From positions 11,917,262-11,981,261 of the forward strand of contig OX421962.1 in NCBI GenBank assembly GCA_949128115.1: a DNA stretch of 64,000 bases, written 5' to 3'. Every line of letters starts with the position of its first letter. Positions within the stretch are counted from its first letter, which is position 1. Below are positions 1 through 64,000 of the stretch, piece by piece. The notes under the pieces are model-generated. The model had not been told where the DNA came from. It saw nothing but the letters and a program-made list of their open reading frames with translations, and did no database searches. This DNA is from Anaspis maculata. Lineage: Eukaryota; Arthropoda; Insecta; Coleoptera; Scraptiidae. The translations under genes were made by a program, and so were the position numbers.

Positions 1-1334
1 CCATTCTGTAGTATATTCTGGTCACGGCACCATTCTGTAGTGTATCCTGGTTGATGGCACCATTTCTGTAGTGTAACCCCGTTTTCGATGTTCGGCTGTG
101 ATCGTCGTTGTTTCTTCCTTTCCCCTCCTTGTTTACATTTTCTCTACGTTGTGTTGAGTTCTTACTCGAAATGAGAATGTGTCGTTGGGGATGAGGTTTG
201 ATTATTGAATGAAACGCGAATGAAATGCAAGCAAAATGAATGTTTATTGAAAATCAATGGCAAAGTTTTTGAATGAATTTGTTTCTTTTCTCAAAACACC
301 TCACAACAAGAAATTGACAGTGATAAAATGACACAACAAGAATAAAAAACAGAAAAACACAAACAAATGAAACAAGACAATTCATTACAAATTGTTCAGA
401 CAATGCAGGAATTTACAACAATAAAATGAACACAAAATCAAATTAACAAAACAAAACAAGAAATCATGAAACAGGTTAAACTGTCAATTTAATCGCAAAA
501 GAAAAGTGACGTATTCGCTGACAGGTACACATGGGAAGAACACGTCAAAGAAACCCCTGCGTATAGCCTGGTTGATTGCTGAAAAATCCCTTCCCAAATG
601 ATCTGAACAAAAGTCAAGTGTGAATGAGTCATGTTGAAGTGACAGATGAGTCACTCCAGTGATGCATTGATCAAGTCAGCGTGAATCGGTGCTTGAACCT
701 CTTTGAAAGTTTGTTTCGTTTACAAGTTATTTACGCAACAACAAAAAGAAACTTTACGCTCAGCAATGTATGTTACATTTTACAAACAAAAGAAGTCAAA
801 TTGATAGATGAGTAAACAATAAAGAAACGATCGGTGAACAAGTACATAAATCAGCAAGAAACAAGTAATAAGTAATCAAGTGGATAAATCAGCAAGAAAC
901 AAACGATCAGTAATGGTGTAGGTAAATAAACAAGAAACAAATAAGAGATAAATAGGTAGATAAATGGACAAAAAACAGGTGAGAAATAAATAAACAGAGA
1001 AGTTGAAAATTGGTCATACTCTTTGTAAGCAATTGGAAGGAAGAAGTATCTATAACGCATTCGCCCGAAATTCCCCAGCAGTTACCCATCAAAAACCCCA
1101 CAGATACATGCATACAAACAAAACAGAACAATGGTTAGTAAACAGTAATCACATACAAGAAATAACAGTAAATACAAGAAAATCGACTCGAGCCAACCTG
1201 TGGCCCTCTCTTCGTCGTTATACATAATCCCCCCCTCCCCCCAAAATAAGAAAAAGTTAGTAGACTCAACAAGGCAGATTCATACGAGCAGGTGGAAACC
1301 CCCCCCCCCCAGGACACGGAGAAGCGGCAAGTCT
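1..1334. repeat. 1.2-kb dispersed direct repeat, copy 1
   Basis: The block recurs in the same orientation from about 5,440 (see copy 2). Shared landmarks are repeated 'CACCATTCTGTAGTGTA' motifs at the left, a stretch around 500-700 that is nearly the same in both copies, an AT-rich tandem part, and a C-rich right end finishing at GCGGCAAGTC. The left end lies outside the window or at base 1. It could be one LTR of a pair, but the gag and pol fragments between the copies point in opposite directions, so a dispersed repeat is equally likely. No coding function seen. Confidence 0.75.
835..1005. repeat. AT-rich minisatellite inside direct repeat copy 1
   Basis: Degenerate units of about 25-38 bp built on AACAAGAAACAAA and a GATAAATAG-type spacer follow one another here and again at 6,190-6,420 in copy 2. 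Leucine- and tyrosine-rich reading frames on the minus strand across both arrays are by-products of this composition and are not genes. Confidence 0.7.
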
Positions 1335-1344
1335 CTCTTTCCTT

Positions 1345-2004
1345 CCTTTACTTTCAGGTATAACCCGACAATGAACAATGAAATGTGAATGAATCATAAA
1401 AAGTACTATTCTCTACTTAGCGGCTGATTTTTGGCGTAGCAGAGATTTTTTTTGTCGTCTTACTATTTGTGACGTAACTTGTGGAAAAGAAACAATTATG
1501 AAACCTCGAAATACGCTCGAGGCGCAGTTCGGAGGCCACGTCATGAGAGCGCCAAGTGCACCCTCACTAGATTTACGGAATTTGTCGTCAATCTTGAGAT
1601 CATTTGGGAGTAGATAAATTACACAAAATTCAAAGCTGTGCGAAGCACCCTGATTTCAAAGGGGAAAAACTGCGGGTTATGCAAGCCCGTTGAGAACAAA
1701 GAGAACAAAGAGTTTCGTGTTATGTACAATAATTTCGCGGACAAACTAGGTATCGAAATGCATGATTTGGTGAGTGGGTGAAAGCCAAAATTACGATACA
1801 ATAATTAAAGAAAGACCGACCTTAAATTAAGAGAAACCTACGCACAGTTGCACTGAAAAATCACGTGTTCTCCACCACAGCTGATTCTCTTCTCTTCTGC
1901 TTGCCCGCGGCTGCCGCTCGCCCGGCTCGCCTAGCGCAGCGCCATCTCCCTCTCCCATCGGCAAACGCTACGAACGTCCACGACCGTACCTACATCAGGT
2001 ACCA
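1345..2004. other. Stretch without recognisable gene
   Basis: Between direct repeat copy 1 and the gag fragment I see no convincing coding sequence, splice pattern or RNA gene. It is single-copy within the window. Confidence 0.5.
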
Positions 2005-2784
2005 ACGTACAAACAAAACAAAGGGGGAATACCACAATGTCCATATTCGCATCGACTGCATACCTTTTGGTTTTTCATGTTGGATGTTCCATTACTGCCA
2101 TTTTGTTGATTGTAATATCGAGAAGGTCGTTGCTGGCCTGCATTATCTGGTATAACTTCTTGTGATGTGGATGGCAAATGTTCTTTTCTTAACTGTTGTT
2201 TTACTCGCACAGCATGGACTTTACAATTTGCTGTGCCCATCTCATCCGACTGTTTTTTTGGATTCTTCAACTGTTAACGCTTCACGTATGACTTCATCCA
2301 AATCATTTTCGTCGGATTCCAATAACCTTCGCCTTAAACTTTCAGAAATAATACCACCGATGAGGATACCACAAACTATGCTGTCTTCCAAGTCGCCAAA
2401 CTCGCAACTTTTTGCCTTGCTCTTCAGATTTGTAATAAAATGTTGCATTGATTCGCCTTTCATCTGCTTGCTTGTGAAAAATCTGTGTCGCTCCAATATT
2501 AGATCTTTCTTGGTCTGGAAGTATTTGTCGAGTTTTTCCATCAAACACTTGATTTCGTTTTCTTCTTCTTTCTTGAACGTGAACGTATTGTAAATGTGAA
2601 ACCCTCCATCTCCTACATATTGCAGGAGTTGAGCACATTGTGGGTCTTCAGATTCCTTCTCGATCTTTGTTGCCTTCAAGTAGTTTTCAAATTTTTGGCT
2701 CCAAAACTTCCAATTCTGAGCCACATTTCCCGACGTAGTGTCTGGCTGTGCTAGGGCCTTATATTTACCCAGCAGTAAAGCCAT
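2005..2784 (-). pseudogene. Ty3/gypsy-type gag fragment
   Basis: The minus-strand frame starting at 2,784 gives about 180 residues that resemble, position for position, the start of the gag protein at 42,915-44,210 (central NYLKATKIEKE region, then KLDKYFQTKKD and ERHRFFTSKQ). Reading continues after a frame change near 2,250 into a basic, Gln/Asn-rich stretch that ends at the start of a CCHC zinc knuckle (CSRCEYGHC). Gag forms the retrotransposon particle and binds RNA. This copy is truncated inside the nucleocapsid part and frameshifted. No protease or pol follows it on the same strand, so it is an isolated relic. Confidence 0.75.
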
Positions 2785-4604
2785 TGTACTTTCGTTACTA
2801 TAACACGATTTTTCGCAGCGCCATGTGATAACTACGATGTCTGGGCATGAACTGGTTTTTATTCACTTCCACAAGGTACAAGGAATCTTATATGATAAAA
2901 CATCATCACAAAGCTGATCAAAAGAGGTGATGTTACATGAAACGATGCTTCGCAGAAGTATTCTGCAGTCGAACCTGAATGCTTGAGTTCCTGCTGCTTC
3001 CTGCTTTGTATGTCTAGTTTTTGTTGATCATAATGCATCCAGCCATCCAAGAGCATAACTGGAGAACAGTAAACCTACCGTGCATTTCCGTAAAATAAAA
3101 AAGCTGCCGCTCGAAGAAAACTCGTTTGTGATTCACAAAAGTGCAATAAAATTCGCAATAAACTCAGCATGGTCTCGTCTACGTCTTCCCATGTGCACCT
3201 ACACTTTGGCGCGCGGCGCGCGCCATTATTGAAATCAGCCAGACGGCATGGACCATATTTAAACATGAGCCAATAATTTATGAATATAAATTACATCCAA
3301 ACATGACGGCGAAGTTTCTAGGAGCAGGAGGAGGAGAAGGCGAGATTTTAGACTTCCAGAGACGGTTCAGGGTAATAATTTATTTTCATTTCGGGGAACG
3401 TTTCTCGACTGCCGCGTTCGTCCCCCCTTTGGTGCTGCTGCTGGCGCCTGCAATTTTTCTGCTGGAGCTCGCTCTTCTAACACCGCTAAGCGTAATTCCT
3501 GGATGTTGAGAGTGCGACCGGGAGAGGGGGAGAGCGAAGGAGGGCGCCGCAGCTCTCTCTCGTAGAGCAATGAAGCTGTACACACAGGCATTGTCAGAAC
3601 CAGAGTACGCCCTGATTAATTCAATGACAAGCCAAGATTGCCTTTCACCGAAATCATTTATCTTTTGTCCCCTGGGCGCTCCCGGGAACCCGCCGAGTGG
3701 TTTCACTTTTACCACAGCCAGCTTCGCACAAGGGCACATACCCCCTCGCAGAAATGTGCACGGGAGCATTGCTCCACATTTATTCACACATACATTCACA
3801 TACAGGCACAGACAGGCAAATAATACAAAAGGCAAAAAGTTGATGCGCCAGGAATTGGGGTGCGCGACTCTATGTAAACGATCGTAAACACACCATCTCT
3901 GCGAGATTAATGGCCGGTGATTACGGGCGCGGGATGGAAAAAAGCGACACTGGAAGCAGCAGCAGGACAATTTGCAAAAAATTCCTGAGTGGGATAATGA
4001 ACGCGATTTATCAGGAGCACGCTGAGGATCGTTTCGTTTGGGAGGAAGAGAGAGGGAGTGTGGGCGGGATGATAATGAGGAAAGGATACGTAATACGGGG
4101 TGATTTTATCTTCTTTTTTGTGTGTTCGTTTTATTTAACATCGGTCGGTCCATTTCCGCCGCCAGGGGCTCAACGCCGACGCCGGTGCTTTTCTTTGCTT
4201 AACCGGAAATTTAGTCGAATCCCTGCGTGTTCCAACAGGAGGTAGGTTTTGACGAACTGAAGGTTACAAGACAAGAAGTTCGGGACAACAGTCACACTGT
4301 CACACAACGGTTAGACTGTACCACTGTTCTCGTGACCGATCTGTCACTGATTAAATTGGAATTGACGTCACTGTTACTGGATGAGAAAGCCACGGAGGCG
4401 ATAGGCTTGGTGGTCCCTTGGCCAAAGGCAGCTCTGGCTCTTCCGACTACAGCCGACCACAAACCACGACGAAGAAAACAGGCTGCCGGTTGTGTGCGAA
4501 GGATAAAGGGACGTTTTGTCGTTCGCGTAGCGACGTCCTCGTCGACATGTACGTGTACGACCCCAGCGCCGACCCACAAGACTGCAGGTCGTCGTCGTCC
4601 TGTG
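2785..4604. other. Non-repetitive, partly GC-rich DNA without recognisable gene
   Basis: No frame here resembles a known protein to me. From about 3,180 to 4,220 the sequence is richer in G+C than the surrounding transposon debris, with a CG-rich patch near 3,210 and no relatives elsewhere in the window. It may be older unique host DNA, possibly non-coding regulatory sequence, but nothing proves that. Confidence 0.4.
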
Positions 4605-5240
4605 CGTCCTCAGAAGCTAGTCAAGTTTTTGGGACACGTGGTGTCATTGAAAGAAATCGAAACCGAAATGCTGTCAGAGAATGGCCACGAGCGAAGAATG
4701 AACTCGAGATCAGAGGTTTCCTGGGTTTGTGCAACTACTACAGAAGATTTGTGGAACAGTTTGCTGGCATCGGCATACCGTTGCACGAACTAAGGACACG
4801 GCTCTGTTCTTTCAGTTCAAGAAATACGAGGACGCCTTCAAGATACTAAAAAATAGCGTTTTGTTCGAGTCCAATGTTGGCAAATCCTCAGCCACATGAC
4901 TAGTTTATCTTGGGTATCGACGCTAGTGATACTGGAATTGCTGTCACAACTTCAGGACGGACAGGAACGGGTAGTGGCGTAATACAGCAAGGTTTCGCCT
5001 AAGCCAGAAAAAAACTCCTATGTCACTCGTAGGGAGCTTTTGGGAATAGTGCAAGCTGTCGATCACATTTACTAGCACCCCTAAGAACGAAAACTTCAAG
5101 TGAGAGCGAACCATACTTAACTGACGTGGTTGCTGCAAATCAATAATCCGCAAGGACAGCTGAAAGATGAACAGAGGAACTGCAGCAGTACAGTACGACT
5201 TCAGTATCCAACACCGACCAGATGAAAGCTATTTGATTCA
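4605..5240 (+). pseudogene. Gypsy-type pol relic: RT C-terminus and RNase H
   Basis: Translated pieces in shifting frames match the end of a Ty3/gypsy reverse transcriptase and the start of RNase H: KLVKFLGHVVS, then EIRGFLGLCNYYRRFV, then an RNase H start LGIDASDTGI near 4,915. At least two frameshifts and several stops break the frame. The nearest relative in the window is the minus-strand pol at 25,706-27,182, which carries the same KFLGHVVSSEG segment. Upstream RT fingers/palm and downstream integrase are missing. Confidence 0.75.
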
Positions 5241-5439
5241 AAATGATAAGAAGGAAAAAAAGGAAAAAACACATACTGGAAGATCCAGGTTTTAGAATCC
5301 CGGCCAGAATGAGCCGCTTTTCTACGGCTGCACGGCAAGGACCCGCCTGGATTTCTTTGACGTTAAAACGCCAGAAATGATTGAATTTACTAGGTGACAA
5401 CAAAACTCATTTTTGGAAAGGATAAAGGAAGTGTAGTGT

Positions 5440-7424
5440 ACCTAGGTCTTGGCACCATTGCTGTAATATCCTAATCCTGGTCACGGCACCATTCTGTAGT
5501 GTAACCCTTTTTTCGATGTTCGGCTGTGATCGTCGTTGTCCCTTTTCTTCTTGACGTTGTTTACCTTTTACCTACGTTGTGTTGTTGAGTTCTTACTCGA
5601 GATGAGAATGTGTAGTTGGGGATGAGGATTGATTCTTGAATGAAACGCGAATGAAATGCAAGCAAAATGAATGTTTTATTGGAAATCAATTGCAAAGTTT
5701 TGAATGGATTTGTTTCTTTTCTCAAAACACCTACTGACAGTGATAAAATGACAAAACATGGATAAAGAATTTACAACAATGAAATGAACACAAAATCAGA
5801 TTAACAAAACAAGGAATCATGAAACATGGCAAACTGTCAATTTAATCGCAAAGGAAAAGTGACGTATTCGCTGACAGGCACACATGGGAAGAACACGTCA
5901 AAGAAACCGATGCGTATAGCCTGGTTGATTGCTGAAAAATCCCTTCCCAAATGATCTGAACAAAAGTCAAGTGTGGATGAGTCATGATGAAATGACAGAG
6001 AAGTCACTCCAGTTTTGCATTGCTCAAGTCAGCGTGAATCGGTGCTTGAACCTCTTTGGATGTTTGTTTCGTTCACAAGTTATTTACGTAACAACAAAAG
6101 GAAACTTTACGCTCAACAATTAATTTCACATTTTACAAACAAAAAAAGTCAAATTGATAGAAAAGTAAACAATGAAGAAATGATCGGTAAACAAGTTAAT
6201 AAATCAGCAAGAAGTGAGTAAACAAGTGGATAAATCAGCAAGAAACAAACGATAAGTAATGGTGTAGATAAACGAACAAGAAACAAACGATAAGTAAAAG
6301 TGTAGGTAAATAAACAAGAAACAAATAAGAGATAAACAGGTAGATAAATAAACAAGAAACGAATGCGAGATAAATAGGTGGATAAATAAAAACAAGAGAC
6401 AGGTGAAAGATAAATAAGTAGAGAACTTGAAGTTGGTCAGACTTTTTGTAAGCAATTGGAAGGAAGAAGTATCTATAACGCATTCGCCCGAAATTCCCCA
6501 GAAGTTACCCATCGCAAACCCCACAGAAACATACATACAAAACAGAAGAATGGTTAGTAAACAGTACAGGCAAGGGTGCGACGACTCGAGCCAACCTGTG
6601 GCCCACTCTTTGTCGTCGACTTAGTTGTAATTGAAACCCCAACGTGAATCGAAGAGGTGAATTTGGAGTCAGATGTACTTCAATGATATCCTGATGGGAT
6701 GGACAAGGAATTCTCATGAAGCCTATTTTCGATGGAGTACACACGTGGGACCAACCCACTCAGTTGCCTGCCGGTGAGAGGGCCGGACAGTCCGTCCAAG
6801 GTACTGATCAGAGCGGGGTAAAAGCAAAAGAAGTGAAAGCACTCCTTCAAAATTTAGTGTGTTCACATTCGTTACCGAAGGTGAACACTTATTTTCGTTA
6901 AATGCAAGATAAGTGACATTTACAGTTGAGCTTGTGAATTGACATTGTCGGTATTATCGAGGAATGCGAATTGCAACCACAATCATTGAACACTTTCATA
7001 CTTCATTCGAGTTCCAACATTCAGCGTACACATTCCTGGTGAGGATATTCCGTGATACTACCGAATATGTTCATAAATGACTATACCCGTCAAACAGGTC
7101 AGCAAAAAGAAACAAAAACCGAGTCTGAAGCAGCGGCAAAAGGACGGGAAACTAATGTGGCGATTCCCAACAAAAACAACATTCCACAAATGCTCCGTTA
7201 CACTAGGCAAACCAATAACCGACAGGATTTCTTTTAAATAACAGCGTATCTACAGAATGCCATCCTTTACAGAATCGCATCATAAGTAGGAACAACAAGG
7301 GATCACGTTAAATATTTTGCAAAAGAGATTACATAATTCCCCCCAAATAATAAAAGGTTAGTAGACTCAACAAGGCAGATTCATACGAGCAGGTGGACCC
7401 CCCCCCAGGACACGGAGAAGCGGC
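5440..7424. repeat. 1.2-kb dispersed direct repeat, copy 2, with ~0.7-kb extra segment
   Basis: From 5,440 to about 6,622 the sequence follows copy 1 (positions 1-1,220) with scattered differences. The match then stops at 'GTGGCCCACTCTTTGTCGTC' and resumes at about 7,327 with the C-rich end, finishing at GCGGCAAGTC (7,424). The intervening 6,623-7,326 has no counterpart in copy 1, so it is either an insertion here or a deletion in copy 1. I recognise nothing in it. The right edge abuts broken gypsy pol, where the pol frame runs straight into the repeat. Confidence 0.7.
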
Positions 7425-8219
7425 AAGTCATGGGCTTGATGCCATTGGGTGTAACAACACGATCCAAATAATTTACTTCTTTTCTCAAGACCTCGGATTG
7501 TTCAATTGGATTTCGAAACTCGCTTGCTCTAACCGTTGAAAAACTTGTTTCAGGTTGACCAAAAAATGTTCCTGAACAAACACGCTGAAAATGATTAAAT
7601 CGTCTAAATAGACTAGACAAAGCTCATTCTGTAATCCGCGTAATATATTTTTTACAACGCGCTGGAAGGTTTCCGGGGCATTTTTAACCTTAAGGGCACA
7701 CGTAGGTACTCGAAGTGTCCATTCTCGACCGTAAATGCGGTCTCTTGAATAACTCCCGGGGCCATTTTGATTTGATGAAAACCGGAAGTCAAGTCTAACG
7801 TCGTAAAATATTGGCAACGTCCCAGTTTGTCGAGAATATCTGACATATTTGGCAACGGGACTATCTTCGTCATAAGAAATATGAGAAAATTCCCCAGCAT
7901 TCATGTGTTTAGCTCGAATTTTGGGTTGATTGCATTGTTTGTGTTCAAAGTTATGGGAATCAGAACATTCCATTGAGTTTTCTGAAGATCTTCAAGAACA
8001 ATTGGCTCGGATTCTAGAGGCTCTGAATAAAGTGGTTCAGAAAAGTCGAGATTGATGGATTTTTCAGTTTCATTCATAATCGTTACGAAAGCTTCATGGT
8101 TTTTTGCAGTAGTCAAGCACTCTTGAACTGTACAGTCCTGTGATGGTACATGGAAAATGGTCCGTCGGCGACGGTGGTTCTTACTTTGACAATTTATTCG
8201 CAACGAAGCATATTGAACT
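7425..8219 (-). pseudogene. Gypsy-type pol relic: linker and reverse transcriptase
   Basis: On the minus strand the linker before RT is followed by the RT core in two alternating frames. Landmarks are [14 protein letters not shown] (first catalytic Asp), [16 protein letters not shown], and CLVYLDDLIIFS (the YxDD catalytic pair, near 7,615). The series then reads NLKQVFQRLEQA and VTPNGIKP before it is cut by the repeat ending at 7,424. The style is that of the 297/17.6/gypsy group of Ty3-like elements. At least two frameshifts are present. It is the downstream part of the element whose gag/protease end lies at 10,237-11,044; the two halves are separated by the DNA transposon at 8,228-10,228. 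Confidence 0.85.
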
Positions 8220-8231
8220 GGTATTAAGGTG

Positions 8232-8390
8232 CGGCGACAAAATATCCCAATTACAAATAACCCAGCCAAAAATATCCCCGCGACATAATATCCCAGGCCA
8301 AAAATATCCCCGTCAATAAAATCCCAGCCAAAAATATCTCCGCGACGTAATATCCCCGTCAATAATATCCTCTCCAATAATGTCCAGAGC
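8232..8390. repeat. Left ATATCCC(C) sub-terminal tandem array
   Basis: About seven degenerate ~20-22-bp units of the type AAAATATCCCCGCGACATAAT follow the left terminus of the element. The same units in reverse complement fill 10,085-10,215, so the two arrays form extended inverted sub-termini. Such arrays are what transposase-binding iterons would look like, but that role is inference. Confidence 0.75.
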
Positions 8391-8479
8391 AAAAATATAG
8401 AGAATTTCAGACCCACCCCATAACGAGTCTATTGTCCTCCAAAGTATCGTCTTCATTCTGTCTTCAATATAATTCAAAG

Positions 8480-9770
8480 TCCTGATGAGTCCCCTTGCAT
8501 TTTTCATGATTTTCGAAGCAGCAAGCAGCGGTGTGCCATCATGTCATGTTGAGAGCCCTGTTGGGCCCCCACTGTGTCTTCAAGTGTAGTTGGAACCCTG
8601 TTGTGCCTATAATTTGGAGCCTTGATGAGCCCCATCATGTTTTTTCATGACTGTCAACATTCCAGTAACCCCCCTTTGCCTTCTTTCATTTGTATAGCTT
8701 CATTGGGCGTCCTTTAAAGTTTTCCTATGGCTTTCGGAGCTATATCGGGCCCCTTGTGTCTGAAGTGTAGTTTGGAACCCTAGTTGCCCCCTTATGCTTT
8801 TTCATGGCTATCAGAATTCCAGCAAGCCCCCTGTTGCCTACTTCTTATCTAGAGCTCAACTAGGCCCCCTTGTTTCTTCAATATCTTTTGAAGCCCTGCT
8901 AAGCCCCCTCATATCTTTCCGAGACTTTCGGAGCATGAGTGAGCGCCTTGTGTCTTGATGTGATATTCGGAGCCCCATCGGGCCCCCTTGGGTCCTTAAG
9001 TGTAGTTCAGAGCCCGAGATGGAGCCTAGTTGGAGCCCACTCATGTTTTTATTGGCGTTCAGAGTACCAGTGAGTCCCTTTTTTTTCCTTCCTTGTTATG
9101 TAAAGCTCCAATGGGCCCCCTTGTGTCTTCAGTATTGTTTGAAGCCTTACTTACTGCCTTGCATTTTTCCGTAGCATTTGGATCTTTATTGGGCCCCCTT
9201 GTGTCCTGATGTGTCGTTTGGAGCCCTAACGAGCTCCTGTGTTTTTTCGTGGCATTCAGAGCTCCAGTAAACCCCCAGACTTGGAAACCTTAGTGTGAAT
9301 CCCTTGTGCCTTCATGAGACATACAGAGCCCTATTGGGCCTTCATGTGTACGCAAGTGTAGTTTGGAGCTCTTATTAGCCCCCTTGTGCCTTTGAAAGAC
9401 TCTCATATTTCCAGTAAGCTCCTTTCTGAAGCTTTCTTGTGTTACACATGGTTCCATTTGACCCCCTTGTTTCTTCAACGTCTTTTGAAGCCCTGCTGAG
9501 CCCCCTTGCATCTTTCCGTGACTTCCGGAGCATGAGTAATCACGGAGGTAAACACCTTGTGCCTTAATGTGATACTCGGAGCCCTATCGGGCCTCCTTGT
9601 ATCCACAAGTATAGTATGGAGTTCTAATTAGCTCACTTAGCCTTTTATTGGCTTTCAAAGTACCAGTAAGCCCCTCTTTTGCCTTCATGTTATGTCAAGC
9701 TATGGAACTTCACTGGGCCTCCTTGTGTCTTCGATATCGTTTGAAGCCCTGCTGAGCACACGCATGAAGG
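8480..9770. repeat. GGGCCCCCTTGTGTC-type degenerate tandem array
   Basis: About 1.3 kb made of diverged units of roughly 60 bp, with recurring phrases such as TTGGAGCCCT, GGGCCCCCTTGTGTCTTCA and TTTGAAGCCCTGCTGAGCC. Higher-order repetition is visible: two longer blocks near 8,850-9,000 and 9,460-9,610 run parallel for over 100 bp. A related stretch in reverse orientation lies at 62,020-62,340. Confidence 0.8.
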
Positions 9771-9849
9771 ACACAAGAGACAGTCTCCACTGATGGAGTT
9801 TCGGAAGTAATATGAGGACACAAAGACGCTCATCAGAGTGAATATCCAG

Positions 9850-10060
9850 AGAAATCCAGAAGGGAGACGTATTTTTCCAGGGACGTTACTTCCGGGGGAC
9901 TTTTTTTCCCCGAGGACGTATTTTCCTGGGCATGTGCTTTCCCTGAGACGTCTTTTCCTTGGGATGTTTTTTCCCGAGGACGTAATTTTCACGGGACGTA
10001 TTGTGGGGAACATTTTTTCCGGGGACGTTTTGTGGGGGACGTTTTTTTCTAGATCCGGTG
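9850..10060. repeat. GGGACGTNTTTTCC short tandem array
   Basis: About ten ~20-bp degenerate units with the core GGGACGT or GAGACGT followed by a T-rich and C-rich tail, located between the GGGCCCC array and the right ATATCCC array of the same element. Confidence 0.75.
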
Positions 10061-10084
10061 GCTAAAGAGCTGTTACCTCTCCTT

Positions 10085-10215
10085 ACGATATTTTCAGATT
10101 GGGAAATTTTGTCACGGGGATATCTTTGGCATGGGATATTTTGTCGCGGGGCTATTTTTGGCCGGGATATTATTGGCGGGGATATTATTGCCGGTATATT
10201 TTTGGCTGAGATATT
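10085..10215. repeat. Right sub-terminal array, inverted relative to the left one
   Basis: Units such as GGGATATTTTGTCGCGGGG and GGGATATTATTGGC are the reverse complement of the left array at 8,232-8,390 and end at the right terminus of the element. Confidence 0.75.
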
Positions 10216-10236
10216 CTGTTACCCGACCGGTATTAA

Positions 10237-11044
10237 TTTGTTTTTGGGGAATATTTTGAAGATGAGTTTTTCAGTTTTTATTCGTAGTCACCAGTATTCA
10301 ACTACTGAAATCCAAGGTAGCATTAAAAAAAAACACAGGTTGTCCAAGCCAATCAGTCTTTCAAAGATATTATGGAATTTAAACAACCGAAACTTCATGA
10401 ATTCACCTGGGCGAATTAATATGTAGCAACCTTCACCTCCATCTATCCGCTAGAATAATGCGCCGAGGTTGAAAACCATGTTTGACACAATAAATGGATC
10501 GAATTGAATAGTGTCTGGAAAAATCTGCTCTGCAATATCTGGGTCAATAAATGATTGGGTGTCTATTAAAAATTTCAAAGTTTCAAAATTTGGGAAGGTA
10601 ACATACGATCATTTGATTTGTTTGCTCTTCACTATGCTGAGGCTGGCGTTGAAAAATTTTCGTCCTCCTCATATCGATTATTAGGCCCATTAATTTCTGG
10701 AATCTTCTGAGTTTCGTTATGGTGGAACTCAGAGTTGTAATTATTAGACTGTAATTTTGGCAAAAATTCGGTGGTCTCTGTTGTGTTCGCCTGGTACTTA
10801 TACTCATAGGTACCGATGGCGTGAATGGTCTGTAATTCGGGTTTAGTTCAGAAACATTCTGGTCCCTGTTCTGATGATTGTTTTGGAAATTATTTGGTCT
10901 AAAACTTTGCGGTTTTGGGTTTCTGAAAACCCCGCCAATACTATCTCGATTTTCGATTACAATTAGGAAGACGAAATTGTGGACAACCGAATGTATTGGA
11001 GATTCGATTGAAAGTACTGTTCTGGAATTTTGCAAGTGCTGCAC
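10237..11044 (-). pseudogene. Gypsy-type gag C-terminus and protease-region relic
   Basis: On the minus strand a basic, Asn/Pro/Arg-rich gag tail comes first (FRPNNFQNNHQNRDQN, then NPNYRPFTPSVPMSIST). After a frame change near 10,580 a protease-like start (KFLIDTQSFIDPDI) follows, where the usual catalytic D[ST]G triplet reads DTQ, so Gly is lost. The frame runs on with stops to the edge of the DNA transposon at 10,236 and is taken up again at 8,219. This is the upstream half of the same element as 7,425-8,219. The N-terminal part of gag and the 5' LTR are not seen. Confidence 0.7.
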
Positions 11045-11238
11045 GCATCATGCTCAGTAGCACGATACTCGCATTCGGCTTTTGACAGTCTTCGCGATGC
11101 ATAGGTTTCCAGGAGGTTTTTTTTCACCTGCATCAACCATCGTGGTTATTAGCAGGATATTTTCTATATGGGTTTTTTTGCAACTACAATAACGACGATT
11201 CTATGTTTGGAAGAAACAGTGGAGAATTTTCAGTGTGG

Positions 11239-11415
11239 TTTTTTTTCTATGGCTTTTCCGTTTCATCCCTCTCCCCGGGGTATCACCGCACGGTAGTAGA
11301 TGCCCCAGTACTAAGGGACGCGTGAAAAAGTCCATCTCTCCCGGTGCGGATTTGAACCCGGGACATCCACTTTTGAAAGCGGAGCAGAGCTCACCGTGCT
11401 GCCGACCGGTTTGAA
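11239..11415 (-). repeat. tRNA-derived SINE-like repeat
   Basis: Read on the minus strand, a tRNA-like head contains a B-box match (GGGTTCAAATCC) about 50 nt after an A-box-like stretch (GGCAGCACGGTGAGCTCTG). It is followed by a ~100-nt unrelated body and an A-rich tail (plus strand TTTTTTTT at 11,239-11,246). The arms of a full cloverleaf do not pair well, so a functional tRNA gene is unlikely. Target duplications are not clear. Confidence 0.5.
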
Positions 11416-12944
11416 ATGGGTTTGTTTTGAGTTGAATCATGAATGCTCCGTTTGCATAATCAGAAATTCAGCGAATTTAGTAAACGTAGACGGTTTCACT
11501 TATCTCCTTGCTAATAACAATAATGATCTTATTCCAGTAACACTGCCACGCTCTGTCGGTATGCGCTCGTGAAAATTAATTGCGAGGAACTAATTCCGAA
11601 AGGTGCGCTGCTTCACTCACAGAGAAACCATTGAAAAGCTAGCGGCAGATACCCTAGTACTGCGAAGGGCATTATCCCGAGCCGCCTGCCCCCCGAAATG
11701 CCGAATCAAGCCCGCATCTTTGCACTGCCTTTGATGTTAATTTATATCAATTCCTGTCGCGCTAATCCGTCCTTGTTTAAACAGGGCCGTTTCTTTTTAT
11801 CGGGCCATCGCAGCGAATGAACACCCGACGGCGTTGTGCCGCTCCCGCACGGCCCAAAAAGAGAATAGGTGATTCGAGAAAATGGTGGTAATTTTCTTGA
11901 GAGCAGAGCACACGGACCCTCCACTTAGCAAAGCAATTTTTATTATCGACTGGCTTCATCCGCACATACACACTGCGCTCTTCCGCAGATAGTGCGGAGC
12001 AAAGCTAATTTTCTCCCTCCATCGGGCCGTTTCGGAAGATGCCGTGCCACGATGAAAAAGGAAAAAAATCTGCTCCATCCATCATTCCGCACTTATGAAT
12101 CGCCATTTATTACCATTATTAAATCATCAGGAGGCATTAGGGGAAAACGCAGCAGCCAAGGGGCTGCGCTCTCTCTCTCCCTACATGAAAAAAACATGTC
12201 GGCGGCGGGTCATTAAAGCCGGATAACGCGCAATAAAAATCCAGAAAGCGAGCAAATAAATAATACAACAAAAAGTGGATGTTATACTCACGCAAAAAGG
12301 GCATAACTTCCCCTGCTGCCGGTCTCTGCATAGTTGGAGGCGGAAAGAGGGAAGTCGTCTTGTGTATGTGTGTGTTTTAGGGGAAACGAACGAGAGTAGA
12401 GGACCACCCTTGTTGCTGCTGCAGGCACAAAAAGTCGTGCCGGTGCTGTTTCCGAAACACAAAGAAAATAATAGTATCAAAGCGAAACCCAGACGCTGAT
12501 TAAAACCGAGAGCGTATTGCATTGTAATTTGCTACAGCAGACTGGTGCAGGAGGCGGCGACTTTGCCGACATATTATCGTAATTTAATAACGCTGCAATA
12601 TTAGCTTCAATTATTTGCAGTGCCGCTTTCATCTCATTGACGAGAGCGCGCACAATGCAAACTTGTTTGTTTCAAAATATGAAACCGTTGCCGTTTCTGT
12701 GTCTATGCATTCATTTGCAAATCGGATTTCCATTGCACCGTCATTGAGAGAGAGAAGCTTCTTGAAACTGTAATGTTTACGTTCCTGGAATCCATCCGGG
12801 TAAATTCCCTGGCTTCAAAGAGCTCTCCTTATGGTGTATGCGTCGCGAAAGCTGATAGAATCCGGAGGCAAGTATTTTTAATTGAACGAAAAGCGTTTTC
12901 CACACTTACACCACCGAACTTACACAGAGTGGTTAGATGTTCAC
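11416..12944. other. Unique DNA without recognisable gene
   Basis: No supported coding sequence. 11,560-12,760 is relatively G+C-rich, lacks relatives in the window and shows no pol or gag phrases. It could contain conserved non-coding sequence, but I see no specific element. Confidence 0.4.
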
Positions 12945-13125
12945 GTCCTGGAAACTCCCTGCAAAAATTCACCTAATAAACAACTTCCGGCATGGCATAC
13001 GCATCTTTGCACTGAAAAAGGCCGAAAACAAGTATTCCACCATTGAGCGCGAACTGTTTGCTGCAGTTTCCTATAATACTAGGTGGCACAAGAATCATTA
13101 CCTGTTTGCGTCCGTTTTCCATTGA
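12945..13125 (+). pseudogene. Gypsy-type RNase H fragment
   Basis: The frame reads ALKKAENKYSTIERELFAAV, the conserved RNase H segment that carries the second catalytic acidic residue (Glu of STIERELFA) in Ty3/gypsy pol. It is about 40 residues long and cut off on both sides. A second decayed copy of the same segment lies at 16,862-16,920. Confidence 0.7.
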
Positions 13126-13489
13126 TTATGAAACCTATAATTAAACGACTTACCATGAAGAAGTTCTATCCATATTATAAGAGCTTGGGTTGTCCTATAT
13201 ATTCACACCTGTATATATTCTTACAATAGTCAAAGGTCACAACGTTTCAAAAACTCGACAGACGCGCTCCTAATCCTCTCTGTCCCGCTGCATGTGGCGC
13301 TGCTGTTCTCACCGGCCTGTCATACTAAATCATCATAGGCTCTGCTCTGCTCTCAAACCTAAATATCTCGTAAATGAAACTTCCAACAAAAATTTTGCGC
13401 GAGCAACTTTTTCCTCTGAATTGAACGTAGAATTCAAAAATATATGCTGTAAAACAACTAGATGGTGAAAAAATAGGTGAGAAAACTAG

Positions 13490-13800
13490 GTTTTCAGTAT
13501 GACTCCTGGTGCCATTTCTATTTGGTGGTATCCCTAAGCAAGATCTAATGTTGTAAAATACTGGCTTCTTCCCAACTTGTCGAGTGTGTCGTTGTTTTGA
13601 TGTACCTAGTGTTTATCGTCAATTGTTTTGTCGTTCAAACTTTCATGTTCAGTGACCATGCGTCCCTTTTGTTTTCCTGATGCGTCGATCTCATTTTACA
13701 CGATGTAAACAGGCGGTGACCATGCCGAAATCGATGGTTTCATTATACCTTGTTGTAATAGAGATTCACTCTTGAACTTTTTTTCATGGTTTCTTGTCAA
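13490..13800 (-). pseudogene. Gypsy-type RT N-terminal fragment
   Basis: On the minus strand, decayed RT phrases follow each other: GIMKPSISAWSPPVYIV near 13,730, DASGKQKGRMVTEHESLNDK near 13,660, and [18 protein letters not shown] (first catalytic Asp) near 13,560. Stops and a short gap break the frame. It is of the same 297-like type as the pol at 7,425-8,219 and opposite in strand to the debris on either side. Confidence 0.7.
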
Positions 13801-14109
13801 TTGAACCTAAAATGATGTTTTATACTAAAAACTTCCACTCGTATTTTGCCACTTTTTTGTCAATCATCCTATTTTCCGTACTTGAAAGCTCATAGCGTGA
13901 AAATTATGAATTTGATGCCTTTTTAATCGACTTTTGCATAATTTTTGCCTTAAATTATTATTGTTTTGAGCAACAAAGCAATTTTCCATTCTACACGGTA
14001 GGCTGATCAGTCAAAAAAAGATGGCCAACTTGGCTTACTTTTAGTGGAATTGGACGGTAAGCTGCGTGATGCGTTACCCTACCGTGTGCGTTCTTTGAAG
14101 TTGATGTGT

Positions 14110-15960
14110 CAGAAAAGAAATCATATCTAAGAAACTGTGGTGGTGAAAAGATGGAAGATTGACCTCAGAAGAGTAGACGAAAAAAAAGCAAGTACTTTCC
14201 CACCATCGATCCAACACAAGGGTACTGATGAATACCGTTGGATTTTCAAAAAGGTTGACCCATCACTGCCTTCACCATACCGGGGCAGGGGTTCTTTCAA
14301 TTTAAAGCTATGCCATTTGGCCCTCACTCGGTTCCGGCTACCGTCCAGCGTCTACTGGACGCCGTTTTTGGGGCGAATTTACAGGACAATGTTTTTGCCT
14401 ATCTTGATGACATTCTTGTCTTAGGAAAGACGTTTACCGGCGATCACGACAAGCCAAACTAATTCCAAGCGTGTGAAAATAGTCATTTTTTCAAAAGAAA
14501 ATCACGTATTTGGGGCACGTTGTTTCTGAAGAGGGTATTGCGACAGATCCCGAGTGAATTGGTCAAATTCAACCTTGTCAGGGGGCGTGCCAGCTGTGCG
14601 TTTCATGTCATCAAATCACTAGATGCAGCGAATAGTTGATGAGGAAGTCGACCGTATGTTGAAGGAAGACAATTTTGAACCGAACAGTAGTTCTTGGAGA
14701 AGCCCCGTGGTGATCGTGAAGAAAAAAGGTTAAAGCAAACGATTTTGTATTGACTTCAGAAGAGTTAACGAAGCAAGCGTGAAAGATGCCTACCCTCTGC
14801 CGCTTTTTACAAAAATTCTGGACAGAAAGCAAGTACTTTTCCATGATCGATCTAAAACAAGGGTTCTGACAAATACCGTTTGGTTTTCAGAGTAAACTCA
14901 TTCACTGCTTTCACCATACCGGGGTGGGGCTTTTCCAATTTCACGTTATGCCGTTTGGCCTTCGCTTGGCTCCAGCTACCTTCCAGCGTCTTCTCGGCAC
15001 CGTTCTTGGGGCGGATTCAAAGGACAAAGGTTTTGTTCATCTTGATGACATTCTTGTCTCGGGAAAGACGTTTACCGGCGATTACGACAAGCCAAACTAA
15101 TTTCAAACGCGGAAAAATGTAAATTCTTTTGTAACGTCTTCAGAAGAGTTGACGAGGCGAGCGTGAATGATGCCTACCTCTGACGCTTTTTACAAAAATT
15201 CTCGACCGAAAGCAAGTACTTTTCCACCATCGATCTGAAACAAGGGTTCTGACAAATACCGTTGGGTTTTCAAAGTAAAATTATTCCCATTACTGCTTTC
15301 CCTTACGGGGCGGGGGCTTTTCCAATTTCGCGTTATGCCAAGATTGATGTCTATCTTGATGACATTCTCGTCTCGAGCAAGACTATCGAAGATCATGTTG
15401 CAAACTTGAGAGAAGTCTTTCGGCGATTACGACAAGCCAGACTTATTCCAAGCGCGGTAAAATGTGAATTCTTTCAGAAAAAAATCACGTATTAGGGGTA
15501 CGTCGTCTCGGAAGAGGGTGGTGCGACGTATCCTGAGTAAATTAGCCAAATTCAACCTTGTCAAGGGCGTACCAGTTGTGCGTTTCATGCCATCAAACTG
15601 AAAATTTCATTGACTTGACAAATGACTTCACATTCTCCACCGTGAGCAAATACTTCTCTGCCATGGATCCAAAACAAGGATACTGGCAGATACCGTTGGA
15701 TTTTCAGAGTAAACCCAATTCTGCCTTCACCATACCGGGGCGGAGTGTTTTCCGACTCAAAATAATGCCATTTGGCCTTTATTCGGCTCCAACTACCTTC
15801 CAGCATCTTGTCTTAGCAGTTCTCATGGCGGATTTAGGGGGCAAAGCGTTTGCCTATCTTAATGACATTCTTGTCTTGGGAAAGACTATTAAAAATCATG
15901 TTGTCAACTTGAAAGAAGTTTTTCGGCGATTACGACAGGCTCAGGTTATTTCAGGCCTGT
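14110..15960 (+). pseudogene. Four consecutive copies of a gypsy-type RT core
   Basis: The same RT segment is repeated four times on the plus strand. The phrase around GCAAGTACTT...ATCGATC (the KYFSTIDL block) occurs at about 14,188, 14,830, 15,212 and 15,646. The block encoding the YLDDILV catalytic pair occurs near 14,397, 15,036, 15,348 and 15,851; the last copy reads YLND, losing one catalytic Asp. Every copy has frameshifts. The 3' end of each RT unit runs into the 5' start of the next through a common QLCVSCHQ-like junction phrase (near 14,600 and 15,580), which points to tandem duplication rather than separate insertions. Confidence 0.75.
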
Positions 15961-16560
15961 AAGTGGTATCAAGGGAAAATCATAGAAGCTCAGACTAACC
16001 CAACAGATGATCCAAATTGTTAAAATACGGGAAGGAAAGCTATTATAATCGTTTTTTCGGTCACCAGGACGTAACCGATCTATAAAATGTGTAACTCAGA
16101 TCGATCAAAGGTATTGCATAAAAATCACAGTGACACTACGGCCGGCCACCTGGGTATCGCAAGATCGGATCTCCCGATACTATACTTGTCTGGAATATTC
16201 AGAGAAATCGCCACCTATGTGAGGAAATAAGTTATTTGTCAACAGTACAAGTCAAATCAGAATAAAATACCCAGACTGATACAACACAGCCAAATTCAAG
16301 GACTATGTCACACCGTAAGCATAGACCTGATAAGATCATTGCCTCCCTTAGCACACCGACTGGCACCACCGTACTCACCTCAGGCCAACCCCGCGGAGCG
16401 CGCAAACAAATAAATCAAGACCATGATTGCCGTTTATTGTGAAGAGAATCATAGGTAATGAGATGAACATCTCTCAGATTTCATGTTTGTTCTGAATACT
16501 CCCCGTCATGATTTGGAGACGCATAGTATTGTAAGTCGTAAGGCTCGTGATTGTAGGCAA
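15961..16560 (+). pseudogene. Gypsy-type integrase relic
   Basis: After the last RT copy the plus strand contains an integrase zinc-binding region in pieces: DTTAGHLGIA near 16,133 (H of the HHCC motif), CLEYSEKS-like, and a cysteine pair region CQQYKSNQ-like near 16,240 with TGT and TGC changed. The downstream core is present only as scattered similarity. No D,D,E triad can be placed with confidence. This would be the 3' half of the element that contributed the RT array. Confidence 0.6.
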
Positions 16561-16861
16561 GAGCGCCAGCGCCATCTGTGAATGATTCGGTGAACGACAG
16601 TAAAGCTCTTCTACGATGGGCCGCACGGTCCGCAGTCGTAGGTTGGAGCGCGCGCGCCATGTTTATCAGACGCGCCGGAGCGATTTATTACCCCTAAGAA
16701 TGACGTTTTGAGAAATTCCAGAATCTTGATGAGCGGTTTTGATCAAGTTACAGTGTTCTACAGTATTTCAAGTTCAAGTCGACATTGTGTTATTGATTAG
16801 GGCTTCCAATTCGTCAAGGACATGTCCTGACATATAACGTTTCATTTCTGACCGGTGACAA

Positions 16862-16960
16862 AATAAGGCCGAAAACAAGTATCCTATTATTGAGCGATAA
16901 CTTCACGCCATTATTGCAGACCAAACTCACATGAATTAGTTGCGTGTTTACGGCCTGGGA
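16862..16960 (+). pseudogene. Second RNase H fragment
   Basis: 'AAGGCCGAAAACAAGTAT' followed by an ATTGAGCG-type stretch matches 13,017-13,070 at the nucleotide level, but the frame is broken directly after. It is a short duplicate of the same RNase H segment. Confidence 0.55.
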
Positions 16961-19059
16961 ACTATGGACAATTAATGATTTATCATTACAGCCAATAGTT
17001 GAGTGTAGCTCTGACTTATACATTGATGATGCTGAAGAGCTTTCCGATTGTTTCAATTGATCGATCCAGTAATGCCAATAATGGCATTCTGACTCTCGTG
17101 AATCCTGCTGGACCACATCTTATTGCATCCTTCAAGCGAAGTTTGCACTTTGAGAAAATCCAATCACAGCTTTTCTCAAGGCAAGCTCAGATCTTTCAAA
17201 GTTCGACTATCCGCACAGAAAAGCTTTCCGCTCGCATGGAGCTTTTTCTCTCCTGAAAAGAAAACTGCAATTGTAACATGATGTGAGTAAGACGGGAATG
17301 TGCAGCGCATACAACGTACTTCTTACCCTTTATCTTCGGTTATCAAACAATCGGCGCGGTACCATTTCAGTGTTCTTATCATTTCCGGTGTTTTTAATCC
17401 ATAAACTAATGTTTTGTTGGTTACTTGTCGTAATTCCCGATTTTTGCAACGGAAGTTTTTGGCAAAATGCGTCGTTTCGAACTGCTTGATGGCTAAATGG
17501 AAAAAGTTACGGAAAAGATTTTTGATCGAGTGAATTTGCAAATAGGCGCGCCATAACAGATGGTCACTTGCGCATTCCATCACAAATGAAAAGCCGCCCG
17601 GCAGCTTTAAACTTCCATTTCCTCTGCGCCCTCTGGCCGGCATATGGAATATTTAATTTCTGGCGACTGCACAACACGGCCTTTTCTCTCCATCCTTCCT
17701 GATGCCGCCGGTCGGAATGACGATGGTCCGGTTTATAATTTCCGCATGGAAGAATATGCAAACTGGCCGGACGCGAGCGGCGGGAGCAGGGCATCACGCA
17801 ATATTGCAAAGGGTTCGAATTAATAATGATGGAAACAACACGGCGGCAACGACGTCTGCTCGCAGGTCCAGTTGCAACCGCACTTTCAATTATCCCGCTT
17901 CCGCCCTCCTTCCCTTTTTGCGCCCACAAATAATTGGAAGTGGAAAAACAATGGCCAGGAAGCCATATGTGTGAGTATACGTTGGCCGGACTGCGGCACA
18001 CGCACACCTTTCTCCCCATCAGTGCCAGTGTAGCTATAAAGCTCTCTAATTGATTGTGTTGGAGGGTTGCTGGAGGCTGCCAGGTGCAAAAAATAGCATT
18101 CTTTGGCGCAAAAGCTTGTGTGAGTGTGTTTTTCTAGAATCGAAATCTGTTGTAGGTGGATGTATCATTTTCCCAAAGCTTACGTAAGTTGTAAGCTCGT
18201 GTTTCTGCTGGACGAAGCCGTAATGTCAACGGTGTTATATTACATATGCTTTGCGTAAGTGCGTACAGCTTGTCTTGGGCGTCTGATGCTTGATCAGATT
18301 CCCATGTCAATTACTAGAATATGTGGATTTTATCTAACTGGTTTACCATATCTAACAAAATTATTGCCGCTAGAATTTCAATTGCGTACTTCTGTAATGA
18401 TTACGTGGTAGATCGGCGGAGTACTCATTCAGCAGTCAAGGGATGGATCATTCATCAATTGATTAAGTTAGTACTGTCACGGTACGAACCCCTTGCATCC
18501 TTTTAACCCTTCTATTGATACCCCAGGCGTGGTCGTCCAACAAAAAACAAATACATACTCAACTCTGTCTGGCCTCTCAACGGTAGATTAACACAAACAC
18601 TTGGGTGAGCTCCGCTGATAGAGCCCACCTCTTCTCTCCCTACTCAACTTTTTCACCTGAGGTACTTGAGGTCATCTTAAAGTATTGCAAAACTCCAAGT
18701 CTCAGAGGAGCTATTTTTTATTTTTATAACACAAGTGGTTTCTTTGAAAGGTTCAGCTAGCAGCCTCGAGTCCTCTCCAAAATCCTCTTCTCTCATCTCT
18801 CTCCCTTCCATTTCCGAAAATATTTCCCACCCCTGCCTATCAAAGTTACGTCAACCCTAGTGCTTGCCCAATAGCGAGCGACTCTTTCCTGCAATCGATC
18901 GTGCATTCGATTTTCCCCTCCACAGTCGATTACCAGGGTACATCCCTCGCTGGAGCAGGGCGCACGCTCTTCAAGCATTCACCGCTAGGTGTCTCCAGAT
19001 GTTTCATTTCTCCGCACCAATTGAGGCAATTACGTCATTATTTCCAATTCCTTACCTCC
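16961..19059. other. Unique DNA without recognisable gene
   Basis: No supported gene. 17,520-18,020 is G+C-richer and non-repetitive. The minus-strand frame at 17,564-18,019 (about 150 residues) has no recognisable domain and looks like chance reading of that composition. Confidence 0.4.
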
Positions 19060-22000
19060 ATCTGACTTCGAACACACTAAACTATACTAGCTTACGTTTA
19101 TAATTTCCAGGCATCTCTCGAACTTAAAACAATACCCCACTAATGTGATTTGAATCGGCTAGACTGAACTAAATGCCGTTGCATTAAAACCCGGCTTGTG
19201 TGATGTCTAATTTGCCCTTATCAAATTTCCCATCTAGTAAACATGCAAATCTGATCATTCCCCATTCACAGTGCTTTCGTACCAGAAATTCAATAATTTG
19301 TTTTTTTTCCACGGTTCGTTCGGAGCTTTTCAATAGAACACGTGTCTCAAAGATTAGATGCCTGCCCCGAGCCGGTGGTCGCAGCTCCATTCAAATCCTC
19401 TCGATTTCGGAGCTTTCCAATATAACACGTGTCTGAATGATTAGATGCCTGCCCCGAGCTGGTGGTCGCAGCTGCATTTAAACCTTCTCGATTTCTCTTT
19501 CGCTGGCCATCTCGAAACAATTCGTCATAGAAATCCCTTCACACTTTTACAGCCTCGACATCCGGTTTTTTCCATCTGACTCGAGACTCACTAGACTATA
19601 CTAGCCCACGCCCATAATTTCCAGGCATCTCTCGAACATAAAACAATACCCTATTCGTGTGATTTGAATCGGCTGGACTAAACCAAATGCCGTTGCATTA
19701 AAACCCGGCTTGTGTGATGTCCAATTTGCCCTTGTCAAATTTCCTATCCAGTAAACATGCAAATCTGATCATTGCCCATTCACAGTGCTTTCGTATCAAA
19801 AATTCAATAATTTTTTCCTCTCCCACGGTTCTTTTGGAGCTTTCCAATATAACACGTGTCTCAAAGATTAGATGCCTGTCCCGAGCCAGTGGTCGCAGCT
19901 CCATTCAAACCTTCTCGATTTCTCTTTCGCTGGCCATTTCGAAACGATTTGCCATAGAAATCTCTTCGAATTTTTACAGCCCCGACATCCGGTTTACCCA
20001 TCTGACTCCAGACTCACTAGACTATACTAGCTCACGTTCATAATTTCCAGGCATCTCTCGAACATGAAACAATACCCTACTCATGTGATTTGAATCGGCT
20101 GGACTAAACCAAATGCCGTTGCATTAAAACCCGGCTTGTGTGATGTCTAATTTGCCCTTGTCAAATTTCCTATCCAGTGAACATGCAAATCTGATTATTT
20201 TTCATTCATCAGTGCTTTTGTATCAAAAATTCAATAATTTGTTCCTTTCCCACGGTTCGTTCGGAGCTTTCCAATACAGGGTGTTTCAGGGATGATAGCA
20301 AAAAATTTAACTGTGGGTAGATCTCGTCAAAATATGACGAAAACCTATATACCATTTTGCAAAGTTTGGCCTAATGACGAAGATACAGCCCTCCAAAGTT
20401 CATTTTTTTCGGATTTCAAAATTTTCTAACTCAAGAACGTTTCGACAAATTTAGCTTCTAGTTAGCATAAGCTGGTTTGTCATAATTATCTATCAACCTG
20501 CCAAATTTGGAAGAAATTCAATCAATGGCGTAGAAGTTATGAGAGGTCACCATAAGTCAACTTTTCTTCGGAGGCTTCTAAATTATTGACCCTTATAACT
20601 CCTGAACCATTGATTGCATTCTTTCCAAATTTGGCAGGCTGATAGATCATTCTGACAAACCAGCTTCTGCTGAATTAAAGGTAAATTTGTCGGAACGTTT
20701 CTGAGTTACAAATTTTTGAAATCCGAAAAAAGTGAACTTTGGAGGGCTGTATCTTCGTCATTAGGCCGAACTTTGCAAAATGGTATATAGGTTCTCGTCA
20801 TATTTTGACGAGATCTACCCACAGTTAAATTTTTTGCTACCATCCCTGAAACACCCTGTATAACACGTGTCTCAAAGATTAGATGTCTGCCCCGAGTCGG
20901 TGGTCGCAGCTCCATTCAAACCTCGGTTTTTCTTTCGCTGGCCATCTCGAAACAATTCGTCATAGACATCCCTTCAAACTTTTACAGACCCGATATCCGG
21001 TTTTTTCCGTCCGACTCCAGACTCACTAGACTATACTAGCTCACGCCCATAATTTCCAGGCATTTCTCGAACATAAAACAATACCCTACTCATGTGATTT
21101 GAATTGGCTGGAATCAACCGAATGCCGTTGAAATCAAACCCGGCTTGTGTGATGTCTAATTTGCCCTTGTTAAATTTCCTATGCAGTAAACATGCAAATC
21201 TGATCATTCCCAATGCACAGTGCTTTTGTATCAAAAATTCAATAATTTGTTTCTTTCCCACGGTTCGTTCGGAGCTTTCCAATATAACACGTGTCTCAAA
21301 GATTAGATGCCTGCCCCGAGCCGGTGGTCGCAGCTTCATTTAAACCTTCTCGATTTTTCTTTCGCTGGCCATCTCGAAAGAATTCGTCATCGAAATCTCT
21401 TTGAACTTTTACAGTCCCGACATCCGGTTTTTCTCATCTGACTTCAGACTCACTAGACTATACTAGCTCACGCCCATAATCTCCAGGCATCTCTTGAACA
21501 TAAAACAATACCCCACCCATGTGATTTGAATCGGCTGGACTAAACCAAATGCCGTTGCAATAAAACCCGGCTTGTGTGATGTCTAATTTGCCCTTGTCAA
21601 ATTTCCTATCCAGTGAACATGCAAATCTGATCATTCCTCATTCACCAGTGCTTTCGTTTCAAAAATTCAATAATTTGTTTCTTTTCCACGGTTCGTTTGG
21701 AGCTTTCCAATATAACACGTGTCTCAAAGATTGGATGCCTGCCCCGAGCCGGTGGTTGCAGCTTCATTCAAACCTTCTCGATTCATCTTTCGCTGTCCAT
21801 CTCGAAACAATTCGCCATGAAAACCTTGGCGAACTTTCGCCACACTTTCGAACTTTTACAGCCCCGACATTCGGTTTTTCCCATCTGACTCCAGACTCAC
21901 CAGACTATACTAGCTCACGCCCATAGTTTCCAGGCATCTCTCGAACATAAAACAATACTCCACTCATGTGATTTGAATTGGCTGGACCAAATCAAATGCC

Positions 22001-22290
22001 GTTGCATTAAAACCCGGCTTGTGTGATGTCTAATTTGTCTTTGTCAAATTTCCTATCCAGTGAACATGCAAATCTGATCATTCCCCATTCACAGTGCTTT
22101 TGTATCAAAAATTCAATAATCCGTTCTCGTTCGGAGCTTTTCAATATAACACGTGTCTCAAAGATTACATGCCTGCCCCGAGCCGGTGGTCGCAGCTCCA
22201 TTCAAACCTCCCCGATTCCTCTTTTGCTGGCTATCTCGAAACAATTCATCATAGAAATCTCTTCGAACTTTTACAGCCCCGACATCCGGT
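19060..22290. repeat. ~427-bp tandem monomer array (six to seven copies)
   Basis: The phrase AACCCGGCTTGTGTGATGTC recurs with its CGGCTTGTG at about 19,192, 19,706, 20,132, 21,141, 21,569 and 22,015. Successive distances are 514, 426, 1,009, 428 and 446. The 514-bp unit contains a ~90-bp internal duplication (19,320-19,470), and the 1,009-bp unit carries the 582-bp MITE at 20,277. Corrected spacing is near 427 bp. Short frames beginning MMSNLPLSNF repeat with the monomer and are not genes. The last monomer breaks off at about 22,290 and is followed by an endonuclease-like frame, so the array may be the promoter region of a non-LTR element. Confidence 0.9.
20277..20858. mobile_element. 582-bp palindromic MITE with TA target duplication
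   Basis: The element begins CAGGGTGTTTCAGGGATG and ends with its reverse complement. The two halves are complementary over essentially their full ~285-bp length. TA flanks both ends (20,275-20,276 and 20,859-20,860), and removing element plus one TA restores the neighbouring monomer phrase TTCCAATATAACACG. TA duplication and full inverted symmetry indicate a Tc1/mariner-mobilised foldback MITE. It has no coding capacity. Confidence 0.9.
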
Positions 22291-22334
22291 TTTTTTTCTC
22301 TCAGTGGAATTCTCAGACATTACAACTTCTTGTG

Positions 22335-22520
22335 TTGACTTAGTTCATTGCTCTCACGGCCCTAAACTCTGCAAACTATCGACCACCTATGGATCTTGTC
22401 GGCTCTCTGTCTCGCGACACGTTCAACTACCCACCTCATGTGACTCGACTGAAACTTGGTTTTCCCCGAGACGCTCTATTCCATCTACATTCCAGCTAAC
22501 TCAAATCACATGCGCCCGAA
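22335..22520 (+). pseudogene. Possible non-LTR retrotransposon endonuclease start
   Basis: One plus-strand frame ends in STETWFSPRRSIPSTF, resembling the TETWLSP signature of apurinic endonuclease domains of non-LTR retrotransposons (the Glu is the catalytic metal ligand). The surrounding ~60 residues are only weakly similar and the frame stops at about 22,525. Its position right after the monomer array fits a truncated element with tandem 5' promoter monomers. The identification rests on one short motif. Confidence 0.35.
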
Positions 22521-22763
22521 TATTGTAACCAAACAATAATTCATCATGCTAGGTATACCACAGTGCTATTGATCAAGTTGTAACCAATAAGCTCTTGAAG
22601 TGCTTATCTAAAAATTGCTGGCAAGCTTATGAGTTCGAGCTTACGACGAACTGCCGAATCACGAATGTGTCTCTTTCGAAAATTCATGAGAATCATACCA
22701 GAGTTTCAGTTCGTTTTAGGTTTTTATACAACTTCGCAACAACTACAGTATATTTATTTACAG

Positions 22764-23009
22764 CCAGGCGACGACGATCTGGCTCCTCTGATGGAGGCAG
22801 CACTGCCACCGATAGCGGTTCTGATTCTGATGGTGGCGTCAGCAGCAGAAGAACGAATCCATCGACTACAGCGAAGCCAAAGAAAAAACCAGCGAGACCC
22901 TCCGCCAAAAAGTCTGGTGCCACGCCAGCGAATAACAAATCTAGACAAGCTTTCACTCAAGCTTCCAAGAGACGAATGGTGGAACTCGTCCTCAAAGTAA
23001 TCGCCAGTG
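22764..23009 (+). CDS. timeout: timeless/timeout, antepenultimate exon visible here
   Basis: The exon follows a splice acceptor (TATTTATTTACAG, ending 22,763) and ends at a canonical donor (GTAAGT from 23,010). It opens with two bases completing a codon and ends in phase 1. It encodes a basic, Ser/Gly/Lys-rich linker (ARRRRSGSSDGG, then PKKKPARPSAKK, a likely nuclear localisation region) and a helix (RRMVELVLKVI) that leads into the Timeless C-terminal block. Timeless/Timeout (Tof1/Swi1 family) works with Tipin at replication forks and in checkpoint signalling. The preceding exon cannot be found in this window. Gene identity comes from the next two exons. Confidence 0.8.
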
Positions 23010-23086
23010 GTAAGTACCGATGCATGTGCCGAGATAAACATTCAACATGTTTTTGTCCGCGTCTAATTGGCTTTGTTTTGTTGAAG

Positions 23087-23268
23087 AAATGAGTGAGGCT
23101 TTGGAGTGGTTGAAGGAGTGCTTCGAAGACGCCGTGGAAGATTTCGACCCGGAAGTGTCGGGCATACCGCTGGTACCGATACTGGATAGCTCGATCGAAG
23201 CCATGGACAAGCCCGAGTTCCACGAGTTGCTCAAGGCCGTCGGGGTGTGCGAACCTTTTGACGAACAG
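23087..23268 (+). CDS. timeout: timeless/timeout, penultimate exon
   Basis: It is bounded by an acceptor (TTTGTTGAAG, ending 23,086) and a donor (GTGAGA from 23,269), phase 1 in and phase 0 out, with a 77-bp intron before it and a 62-bp intron after it. The 61 residues (EALEWLKECFEDAVEDFD, then GIPLVPI, then FHELLKAVGVCEPFDEQ) match the pattern I know from the C-terminal, PARP1-binding region of animal Timeless: a helical LxWL segment, a short PLVPI stretch, then a LLxxxGx...P helix before the ETYWRIP motif. The frame is clean and joins exactly to the next exon. Confidence 0.85.
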
Positions 23269-23330
23269 GTGAGATAAAATTTTGTATGCTCGTAACAAAC
23301 AAAATTACAACTTTATATTTTGTGATTTAG

Positions 23331-24080
23331 GAAACTTACTGGAGGATTCCTGGCGACATTCCGCTGCAGAACCTCAAAGACACCTTAGAGCTGCTCAAGA
23401 AAGGCGTCGACGATCAGCTGACGCTAGATGACGAACCGAAAGAGCCACAGTTGGTAGCATCGGGGTCCGAAGACGACGACTACGTTTTCAACTCGTTACG
23501 CACGGGCTCGTCCGTGCCAACGCAACAGGACCTTGCGAATTCAGGGGGGATACCCATCGAACAAAACCCAGACTCGGATGAAGATCAACCGAACTCGGAT
23601 GGACAGAGGAGCGATCAAGAAGAGTCGCAAGAGCAACCGCAAAAGCGAAAGCAAAAGAAGAAACGAGTCCAGATGTTAGAAAGTGACGACGAAACGCAGC
23701 TGGTGATTGATCTGGATGAAGCTGAATCAAATACGCAGGAATCAGGAACGGAAACACAGTTGGAAGAAACAGAAGCGCAGCTGGAAGAAACAGAAACGCA
23801 GCTGGAGGAATCAGAAACGCAGTTGGATAAAACTCAAGCAGACATGTCTCCAAATGAGCGCGGGAAAAACAACAAGAAGAGGATTCTGGACAGCGATGGA
23901 GAAGAAGAAGAAGAACAGGACGAATCCACAAGCTGGAATGTGAAGCAGAAAAAAACGCGTCATATTTTGGATTCTAGCGACGAAGAGGAGGAATCCGGCA
24001 AGCGCGGTAATGCGACTGAAAACAGTTCGCCACCAGCCAAGCGCGGCAAATATGTTCTGAGCGATGACGATGACGACTAA
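23331..24080 (+). CDS. timeout: timeless/timeout, terminal exon
   Basis: It starts after an acceptor (TTGTGATTTAG, ending 23,330) in phase 0 and stops at TAA (24,078-24,080). The first residues ETYWRIPGDIP, with a following LKDTLELLKKG helix, are the hallmark end of the Timeless C-terminal domain. About 210 residues of low-complexity tail follow: acidic Ser/Asp patches, a lysine-rich stretch (QKRKQKKKRVQ), a Glu/Thr/Gln repeat (TQLEETEAQLEETETQLEES) and four variants of an LxSDD/E acidic motif ending in SDDDDD. The acidic tail with basic clusters suits a nuclear fork protein and possible CK2 phosphorylation; both roles are inference. The main alternative, circadian timeless proper, seems less likely because this C-terminal form is typical of the timeout paralog. 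Confidence 0.85.
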   Translation, partial: ETYWRIPGDIPLQNLKDTLELLKKGVDDQLTLDDEPKEPQLVASGSEDDDYVFNSLRTGSSVPTQQDLANSGGIPIEQNPDSDEDQPNSDGQRSDQEESQEQPQKRKQKKKRVQMLESDDETQLVIDLDEAESNTQESGTETQLEETEAQLEETETQLEESETQLDKTQADMSPNERGKNNKKRILDSDGEEEEEQDESTSWNVKQKKTRHILDSSDEEEESGKRGNATENSSPPAKRGKYVLSDDDDD

Positions 24081-24226
24081 GCCCATTTAACCCTAATTTT
24101 TTATATTTGTACGTTTGTTTAATTATTTGTTTGTAAACAGTTTGTTCTCACTCTCACCTCTGAGAAATGCTAAAAGAGATTGAGCCAGAAGAGACCAGAC
24201 TGTATGTTTGTTTGTAAGTTTTCAAT

Positions 24227-24232
24227 AATAAA
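24227..24232 (+). terminator. Polyadenylation signal of timeout
   Basis: AATAAA lies 147 nt after the stop codon of the terminal exon, followed by a GT/T-containing stretch. It is the first canonical signal downstream, giving a 3' UTR of roughly 170 nt. Confidence 0.7.
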
Positions 24233-24742
24233 AGTCTTAACTAATTCTCATTTTTCTATTCCCTTTGTAGAGACCAATAGTGCAAAAAAGTTAATGCTCA
24301 AGTATCTCTATAATCAATTTTACGGCTCTCTGCATTAGAGCAAGCTTTGGGGAAAAATGGGTTGCGTTGGTACGAATGACACGTTGACGACTTGTTGGCA
24401 GCTAGCGGTCTCCATGTGCAATTTTCAATGTGACATTGTCATCGTCTCGGGGAGGAGTCATGTACGCGAAAGTGAGAATTTTCGGGAATATGCGAGGAAT
24501 CGTTAGTTTCCTTTGAGCGATTTGCAATGTGGACGATAATAGACATTGTCTTGACTGGTTGGTGAGTCTTCGCCAAGGCTATTAGGCTTTTGCCGGCCAC
24601 TGAGTAAATTATGCCTCAAGTCCGTGGTGCCGTGAAAAAATGGAATGTGAAAAAGAGAAACCCACTGCCCAAGAGGAAACTTATTCTTAAATGGACAATA
24701 TAGATAGTAGGGCAATAATTTATGGAGTTGAAGTGTACGGAG

Positions 24743-25096
24743 GAAGAGTTCCGGTTCGAGGAGCTTGTGGTGTGGTGGTTAGCGCGTTCGACTACCATTC
24801 CAGAGGTCGCGGGTTCGATCCCCGCCGGTGACGGGTTTTCGCCTCGAAAACAAGCTTCTTGGTTTAGTTGGAATGCTTGCTAAATGCAAGACGCGCCGTG
24901 TGTCGCATAGCAAGTAAAATACGAACGATGGTGCCGACCCCATGCGATGTTGGTGGTCGTTAAAAATCTACCCTGTGTTGCAACGCACAGGGATTCGGCA
25001 AAATTTCCGGTACAGTGGAGGAAAGCATTCACCGGCGTCGGTGTTAGGCCTCGTTGCGGAAATAGGCCGACATTGAATAAACGAATAAAAAAAAAC
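24743..25096 (+). mobile_element. tRNA-derived SINE with 9-bp target duplication
   Basis: TGTACGGAG stands directly before (24,734-24,742) and after (25,097-25,105) the element. Inside, a tRNA-like head carries an A box (TGTGGTGGTTAGCG near 24,770) and a B box (GGGTTCGATCCCC near 24,813). A ~260-nt unique body follows, ending in AATAAACGAATAAAAAAAAA. RNA polymerase III promoter boxes, A-tail and duplication together define a complete, fairly young SINE, 354 bp long. Confidence 0.88.
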
Positions 25097-25169
25097 TGTA
25101 CGGAGACGAGACAGTTTGAGCGTGAGTAGGTAGCTACACTGTGTTGTCTGCCAGCATGCGTCTTCATAC

Positions 25170-25691
25170 TGTTACGATATCTCGCGTACGGGTTCGAATA
25201 TAATTGAGACGATCGATTAAAAACACCGTTTATTGCTGCGTACTACTACAATAAATAACGCCAGTAATTGTCTACTTGGAATTATATCGCAGGTACTTCG
25301 CTTGTTTCGCTCTCGTTACCACTTCGCATTCCAATTCAATACTGCCGCGAGCTGCCGGCTGATGCCTTATATAAGGCCTCCGAACAGCGTTCCCGAACTT
25401 TCTGTCTACTTCCATCAAATTCCATAGCGGCCCGGTATATGCGGTTTCTAGACCATTCCTGAATAATCACACACACCTTCCGAGTGCTTTCCATGTGTTC
25501 TGGAATCTGCACCTCCGCCAAAGTGGACAGATGTGCATTGATCGAACGTTGTAGTCTCCATGCATTTCAATGCCTCCTCGCACAATCTAGAAATGTCCAG
25601 AGCTCCAGGCATTTGTACACTGCGGCCGTGGATGGAAGAATCCTGAAAGATCCAGTGTTTACCAATATGTACGGGATCGCCGCTCGTAACA
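25170..25691 (-). mobile_element. 3' LTR of the gypsy-type element at 25,706-27,182
   Basis: The block has the inverted termini TGTTACGA...TCGTAACA. Read on the minus strand, it directly follows a purine-rich polypurine tract (GGGGGAGGGGGCGG, 25,692-25,709 on plus as its complement). It contains a TTATATAA box (25,367-25,374) and an AATAAA signal (25,229-25,234 on the complementary strand) in the right order. Length 522 bp. No partner 5' LTR is visible upstream of the pol, so the element is truncated. Confidence 0.85.
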
Positions 25692-25705
25692 CCGCCCCCT
25701 CCCCC

Positions 25706-27182
25706 TTAATCCTGTTCGTCCCGAATAGGCTCATCGTTACTCCCGGAGTAACGTGCAAGGCGATCAAGGTGGACAACTTTCATCTTGGCTCTCGGGGCTC
25801 GCTGGATTCTGTACACGACGTCATTGATCCTCTTGACTACCGTGTATGGTCCTTCCCACGACGAATGCAACTTCGGAGACCTTCCCTTCTTGCGTTGAGG
25901 ATTGTACAACTAGACCAGGTCACCAGCCTGAAATCCCGTGGAGTTCGCCTTCAAGTCGTAACGGATCTTCATCCGGTCGGTCGTGATTCGAATCCTGTTA
26001 CGAACCAACTCGTGGACAACTTGGTCAACAACTTGGTCGCGGCCATTCTCGGACAGCATCCAACTTTGCTGGATCGGTTTCAATTCCTTCAGAGGACACA
26101 ACGTGCCCCAAAAATTTGACTTGCTTCTGGAAGACCACGCATTTCTTTGGGTTGAGCTTGAGATGTGCACCTCGAAGACGTCGAATTACCTCCCGGAGGT
26201 TCTTCAGGTGCTCCTCGAAGGTTCGACCGATGACCATCACGTCGTCGAGGTAGACTAGGCAAGTTTCCCATGTAAGACCTCGCAAGACGCACTCCATTAG
26301 ACGTTCAAACGTGGCCGGTGCGTTGCAAAGTCCAAACGGCATCACAGTAAACTGATAAAGGCCGCTCCTAGCGGAAAACGCTGTCTTCTCTTTGTCGTCG
26401 TTGTGGAGTCCCACTTGCCAGTAACCACTCTTCAGGTCAAGCGTCGAAAACCATCTCGATCCAGACAGCGTGCTCAAAGTGTCGTCAATCCGAGGAAGTG
26501 GATAGCTGTCTTTCTTCGTCACATCATCGAGTTTGAGGTAGTCTACGCAAAATCGTGTACTACTGTCTTTCTTCGTGACCAAAACAACCGGTGAAGACCA
26601 TGGGCTCGTCGATTCTTCGATCACGCCTTCAACCAACATGTTTTTCAAGAGCTTTGACACCTCTTCTTGCTTCGCCAATGGTAGGCGCCGGGGAGCCTGT
26701 TGGATCGGTGCGGCGTTCTCAGTGTTGATCCGATGTTGGATCACGCTGGTCCTTCCGGTAGGGTTACCTTCCATGGCAAAGGCTGCAGCTTCTTCCTGTA
26801 TGAATTGCATCGCAAGCTCTCTCTCCTTGCCATCCAGATGTTTCCAGTCAGGCGAGAACATCTCCACTAGCTTTTTCTCCAAGAGCTTGGGAGTCGCAGC
26901 CTTTGTCGATATGTCTTCACAGCGTGAGATCCTTTCTACGGGTTCACACTTGCCCAGGGTCTCTCCTTCCTTGATTGTTTTGCTCGTCTTGTTCGGGTTA
27001 ATGACTCTGATCGGGATTTTTGTCCTGTCCATGTTAATCAATGTCTTAGCCATGATGCAGCTGGCAGCTGTGTCGGGTGCAGCAATGCCGGCGACATGTC
27101 CTTCAGGTTGTCCGTTCAGTGTTGCCCACACGATTTTCTCGGAGTTGGCGGCTACACGAACGGTTTTAGCCGTAAGTAGCAT
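25706..27182 (-). pseudogene. Gypsy-type pol with internal deletion (protease-linker, RT, integrase tail)
   Basis: A 385-residue open frame (27,182 down to 26,025) holds the region before RT and a complete RT core: SPWSSPVVLV, WFSTLDLKSGYWQV (first Asp), CLVYLDDVMVIG (YxDD), KFLGHVVSSEG. At about 26,040 the sequence jumps from the RT end (AVREWPRP) directly into the end of an integrase: HELVRNRIRI, AGDLV, then LYNPQRKKGRSPKLHSSWEG and PYTVVKRINDVVYRIQ, a GPY/F-like tail. RNase H and the integrase zinc finger and catalytic core are therefore deleted. A TAG replaces the usual Trp after AGDLV near 25,908. RT is intact-looking but the element cannot be autonomous. Confidence 0.88.
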
Positions 27183-27329
27183 TTTACAGTAACGATTTTA
27201 TTATCATTCTCTTTCCTTGTGCAATTTTGAGTCGATGTAAATACAGAAGAATGCGATTTACTTACGTTAACTATTCCATTTTCGCACTTGCACATCGCCC
27301 ATTGACGTTTCATTCACAACTGTCAACGT

Positions 27330-27550
27330 CTTACAAAATGAACTGGCGAGTCGTTATAGACTACAGACTTGTGAATCAGAATATTGTAGACGGTAAATTC
27401 GCGCTTCCCTATATAAACAGAATTCTGGACTCAGCATCAGGGGCAGAGTTGTTCAGAAACTTGGACCTCGCACAAGGATTTCATCAAGTTGAGTTAGATT
27501 TCGAAAGTAGGTCACGAACGGCATTTACAACTAACAAAGGCATGTGCTAA
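27330..27550 (+). pseudogene. Short gypsy-type RT fragment of another family
   Basis: The plus-strand frame includes WRVVIDYRLVNQNIVDGKFA and LFRNLDLAQGFHQVELD (first catalytic Asp in the LDLAQGFHQ block), ending at a TAA after TAFTTNKGMC. It is clearly RT but differs from the neighbouring copies. The YxDD part is missing. Confidence 0.7.
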
Positions 27551-27850
27551 ACGGAACGACTATCGATGGGGGTTGAAAATTAGCTCTACCTGTTTTTCAA
27601 GGCCAATGACAGTAGAAAGAGGTAAAAACGAAAATATCATAACACCAACGATTCAATGTGGACTATCAAAATTTGTCGAAATTCACTCACTAAAATCAAA
27701 AGAAACCGTAGTAGTTGCTAGAGCTTTTGTAGATAATTTTGCACTTCGTTTTGGAGTACCCGCAGCGACAAACAACATGGACAAGACTAAGATCCAGATC
27801 AGAGTCATGAACCCGAACGAGCCAGCTAAGACAATACGACAAGGAGAAGC

Positions 27851-27993
27851 CCTGGAGCCCTATCACGATGGGTAGAATTTTATGCTTGTGACGTCACGTT
27901 GTCTAGCAGCAGCCTATCAGAGAGGTAGAGGTGGTTGCTACGCAACGTGACGTCACAAACGTAGTATTCTACTCATCGTGATAGGGGCCCCAG
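27851..27993. mobile_element. ~140-bp palindromic MITE
   Basis: The left end CCTGGAGCCCTATCACGATG is matched in inverted orientation by the right end (reverse complement CCTGGGGCCCCTATCACGAT). Further in, GTGACGTCACGTTG and CAACGTGACGTCAC pair again. It interrupts the decayed pol frame. No clean target duplication could be read, so the exact ends may shift by a few bases. Confidence 0.65.
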
Positions 27994-28253
27994 GCCAGTG
28001 GGAATCAGTAGTATTCATCTCCTGCTATGAACAGAAGATCTTAGGGATCTCACCACCAAAACATTTGTAAGAAACGTCAGTGTCAATGTGCTTCACTGAC
28101 TGGAAACGTCCGATGAATTGGAAGAAAACTTACGACACAATTCATCAGAGAAAAGACTGCCTGCTTCGCTACCGAAGAGAACCGTATCTGTCGAATTAGC
28201 GTAACTCAACACCGCATCAACTCAGAGAATGCCGCCCCAATCCGACAAACTCT

Positions 28254-28259
28254 AACACG
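28254..28259. repeat. Target-site duplication AACACG, left of palindrome
   Basis: AACACG directly precedes the left terminus AGTAGGTAAAG and is repeated at 39,178-39,183 directly after the right terminus CTTTACCTACT. Confidence 0.9.
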
Positions 28260-28300
28260 AGTAGGTAAAGCGTCGGTTGAGCCAGACGTTTCTAGGGACT

Positions 28301-28548
28301 TTTATCTGGTGACTTTTGGTTGGCAACACTGAATCTAGTGACTTTTTTGACAGGTCGTTAAGCATTGGATCTGCATTACCGGCATTTGACAGGTGGCGCG
28401 GGAAATTTGAAAAGTTTTTAGTTTATCTGGTGACTTTTGGTTATTATCACTGAATCTAGTGACTTTTTTGACTGATCGTCAAGCATTTATTCTGTATTAC
28501 CGGCATTTGACATGTGGGGGATTTTAACGTGCGGGAAATTTGAAAAGT
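28301..28548. repeat. Sub-terminal direct repeats of the palindrome (left; mirrored right)
   Basis: Two ~125-bp copies start TATCTGGTGACTTTTGGTT and end GCGGGAAATTTGAAAAGT. Their mirror images stand at about 38,889-39,136. They may serve as transposase sites, which is inference. Confidence 0.8.
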
Positions 28549-28839
28549 ACGTGGAATTTGGATTTGACAGGCTAGGTCACAGATTGTGTTTGGCAGGAGA
28601 CATTTGTTAGCTTGAAAGCGCGGGATGTTTGAATTCCCTATACCTACTAAAGCACTCCTCATTGTATCTTAACCCTTGCAAACTCTCAAGTGGTTTGGTT
28701 TCAATAGTTATTTTTGGTATATAAACGCAAGCAAATAGAACCATTTTATTGACAGACCAATATACTGTGCTAGTTACATAGACAATAATTTCATACAGTT
28801 CAGGGTAAGACCTCAACATCATGATTTATTCGTAGTTTA

Positions 28840-29790
28840 ATTCACATAACTGCTTACATAGACAATTATATTAAATTCAAAATAAAGCACAAACAGGTGA
28901 TCATAAACAAATTTACAGTATTGATTATACATACAAACATTGAAATCGAAGTACGTTCGATAAAATTTCTTAGTTGCTTACATAGACAATTACGTCAAAT
29001 TAAAATAAGGCACAAACAAGTGATCGTGAACGATTTTTCATAGCTGAGTATACAGGCATCAACTACCTATAATCGAAAAACATCTGATACATGTTCTTAG
29101 TTGCTTACATAGACAATTACGTGAAACTTAAAATAAGGTACAAACAGGTGAGCATGAATGACTTTTCATAGCTAAGTATACAGACATTATTCACTTGAAA
29201 TCGAAGTACATTTGATACAATTTCCCAGCTGATTACCGCATACCATTACATGAAATTTAAAATAAGGCACAAACAGGTGATAATAAACAAATTTACATAG
29301 TTGATTATACATAGAAGATATGCACACGAACATAAAATCGAAGTACATTTGACTATTTCTTAGTTGATTACATAATATACAATTACATGAAATTCAAAAT
29401 AGGGCACGAAGAGGTGATCATAAACAAATTTACAGTGTTGAATAATACAAACTTGAATTACTCAAAATCGAAGTACATTCAATACAATTTCTTAGTTACT
29501 TACATAGGCAATTACGCGAAATTCAAATAAGGCCAAAACAGGTGTTCATGAGCGATTTTTATAGCTGATTACACAAACATTGAATACTTTAAAATAGGAG
29601 TAGGTACTTTTAATACAATTTCTTAGTTGATTATACCATATAAAATTATTTGATATTTGAATTAAGGCACAAAAAAATTATAATAAACGAATTTATAGGG
29701 TTGATCACACAAATATCAATGACCTGAAATCGAGGTACATTTTTAATACAATTTCTCAGTACAAACATCATTCACCCAAAGTCGAAGTAC
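28840..29790. repeat. ~129-bp tandem repeats, left arm
   Basis: About seven diverged units share ATAAGGCACAAACAGGTGAT and GAAATCGAAGTACATTTGA, at 28,885, 29,008, 29,137, 29,266, 29,403, 29,530 and 29,665, with spacing 123-137 bp. The mirrored array occupies about 37,650-38,600 in the right arm. Confidence 0.85.
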
Positions 29791-29943
29791 ACTTAACACG
29801 ACAACTTGATGGTCGGCAGTTCTGATGTGCCGGTCGCGAGGCAGAATGTTGGAATCATCATCATTATTGACAACAATTAACTCCTTCATGGAGCCAAAAT
29901 TGAGTAGCTTGGAATTCTTATAGCTCAGTTTTATTATTTTCAC
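29743..29943 (-). other. Mirrored 66-residue frame in palindrome arms
   Basis: The frame beginning MKIIKLSYKNSKLLNFGSMK occurs here and, unchanged, at 37,477-37,677 (+). It ends inside the 129-bp repeat array. No recognisable domain; there is no independent sign that it is translated. Confidence 0.25.
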
Positions 29944-30342
29944 TTTGCAAACGACATCACTTCTATTCTCGGGCGCTGGGAAGGCGAAGGGCCCACTGTT
30001 GGCTCTTAGAGAGAATCGTTGATAGTGTGAATTCAGTAACTGGATCAGGTTGACAGTATAATTCTAGTTATTGTAGTTGTGATGAGAACATTCCAGGTGA
30101 GTACTACAAAAAAAAAAATCAAAAATTGTATGTTATGTCTAACAGGATATTATAATACAAGTTTCATAAGACATAGTATTGTTGGGGGGTACGGAAAATG
30201 AACGAGTGAATATGCCTCCACGACCGTGAGGCTTATTGTTTGTAGGTATATGCATTTCAACTACCTGAGAAGTCGCACCCAAAATAACGGCTCTTGCCAA
30301 CAGGGAATTGGTTGAAGGCCTTTTTTCTTATAATTTATAAGG

Positions 30343-30759
30343 TTATGACAGTATTACGGGAGCATAATTATTGGAAATAAAACATGCTAATTGTCGCAAG
30401 GCCCTTAAGGTCGTGAGTGGCGTGACAATATCCACCATGTAAACCGTGGTAATAAGTTTGAATTTGAACAATCTATACTGTTTATCCGCGTTACCAGTCT
30501 TTTTTCCATCAACTGTAGTCATTCCACAGAGTTTTAACAAGAGATTGATTTTTTTTTTTTCAATAAAGTTTGACCATCGAATCTGTGGGTGATTTTTTTT
30601 TGCATAAGCATGAGACATTACATTGGAAAAGATCGATGGAATTGGCTTAGCTTTGCGTGGGGTAGGTATAATATACAGCGAGCCGCGGCTTTGCAGTCGT
30701 TTCCAAAAATCCGGAACTATCGACCAGGGGCCTGTATCGAAATAGAATTTTTTTGTCAA
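30343..30759 (-). other. Mirrored 138-residue frame of unknown function in palindrome arms
   Basis: The longest frame of the palindrome starts MTKKFYFDTGPWSIVPDFWK and runs 138 codons. In the right arm (36,662-37,077) the same sequence is split in two by a different length of an A/T homopolymer and has one Asn-to-Tyr change. It shows no motif I recognise, no signal peptide and no zinc ligands. It may be a decayed exon of a protein once carried by the element, or chance. Confidence 0.3.
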
Positions 30760-32155
30760 AAGAAAGTTAAATTTTTTTCTAAATATAACCCGTACATATA
30801 GTAATGTGTTTCCATAAGAATATGTACTTAAATAAATGAATTGTCCGCATAAACATAGTGAAAATTAAACTTACACGAAAAACACAAACACGGCACAGCA
30901 CCAACCCATGAGGCTGCTAGATAACGAATGCAAACGCACCACCACCACCTGTCGACTGGGTGGTTGTTCGTAACTTCTTACCTGAAAAGCCCTGAGCTAT
31001 TAATTTTTTTTTACCTGAAAGATCGTGTCTGAACAGGAATTTTTAGTATCATATGCACATTTTCACGGAGCCACCAGATAATCAATAATTATTATATAAA
31101 TAGAAACTTTATTTAAAAATTACTTTGTGCTTATCACATAATGCTCCGACTTGAAAAATATCAGCGCTGAATTTTGTCAGTCCAGTACGGCAATGTAAAA
31201 ATAAAAAAATATAAAAGATATAAGTATTTAGGAGCTCAATGTGTTGAAAAGATGTTTTAATAAAAACTATCAACATATAGACAAATTTACATAAAAATAC
31301 CTAATGTTTTTCAATGCTCAAAGGTATTAGCCTAAAATGTTACCGATTATCGATTGCATTGAGTACACCTGCCTACTGAAATTTTTCAAGTACCTGAGGG
31401 TCTAATATAAACGACTCTAGCAAGCCAGCATTTTATGAGAATTTTCTACTTGACCGACCTTGAATTTTCAATAAATACCCTTTGATTACCAGGTTGAGAA
31501 AGAACGAATGAATACGAGAGGTAGCCAGTAGTGTAGGTAGCGCGACCGAAGAAATTAACAAGAGAGTTTTGCAGCATTGCCCACCCGCTGACGAGTGCTC
31601 TTCAAGCTACAAATATCTCCGGATCAAATATGTACCAAGCCATATGCGTAGTATCAGAATGGTGCATCTTAATACTTAACTCGGCCCTTTCAGGATGTAC
31701 CTATGGGAGAAGTTTGTGCAAATAAAAATACGCACTAGTTATTGGTTACAGCTTTGTTCATTTCAGATTTTTGAACAGTTCCATACTCCTATCCTTACCT
31801 TAGATATGAAAGATTTTATTGTATCTATCTATGTACTAACAAGACTCTAAGAATTTTCATTCACATGTTCGAAAATATTTGCAGTCATTTCTTACAATAA
31901 TTGAAGGGTTTGACTGTCGAAGAGACAAATATGGTTTCGCCAGCTAATGATGTTGGATATAAGAATCCAAGCTCGCATAGAAGGTCGAACGCAACCCGTT
32001 GACGCCTCTAATATTATTATCCCACTTTCTCGTCGTCTTCCTTCCAATAAAAGTACCTCACCAACATTAGCACTTTTGGAAGTTTTTAAATACACTAACT
32101 TATCTGTAACTGCGCCTGGGTCGGTAGGACAGCCATATTCTTCATTTTTTTCAAT

Positions 32156-32485
32156 TCACTGAAATTCTTTCTCACTTCTTTTGAGGCTGGAACCTAACTT
32201 GGAGAGATTTCTATAGGTCCTTATTGGTGCAGATTGACCTTTTGTCGAGAATCCAAATCGGTAGCAAGAAGCATCATGGACAAAGTCGTCATCACTCATT
32301 TCATCATCCATTGTCTCACCGCTGTCCGTCGTTTTCAGATTTTGAGAGAAGGTTACTTCTAATTGATAAGATCTCGAGTGTATTGCAGATGTAGATGAAC
32401 TGGTTCCGCACCTACGACATTGGAATTTTTTTTGTGTCCATACTTGTTTTGTTGAAGATATGTTAGCTCGGGACATATTCTTCAA
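32156..32485 (-). other. Mirrored 109-residue frame of unknown function in palindrome arms
   Basis: The frame starting MKNMSRANISSTKQVWTQKK is present in both arms (right copy 34,936-35,265), with a Glu-to-Gly change near its end. It has one CxxC pair (CRRC), an acidic stretch (MDDEMSDDDF) and a basic C-terminus. A CRRC plus acidic pattern is not enough to name a family. The frame stays open in both arms. Confidence 0.3.
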
Positions 32486-32873
32486 GAAAACTGAGCTATT
32501 TTCAATATTTTGTAGGATATATGCGATGGCAGGGCCTTCTTCTCTTTAGTTTCTCGCACCAAGCGTGCTAACATAGACTTTAAAATACCGAAAACTCGGG
32601 CACTTGTTCTAACCTAGGTCTCTCGAAGGACTTTAGTTATAGCGCTTTGAATTTTTTCGGAAATATTTCTTTTGCTTTCTGCAGCTCTACCTTCTATCGT
32701 TATCAAAAGCTCGATCATTTCTGGATATTTTGCTCCCGCTCATTCAAATATACAGATACTCTTCATTTCACGTTTTACTTATCTCAGCATGATGAATAAT
32801 CTCACCATTATTTTGTCTCCATCGATTGTCCCCTTTCAGTGTCCACTTCAATGTCACCTTTGTACTCTTCAAT

Positions 32874-32956
32874 TGTCCCTAACGTGTCCCTAACGTGTCT
32901 CTAACGTGTCTCTAACGTGTCCCTAACGTGTCTCTAACGTGTCCCTAACGTGTCCC
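32874..32956. repeat. 11-bp CCCTAACGTGT array A (left arm)
   Basis: Seven or eight units of C(C/T)CTAACGTGT. Related arrays: B at 33,327-33,452, C at 33,985-34,091 and D at 34,466-34,548 (C and D in reverse complement). A mirrors D and B mirrors C. Confidence 0.9.
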
Positions 32957-33057
32957 CTATGTCACTTCCAATGTCCCATATGTCCCATGTGTCTCCTTCA
33001 ATTGTCTGTTTGTCAATTAAATGATTCAATTTGCTTGTGTTTATACCGTGTCACAAT

Positions 33058-33248
33058 GATCAGGTCAGGAGTATAGAGACTTAGCGGTTGAAGCATGACG
33101 ACTCGGCGGGCAGAGCATGACGACTCAAAAGGCCGACGTATGCAGACTTTGCCAGTGGACAGCGTATAGCTAGAAGTTCTAGTAGTCATGCTCTGTCTGC
33201 CAAGTCGTCATGCTTTAACCGCTAAGTCTCTATACTCCTAACCTGATC
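33058..33248. repeat. 191-bp hairpin unit 1 near the palindrome centre
   Basis: AGGAGTATAGAGACTTAGCG at the left pairs with CGCTAAGTCTCTATACTCCT at the right. The stem is about 60 bp with mismatches and the loop about 60 nt. Copies stand at 33,554-33,744 (same orientation, in the loop) and 34,173-34,363 (right arm). Confidence 0.85.
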
Positions 33249-33326
33249 CTCCTCACCATTATTTTGTCTCCATCGATTGTCCCCTCTCAGTGTCCACTTC
33301 AATGTCACCTTTGTACTCTTCAATTG

Positions 33327-33452
33327 TCCCCTAACGTGTCCCTAACGTGTCCCTAACGTGTCCCTAACGTGTCCCTAACGTGTCTCTAACGTGTCCCTAA
33401 CGTGTCTCTAACGTGTCCCTAACGTGTCTCTAACGTGTCCCTAACGTGTCCC
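33327..33452. repeat. 11-bp CCCTAACGTGT array B
   Basis: About eleven units, the inner edge of the left arm. They mirror array C, where the right arm begins. Confidence 0.9.
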
Positions 33453-33984
33453 CTATGTCACTTCCAATGTCCCATATGTCCCATGTGTCTCCTTCAATTG
33501 TCTGTTTGTCAATTAAATGATTCAATTTGCTTGTGTTTATACCGTGTCACAATGATCAGGTCAGGAGTATAGAGACTTAGCGGTTGAAGCATGACGACTC
33601 GGCGGGCAGAGCATGACGACTCAAAAGGCCGACGTATGCAGACTTTGCCAGTGGACAGCGTATAGCGAGAAGTTCTAGTAGTCATGCTCTGTCTGCCAAG
33701 TCGTCATGCTTTAACCGCTAAGTCTCTATACTCCTAACCTTATCACTTGTGCTGTCGCTATCAGCATAGGCCGGCAACTAGGAGTTAACGTTATAGGCTG
33801 TTCGCTAGGACTTGTCGGTATACGCTGGTCTCTAGCAGTGACTGCGTTTCGATCGCAGCTTTCAATCTGCTTGAGTTTCGATCGGGTCCAGAGTGGCTTC
33901 AGTCAAGCGCATTTTTAGTCAAGCGCGTTTTTATCGCCGCACGTTCGATCCGCTTCACTCAAGTTAGGGAACACGTTAAAGTAC
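33453..33984. other. Loop (spacer) of the giant palindrome
   Basis: Contains a duplicated unit of the left arm (33,453-33,553 plus hairpin unit 2 at 33,554-33,744) without a partner in the right arm. A 240-bp unique part follows (33,745-33,984), with TTTCGATCG-type motifs and two tandem CAGTCAAGCGCATTTTTA-like phrases. Confidence 0.8.
33554..33744. repeat. Hairpin unit 2
   Basis: Nearly identical to unit 1 (33,058-33,248). It differs at GCGAGAAGTTCTAG versus GCTAGAAGTTCTAG and at its last bases. Confidence 0.85.
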
Positions 33985-34091
33985 ACGTTAGGGACACGTT
34001 AGGGACACGTTGGGGACACGTTAGGGACACGTTAGGGACACGTTAGGGACACGTTAGGGACACGTTAGGGACACGTTAGGGACACGTTAGG
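33985..34091. repeat. 11-bp ACACGTTAGGG array C (right arm)
   Basis: Reverse complement of array B; about nine units, one with a G substitution (ACGTTGGGG). It marks the inner edge of the right arm. Confidence 0.9.
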
Positions 34092-34172
34092 GGACAATTG
34101 AAGAGTACAAAGGTGACATTGAAGTGGACACTGAGAGGGGACAATCGATGGAGACAAAATAATGGTGAGGAG

Positions 34173-34363
34173 GATCAGGTTAGGAGTATAGAGACTTAGC
34201 GGTTAAAGCATGACGACTTGGCAGACAGAGCATGACTACTAGAACTTCTCGCTATACGCTGTCCACTGGCAAAGTCTGCATACGTCGGCCTTTTGAGTCG
34301 TCATGCTCTGCCCGCCGAGTCGTCATGCTTCAACCGCTAAGTCTCTATACTCCTGACCTGATC
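34173..34363. repeat. Hairpin unit 3 (right arm)
   Basis: Inverted partner of hairpin unit 1, embedded in the right arm at the mirrored position. Confidence 0.85.
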
Positions 34364-34465
34364 ATTGTGACACGGTATAAACACAAGCAAATTGAATCAT
34401 TTAATTGACAAACAGACAATTGAAGGAGACACATGGGACATATGGGACATTGGAAGTGACATAGG

Positions 34466-34548
34466 GGACACGTTAGGGACACGTTAGAGACACGTTAGAG
34501 ACACGTTAGAGACACGTTAGAGACACGTTAGGGACACGTTAGGGACAA
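34466..34548. repeat. 11-bp ACACGTTAGGG array D (right arm)
   Basis: Mirror image of array A at 32,874-32,956. Confidence 0.9.
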
Positions 34549-37500
34549 TTGAAGAGTACAAAGGTGACATTGAAGTGGACACTGAAAGGGGACAATCGAT
34601 GGAGACAAAATAATGGTGAGATTATTCATCATGCTGAGATAAGTAAAACGTGAAATGAAGAGTATCTGTATATTTGAATGAGCGGGAGCAAAATATCCAG
34701 AAATGATCGAGCTTTTGATAACGATAGAAGGTAGAGCTGCAGAAAGCAAAAGAAATATTTCCGAAAAAATTCAAAGCGCTATAACTAAAGTCCTTCGAGA
34801 GACCTAGGTTAGAACAAGTGCCCGAGTTTTCGGTATTTTAAAGTCTATGTTAGCACGCTTGGTGCGAGAAACTAAAGAGAAGAAGGCCCTGCCATCGCAT
34901 ATATCCTACAAAATATTGAAAATAGCTCAGTTTTCTTGAAGAATATGTCCCGAGCTAACATATCTTCAACAAAACAAGTATGGACACAAAAAAAATTCCA
35001 ATGTCGTAGGTGCGGAACCAGTTCATCTACATCTGCAATACACTCGAGATCTTATCAATTAGAAGTAACCTTCTCTCAAAATCTGAAAACGACGGACAGC
35101 GGTGAGACAATGGATGATGAAATGAGTGATGACGACTTTGTCCATGATGCTTCTTGCTACCGATTTGGATTCTCGACAAAAGGTCAATCTGCACCAATAA
35201 GGACCTATAGAAATCTCTCCAAGTTAGGTTCCAGCCTCAAAAGAAGTGGGAAAGAATTTCAGTGAATTGAAAAAAATGAAGAATATGGCTGTCCTACCGA
35301 CCCAGGCGCAGTTACAGATAAGTTAGTGTATTTAAAAACTTCCAAAAGTGCTAATGTTGGTGAGGTACTTTTATTGGAAGGAAGACGACGAGAAAGTGGG
35401 ATAATAATATTAGAGGCGTCAACGGGTTGCGTTCGACCTTCTATGCGAGCTTGGATTCTTATATCCAACATCATTAGCTGGCGAAACCATATTTGTCTCT
35501 TCGACAGTCAAACCCTTCAATTATTGTAAGAAATGACTGCAAATATTTTCGAACATGTGAATGAAAATTCTTAGAGTCTTGTTAGTACATAGATAGATAC
35601 AATAAAATCTTTCATATCTAAGGTAAGGATAGGAGTATGGAACTGTTCAAAAATCTGAAATGAACAAAGCTGTAACCAATAACTAGTGCGTATTTTTATT
35701 TGCACAAACTTCTCCCATAGGTACATCCTGAAAGGGCCGAGTTAAGTATTAAGATGCACCATTCTGATACTACGCATATGGCTTGGTACATATTTGATCC
35801 GGAGATATTTGTAGCTTGAAGAGCACTCGTCAGCGGGTGGGCAATGCTGCAAAACTCTCTTGTTAATTTCTTCGGTCGCGCTACCTACACTACTGGCTAC
35901 CTCTCGTATTCATTCGTTCTTTCTCAACCTGGTAATCAAAGGGTATTTATTGAAAATTCAAGGTCGGTCAAGTAGAAAATTCTCATAAAATGCTGGCTTG
36001 CTAGAGTCGTTTATATTAGACCCTCAGGTACTTGAAAAATTTCAGTAGGCAGGTGTACTCAATGCAATCGATAATCGGTAACATTTTAGGCTAATACCTT
36101 TGAGCATTGAAAAACATTAGGTATTTTTATGTAAATTTGTCTATATGTTAATAGTTTTTATTAAAACATCTTTTCAACACATTGAGCTCCTAAATACTTA
36201 TATCTTTTATATTTTTTTATTTTTACATTGCCGTACTGGACTGACAAAATTCAGCGCTGATATTTTTCAAGTCGGAGCATTATGTGATAAGCACAAAGTA
36301 ATTTTTAAATAAAGTTTCTATTTATATAATAATTATTGATTATCTGGTGGCTCCGTGAAAATGTGCATATGATACTAAAAATTCCTGTTCAGACACGATC
36401 TTTCAGGTAAAAAAAAATTAATAGCTCAGGGCTTTTCAGGTAAGAAGTTACGAACAACCACCCAGTCGACAGGTGGTGGTGGTGCGTTTGCATTCGTTAT
36501 CTAGCAGCCTCATGGGTTGGTGCTGTGCCGTGTTTGTGTTTTTCGTGTAAGTTTAATTTTCACTATGTTTATGCGGACAATTCATTTATTTAAGTACATA
36601 TTCTTATGGAAACACATTACTATATGTACGGGTTATATTTAGAAAAAAATTTAACTTTCTTTTGACAAAAAAATTCTATTTCGATACAGGCCCCTGGTCG
36701 ATAGTTCCGGATTTTTGGAAACGACTGCAAAGCCGCGGCTCGCTGTATATTATACCTACCCCACGCAAAGCTAAGCCAATTCCATCGATCTTTTCCAATG
36801 TAATGTCTCATGCTTATGCAAAAAAAAATCACCCACAGATTCGATGGTCAAACTTTATTGAAAAAAAAAAATCAATCTCTTGTTAAAACTCTGTGGAATG
36901 ACTACAGTTGATGGAAAAAAGACTGGTTACGCGGATAAACAGTATAGATTGTTCAAATTCAAACTTATTACCACGGTTTACATGGTGGATATTGTCACGC
37001 CACTCACGACCTTAAGGGCCTTGCGACAATTAGCATGTTTTATTTCCAATAATTATGCTCCCGTAATACTGTCATAACCTTATAAATTATAAGAAAAAAG
37101 GCCTTCAACCAATTCCCTGTTGGCAAGAGCCGTTATTTTGGGTGCGACTTCTCAGGTAGTTGAAATGCATATACCTACAAACAATAAGCCTCACGGTCGT
37201 GGAGGCATATTCACTCGTTCATTTTCCGTACCCCCCAACAATACTATGTCTTATGAAACTTGTATTATAATATCCTGTTAGACATAACATACAATTTTTG
37301 ATTTTTTTTTTTGTAGTACTCACCTGGAATGTTCTCATCACAACTACAATAACTAGAATTATACTGTCAACCTGATCCAGTTACTGAATTCACACTATCA
37401 ACGATTCTCTCTAAGAGCCAACAGTGGGCCCTTCGCCTTCCCAGCGCCCGAGAATAGAAGTGATGTCGTTTGCAAAGTGAAAATAATAAAACTGAGCTAT

Positions 37501-37649
37501 AAGAATTCCAAGCTACTCAATTTTGGCTCCATGAAGGAGTTAATTGTTGTCAATAATGATGATGATTCCAACATTCTGCCTCGCGACCGGCACATCAGAA
37601 CTGCCGACCATCAAGTTGTCGTGTTAAGTGTACTTCGACTTTGGGTGAA

Positions 37650-38600
37650 TGATGTTTGTACTGAGAAATTGTATTAAAAATGTACCTCGATTTCAGGTCA
37701 TTGATATTTGTGTGATCAACCCTATAAATTCGTTTATTATAATTTTTTTGTGCCTTAATTCAAATATCAAATAATTTTATATGGTATAATCAACTAAGAA
37801 ATTGTATTAAAAGTACCTACTCCTATTTTAAAGTATTCAATGTTTGTGTAATCAGCTATAAAAATCGCTCATGAACACCTGTTTTGGCCTTATTTGAATT
37901 TCGCGTAATTGCCTATGTAAGTAACTAAGAAATTGTATTGAATGTACTTCGATTTTGAGTAATTCAAGTTTGTATTATTCAACACTGTAAATTTGTTTAT
38001 GATCACCTCTTCGTGCCCTATTTTGAATTTCATGTAATTGTATATTATGTAATCAACTAAGAAATAGTCAAATGTACTTCGATTTTATGTTCGTGTGCAT
38101 ATCTTCTATGTATAATCAACTATGTAAATTTGTTTATTATCACCTGTTTGTGCCTTATTTTAAATTTCATGTAATGGTATGCGGTAATCAGCTGGGAAAT
38201 TGTATCAAATGTACTTCGATTTCAAGTGAATAATGTCTGTATACTTAGCTATGAAAAGTCATTCATGCTCACCTGTTTGTACCTTATTTTAAGTTTCACG
38301 TAATTGTCTATGTAAGCAACTAAGAACATGTATTAGATGTTTTTCGATTATAGGTAGTTGATGCCTGTATACTCAGCTATGAAAAATCGTTCACGATCAC
38401 CTGTTTGTGCCTTATTTTAATTTGACGTAATTGTCTATGTAAGCAACTAAGAAATTTTATCGAACGTACTTCGATTTCAAGTAATTTTAGTAATCAATGT
38501 TTGTATGTATAATCAATACTGTAAATTTGTTTATGATCACCTGTTTGTGCTTTATTTTGAATTTAATATAATTGTCTATGTAAGCAGTTATGTGAATTAA
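37650..38600. repeat. ~129-bp tandem repeats, right arm
   Basis: Mirror of the left array at 28,840-29,790. It carries the only notable indel between the arms, a 16-17-bp insertion at about 38,478-38,494. Confidence 0.85.
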
Positions 38601-39177
38601 ACTACGAATAAATCATGATGTTGAGGTCTTACCCTGAACTGTATGAAATTATTGTCTATGTAACTAGCACAGTATATTGGTCTGTCAATAAAATGGTTCT
38701 ATTTGCTTGCGTTTATATACCAAAAATAACTATTGAAACCAAACCACTTGAGAGTTTGCAAGGGTTAAGATACAATGAGGAGTGCTTTAGTAGGTATAGG
38801 GAATTCAAACATCCCGCGCTTTCAAGCTAACAAATGTCTCCTGCCAAACACAATCTGTGACCTAGCCTGTCAAATCCAAATTCCACGTACTTTTCAAATT
38901 TCCCGCACGTTAAAATCCCCCACATGTCAAATGCCGGTAATACAGAATAAATGCTTGACGATCAGTCAAAAAAGTCACTAGATTCAGTGATAATAACCAA
39001 AAGTCACCAGATAAACTAAAAACTTTTCAAATTTCCCGCGCCACCTGTCAAATGCCGGTAATGCAGATCCAATGCTTAACGACCTGTCAAAAAAGTCACT
39101 AGATTCAGTGTTGCCAACCAAAAGTCACCAGATAAAAGTCCCTAGAAACGTCTGGCTCAACCGACGCTTTACCTACT

Positions 39178-39580
39178 AACACGCCTACCACTGGCGAAGC
39201 AGGAAGAAGCCTCAAGTTTTTAAACATGTTGGACCACAGTGTCGTAGAGGAATCCACGAGCCCGTGGTCGTGATCGCTCGTTTTATAGTGACTAAAAAGA
39301 TGACAGTGTCCGTTTCTTTGTGGGTTACTGGTAACTCAACGATGCCTCAATGTCACCAAGAAGGACAGCTATCCTCTGGCACGCATTGATGACACGTTGA
39401 CTACCTTGTTTGGATCTGAGTGATTCCCGACGTTTGACTTTTAGAGTGACCATTGGAAAGTTGGATTTCATCCAGAGGACAAAGAAAAGAGCGCATTCTC
39501 CGTCGGAAATTAATCGTATCAGTTCTCTGTCATGTCTTTTGGGTTCTGTAATGCACCGGCTACGAATCAAAAAACACTGA
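39178..39580 (+). pseudogene. Gypsy-type RT relic, right of the palindrome
   Basis: After the second AACACG the pol frame continues with RLPLAKQEEA, as in the intact frame at 25,706-27,182. It then gives decayed RT phrases: VRFCVGYW near 39,310, a disrupted catalytic-Asp block near 39,425 and FGFCNAPAT-like codons at 39,540-39,565. Stops and frame changes are frequent. The match to the left flank shows that the palindrome was inserted into this pol. Confidence 0.75.
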
Positions 39581-39824
39581 CGTCAGTACGGCTAGTACAA
39601 AAGTAGGTTATCGTGCTTTTGCACGCAAAAATTAATTGAAACTTCGATCTTCATTCGAATAATTTCAATTTTTGTTTTATCGTGATATGAACTGATGTTC
39701 AAAAAATTGAACTCATGCAAGGATACCATCACCTTCGAAACGCAGGAGCCGGCGCAGCATTTGAAATCGTTAGCAGGCACATTTTCTTGGCTGATTTCTC
39801 AGCTAGCTAATCATGCGCAGACAT

Positions 39825-40113
39825 TGTTATGTAGTATTTTAGGTGAAGCGGTGCAGGTGAAGACACATGTGTATACTATGAGATGTTTATTTAAACTGCT
39901 AATTACAACGAAGGGTCTCCTTTTATAGGGAACAGGTAAACATACAGGGTGTGGTATAAGGTTATCCCAAATCTCCATTTTTTAATTAATTAGGTAACAT
40001 GATTTTTAACAATGTTTTGAAATTACTTATGTGATATGTATAATTAACCTATTACACTTGAGATTCAAATAAATATACATTTTTACATATCTAAACGCTT
40101 CGGTGGTTTGACA
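39825..40113 (-). mobile_element. 3' LTR of the gypsy-type element at 40,383-44,210
   Basis: Runs TGTTATGTAG...GGTTTGACA (289 bp). On the minus strand it follows a short polypurine tract (AGCGGGAGAAT). Its first ~120 bp reappear at 44,349-44,877, the 5' LTR. A TACAGGGTGTGGTATAAGG phrase is shared by both LTRs, after which they diverge. Confidence 0.75.
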
Positions 40114-40382
40114 ATTCTCCCGCTGGAAGTTCTTTTTATTTCCTTATCTTTATTGTATAGTTTTTCTATAACAGTGTTATTAGACTTTCTTCTATTGTTA
40201 CGTGAATTTATTAAATTATCGATGAGATTCAAAGTTGCTAAGTTTTGATCATTCTCAGTTGTAGTTAAGTCAGCAAATCCAACATGTTTAGAAGGGTAAT
40301 GAATTTTACAATTGTTTTTATTGGATAAACTTGATTTTCTGGGTCTGAGATATTTTCTGTTTTGTAAATAATTTTCTTTTCT

Positions 40383-41460
40383 TTATACTTCTATTTTATA
40401 TCTACGATCACTCAGCCTGCTGATGATTATTCCTGGTTGCCAGTTTGAATTTGGTTTTAACTGTACCCAAACTTTTTGATTATTTGCCAATGGTTTTAAT
40501 TGTCTCACTCCGTTTCTTTGATTATAATAATTCGTTGCATAATTTTCTTTCATCTTCAGATGTTTCATGTATTTCTTCGTAGTAATCATGTGCGTCTGAA
40601 ATTTATTTGCATTAAGAGGTAACAAAGGATTTCTGGTGCGCCTCGACACTAGTACTTCGGATGGAGTTGTGTTTTCAAAACTAGGAGTGTTTCTCCATTG
40701 TAACAGTGCCATATCTAGGTCTTTGTTATCTTCCAGGACTTTCTTGAAAATATTTTTCACGTTTTGTACCTGCCGCTCGGCCATGCCGTTGGACTGGGTA
40801 TGATATGGTGAGGTGAATAAATGTTTGGAACCCCATTCAGAGCTGAAATTCTTGAAATTTATGGCGGTATACTGTGGACCACCGTCACTCACCAGAATGT
40901 ATGAGACGCCGAACCTTGCAAAAATGCTTTCCATTATTTTGATAATTTCATTACTTGTTGCGTTTTCGGTAAGTTTCTCCACTTCTACGAATTTAGAATA
41001 GTAGTCTACTAGGATTGGTATTGATCCCCAATCAATTCGAAAATGTCGGTACCTACTTTGAACCAAGGGATCGCAGTAGGGTACGCAACGGCTCATTTCT
41101 TCGAGATGGGTTGTATTTTTGGCAAATCGGACACAATTCTATCAATTTTCTTAATTTATTTCGGATGGTGGGCCAGAATACACTGTCCTCGCTCATTCTC
41201 ACACTTTTGTTATAACCGAAGTGGCTGTAACGTATTTTACCCAGGATTTCTTTTCTCAATGACCTTGGAATGACGCATGCTTGCCCTCTATAAATAATAC
41301 CGTTATTTATTGTTAGTTCACTCTTGTACTTCGTATAAATATTTTTTCGTTTACTTTATTGTTATTTGACCAGCCCCTGGTAACAATTTAAGAAAGAATC
41401 TTCAATTCTTCATATTTTTCAGTTTCAATTTTCATCTTTTCGAGATATTCTATCTAGAGA
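40383..41460 (-). pseudogene. Integrase part of gypsy-type pol
   Basis: Two overlapping frames. The first (41,259-41,053) has the zinc-binding HHCC region (SHFGYNKS, then LCPICQKYNPSRR). The second (41,096-40,383) has the catalytic core: ILVDYYSKF, LVSDGGPQY (second Asp) and SNGMAERQVQNVK (Glu), then the C-terminal WVQLKPNSNWQPG. The segment that should carry the first catalytic Asp lies at the frameshift between the two frames and looks shortened. Integrase inserts the cDNA into host DNA; this copy is inactive. A further decayed ~250-bp pol tail leads to the polypurine tract. Confidence 0.85.
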
Positions 41461-41471
41461 TCTGTTGTATT

Positions 41472-42638
41472 TTAACTTGAATAAATTACGCATATTTGTT
41501 CGTTTTCATTTATTGACATATTTTCTTCCTCATTTGAGTCCGTTTCAGGCAAATAGGCTCGCGACAATGCGTCTGCAATTATCAGTTCGCTGCCTCTTCT
41601 GTAATTTAAAGTGAATGGGTATTTTTGTAATTGTAGCAGCAAACGTTGTAGTCTGGGCGGACATTTATCGACTGGCTTTTCAATTATGGCCAAAAGTGGT
41701 TTATGGTAGCTTTCCACTATGACTTGTCTTCCGAAAACATGATCGTGAAATTTTTGCAACCCGTATAAAACTGAAAACATTTCTTTTTCTATCTGGGAAT
41801 ATAATTTTCGTGTTTCTGTAAATAATTTTGATGAATAGGAGACTGGTTTGTTTTCTTGTAGTAGGCATGCACCTACGCCGTATTGACTTGCATCTACTGA
41901 CACCGTGATATTTTTCTTGAGATTGAAAAACTGTAAAACAGGACTTTGAGTTGATTTTTTCTCAATTTTTTCAAGAGCTTGTATTTGAGGTCCTTCCCAA
42001 CTGAAGTGTGTATCTTTTTTCAAAAGATCTCTCAGTGCCTGTGTTTCTATTGAATAGTTTGGAATGTATTTATTCACATAATTTACAACACCGATCAAAC
42101 GCTGAACGTCTTTTTTATACTTTGGTGAGGGCATTTCTTTTATAGCTTCAACTCGATTCGTATCAATTTCTATTCCTTTCTCATTTATAATGTGTCCCAT
42201 AAATCTAATTTCATCAACCGCAGTTTGGTATTTTGCTAGATTGAATTTGACTTCATGCTTTCTGGCTGAATTCAATACTTTTTCAAGAATTTTGTCATGT
42301 TCTTTTTGATCTTTTGCCCAAATAATAATGTCATCGATGTACACTCCTACATTATCGCAATTAAAAAGGCTTTTGAACCTTCCATTTAATATTTCGGGCG
42401 AACACGTAATACCATAGCGTAACCTTTTGTACTTGTACCTTCCAAAGGGTATACCGAATGTGCAGAGATTTGAACTTTCTTTATCAAGCGGTATTTGATG
42501 AAACGCTGGATTTGCATCTAATTTACTAAAAATTTTAGCTCCGGACATACGACTTGTTATTTCTTCAAAAGTTGACAATCTGCTATGTTCTCTCTTGATT
42601 GATTTGTTTAGATGAAACGGATCAAGGCAGATTCTCAC
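41472..42638 (-). pseudogene. RT-RNase H part of gypsy-type pol
   Basis: A 388-residue open frame. RT shows FSKLDANPAFHQIPL (first Asp, residue ~41) and VGVYIDDIIIW (YIDD, residues 100-103), followed by MGHIINEKGIEID and the thumb region. RNase H begins at about residue 245 (ITVSVDASQYGVGACL, Asp present), with IEKEMFSVLYGL (Glu) and a terminal GSELIIADALSRA (His/Asp region). A TGA/TAA-type break at 42,639-42,644 separates it from the upstream frame. Catalytic residues look intact although the pol is broken. Confidence 0.87.
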
Positions 42639-42644
42639 TGAATT

Positions 42645-42908
42645 TTAGGGCTTTTTGACAAGTACCAATGGATTTATCCAATCACTCGGTCCTTTAGCTT
42701 TTTCTATTACTTTACTTTTTTCTAAATTATTTAGCGCTTTTTCGAGAGGGTCAAGTGAAGCAAATGGTACTTTTCTCATTGGGGTGATCACCGGTTGTGC
42801 GTTTGGGAATAAATTGATGTGATAGGGTGGATTCATTTCTCTTTTTCCCGAAAACAAGTCTCCATATTTTTCCATGAAAGTATCTTTTGTATGTCGAATA
42901 TTATGCAC
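42645..42908 (-). pseudogene. RT N-terminal part of gypsy-type pol
   Basis: An 87-residue frame covering the fingers region before the RT core (YGDLFSGKREMNPPYHINLF, then SDWINPLVLVKKP). It ends at a stop immediately before the main RT frame; the intact protein would continue into 41,472-42,638. It starts six bases after the gag-protease stop. Confidence 0.8.
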
Positions 42909-42914
42909 CTGAAC

Positions 42915-44210
42915 TTAATTTTCATTGATACACGACGTATCTGTATTTTGGATGAGTTTTAGCTTTATGCACGTCGGTAAACCCAAAAGAGGTTCTGAAT
43001 TGCTTTCAACTACATAGAATTCAATTAGATCTTTCCCATTTTTATTTGAACAAATTGATTCACATGTTCCAACTACAGTGATTTGATTTCCTGTGTACGA
43101 AGTCAGTTTAAATTTAGGAGTTTGCAATGCATTCATTGGCAATTTCAAAACGTTTTTGTACATATTTATAGGCATTAGATTCACTGAAGCTCCGCTATCT
43201 ATTTTAAATTTGATTTGTTTGTTTTCAATTGTTAACTTTGTTATCCAGAAACAACCACCCGCATTAATATTTTCAATTTGAGTATGCTCAATTTTCTGAC
43301 TATTTATTCTACCTAGATAGAATTCTGTCGTATCATTAGAATTATTATGACTTGAAACTGCACTGATTTGATTTTTTCTTGACGACCTGCACATTGAGGC
43401 AAAATGATTTGTTTTTTTACACTTCATACACGTTTTTGAATACGCTGGACACTTGTTAATTTGATGTAACGATCCACGTCTAGTACAGTTGTTAATTACA
43501 TTGTCTGACCTTGATACCTGATGTCTTCTGTTTGAATTACTTCGTCTCCTAGTGCTACTGGAACGATTTCCAACAGGTTGTCTGGTATGGGTACGCCTGT
43601 TCATTGTTTGTTTGATGGAATGATTTATGGCACCAACTGATGGGTCTTCGCTCAGGTATTGATGGTTGTTGTCCTTTTCAATTTTCTTGAACTGCTTCCT
43701 GGCTTGTTCGTGAATCGCGCATATTTTGATTGCTTCTTCAAGCTTTAGATCTTCCTGCTGTGGTAATTTTTTTCGGATTTTGGAGCTGTTGCTACCTCTG
43801 ATTAGCACGCATGTTATCAAGTCGTCATTTAATTTTTCGAATTTGCACAGTGAGGCTTGTTTCTTTAAATCTGTGACAAATTGTTCGAGGGTCTGCTCTC
43901 CTTGGTGCGACTGGAAGGATTTATAACGAAGAAAACATAAATTCTCTCTTGGCTTGAAGTATCTGTTGAACTTTGCGATCACGGGTTCCAATTTGTCTTT
44001 TTCTTCCTCGTTGAATTGAAAAGTTTGGTGAATTTTCTGCAGCTCTGATCCTGCAAAGTGAAGTAGTTGGCCGATTTGAATTGTTTCTGCCTTTTTGTCC
44101 ACTTCCGTTGCCGTTAGGTAAATCTTGAATCTGCTGAGCCACTGCTTCCATTGTTCAACAGGATTTCCCGATGATGAATTCAATTGGGGTAGCGTATTTG
44201 AATTTGCCAT
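42915..44210 (-). CDS. Gypsy-type gag-protease polyprotein
   Basis: An uninterrupted 431-residue frame. Residues ~1-190 are a capsid-like domain matching the gag relic at 2,005-2,784. Residues 200-240 are Arg/Ser-rich. Two nucleocapsid knuckles follow: 242-254, where the second Cys is replaced by Arg (CTRR...H....C), and 261-274, an intact CX2CX4HX4C (CMKCKKTNHFASMC). A retropepsin start with the catalytic DSG at 338-340 (KIDSGASVNLM) comes next. Gag packages the RNA and protease processes the polyprotein. The ATG at 44,210 lies ~140 nt from the primer-binding site, normal for the family. The style, with gag joined to protease and pol in a separate frame, recalls mag-like Ty3/gypsy elements. 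Confidence 0.85.
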   Translation of the reverse strand: MANSNTLPQLNSSSGNPVEQWKQWLSRFKIYLTATEVDKKAETIQIGQLLHFAGSELQKIHQTFQFNEEEKDKLEPVIAKFNRYFKPRENLCFLRYKSFQSHQGEQTLEQFVTDLKKQASLCKFEKLNDDLITCVLIRGSNSSKIRKKLPQQEDLKLEEAIKICAIHEQARKQFKKIEKDNNHQYLSEDPSVGAINHSIKQTMNRRTHTRQPVGNRSSSTRRRSNSNRRHQVSRSDNVINNCTRRGSLHQINKCPAYSKTCMKCKKTNHFASMCRSSRKNQISAVSSHNNSNDTTEFYLGRINSQKIEHTQIENINAGGCFWITKLTIENKQIKFKIDSGASVNLMPINMYKNVLKLPMNALQTPKFKLTSYTGNQITVVGTCESICSNKNGKDLIEFYVVESNSEPLLGLPTCIKLKLIQNTDTSCINEN

Positions 44211-44327
44211 TATTGTTTTTACAACTTTTCACTTTGTACATTCACTATGTTCTTGAATATATCACTTGCACTCCGATTGTCTATTTATTTGGCGATTCCA
44301 CGTCACAGTCTCCTTCAATGTTCTTTA

Positions 44328-44348
44328 GTTCGAATATTCGCAGCGCCA
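44328..44348 (-). promoter_or_regulatory. Primer-binding site
   Basis: On the minus strand TGGCGCTGCGAATATTCGAAC directly follows the CA end of the 5' LTR. Its complement reads like a tRNA 3' end: a T-loop TTCGAAT followed by an acceptor ending in CCA. The specific tRNA was not determined. Confidence 0.6.
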
Positions 44349-44362
44349 TGTTATGTAGTATT

Positions 44363-44764
44363 GTCATGCAGTGCCGGCCTTTGCAATTTTGGCGCCCCGG
44401 GCAAAACTTCGTAACCGCCGCCCCTAACTTGGGTCCGTGAGCGAAGTAAGCACAAATGAAGCATTTTTCTTGCAATAATGAAGTTTTTTTGTGCTCTTAC
44501 AGAAGCAAATCCGGTGATCGCAGCTGGCGAGTCGTTTTGTTGATTTTGTGAATTATCAATTTTTTGGATTTCAAACTAGATTTTTTTTTCCGCCCCTATG
44601 AGCTGGCGCCTCGAGCGTTCGCCCGTGTCGCCCTACCCTAAGGCCGCTACTGTTGTCATGATAATGACATAAAAGCCCTAGGTAAAGGCTCATCCCTTGA
44701 ATATAATAACGGAAACGGCACCCAGTCCACGAGTAGAAAGAGTACACCCTTTTCTACTCGTGAC
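44363..44764. mobile_element. Small insertion in LTR (6-bp AGTATT duplication), itself split by a hAT MITE
   Basis: Without the hAT element and its duplication it is ~110 bp, begins GTCATGATAATGAC and ends (reverse complement) GTCACGAGTAGAAA. It carries an internal hairpin CACGAGTAGAAA...TTTCTACTCGTG. AGTATT at 44,357-44,362 and 44,765-44,770 would be the target duplication. The family is unknown. Confidence 0.55.
44369..44652. mobile_element. 284-bp hAT-type MITE with 8-bp target duplication
   Basis: TTGTCATG flanks it on both sides (44,361-44,368 and 44,653-44,660). The termini are CAGTGCCGGCCTT and, reverse-complemented, CAGTAGCGGCCTTAGGG: imperfect inverted repeats with the CAG start typical of hAT. 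No coding capacity. Confidence 0.88.
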
Positions 44765-44879
44765 AGTATTTTAGGTGAAGCGGTGCAGGTAAAGACACAT
44801 GTGTATACATTATCGTACATTACAACGAAGGGTAAGGGAACAGGTAAAAATACAGGGTGTGGTATAAGGTTATCCCACA

Positions 44880-46380
44880 GACATGGTTGTGGTACTCAAT
44901 TCTACGTATTCCATCATTATTCCTTGGATATCCCATGGATATTTCATGTTATTCAAGCTGTTGGTACAGCGATCCCTTGAATAATTCCATGAAGTTAAGA
45001 ACCCTTAGCTGCACATTTGGAGAAAGTATCAGGTGTCAACTCACAAGTAGCTGTAAAAATCTAAAAAACGAGTCTAAGAGAGTTTCCATTCCACTCTAGC
45101 TCTTCCAATTCCATCAACTCAGTCCCACTTATTTTAACAATTCGAAAATATCGAACTGCATGGATGGTTACAATAACTTGCGCGCCCGCTTCCATGCACT
45201 GGAGAGGAAGCTCAGCTGAGAGCTTTGTACGAACGTTCGCATCCATTGTCTGCCTCCTTTATACCTCTCTCTCCCAAAAGCCCGTCCATTTTTTCCCAAA
45301 GTTCCTCCACCCAAAGAGTGTCTCTTTCATTGTTCTTTAATAGTGGAGCATCTCACCGGGAGGGTGATTTACTCCCGTGTTATCGGTGCAGCCCATTCGT
45401 TCCGAAATGGCCTCTCTCTGCACCACCACTCTTCCTCCTCCTCCTCCTGCTTCGCCCACCCATATACCGCTGGCAAAATTCTTGCGCGTCCGTTTTATAA
45501 AGCCCCCCCTGTTTTATGGGACCGTGAAGATTTATATCGAACTGGCCGGTCGCTATTAACGGAATTAATAGCCGGGCCGCGGGAGTTTTATTTTAAAATC
45601 AGAGGGAGAAGGGGCGGGGACGGTGGGTCTTGCGGGTCGCGCCGCGTCCAGTTTACTGGTGCACGGTCGTAAATTAGCGCACCTGGAAATAATAAACTCG
45701 AGGATTCCGAGCCGGGCGCGTTCGAATCGAGGTTTTATAGAGAAGAATTACGCCGTTCTTTGCGAGATGCATTGCGGTCCGCTGGATTTATAGAACTGCG
45801 GTGCTCTAGAATAAAGTGCGGTCAACTAGGCAAGTACCCTTTCTAACTAGCCCAAATACTTGGTGCCTGCCCGTGGAGAGAAAAAGTCAGTGGTAGCCGT
45901 ATTCGTGGAGATTGGTCGAGTCGATTTCAACTCGAACGAATTTTCAATGAACTATGAATGCAGGTATATGCACAAGAGAAAAAAGACTGAAGCCTGCCAG
46001 CAATACGTCACATTTTGGCGTTTCATGTCGAATCAAGGAAGTAGCCGAAGAGACTGGAAAACTGAAAAACCTTCCGGTGTCACTTGTCGAGATACTTCGG
46101 CTTGAATACATATGAGATTCATAGTTTGAATTGTAGAGGGCGCTACGGAGGATCAGTCAATTGAGGGGTGACAACCTGAAATGAACCGTTTCAATCATTT
46201 TGTTGTAGTCATTCAGTTCTGAAGTATCAACTAACATATTTAAGAGAAGAGAGAAGAAGTCCATTATCAATGATAGTGCACACCCATGAGTCCCGCTGCG
46301 ACACCGAAGAGACCGTGGTATCTTTTTGGGTGCCTCATTCATCTTCCAAGGTGTAAATTGTCCGTGAGGATTAGGGTGGG
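44880..46380. other. Unassigned, partly GC-rich DNA
   Basis: No gene is supported. 45,200-45,830 is G+C-rich and unique. Frames such as 45,225-45,500 are rich in Ser/Pro/Leu from pyrimidine tracts and carry no domain. The frame at 45,860-46,105 (81 residues) is not recognisable. Confidence 0.4.
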
Positions 46381-47683
46381 CCGAAAAATCATATTTTCGA
46401 TTTCTTTATTCTAATAGTGCGGAAAAGATGCATAATCAGATTACAAAATGAAATCGTTACAGCATTTTTGAAAAAAAATCATCACTTCAGGGTCCGCAAT
46501 GACGTTGAAATTTCTATATTTGGAAAAAAAATCGCAAATTTTTATAGGCCAGAAAATGTTTAAAAATATATTTACAATAAAAAAATATGGAAATAAACAG
46601 TCAGGCACAAAAAACCCGTGTTCCAGTATTGTTTTCTCAATCACAAAAAAACAAATGAAATTGAATTCACCGAAAAAGCCCAATTGCCTTGAAGTTGCAG
46701 AAATATTGAAAATTTAGCAACTTTGGGCGAAAACTTCAATTTCAACTGTTTCTCATACAAGAGTTTTAGCAATTAGTTATTGAAATTGTTGAAAGAGACC
46801 ACCCAAATGAAAAAAAAAACTTTAAAATATCAAATAGCATTACCTAACTTGTGACACATCAAACTGAAGATAATAGAATTCTCTTTCTGACAAACAAATT
46901 TTAAATTTTTCAAGTCACCTCCCAACCCTTGCGAAAATTCTCTCATCCTAAATCAAAGGGAAGATTTTATCGATCCTATCAACTATCCCTATTCTTGGAA
47001 AAAATATTTTTAACGAAAACAGGTCGGTTCTTATTTCGAGGGTGGCATGTTGTCACAGTTTTATTTTCAACCCTTTCGGCCCCATCCTAGCCTACTCCAA
47101 TAATTCTAATGGCAATCAATTATCTACCTTGTGATACATCAAATAGAAAGTATGAAAATTTCCTTTATGCAAAAATAATTTCAAATTGCCTAAATCACCC
47201 TCTAATCCTTTTCAAAATTTGTCTTTTTTGGGGAGAGAATGCAATGAAGATAAGAATTTGGCAACACATGTCTCAGATGGTCCTCTCGAAATAAAAATCG
47301 CTCTGTTTTTGCTGGGGAATCTATTTCTCAAGAATCTGCAGTTAACAGAAAAACATTCCTTTAATCAACAATGAAAGAATTTTTAAAAGTGTTGAGAGGG
47401 TAGTTTAAAGATTTCAGAGTATGTTTAACGGAAACAATGTTATTGCGTTCAATTTGGTGTCACAAGATAGGTAATGCAATTTGAAATTTCAAACTAGGGT
47501 AGGGGGTGGGAGCGAATGGATTGAAGATGAGAATTTAGCAATACGTGTCCCAAATGTCCTTTTCAAAAAAAAAATCGACTTGTGTCTGCTTTTTCTCAGA
47601 AAAAAATTGTGCAGCGAGAAATTGGAGGTGAGTCCTTTTCAGAAAACCACCCCGTATGTCGGATAATGAACTAAAAGAATTAC
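46381..47683. other. AT-rich DNA with diverged internal repeats
   Basis: Two blocks start TACCTAACTTGTGACACATC (46,841) and TATCTACCTTGTGATACATC (47,121), and both run on through similar TCACC...CCAA/CCTTTTCAAAATT phrases, so a ~280-bp unit is repeated with strong divergence. No coding sequence recognised. Confidence 0.4.
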
Positions 47684-47899
47684 ATGGAGTTACTGAATGT
47701 TAACGATATAATTCCTTTATTGGAATTTCCACGTTTTCCCTGTTATACCCAATCAGTAGAGCGATTTGTGAAAACAGTTTTAGAAGCAGCATCAGCAGTT
47801 TGTGGAGCTGAATCAAGATATGGCTCTATTTACAGCAAGAATGAATCTAGGAAACTGATGCCCATATTGGTATGTCAGAATTTTTTTAACCCAAAGTGA
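47684..47899 (+). pseudogene. C-terminal-looking 71-residue frame of unknown family
   Basis: The frame has LEFPRFPCYTQSVERFVKTV, then AASAVCG and NESRKLMPIL. I have an impression of a repeated arthropod/cnidarian protein ending with the pattern P-C-x-[TS]-Q-[SA]-V-E-R...EA[AS]...VCG...SR...MP, but I cannot name the family or prove the match. It is preceded by stops, so it would be a fragment or a terminal exon. Confidence 0.35.
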
Positions 47900-48437
47900 C
47901 CTAAAACAAAAAATATTGATAAAATATTGATAATTGGAGTCTTGTCACTTAACTTCTGTCAAATAAAAAGTTTTATCTATTTTTTCACTAAGGTATTTCA
48001 ACAGTTTTCTCCATAACTCAATTCGTTATCTTGCAAAAACTGAATGTTGAGATATTTCTGAAAGACACGTCTTGCGGAGGCTGAAGACGAAAACTTGGGA
48101 CAAAAAGCTTCTAGATATTTGAAAAGTATATGAAACTGCAACTTTTCCGCGCTATTAGGAGTCCGTATCATGGAAACAAAAAAAACACACCTGTAGCAGC
48201 GGCCCACCCTAGTGAGGATCCCGGCCAGTCTCTGGGAGTATGGCTTTGGTGTAAAGATTGCGTAGCTTCCTGGTCCAGGGCGGAAGACTTCGACATATGT
48301 TGAGACTGACAGAAGATAATGCGTTTTCACCTACCTGGAGGAAGTAGAGTTGAAGCCCTTCGACGATGAGTCTCAACCCACTTGGGAATGTTGAGTCGAA
48401 ACCCCGGCTGGTGCGCCTTAGCCCACCTGGAGAATGT
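47900..48437. other. Stretch without recognisable gene
   Basis: 47,900-48,330 shows nothing recognisable. 48,340-48,437 holds GTTGAGT(C/T)GAAACCCC-like phrases repeated every ~45 bp (48,347-48,500), the non-coding tail next to the pol relic. Confidence 0.35.
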
Positions 48438-48737
48438 CTAGTTGGAATCCTCCGGAGATGTGTTCCGATCCCCTTGAGGACGTTGAGTTGAGATCTTTCC
48501 AGGATGAGTTTTGACTCGACCAGGGGCTGAAACGACTCGACAGAGATATCTCGATTTTCCTATTCGTTTTTCAATCGCAGCTTCCACCCAACCCTTCTTG
48601 TTAACTTCCCGGTAATCTCTTGCCATGACTTGATCACCTAGATGGAATTCTCGAAGATTTCTTCTATCTCCAACAGGTTGTTGTGATGATTTCTCAACTT
48701 TTTCTTCTCTGGGGGTATTGTACCAACCTTCACACAT
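48438..48737 (-). pseudogene. Integrase C-terminal fragment of second gypsy-type pol
   Basis: The frame reads FHLGDQVMARDYREVNKKGW and then EKRIGKSRYLCRV, the C-terminal, SH3-like part of a Ty3/gypsy integrase. It is separated from the rest of the integrase (49,906-50,799) by a possible solo LTR. It marks the 3' end of the pol whose 5' part lies at 60,518-61,019. Confidence 0.75.
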
Positions 48738-48739
48738 TT

Positions 48740-49905
48740 TGTAGCCGGCTAGCTTACAGCGGCGCGGAAGGCGTGGGTTCTTCTTACTCTACTGGGTCGG
48801 AAAACTAACAATTGGAAAACTGATGGGAAGGCGCCAACCCGTTGGCCCTTGATTTAGTTAGTTAATAAAAGTGAATTAAAGTCAACGGGTAAACTAATAA
48901 TTATTAGGCACAGATAGAATATGATGTAGTAAGTAAGTTGACAACGATGGAAATTGAGTTTAGCTTTAGTTTATTTAAAAGGAGAATTACCGGTCGCACA
49001 ACTATATAGAAAATTTAAGGTACACAAAATTCAAATGGAGTAATGTAATTAATATAAAAATGATATTCAGGAGATCAGCTGGAAATGATATCCCCACTAA
49101 TTGCCGCACAATACAGGGTGAAATACAAACGGGTCGCGTTAACCAAACACGTAAGCTTACGATTTGCGCAGACTAGATTCGCGAACTTTTCTAATAACTA
49201 CTACAGCGGACTAAGGAGGGACAATCACAAACATAATATCTCACTCAATAATTCAATTGTGTGTAGCTGAAGCAAACTATGCTGGCGGGCAGTTTCAATG
49301 TAGACTTTGATGGTTGCAACTTGAAATGGTGTCACTTGACTGATGGAAACGTTGAAAATTTGATGAAATTTGATGAAATTTGACGAAATTTAATGAAATC
49401 CAAACTCAAAATGACGGTCTGTCCCTCAGGAATTTACTCGTGCGTCATATTTAGCCAAAATGCGTTGGTATACTTAGCGTAAATCTAAGAGCCTACAAGG
49501 AAAATCAAAATTAGGTTTGTGCTATTTATTTCCTGGCCAATATCCTACCCTTGAGATGTTCATCGGGCTCATGGTAATAATTGATTCGAGTTCCATGTTG
49601 GGTAGATCAAAAATGTCTTTAAATACGGCCTAAAAAAATCTGGAATGAATTATCTGAGGAACGTTATTGAAATCTTCACCTTTTAGCGTGAACCGCGTGG
49701 TTTAAATAATAAGTCGAGGCACATGACGGTGAGGGCTTTCGAGTTATTTGAATCAAAAGTATTTTTGATTACTGATGGCCACTCACGACCGCACGTTTCG
49801 CCTCTCGACGCTGAATGAACTCCCGCAAGGTTTTTGCTACGCGTATCGTTCGGGAAAAAGTTATCAACTTCTTTCTTGCCAAACTCGGTCAAAAAAATTG
49901 CTACA
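48740..49905. mobile_element. Possible solo LTR inserted in integrase
   Basis: The segment begins TGTAGCCGG and ends AATTGCTACA, i.e. TG...CA ends with short inverted TGTAGC/GCTACA. It interrupts one integrase coding sequence: YRNTQHATTKRSPAEMM lies beyond its right end and the integrase tail beyond its left end. A target duplication is not convincing (CATTT left, GTATTT right). It is 1,166 bp and non-coding apart from a 69-residue chance frame. Confidence 0.45.
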
Positions 49906-50799
49906 GTATTTGATATTGGTTACTCTTTGATTATGCTTATCACCGTTCTGACATTTCTTCTCAACATCATTTCGGCCGGAGATCTCTTCGTTGTTGCGTG
50001 TTGCGTATTCCGATATGATATCAAAAAAATCAGGAAATTATTGTATCAAATTTTTCTGAGCGGTTCTTTGGATCCAACAAGGCTGCTTTGATTTTTGTCT
50101 TGAATGTCTTGACAGAATTTCCGGCTGCTCCATTAGTTCTTGGGTTGAAAGGTGGTGAAGTAATGTGCTGGATTCCGTTTCTGTTGAAGAAAAGCTCTGA
50201 CGATCTTGATACTAGTTGTCTTCCATTATCGCTCACCAGTGTTTTCGCAATACCAAATCTTGCAAAGCAATCTCGGAGTTTCCCTTCCAGTTCTTCTGCA
50301 GTTAATGACTTGACTTGGTATACCTCTTGCCATTTTGTGTAGGTATCAGTCAATATAAGGAACATTTGTCTTCTTATGGGGCTCAAATAGTCAACATGGA
50401 CTCGCTCAAATGGTTGTTTTGTCGAAGGCCATGGAGTATCGGTAGTTTTCGGCGGGTCTTGTCTGCTCTGGAGACATGGTAGACATGACTTGCAAACGTT
50501 TCCGATGTCCTTATCCAGACCAGGCCCCCCATCCATGATCTTGCTTGTGACCTCATTCTGACGATGCCAAAATATGCAGAGTGCAATTCTTGAAGTAGTC
50601 TTTTCCGCAAATTCTGAGGAATGGCGGTGCGATACCCCCATGATAGGATTCCTTGATCATGACTGAGTTCTTCTTTTCTATCTTGATATGGCTTCAAATC
50701 TTCGCTCACCGCTGACCAGTCGTTTTCTTGCAGACACTTGATTACTCTGTTCAAAGTTGCATCCTTTTTTGTTGCCTTCTGTATCGTTTCAGCATTCAT
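49906..50799 (-). pseudogene. Integrase of second gypsy-type pol
   Basis: Two frames overlap. 50,799-50,383 gives the N-terminal domain start (VIKCLQENDW, then LQELHSAYFGIVRM, where the HHCC His region is damaged). 50,641-50,030 gives CKSCLPCLQSRQD (the Cys pair), FERVHVDYLSPI (first Asp), KTLVSDNGRQLVS (second Asp) and NPRTNGAAGNSVKTFK, where the catalytic Glu of the usual AAENSVK is Gly. A third frame down to ~49,915 adds YRNTQHATTKRSPAEMM. It is frameshifted and catalytically dead. Confidence 0.85.
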
Positions 50800-51954
50800 T
50801 GGCCATTCTTCCGATGTCGCGAAATTGATGTACTTTCCGTTGTGGTTGTATTCTGGAGAAATAGTAGTTACTTTCTGAGCTACTCTGGATAAGCAATCAG
50901 CTACGGGGTTGTTCTTTCCCTTAATATACTGGATCTGGTATAGTCTATCTGATTTCTACATGATTCTAGTGGGCTGCGATTCAGGCCGCAATCGGCCGAT
51001 GGCGACCAGAAACACAGCTCACTCGAATCATTTAGAAATCAGACAGCCTATAGTTGAAGTTTGATAAATACGCCGCCCATCTCTGCAGTCTGCTGGCGTA
51101 CATAAAAGGAATGCCTTTATGTTCCCCGAGCAGAGCTAATAGAGGCTTGTGGTCAGTCTTCAAGGTCTATTTATGTCCGTATAAGTACTGGTGGAACTTT
51201 GTTACACCAAAGTATATGGCAAGTGCTTCTTTATGTACCACGGGGTAGTTTTTCTCTGATGGCATCAACGTTCTTGATACACAGCCCACCGTTTTCTCCT
51301 CTCCGTTAACAACATGGCTCAATACCGCTGATATTCCGTCTGCTGATGCGTCGGTAGTCAGGACAATTGGCGTATTTGGGTTGAAATGCACTAAACAAGC
51401 GTCGGAAGCTAATATATTCTTGATCTCTTCGAACGATCTCTGACATTCTCGGCTCCATTTGCATTCTTCTGTCTTCGATAACAAATTGTAGATGATTTTC
51501 AAGATCTGCGCCAAATTTGGTACGAATCTAGAATAATAATTCACCATTCCGCAAAACGATCTAACTTGTGTTATCGTTGACGGTTCTGGGGCGTAAATAA
51601 TTGCCAGCACCTTATCGTCCGTCTTCCTCAAACCTTTCTTCGAGATAATATGACTCATATATTCCACTTCTTCTTGAAAGAATTTGCATTTTTCAGGTGT
51701 GTATCTTGGTTCGCGCCAGTGATCAGGATATGATCAGGATATCGTCAAGAAAATCACGACATTATCCATTCTGGTGAATAATTGTTCCAGGTACTTTTGA
51801 AATCTAGCACTAGCTGGAGAAATTCCAAACGGCATCCGGTTAATGGTGAATAATCCTCGATGTGTATTCGAGGTAAGTAGTTTTTTCGCTTCGTCATCCA
51901 ATTCAAATTGAGTGTATGCTTGATTCAGGTCAATTTTTGGAAAATATTCATCTA
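50800..51954 (-). pseudogene. RT C-terminal half and RNase H of second gypsy-type pol
   Basis: From 51,954 the RT frame reads YFPKIDLNQAYTQFEL (first Asp), FTINRMPFGISPASARF, then a one-base shift at the catalytic pair so that FLDD falls in a neighbouring frame, with a short tandem duplication (GATCAGGATAT twice). The next frame (51,667-51,167) runs MSHIISKKGLRKTDDK, CGMVNYYSRFVPNLAQ and the RNase H start VLTTDASADGISAVL, ending LYGHK. A further piece to ~50,890 (NNPVADCLSRVAQKV) closes RNase H. Confidence 0.85.
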
Positions 51955-52156
51955 CAGGGTGATTCATGAGTGACCTTACATAGGCTAATGGGAGATAGAG
52001 GACTTCGAGGCGAGTCAGGATCCACTGAGGAATTTTTTTTCTCCATTGGTCACGAAGATACAGGGTGTTTTGTGTGTTTCGTGTGAAACTTTGATCAGCG
52101 ATATTTCTGAAACGGCTGAAGATATTGTGTTGAAATTTACCAGTAATATTTCTCTG

Positions 52157-52669
52157 CTGTGCGGGGAGCACGCCGTCTGTTTACGAATTTCGTATTCGAA
52201 GCTTGCGTATTTTCTATTGTATAAACTTGCGTATTCTCGTTCGTCTTTGCAATCGGAAACGATCGTAAGAAGTCGTGCCCGTGGATGAAGGCCGCCATAT
52301 TGCTAAAATTTCAGCGACGAGGAGGGAAGATGCAGATACATCATGCTAGACAAAGACAAGAAAGATCGACACTTTACGCAAAACCCAATGTTTTCGTGTT
52401 TGTACGAAGCTTGCGGGCTGTGCATAGGCACGGCTGTGGGTAGGATACGCAAGTGGCTGGTCGATTTCTACGAAATACGAAAGTGGCGTGCTCGCAAGAT
52501 TCAGATACGAAAACGAACTTCGTAACCGTTTGAACGCATGCTCTGCACGGAGCAGAAGACGCAAGGGATTGGGCGATATCCACTATTTACGAAACATGAT
52601 AGTGGCGTGCTGGCAAAATTCGTATACGAACACGAATTTCGTAACCGATTGACGGCGTGCTCCCACCAC
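52157..52669. mobile_element. ~513-bp inverted-repeat insertion in the left arm
   Basis: Absent from the equivalent point of the right arm (phrase ATTTCTCTG/TTGGAACTCA near 60,305). Its ends carry the inverted GGGAGCACGCCGTC, and a CGAATTTCGTA(T/A)-type repeat fills the interior. CAGTGGTGGGAGCACG at one end recalls hAT termini, but no 8-bp duplication is visible. Confidence 0.65.
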
Positions 52670-53221
52670 TGGAACTTATCCAGAAGTCATACCGGGTGAG
52701 TCAAAATCCAGGGCCGGAATTGAAAAACTGTGCCCCTTTTTTATTTGATCATTAAGTACATTTTCTGTCCGCTTTTCTGGAAAACTGTTGTCGGATTCGA
52801 AAAGCTAAGGAAAAATGCTTTAAGAATCACTCTTCAATTTAGATGGCACACCTAGACCGTTTCGACAAAAAAATTAAAAGTAATATTTGTGGGTAAGTTT
52901 CCATTTTTGACCGGACATAATCGACTCATTGTTTGATTGAATTCATTAAAATTCATTTTTCAGCTTGTCTCTGTGGAACAGAAGGGCTTGGTAGTAATAG
53001 TCCGGACGTTAGGCGATAAAATATGGGTGGACTCTGCATTTTAGGGTTAAAACATGCCACTTGGTATAGTTGTTGCATGAACCATAATCTTCCGATTCAG
53101 AAGTGTAGACATCAGCAGCAGACGTGCAGGCTCTCTGTACAGGGTGAAGAAGGAAAAAGAAGAAGGAAACGTGGTAACTCATAAACCAAAAGAGGTAGAG
53201 TCGTGTAAATCGACATATATA

Positions 53222-54976
53222 TCCCGATGTCCATGCCAATGAAATTCCATCAAACCATTTTCAAATATCCTGAAGCATTCCTGAATTATTCAGAAAAACT
53301 CGTTTTCTTTCATAAAAATTAAATTTATAGGTAGATCAGTGAGTTTTAAAAGTATAAGAGTGCAACTCGGTAGTTCTTCATTCAGTGATGTAATCAGTTG
53401 AAAATGATCGGTAGCCAGTGCCTAGGCCTACTATTTCCAGAAAAAAGACGTTTAACTTTTTCCCTCTTCCCGGCAGCCATCTTGCGTTGACTATTTGCAG
53501 AATAATTAAGGAAGTGACTGGTTATTATAAAGTTGGTGAGGCACAACCATTTTACCACAAAAAAAGTAACCTCGGCATTGGTAACTGCCTTCTTGTAGAA
53601 TAAACATTGTCATTCGAATTGTTTTTGGTTTTACAGACTTCCTTTGCTCGTGATGGCTAATGTCGTTACTGAAAGAAAGAACTACACTCGACATTCTAAT
53701 GCCACAAATTGTGTCAAGTCAGACACATAAATTTTTCATCATCAGTGAAGACGTTTGTCTCCGGCAGCTGATCAAACAAAAGATGTACGATTTTTGTGTG
53801 AAAATTGCAAAAATTAAAACGGTTTCGCTGCGATCGAATGCTTCTTGGAGAGAGTATACTGCCGCAAAATGTTCAATTTCACCTGGAGATAATCTTATAG
53901 GACTTGGTGTTGACATTGTCAACTGCAATGCTATACGCAAATTTGGTGAGATGATTTCAAACGACGCAGAAAGAACGATAAGACTCCGGTTTTTTTTTTC
54001 GGTTTTTGAGCAACAACTTTTTGTGGTTTTTCCACTTCTTCTCCCCATATGCAGGGACTGTAGGGTTGGCGCTGATGGCTACACTTCTAAATTGGAAGAG
54101 TATGGTTCAAACAGTCACTGTGCCAAGTGGCATGTTCTAACCATACAGTGCAGGGTGCTTTTCGCCTACTGTTCGGATCGAGGTCCAAATATAGCTAGTA
54201 TTGCATTTTTCCACGCTTTCCACATCTTCCTCGTCGTTTATGGGACAGCTAGACACATCTGACCAATTTTTCTTGGCATCACTGTTAACACCAGATTGCA
54301 TTAAATTATTTGCATGCTAATTCGTACCTCTCGAGGCAATAGATTTTGCTCAAGACGCATTCGATGACGACGAAACCTTATATGTTTTTGCAATTTTCGC
54401 ACAAGAATAGTATATCTCTTGTTTGATCAGCTGTCTGAGACAAACGTCTACACTGAAGATGATAAATTTTTGTGACCGACTTGACAAAATGTGAGGCATA
54501 AGAATGCCTAACGTAATTTTTCCTTTCAATAACCACATTAGCCACCATGAGCAAAGAAAGTCTGTAAAATCATGAACAACTCGAATGACAATGTTTATTC
54601 TACAAGAAGGCAGTTCCTACTGTCGATGTTACTTTTTTTGAGGTAAAATTGTTGTACTTCATCAACTTTATAATAACCAGTCACTTCCTTGATTATTCTG
54701 CAAATAGTTAACGCAAGATGGTTGCCTGGAAGAGGGAAAAAGTTAATTGTTTTGTTTCTGGAAATAGTAGGCCTAGGCACTGGCTACCGATTATTTTCAA
54801 TTGATCACATCACGGAATGAAGAACTACCAAGTTTTACTCTTATACTTTTGAAATTCACTGATCCACCCAAAAATTAAATTTTTATGAAAAAAAACGAGT
54901 GTTCCAGAATATTTCAGAAATGCTTCGGGATATTTGAAAATGGATTGATGAAATTTCATTGCCATGAACATCGGGA
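53222..54976. mobile_element. 1.75-kb foldback element inside the left arm
   Basis: The ends TCCCGATGTCCATGCCAATG (left) and, in reverse complement, TCCCGATGTTCATGGCAATG (right) begin ~620-bp inverted arms (53,222-53,845 and 54,352-54,976). TATA stands on both sides (53,218-53,221 and 54,977-54,980). The right arm of the composite lacks it. The loop (53,846-54,351) contains, at 54,035-54,160, a diverged copy of the module found in both arms of the composite. The 200-residue frame 53,660-54,262 spans arm and loop and has no recognisable domain. Confidence 0.8.
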
Positions 54977-55980
54977 TATAAAGTGGTCAACAAAATAAGT
55001 GTCTATGTCGATATTTGTATAGTTTTTCAAAACTTGACAGCTTTGGAATCTTTCGCGCGATTTTGGATCTGTTTGAACTGGTGGATAGCCTCATTCTTTG
55101 GCTATCGGATCCAAGTTTTGCGGATATTGAGAAAGCCCAATAAAATTTCTACAGGGTGTCAAATAAAGCAATGCAAATGTTTTGAAAGTTTCGCTAACCC
55201 CCATTTTGCCAAGAAATTTTTTTTGTGGATACCAACACCAAAAATATGAAGAATGATGTATTCTCTCGAAAGGGTTTTTGATTCATCCCCCTATTTCTGT
55301 TTGAAAAAAAGTTATGCCATTTTTTCCTCAATCTACACTTTTCGACAATTAACGTTACAACTGGCCATATTATCGAGGCAAATTTGACAACAATTGATAC
55401 TTTCACTTGAAAAACTGTCCCATGAAAAACATTTTCTTTACTCACCCCTAAAATGATTATCTACGGTCAGTGCCTTAAGCCCCTGCGGACCGACTTAGAA
55501 TGTAGCCTGCTGGAGCGGGCATCAGGATGGGATAGTACTGTGTCACAACAGATTTACCACATCAACCATATCAAACCCCCTTTGATATTGTTTGTTAGGG
55601 GTTGTTTTCAAAAAATTGGTAATTGATAACTTGAGAAGAAAAAGACCTAGAGACAAAATTTTTATTTCATGTTCAATCGCATACGGTGACACATTTTGCA
55701 ACGTAGTGGGGGTGTCCTTCTTAGCAACCCTTACTTAAGGGACGGAAATGTTTTTGTAGGAGTGTGTGGTTTCATTTCTTATGGTTTCGTCTCTTCTGAA
55801 TTCAAATTTGGTATTAAAAATTGTTTTTATTCAACATTATCTCCTAGTCGGGTAAAACTCGTTCGATTGGTTTTTCATTTGTGTATGTGTCTTTTTAGCT
55901 GAAGAACTTATCGTTTTACTTATGTTACCTTAAAAACCAAACCTTTTTCTTCCGCTATTGTGAGCAGAGTAATTTGTAAA

Positions 55981-57003
55981 ATGCCGCGTTTAAGTCCGGA
56001 TGAATTCGCCATCATGGCACGAATGCGAGAGAGGGGCGACACCATCGACAACATTGCGGCACTTTTTAGGACCTTCTCTAGGTCCATAAGTCGTGCAATT
56101 CGACGTCTGGCAGCTGGAGACATTAATTACCGTCGTGGAGGAAGAACTCGGAAAACAACCGCTGCGCAGGATCGCTTTGTTCGAAGGGCGATCCAGAGAA
56201 AACCGACCACTACTGCAAGTGCCATCAACAACGTGTTGAGGGCCACGACGGGGATCCAGCTGTCAAACCAAACTGTCAGACGAAGATTGCACGACTCTGG
56301 GCTAAGAGCGAGAAGAAGAGCCTCATGCCCTTTAATGAACCGACGTCATCGCGCCGGCGCCGTGCGTCTCCAATGGGCTAGGGACCACCAGAACTGGGGA
56401 ATAGCTGAATGGGGTAGATGTTTGTTTACGGATGAAAGTAAGTTCAATTTGTTCCATTCGGATGGGCGTGTTTTGGTGTGGAGAAGAAGAAATGAAAGAT
56501 TTTTGGAAGAGCACATGGAGGCGAGAGTGGCGTTTGGAGGTGGAGGAGTGACTGTTTGGGGTGGAATCACGATGACAGGAAAGAGTGAGTTGGTGGTGTT
56601 GAGAGGACAGAGCATGAATGGAGAGAGATATCGAGATTTGTGTATTAGGGATATTGTGGTCCCCTACGCGCAAAACTTCGGTGATGGATTCATTCTGGTT
56701 GACGACAACGCGAGACCACATCGTGCACGTATTGTCACCGAATTTTTGAGGGATCACAATATTGAGCGAATGGATTGGCCACCCTTGTCTCCTGATATGA
56801 ATGTGATTGAGCATGTATGGAGTAGAATGAAGAGAAATATGAAAGAAAGGGAAGGACAAATTGAAAATTTTGATGACTTGGCGGATGCGATTCAGGTTGA
56901 ATGGGATGCTATTCCTCAGGAGTTTTTGCGAAACCTGGTGGAGAGTATGCCTCGAAGGGTTGCGGCTCTCATTAGAGCTAGAGGAGGTCCCACCAAATAC
57001 TGA
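55981..57003 (+). CDS. Tc1-type DD34E transposase
   Basis: An open frame of 340 codons from ATG at 55,981 (MPRLSPDEFAIMARMRERG) to TGA at 57,001-57,003; an upstream GTG at 55,960 is less likely. The N-terminus has two helix-turn-helix-type regions (residues ~5-45, and ~60-105 with TTTASAINNVLR). The basic GRTRK-like stretch between them resembles a GRPR AT-hook. The catalytic triad is complete: FTDESKF (Asp151), LVDDNARPHR (Asp242) and NVIEHVW (Glu277), with 34 residues between the last two. VWGGI and PPLSPDMNVIEH are family hallmarks. It cuts at transposon ends and inserts at TA. At ~340 residues it has the usual length, with no stop or frameshift, so it may still be functional. It is embedded between the ~1.6-kb inverted arms. 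Confidence 0.93.
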   Translation: MPRLSPDEFAIMARMRERGDTIDNIAALFRTFSRSISRAIRRLAAGDINYRRGGRTRKTTAAQDRFVRRAIQRKPTTTASAINNVLRATTGIQLSNQTVRRRLHDSGLRARRRASCPLMNRRHRAGAVRLQWARDHQNWGIAEWGRCLFTDESKFNLFHSDGRVLVWRRRNERFLEEHMEARVAFGGGGVTVWGGITMTGKSELVVLRGQSMNGERYRDLCIRDIVVPYAQNFGDGFILVDDNARPHRARIVTEFLRDHNIERMDWPPLSPDMNVIEHVWSRMKRNMKEREGQIENFDDLADAIQVEWDAIPQEFLRNLVESMPRRVAALIRARGGPTKY

Positions 57004-57599
57004 TGAAGATGAACTTATGTGAGTGATTCAAGGATATTTTCATATCCCTCGTGTCTAACGGTGTTTCCTTTTTTAGTCGCAGCCGAAGAGTATTTTGCGG
57101 AGAGACCCGAAGGCAGTTCCTAGTTACACTTTTACTTGGTTTGAGGTGACTAGTGACGTGGCGCACTAACCGAGGAAGAACGAGTGCTTTACGTGTCCTC
57201 CGAGACACGAAGACAAGCGAGTTGGCTATTTTTGCGTGAGACTCTAGGCGCGGGCGTATCTCCAACTTGAAATTAAGTCCATAGTTCCGGCTACGCTTGC
57301 TCTATAGGTAAACCGCAGTGGAAGTCTGGTGTACACAATGGTGGCGGTCAATGGAAATCACATGGAAGTCAGTAGAAGTTACGTGGAAATCAGTGGAAGT
57401 CTTGTCTACAAAATTTTTGCTGTCTTTGACCGCGCCGAGTTTGAAAGCAACTGAAAGTTAAAACTGGGCTGTACCAATTTTTTTCGCTACTGATAGTATA
57501 ACTCTATCGATTTTATGGAAACATTGTTTTCAATTGTAAACATTTTGTCACAATAAAGAAAAACTCCATCCGAAGTTATGAACTTGATTCTTTCTTTCA

Positions 57600-58670
57600 A
57601 ATGGTAACATTTGTTCAAAATCAATTTTAATTGCCAAAATTGCATTCAGAACAGACGAAACCATAAGAAATGATACCAAACACTTAAACAAAAACATTTC
57701 CATCCCTTAAGTAAGGGTAGCTATGAATCACACCCCCACTTTGTTGCAGAATGCGTCACCGTATGCGATTGAACGTCAAATAAGAAAGTAGCCTCTAGGT
57801 CTTCTCGTTATCAAGTTATCAATTTTCAATTTTTTTAAAACAACCCTTAACAAACATTATCAGAGGGTTTCATATGGTTAATGTTGTAAATCTGATGTGA
57901 TACAGTGCTATTCTATCTCCAGCTCCAGCAGGCTACATTCTTACTCGGTCCGCAGGGGCTTTAGGCACTGACCGTAGATAATCATTTTAGGGGTGAGTAA
58001 AGAAAATGTTTTTCATGGGACAGTTTTTCAAGTGAAAGTATCAATTGTTGTCAAATTTGCCTCGATAATATGGCCAGTTGTAACGTTAATTGTCGAAAAG
58101 TGTAGATTGAGGAAAAAATGGCATAACTTTTTTTTAAACAGAAATAGGGGGATGAATCGAAAACCTTTTCGAGAGAATACATCATTCTTCATATTTTTGG
58201 TGTTGGTATCCACAAAAAAAATTTCTTGGCAAAATGGGGGTTAGCGAAACTTTCAAAACTTTTGCATTGCTTTATTTGACACCCTGTAGAAATTTTATTG
58301 GGCTTTCTCAATATCCGCAAAACTTGGATCCGATAGCCAAAGAATGAGGCTATCCACCAGTTCAAACAGATCCAAAATCGCGCGAAAGATTCCAAAGCTG
58401 TCAAGTTTTGAAAAACTATACAAATATCGACATAGACACTTATTTTGTTGACCACTTTAAATACCGATTTAGACGACTCTACCTCTTTTGGTTTATGAGT
58501 TACCATTTTTCCTTCTTCTTTTTCCTTCTTCACCCTGTACAGAGAGCCTGCACGTCTGCTGCTGATGTCTACACTTCTGAATTGGAAGATTATAGTTCAT
58601 GGAACAACTATACCAACTGGCATGTTTTAACCCTAAAATGCAGGGTGGTTTTCCTTAACGTCCGGACTAT
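57600..58670. repeat. Right inverted arm, inner part
   Basis: Reverse-complement match of the left arm's 53,025-53,220 plus 54,981-55,840. Mirrored frames (55,194-55,445 minus and 57,993-58,244 plus; 54,983-55,249 plus and 58,189-58,533 minus) are consequences of the inversion, not genes. It continues beyond the IS630-like insertion at 59,991-60,515. Confidence 0.8.
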
Positions 58671-59990
58671 AAGAAAAATTCCATAGCCGGAAATTTTTTT
58701 TGACAATCAAATCGAGTCTATACCTTTACAAGTTCAAATTGGGACGAAACACATTCAAATTGGGAATAAACACGTTCAAATTGGCACTAGAAAGTTTTGC
58801 AACGATTAAACACGTTCAAATTGGAAATAATCAATTTCAAATTGAGATTAGACACTTTCAAATTAGAAATAATCGATTTCAAATTGGGAATCAATATTGT
58901 GGAATCATTCAAACACATTCAAATTGAGATCAGACAAAATCAGGTTGAGAATAATCAATTTCAAACTAAGAATAAATCCAGTTTATTAGGTCAAACAATA
59001 ATTCAACAAAAAAGTTCTTTGTACCCTTGTCCCCTTGGTACATTTGTGTTCTTCGTACCCTTTTTAGAACGACCTTGTCTTTTTGATATAAATAAATTGG
59101 AGTTTGTTCCATCCATGTATATAATTGGGATGTTATCGCCTTGATAGTTCAAAAGCTGCTGAACATATTCGCGTCTTTTTATCTTGTTTTCTTCGCTGTT
59201 AGTTCTCCCCGGTTCTCGTCGAATATCTTTTAAAGTGGACATAAGGCCATCTGAATGTTTTCTCAAACATTCGGTCGAAACCACCAAATGCTGGTCTTCT
59301 TCAAATTTTTTTTTTAATTCGTCCAAGGTGAGTCTCGGATTGTCTTCAATATACCGAGTCATCAAAGCGTGGTGCTCTTCGCCGATCTTTGTTCTTCGTT
59401 TTCTTCCACGTTGCAGTTGAATAGCGTCTTGAGTTTTCACCCATCGGTATGCCGTACTTTTTGTCACCCCCAGTGTATTGGTCAGCCTCCTCCAATCCCC
59501 ATTATCGTTGAAGACGACACAAATTTGCTTCTTAATGTTGTCGGCTTCGGCTTTCTCCATATAAGGCATCGCACATGATTATTGCAAGGAGTTGTTTATT
59601 GTAGTTTTTTTTTCTGACAACAATATTGAAAAATTATGGAGTTAGCCTACTCTACAAGAATGCCCACCTATTTTCCCAATTTGAAGCTGTTTATTCTCAA
59701 TTTGAAATTGATTATGCCCAATTTGAATTCGTTTAAGCGCTGCAAAACTTTCTGGTTCCAATTTGAATATGTTAATTGCCAATTTGAAAGTGATGATTCT
59801 CAATTTGAAATTGATTATTCTCAATTGGACTGTGTTTAATCATTGTAGCATTTTTTAGTGCCAATTTGAATGTGTTTATTCTTAATTTGAAAGTGATTCG
59901 TCTCAATTTGAAGTTGTAAAGGTATAATTTTGGTTTCGCTCTCGATTTTGTCATGAAAAAAAATTGTCAGCTCTGAAATTTTTTTCCCAA
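58671..59990 (-). mobile_element. IS630-like transposon with tandem TTCAAATTG iterons at both ends
   Basis: Absent from the corresponding point of the left arm. The inverted ends are AGAAAAATTCC...AAATTTTTTTTGACAATC on the left and a matching sequence on the right. Inside them come ~21-bp repeats, TTCAAATTG(G/A)GA(A/C)..., about eleven at 58,728-58,950 and about ten in inverted orientation at 59,675-59,920. A truncated transposase lies between (59,003-59,569). TA target duplication is expected; at the left edge the sequence reads ACTATA. Confidence 0.75.
59003..59569 (-). pseudogene. Truncated IS630/Tc1-like transposase
   Basis: A 188-residue frame. The N-terminus contains a helix-turn-helix typical of the family (WRRLTNTLGVTKSTAYRWVK), followed by a basic linker RGRKRRTK and the RISA-like region DNPRLTLDELKKKF. 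It ends just after the first catalytic Asp in YMDGTNSNLF (usually DETN, here Glu to Gly) and the QGRSKKGT segment. The rest of the catalytic domain, with the second Asp and the Glu, is gone and the frame runs into the iteron array. The element is thus non-autonomous. Confidence 0.85.
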
Positions 59991-60517
59991 CCAAGCCCTT
60001 CCATTCAACAGACAAGCCAAAAAATGAATTTTAATGAATTCGATCAAACAATGAGTCGATTATGTCCGGTCGAAAATGGGAACTCATCCACAAATTTTAC
60101 TTTTAATTTTATTGTCGAAACGGTTCAGGTGTGCCATCTAAATTGAAGAGTGATTCTTGAAGGTTTTTTCCTTAGCTTTTTGAGTCCGATAGCAGTTTTT
60201 TAGAGAAGCGGTCAGAAAATGTTCTTTTTGATAAAACAAAAAAGGGGCACCTTTTTTCTAGCCCGGCCCTGGATTTTGACTTACCCGGTATGGCTTCGGG
60301 ATGAGTTCCAACAGAGAAATATTACTGGTGAATTTCAACAAAATACCTTCGGCCGTTTCAGAAATATCGCTTTTCAAAGTTTCATACGAAACACACAAAA
60401 CACCCTGTATCTTCGTAACCATCGGAGAAAATAAAATTTCTTCAGTGGATCCTGACTAGCCTCGAAGTCCTCTATCTCCCATCAGCCTATGTAAGGTCAC
60501 TCATGAATCACCCTGTA

Positions 60518-61019
60518 TATGAAGCTTAGAGAATATTTCTTCGACTCTTGGCAATGGGTACATCACGTCTACTAGATATTCATTCACTGTGCTCTTGTAG
60601 TCACAACATAATCTCAGCGTACCATCAGTTTTCAAAATTGGAACCAGTGGGGTTCCCCACGCACTGGATTCAATCGGACTCAGAACTCCCTCCTTAATCA
60701 AACGGTCCAATTCTCTATCCATTGGTTCTCCGAATGCCAAAGGTACCGTTCTTGGTTCACAAAAAATGGGTTTTGCGTTCTGCTTCAATTCCAAAGATAT
60801 CTTCGCATATTTATAACAGCCTAGCTCGCCGTTAAAAACTTGTGAAAACTGTTTAATTACCTTTTCTAGGCTCAGACCTTCAGTGATTTTATTCACAGCT
60901 TGGAATCCAACTTTAAAAGATTCCAACCAATCTCTGCCCAATAGTGATGGACCGCCTTTCTCTATGACACAAAATTTGATTCTTTTCTCTTTGCCTTTGT
61001 AAATCACATCATGTCCCAC
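60518..61019 (-). pseudogene. 5' part of second gypsy-type pol (protease end, RT N-terminus)
   Basis: The frame reads GGPSLLGRDWLESFKVGF (protease end, LLGRDWL), QFSQVFNGELGCYK, then the RT fingers: GVLSPIESSAWGTPLVPI, DGTLRLCCDYKSTVNEYL and YPLPRVEEIFSKLH. It is cut by the composite Tc1 element at 60,517 and goes on at 51,954 with YFPKIDL. The catalytic Asp of protease and gag should lie upstream (>61,019) but are not recognisable; a GCCCTGTATA end at 61,044 suggests another insertion there. Confidence 0.85.
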
Positions 61020-62840
61020 GCATCCTTAAGGTTTTATAGGATGCCCTGTATAAATTTTCAAGGTTATCACGTTGTTGACTAGTGGATGCTTACTAAAAAA
61101 AAATCTGTTGCGGGGCGACACAAAACTTTCCCGGCGGTATCCAGGGACGTCAGTAATGATTTTGATCTAAGCGTCCCTTCGGTAAAGTGGGACATAATGG
61201 AGAAGTTGATTGGAAAAGTTCCAGTGAGTTGAGCGTTTAGCGAGCATCCTGCATCCATTGTTGGGCCGACAGAACCAGTGACAGATTCAGGTTTCCACGA
61301 TGATGAAATATTTCGAAAGGTAGAACTAGGAAGCTAACTGTTGTGATATCTCAAGAATGCAATGCTAGTTCCTTATTAAAATTTTTGTTCCTACTTTAGA
61401 CATGATGATGAAATAGCACAAACTTGACTGAGAACTTTCTGCATCTGTGTGTAGAATTTCAACTCTATATCTTCAATTTAGAGCTTGGGCAGACAAGCCC
61501 AGACCCAATGTGCCATCTGAGGGCTTCCAAACTAAATCATCTACCCAAAGTCTAATCAGGTCATTCCAGGCTGAACTTATGCTTTCGTACCTGATTTCGA
61601 TTTAATCCGATCAACAATTTTGTAGTTATCGTGGCAGAACCGTATAATTTGCGCGATCGCATTATGAAGTACGTACAAGGTGATGATATAATTCAAAAGG
61701 TAGAACTAGAGGTAGTTAACTGTTGTGATATCTCAAGAATGCAATGCTAGTTCCACACAAGGGGGTTTACGCGGCCCCAAACAACACTTGAACACACAAT
61801 CAATCGGGGCGCACTGTTGCCTTTAATGATGCAACCTAAATTATTGTTTGAAAAATAACTGGTGAAAATCAGTCGCGGATTGAAAACCTGGGGCAGAGTT
61901 CTAATTAATTGCAATTCAGGGCCCCCAAGTGGTGACCTGTGAAATGAGACTTCGAGCCCATCAAGAAGTTGAGTCCGAACCACACCTGAAGGCACGATAG
62001 TTCTGAAAACTAAAAAAAAGAGGGGGGCTCAGTGGGGCTTCAAGAGACACCCGTAGACACCAGGAGCCTAAAGGGCCTCAACGAACCCAAGAAGACACAA
62101 GGCCGCAGTTTTGGCCTGAAACGGCAAAATCTGATGGACACAGATAGGGGCCCCATCAGGGTCTTGAACGGCAGACACCATGGGGATGGGGCCCTGGTAC
62201 CGAATCAAATAAGGGAACTGCACACATTACAGTTTGTACATATACGTCAATGGAATGGGCATACTGAAGTTGCTAAAGCTACAGAAAACACAAGGGGGTT
62301 TACGGAGCCCCAAACAACACAAAGGATCGGTTCGCACTGTTGCCTCAAATGATGCAAGAAGATACTAAAGAAAACACCGAGAACCTGCCGAGAACAGCGT
62401 TCATGTTGTCACTTTGACATTGATACAATTCGTAACAAAAACGTAGTTACCTACCGGTTTGGTTGCCATGTTGCTAAAAAAATTGAACAGGCCAAAAATC
62501 GAGGAACAGGCAAGCCCGGCTGAATTCGGCCAGGCCAAACTTTGAAAATTCATAGCGCTTGTCCGGAAAACGGTGGGAAACTCCAACTTCAGCATTAGTT
62601 TGATTCTTTGGTAATGTTGCTTCCTGCCGGGTTTGGTTCACATCGAGGTTCACATCTGTCCTATAGATTTTGAATAATTAAATGGCAAAGTTCCAGACTT
62701 TGATATTTTTTATAATTTGACAGGTAACAGGTAGGAAAATACTTTTAACTGTTCTGAATACAGTTCTTCAAGGGCTTTCAAATGACATATCGCTAGTTAA
62801 GTTCCGTGAGATGTAGCTTCTGTCATTTGCTGATAGTGAC
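61020..62840. repeat. Dispersed repeats including GGGCCCC-type array
   Basis: No gene supported. Internal duplications: a GTAGAACTAG...GAATGCAATGCTAGTTCC block at ~61,319-61,373 and 61,696-61,753, and an ACAAGGGGGTTTACG(C/G)(G)...CCCAAACAACAC block at 61,755-61,830 and 62,291-62,358. Between the latter, 62,020-62,230 carries phrases (GGGGCTTCAAG, AGGGCCTCAACG, AAGACACAAGG, GGGGCCCCATCAGGG) that are the reverse complement of the array type at 8,480-9,770. Confidence 0.6.
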
Positions 62841-62849
62841 ACTTCTGTT

Positions 62850-63150
62850 TGACAAATGACAGCCAAAAACTAATCCGGTCATTCCAGGGCGAAACCATGT
62901 CTGCATATCAAATTTTAAATCGATCAGATAAACGGTTCGGCAGTTATCGTGGAAGATCACACACACACATACACACACACACACACACCCACAGACAGAC
63001 ATCTTCTGGAAGTCGTCTTAATCGACTTGGGGGACCTCAAAATGGATATATCCGGTGGAATCTCAAAACTTTTTTTCTGCACCATTACAATACTTTCCCT
63101 TCATGTTGGTGGGGCCGGGAAAGTAAAATTCTCGTAAGTTTCTGGGCTTA
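62850..63150 (+). repeat. Dispersed repeat with (AC)n tract
   Basis: TCATTCCAGGGCGAAACCATG...AGTTATCGTGG at 62,879-62,952 has a relative at 61,561-61,643. It is followed by an interrupted (AC)n at 62,958-62,988 and an AGACAGACATCT phrase. This looks like the 3' end of a dispersed element with a microsatellite tail. The 100-residue frame over it is not a gene. Confidence 0.5.
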
Positions 63151-64000
63151 ATAAATAAATAAATAAATAAATACTTTATTTCCAAAAGGTGTTACACCCT
63201 ATGCGAAGGGAAAAATATAAAAAACAATACTCATATTTTACAAAAAAAAAGAGGAGGACAGAAAATAGCAGATAAATTAAAATGAGGTACATTCTGCAAA
63301 ACATGTCAGCGCATCCATCACCGCCCAACATCAATGCCGTGTGAGTCGTGAATGCTAGAAACAATAAAACGTAAAGAATGAAAATTGATATCGCACTGTC
63401 GGGCAACCTTATTGAATTCACAGCATAAGATTGAGACGGGAGAGTTGAAAAGGAGGTTGGTTCTGGAGGCTGGTTGTGGAGGCCTGGTTATAAAAAGTGA
63501 CGCACTGCCTGGAGTTGGCACGTGGAACATAAAAATTAATTTTTGACAATAGATATGAACAGTCCATTTTATTGTGCAAGATGTTATGTAATAACTTAAT
63601 GGCCAAAATAGAGCGGCGAGTTTCCAAGGAAACAAAGCCAAATCTAGACAACAGCAGACTGTATTCAATACCCCTCGCAGGATAGACGCCATCAAACAAG
63701 AAGCACAGGAACTTCAAAAACCGTCGCTGGACCCGCTCAATACAATGAATATGGACTTTATAGTAAGGGTACCAAATGATCGAACCGTACTCCAATCGGG
63801 ATCGAATCAAAGCAAAATACAGTTTCTTCAGAGACTCACTGTTGGTAAATTCCCGGCAATTCCTGTAAATCATTCCATACATTTTGTAAGACTTACTGAC
63901 AATCTCAGCTCTGTGATTTGAAAAGTCTAGTTTTGGATCAAAAATGATGCCCAAATCCTTCACAGACTCGGCGTGTTCCAAAGTTATACCACTGATGTTA
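63151..64000 (-). pseudogene. Non-LTR retrotransposon, RT C-terminus and 3' end
   Basis: On the minus strand, entering from beyond the window edge, the frame reads VKDLGIIFDPKLDFSNHR, then SLKKLYFALIRSRLEYGSI, IERVQRRFLKFLCF and later NFYVPRANSRQ. These are conserved phrases following the RT catalytic core in jockey/RTE-type elements (DLG...F..H, LVRSxLEYxS, VQ..FLR). A frame change near 63,420 leads to the decayed end. The element ends in AATAAAG followed by (TATT)n at 63,151-63,175, a simple-repeat tail typical of non-LTR elements. The 5' part is outside the window. Confidence 0.85.

What the first reader, a model, noticed from the sequence alone, without database searches (positions are those of the whole stretch)
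28260..39177. A 10.9-kb near-perfect palindrome that moved as a unit (giant foldback transposon with 6-bp target duplication)
Two ~5.2-kb inverted arms with very few differences, termini AGTAGG...CCTACT, and AACACG duplicated exactly at both edges. The flanks are two halves of one gypsy pol frame. A 6-bp duplication plus AG/CT ends are what I know of Polinton/Maverick elements, but no Polinton gene is visible. This may be an undescribed non-autonomous, almost fully palindromic derivative or a new class. Arms this similar imply recent formation or continuing gene conversion.
Basis: partly seen in the sequence, partly recalled or inferred. Interest (0 to 1): 0.9.

Follow-up and report, generated by a model that had tools for sequence, protein, structure and literature searches.

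The report
Giant palindromic Polinton-like jumping DNA
This 10,918-letter stretch of DNA, almost a perfect palindrome, is one of many inserted copies of a mobile element whose end pattern is shared by elements in the same genome that carry a Polinton-type DNA polymerase, and it is likely copied by that polymerase through a form that folds back on itself.

Summary
Window 28260-39177 is two ~5.2 kb inverted arms (99.4% identical), ends AGTAGG...CCTACT, with AACACG duplicated at both edges inside an old gypsy frame.

The host assembly (758 Mb, unnamed) shows a family. All 17 copies with both ends among the 40 scored matches (window plus 16) have perfect, all different 6-bp duplications. The pattern AGTAGGTA-N9-TTGAGCC occurs 187 times (backward control: 1).

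The genome also holds many Polinton-type DNA polymerase B genes. Of 71 merged polB loci, 15 neighbouring pairs are inverted (0.08 expected). All 7 pairs whose ends I read are bounded by AGTAGGTA ends and 6-bp duplications; the one read further (C9) is a giant palindrome. Four elements with a single polB also have the pattern at both ends, two of them with exactly the end of non-coding copies.

Arms evolve together: 68 changes are private to a copy but shared by both its arms, 38 are private to one arm.

I read it as a gene-less member of a clan of palindromic Polintons, likely replicated by polB supplied in trans. No integrase was found.

The parts
28254..28259 (.). left copy of the 6-bp target duplication AACACG
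28260..33455 (+). left arm of the palindrome
   Evidence: self-BLAST; differences listed
28260..28283 (+). terminus AGTAGGTA-N9-TTGAGCC, left
   Evidence: one search lists it at G000:C2:11945521-11945544
28301..28517 (+). two subterminal 96-bp repeats with GTGACTTTT motifs (28301-28396, 28422-28517)
28851..29760 (+). 128-bp tandem repeats of the left arm
32801..33751 (+). central modules: 11-bp minisatellite (TGTCCCTAACG) and ~200-bp near-palindrome, in two copies on this side
33749..33962 (+). 214-bp central spacer, not mirrored in this copy but present on both sides in several others
33965..39177 (-). right arm of the palindrome
37660..38586 (-). 128-bp tandem repeats of the right arm (7.0 copies)
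39154..39177 (-). terminus AGTAGGTA-N9-TTGAGCC, right
   Evidence: one search lists it at G000:C2:11956415-11956438
39178..39183 (.). right copy of the 6-bp target duplication AACACG
26025..27182 (-). uninterrupted gypsy reverse-transcriptase frame, used as a stand-in for the empty site

Best explanation
The 10,918-bp palindrome is one copy of a transposon family with AGTAGGTA...TACCTACT ends and 6-bp target duplications, carries no recognisable gene, and is likely a non-autonomous member of a clan of palindromic Polintons, replicated and integrated by proteins supplied in trans. Shown: the family, its duplications and termini; elements in the same genome with a Polinton-type DNA polymerase B between the same kind of termini, often one polB on each side in inverted order; arms more alike within a copy than between copies. 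Inferred: protein-primed polB copies the element from its ends by strand displacement; each displaced single strand of a palindrome folds into a duplex hairpin kilobases long; differences between the arms become mismatches that repair can erase; a retrovirus-type integrase inserts the duplex with a 6-bp duplication. Also inferred: the palindromes arose from one end of an ordinary Polinton by fold-back or template switching, and the window family lacks polB by loss.
For: 17 of 17 paired copies with perfect, different 6-bp duplications. 187 exact matches of AGTAGGTA-N9-TTGAGCC, backward control 1; 42 +/- pairs among 100 listed termini. 15 inverted neighbouring polB pairs among 71 merged loci, 0.08 expected. 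7 of 7 polB pairs whose ends were read have AGTAGGTA ends and 6-bp duplications. 10 of the 42 paired-terminus elements contain polB, two of them with the CGGGGTCAG terminus found on non-coding copies. Arms: 68 copy-private states shared by both arms against 38 private to one arm; the other arm of the same copy is the single closest sequence in 11 of 15 copies. Vertebrate Mavericks have (AGT)2//(ACT)2 ends and 6-bp duplications (PMC8097293, passages).
Against: No integrase, capsid or protease gene was found in any of these elements; the rve search scored 150 of 4,180 candidates and none of the 150 lies in the four single-polB elements (by eye), and the protease search is uninformative. Beyond the termini the window element and the polB palindromes share only weak similarity (5-11 of 300 shuffles score as high). 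25 of the 42 polB loci entered for C1-C4 are not inside pattern-paired termini. In one copy (C3:20.3) one arm is closer to other copies than to its partner. The 129-aa frame is open in 11 of 16 copies, so a small gene is not fully excluded. Ordinary chromosomal gene conversion could also make arms alike.
Confidence: 0.78

Rival explanations
1. It is a classical foldback-type cut-and-paste transposon (Galileo/P, Mutator or another DDE superfamily) whose inverted repeats grew by recombination; the polB elements only look similar at their ends.
For: Long, internally repetitive inverted repeats with gene-less copies are typical of Galileo and other foldback elements (PMC3573991, passages).
Against: Duplications are 6 bp in 17 of 17 copies, while Galileo is bounded by 7-bp sequences. 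polB, not a transposase, lies at a near-constant distance from the same termini (1,984-1,992 bp in four elements; coordinates). No transposase domain in the frames tested.
Confidence: 0.12
2. The family and its polB relatives are as described, but the arms are kept alike by ordinary chromosomal gene conversion between inverted repeats after insertion, not by a hairpin stage in replication.
For: Gene conversion between nearby inverted repeats is common (recalled) and would give the same shared-private changes.
Against: Several copies have identical arms over ~1.86 kb although they differ from every other copy (C4:4.91, 0 against 18 or more differences), which fits a reset at insertion; but this does not exclude conversion.
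Confidence: 0.3
3. Assembly or sequencing artefact, for example a missed-adapter palindrome.
For: Such artefacts make near-perfect palindromes (recalled); reads were not available.
Against: An adapter artefact would also mirror the flanks and would not create exact 6-bp duplications at 24 separate sites; arms carry private differences and centres differ between copies.
Confidence: 0.02

Closest known systems
Polinton/Maverick self-synthesizing transposons (polintoviruses)
   Same: 6-bp duplications, AG...CT ends close to the (AGT)2//(ACT)2 of vertebrate Mavericks (PMC8097293, passages), inverted terminal repeats, and relatives with polB of the Pfam family PF03175 in the same genome.
   Different: The window element has no polB, integrase or capsid gene detected; nearly the whole element is inverted repeat; polB-carrying relatives often have one polB on each side.
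Galileo and other foldback transposons
   Same: Very long inverted repeats with internal tandem repeats and gene-less copies (PMC3573991, passages).
   Different: 7-bp instead of 6-bp boundaries; P-type transposase; inverted repeats up to about 1.25 kb there against 5.2 kb here.
Symmetric palindromic defective genomes of protein-primed linear viruses (adenovirus, phi29-like; recalled, no paper read)
   Same: One end of a linear protein-primed genome mirrored into a palindrome with two origins.
   Different: Those are by-products of infection; here palindromes are chromosomal, inherited and high in copy number.
Bidnaviruses
   Same: Linear replicons thought to have taken polB and terminal repeats from a Polinton (PMC4061559, passages).
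   Different: Independent viruses with capsid genes; not inserted palindromes.

Membership tests
Polinton/Maverick | 6-bp target site duplication | tested here: met
   17 of 17 paired copies; 7 of 7 polB pairs read
Polinton/Maverick | AG...CT termini, in vertebrates (AGT)2//(ACT)2 | tested here: met
   AGTAGG...CCTACT; the second triplet is AGG, not AGT; reference motif from PMC8097293
Polinton/Maverick | long terminal inverted repeats | tested here: met
   5.2-kb arms in the window copy
Polinton/Maverick | protein-primed DNA polymerase B in the element | tested here: not met
   not in the window element; present in relatives with the same kind of termini. So the window copy is filed as a non-autonomous relative
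Polinton/Maverick | retrovirus-type (rve) integrase | tested here: inconclusive
   none in the window element; genome search scored 150 of 4,180 candidates; single-polB elements could not be read
Polinton/Maverick | capsid, ATPase and protease genes | tested here: inconclusive
   protease PF00770: no match, also none in 14 controls, so uninformative; capsid and ATPase not searched
Galileo (P superfamily foldback) | 7-bp target duplication | tested here: not met
   6 bp in 17 of 17; 7 bp from PMC3573991
Galileo (P superfamily foldback) | P-type transposase in longer copies | not tested
   not searched in the genome; the longest copy fetched (17.1 kb) holds a frame with retrotransposon gag in its right half

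The most novel reading that the evidence does not exclude
A self-complementary branch of Polintons: whole elements that are palindromes, with polB on both sides or lost, living as hairpin-forming protein-primed replicons in which each round of copying lets the arms mend each other, so that the element is proofread against its own other half and persists as an inherited, integrating counterpart of a defective viral palindrome.
Probability: 0.45. Interest if true: 0.88.

Novelty: new variant of a known kind. Interest (0 to 1): 0.78.

Why it matters
How Polintons replicate is largely inferred from their genes. A genome with inverted polB elements and gene-less palindromic followers with the same ends is a natural record of such copying: arm identity, centre structure and target duplications can be compared across many copies. 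It is also a case where concerted evolution inside one element can be set against insertion age, and a mobile source of 10-20 kb chromosomal inverted repeats. In an open-access library, six exact phrases for palindromic or non-autonomous Polintons/Mavericks occur in 0 papers, and no title or abstract start listed describes one; texts of those listings were mostly not read, and subscription papers and Repbase were not searched.

Tried and rejected
Coding content of the arms. Ten frames against Pfam: one frame (129 aa) had three matches, all under their cut-offs (best DUF5830, E 0.0035), nine had none. PDB: one match at E 1.6. Protein database: 4 candidates, none at E <= 1. Viral contigs: none. 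Plasmids and phages: no match. Across copies the 129-aa frame is open in 11 of 16, and its codon changes are 13 silent and 25 replacing (5 gapped rows dropped; related copies repeat the same changes); the 109-aa frame is gapped in every other copy; the 106-aa frame gave 3 silent and 2 replacing. The row orf82m there was read in the wrong sense and is not used. I claim no gene, but the open 129-aa frame is told against that.

The 17.1-kb copy (C3:5503705) was tried as a possible complete element; its right half holds a 978-aa frame with retrotransposon gag, so a nested insertion explains the excess.

Window element against polB elements beyond the ends: scores 26-27 against shuffled means near 20, with 5, 11, 6 and 10 of 300 shuffles as high. 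Relatedness therefore rests on termini, duplications and palindromy.

Protease and integrase searches did not settle the helper question. The last 159 codons of one polB found no relatives in viral contigs, no Pfam family and nothing credible in PDB. Literature searches on adenovirus palindromes and snap-back protein-primed DNA gave nothing used; that parallel is recalled. A search with a gypsy gag gave 6 distant proteins and did not name the host.
Full report
Observation. Window 28260-39177 is an inverted repeat of two arms, 28260-33455 and 33965-39177, 99.367% identical over 5,214 columns. Outside the central repeat modules (left arm 28260-32873) the arms differ by 5 substitutions, a 17-bp indel and a 1-bp indel. 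The ends read AGTAGGTAAAGCG and its mirror image, and AACACG stands at both edges. With one AACACG removed, the flanks align with no gap at the junction to the uninterrupted gypsy reverse-transcriptase frame at 26025-27182(-) of the same window. The identity is 68%, so this is an old paralogue and not an allele; a genome search for a closer empty site did not complete.

Anatomy. From the end inwards each arm has two subterminal 96-bp repeats with GTGACTTTT motifs, about seven 128-bp tandem repeats, about 3 kb without repeats, and near the centre an 11-bp minisatellite and a ~200-bp near-palindrome. The 214-bp spacer 33749-33962 is not mirrored in this copy. No tested frame has a family match over its cut-off. 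Frames vary between copies without a clear sign of protein constraint, though the 129-aa frame is open in 11 of 16 copies.

It is a family. The host assembly has 757,842,296 bases in 50 contigs and is unnamed; the window is C2:11917262-11981261. The terminal 261 bp gave 40 scored matches of 295 candidates: 34 form 17 inverted pairs (the window and 16 others) and 6 are ends whose partner was not among the 40. I fetched all 16 other pairs and the 6 single ends. All 17 pairs have perfect 6-bp duplications and AGTAGGTA ends. Arms pair over several kilobases in most copies, with interruptions in some that look like nested insertions or deletions; in two copies (C3:5.50 and C2:87.6) the longest arm match is only 1.6 and 2.1 kb. 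A 2-kb query from a close relative gave 40 scored matches of 564 candidates, all 99-100% identical over the full 2 kb, so at least one subfamily spread recently. The centres hold the same modules in different order and orientation.

A wider clan with polymerase. A Pfam PF03175 search (DNA_pol_B_2, the protein-primed type of Polintons) returned 158 matches, with 84 of 275 candidates scored, and none in 14 control genomes. From the listed rows, which were cut short, I entered coordinates that merge to 71 loci: 15 neighbouring pairs are inverted and within 25 kb, against 0.08 expected for random placement, and 13 of the 15 face outward. I read the ends of 7 of the 15 pairs. All 7 have AGTAGGTA ends and perfect 6-bp duplications: TATTTT, TATTGT, CTTCTG, AACAGA, AACCTG, CGTGAG and AACGGG; lengths are 10,598-20,587 bp. 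In six of them only the outer 361-544 bp were read: the two ends are 100% identical over the shared part in five and 93% in the sixth. Full palindromy of these six is inferred from the inverted polB pair and the matching ends. The seventh, C9:5022375-5037172, was read further: its outer 1,026 columns are 99.9% identical between arms and its central 5.9 kb are self-complementary at 99.4%; the stretch that holds polB was not read. In what was read of it, the longest frame apart from the end of polB is 120 aa. Of the other 8 pairs, 4 lie between paired termini and 4 were not examined.

The link to the window family. AGTAGGTA-N9-TTGAGCC occurs 187 times exactly; the pattern read backwards occurs once. 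Of 100 rows listed (contigs C1-C4), 84 form 42 +/- pairs of 7,285-19,718 bp, median 10.8 kb; 16 are unpaired. Ten of the 42 contain polB: six with two or more, four with one. Of the 42 polB loci entered for C1-C4, 17 lie inside such pairs and 25 do not; some of the 25 sit in elements whose terminus reads TTGTGCG (C2:119.87 and C3:28.47), one (C2:4.32) has an unpaired terminus, and the others are unexamined. Matched letters were shown for C1 and C2: 18 of 18 pairs there have the same nine variable letters at both ends. Two polB elements, C1:25179192 and C1:136299061, have the CGGGGTCAG terminus; single ends and pairs of the non-coding family show the same CGGGGT(CAG) end. Subtracting coordinates, the polB match edge lies 1,992, 1,989, 1,990 and 1,984 bp from the terminus in the four single-polB elements (the last match runs two model positions further), so polB is a fixed part of them.

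Arms evolve together within a copy. In an alignment of 32 of 34 arms (1.64-1.87 kb each; two were dropped for incomplete coverage), arms of the same copy differ at 0-12 positions while copies differ by up to 3.6%. In the 15 copies with both arms, 68 positions carry a state private to the copy and shared by both arms, 38 carry a state private to one arm, and at 5 the arms differ by states seen elsewhere. The other arm of the same copy is the single closest sequence in 11 of 15 copies; three copies belong to a group of identical sequences, and in C3:20.3 one arm is closer to other copies. If arms were inherited side by side without exchange, shared-private states should be rare.

How it likely works (inferred). 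In protein-primed replication a strand is displaced from end to end (recalled). The displaced strand of a normal Polinton pairs only at its ends; that of a palindrome folds into a duplex hairpin over nearly its whole length. Arm differences become mismatches, and repair makes the arms alike. Copying through the hairpin returns a full palindrome with two origins. A retrovirus-type integrase would insert it with a 6-bp duplication. The C9 polB element shows no integrase-sized frame in what was read apart from polB, and the window family lacks polB too, so a chain of dependence is likely. Ordinary chromosomal conversion could also keep arms alike; I give it 0.3.

Comparison with the known. Vertebrate Mavericks have 5'-(AGT)2//(ACT)2-3' ends, inverted repeats and 6-bp duplications (PMC8097293, passages). 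Polinton-like viruses with rve integrase typically give 6-bp duplications (PMC12220804, passages). Polintons encode a Gypsy-like integrase (PMC2836005, passages). Galileo is the nearest foldback look-alike but is bounded by 7-bp sequences (PMC3573991, passages). The window element itself fails the polB criterion, so it is filed as a non-autonomous relative.

Limits. No reads, no second species, host unnamed, integrase not found, single-polB elements not read, and no polB palindrome read in full. The genome search scores only the best candidates, so copy counts are lower bounds. Absence from print rests on the open-access library only (titles and abstract starts; six phrases, 0 papers).

Noticed in passing
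window 51947-60523: A second, nested set of inverted repeats (51947-52159 with 60309-60523, 52670-52992 with 59990-60310, 53031-53219 with 58458-58646), perhaps another foldback-like element with insertions inside.
   Followed up: partly
window 54970-58468: A 347-aa Tc1/mariner-type transposase frame (55960-57003, DDE_3) lies between inverted repeats of about 860 bp, long for such an element.
   Followed up: partly
window 19057-22295: Large array of repeats, partly inverted around 20274-20861.
   Followed up: no
L060 (C3:28465143): Another AGTAGGTA end with a different continuation stands about 400 bp outside the polB element at C3:28465540; perhaps a further subfamily.
   Followed up: no
G000 C4:74176959-74194594: A paired-terminus element of 17.6 kb with three merged polB loci, two in the same direction.
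   Followed up: no
window 24766-24827: tRNA-like match just over Rfam's cut-off (29.8 against 29 bits) that ARAGORN does not call.
   Followed up: no
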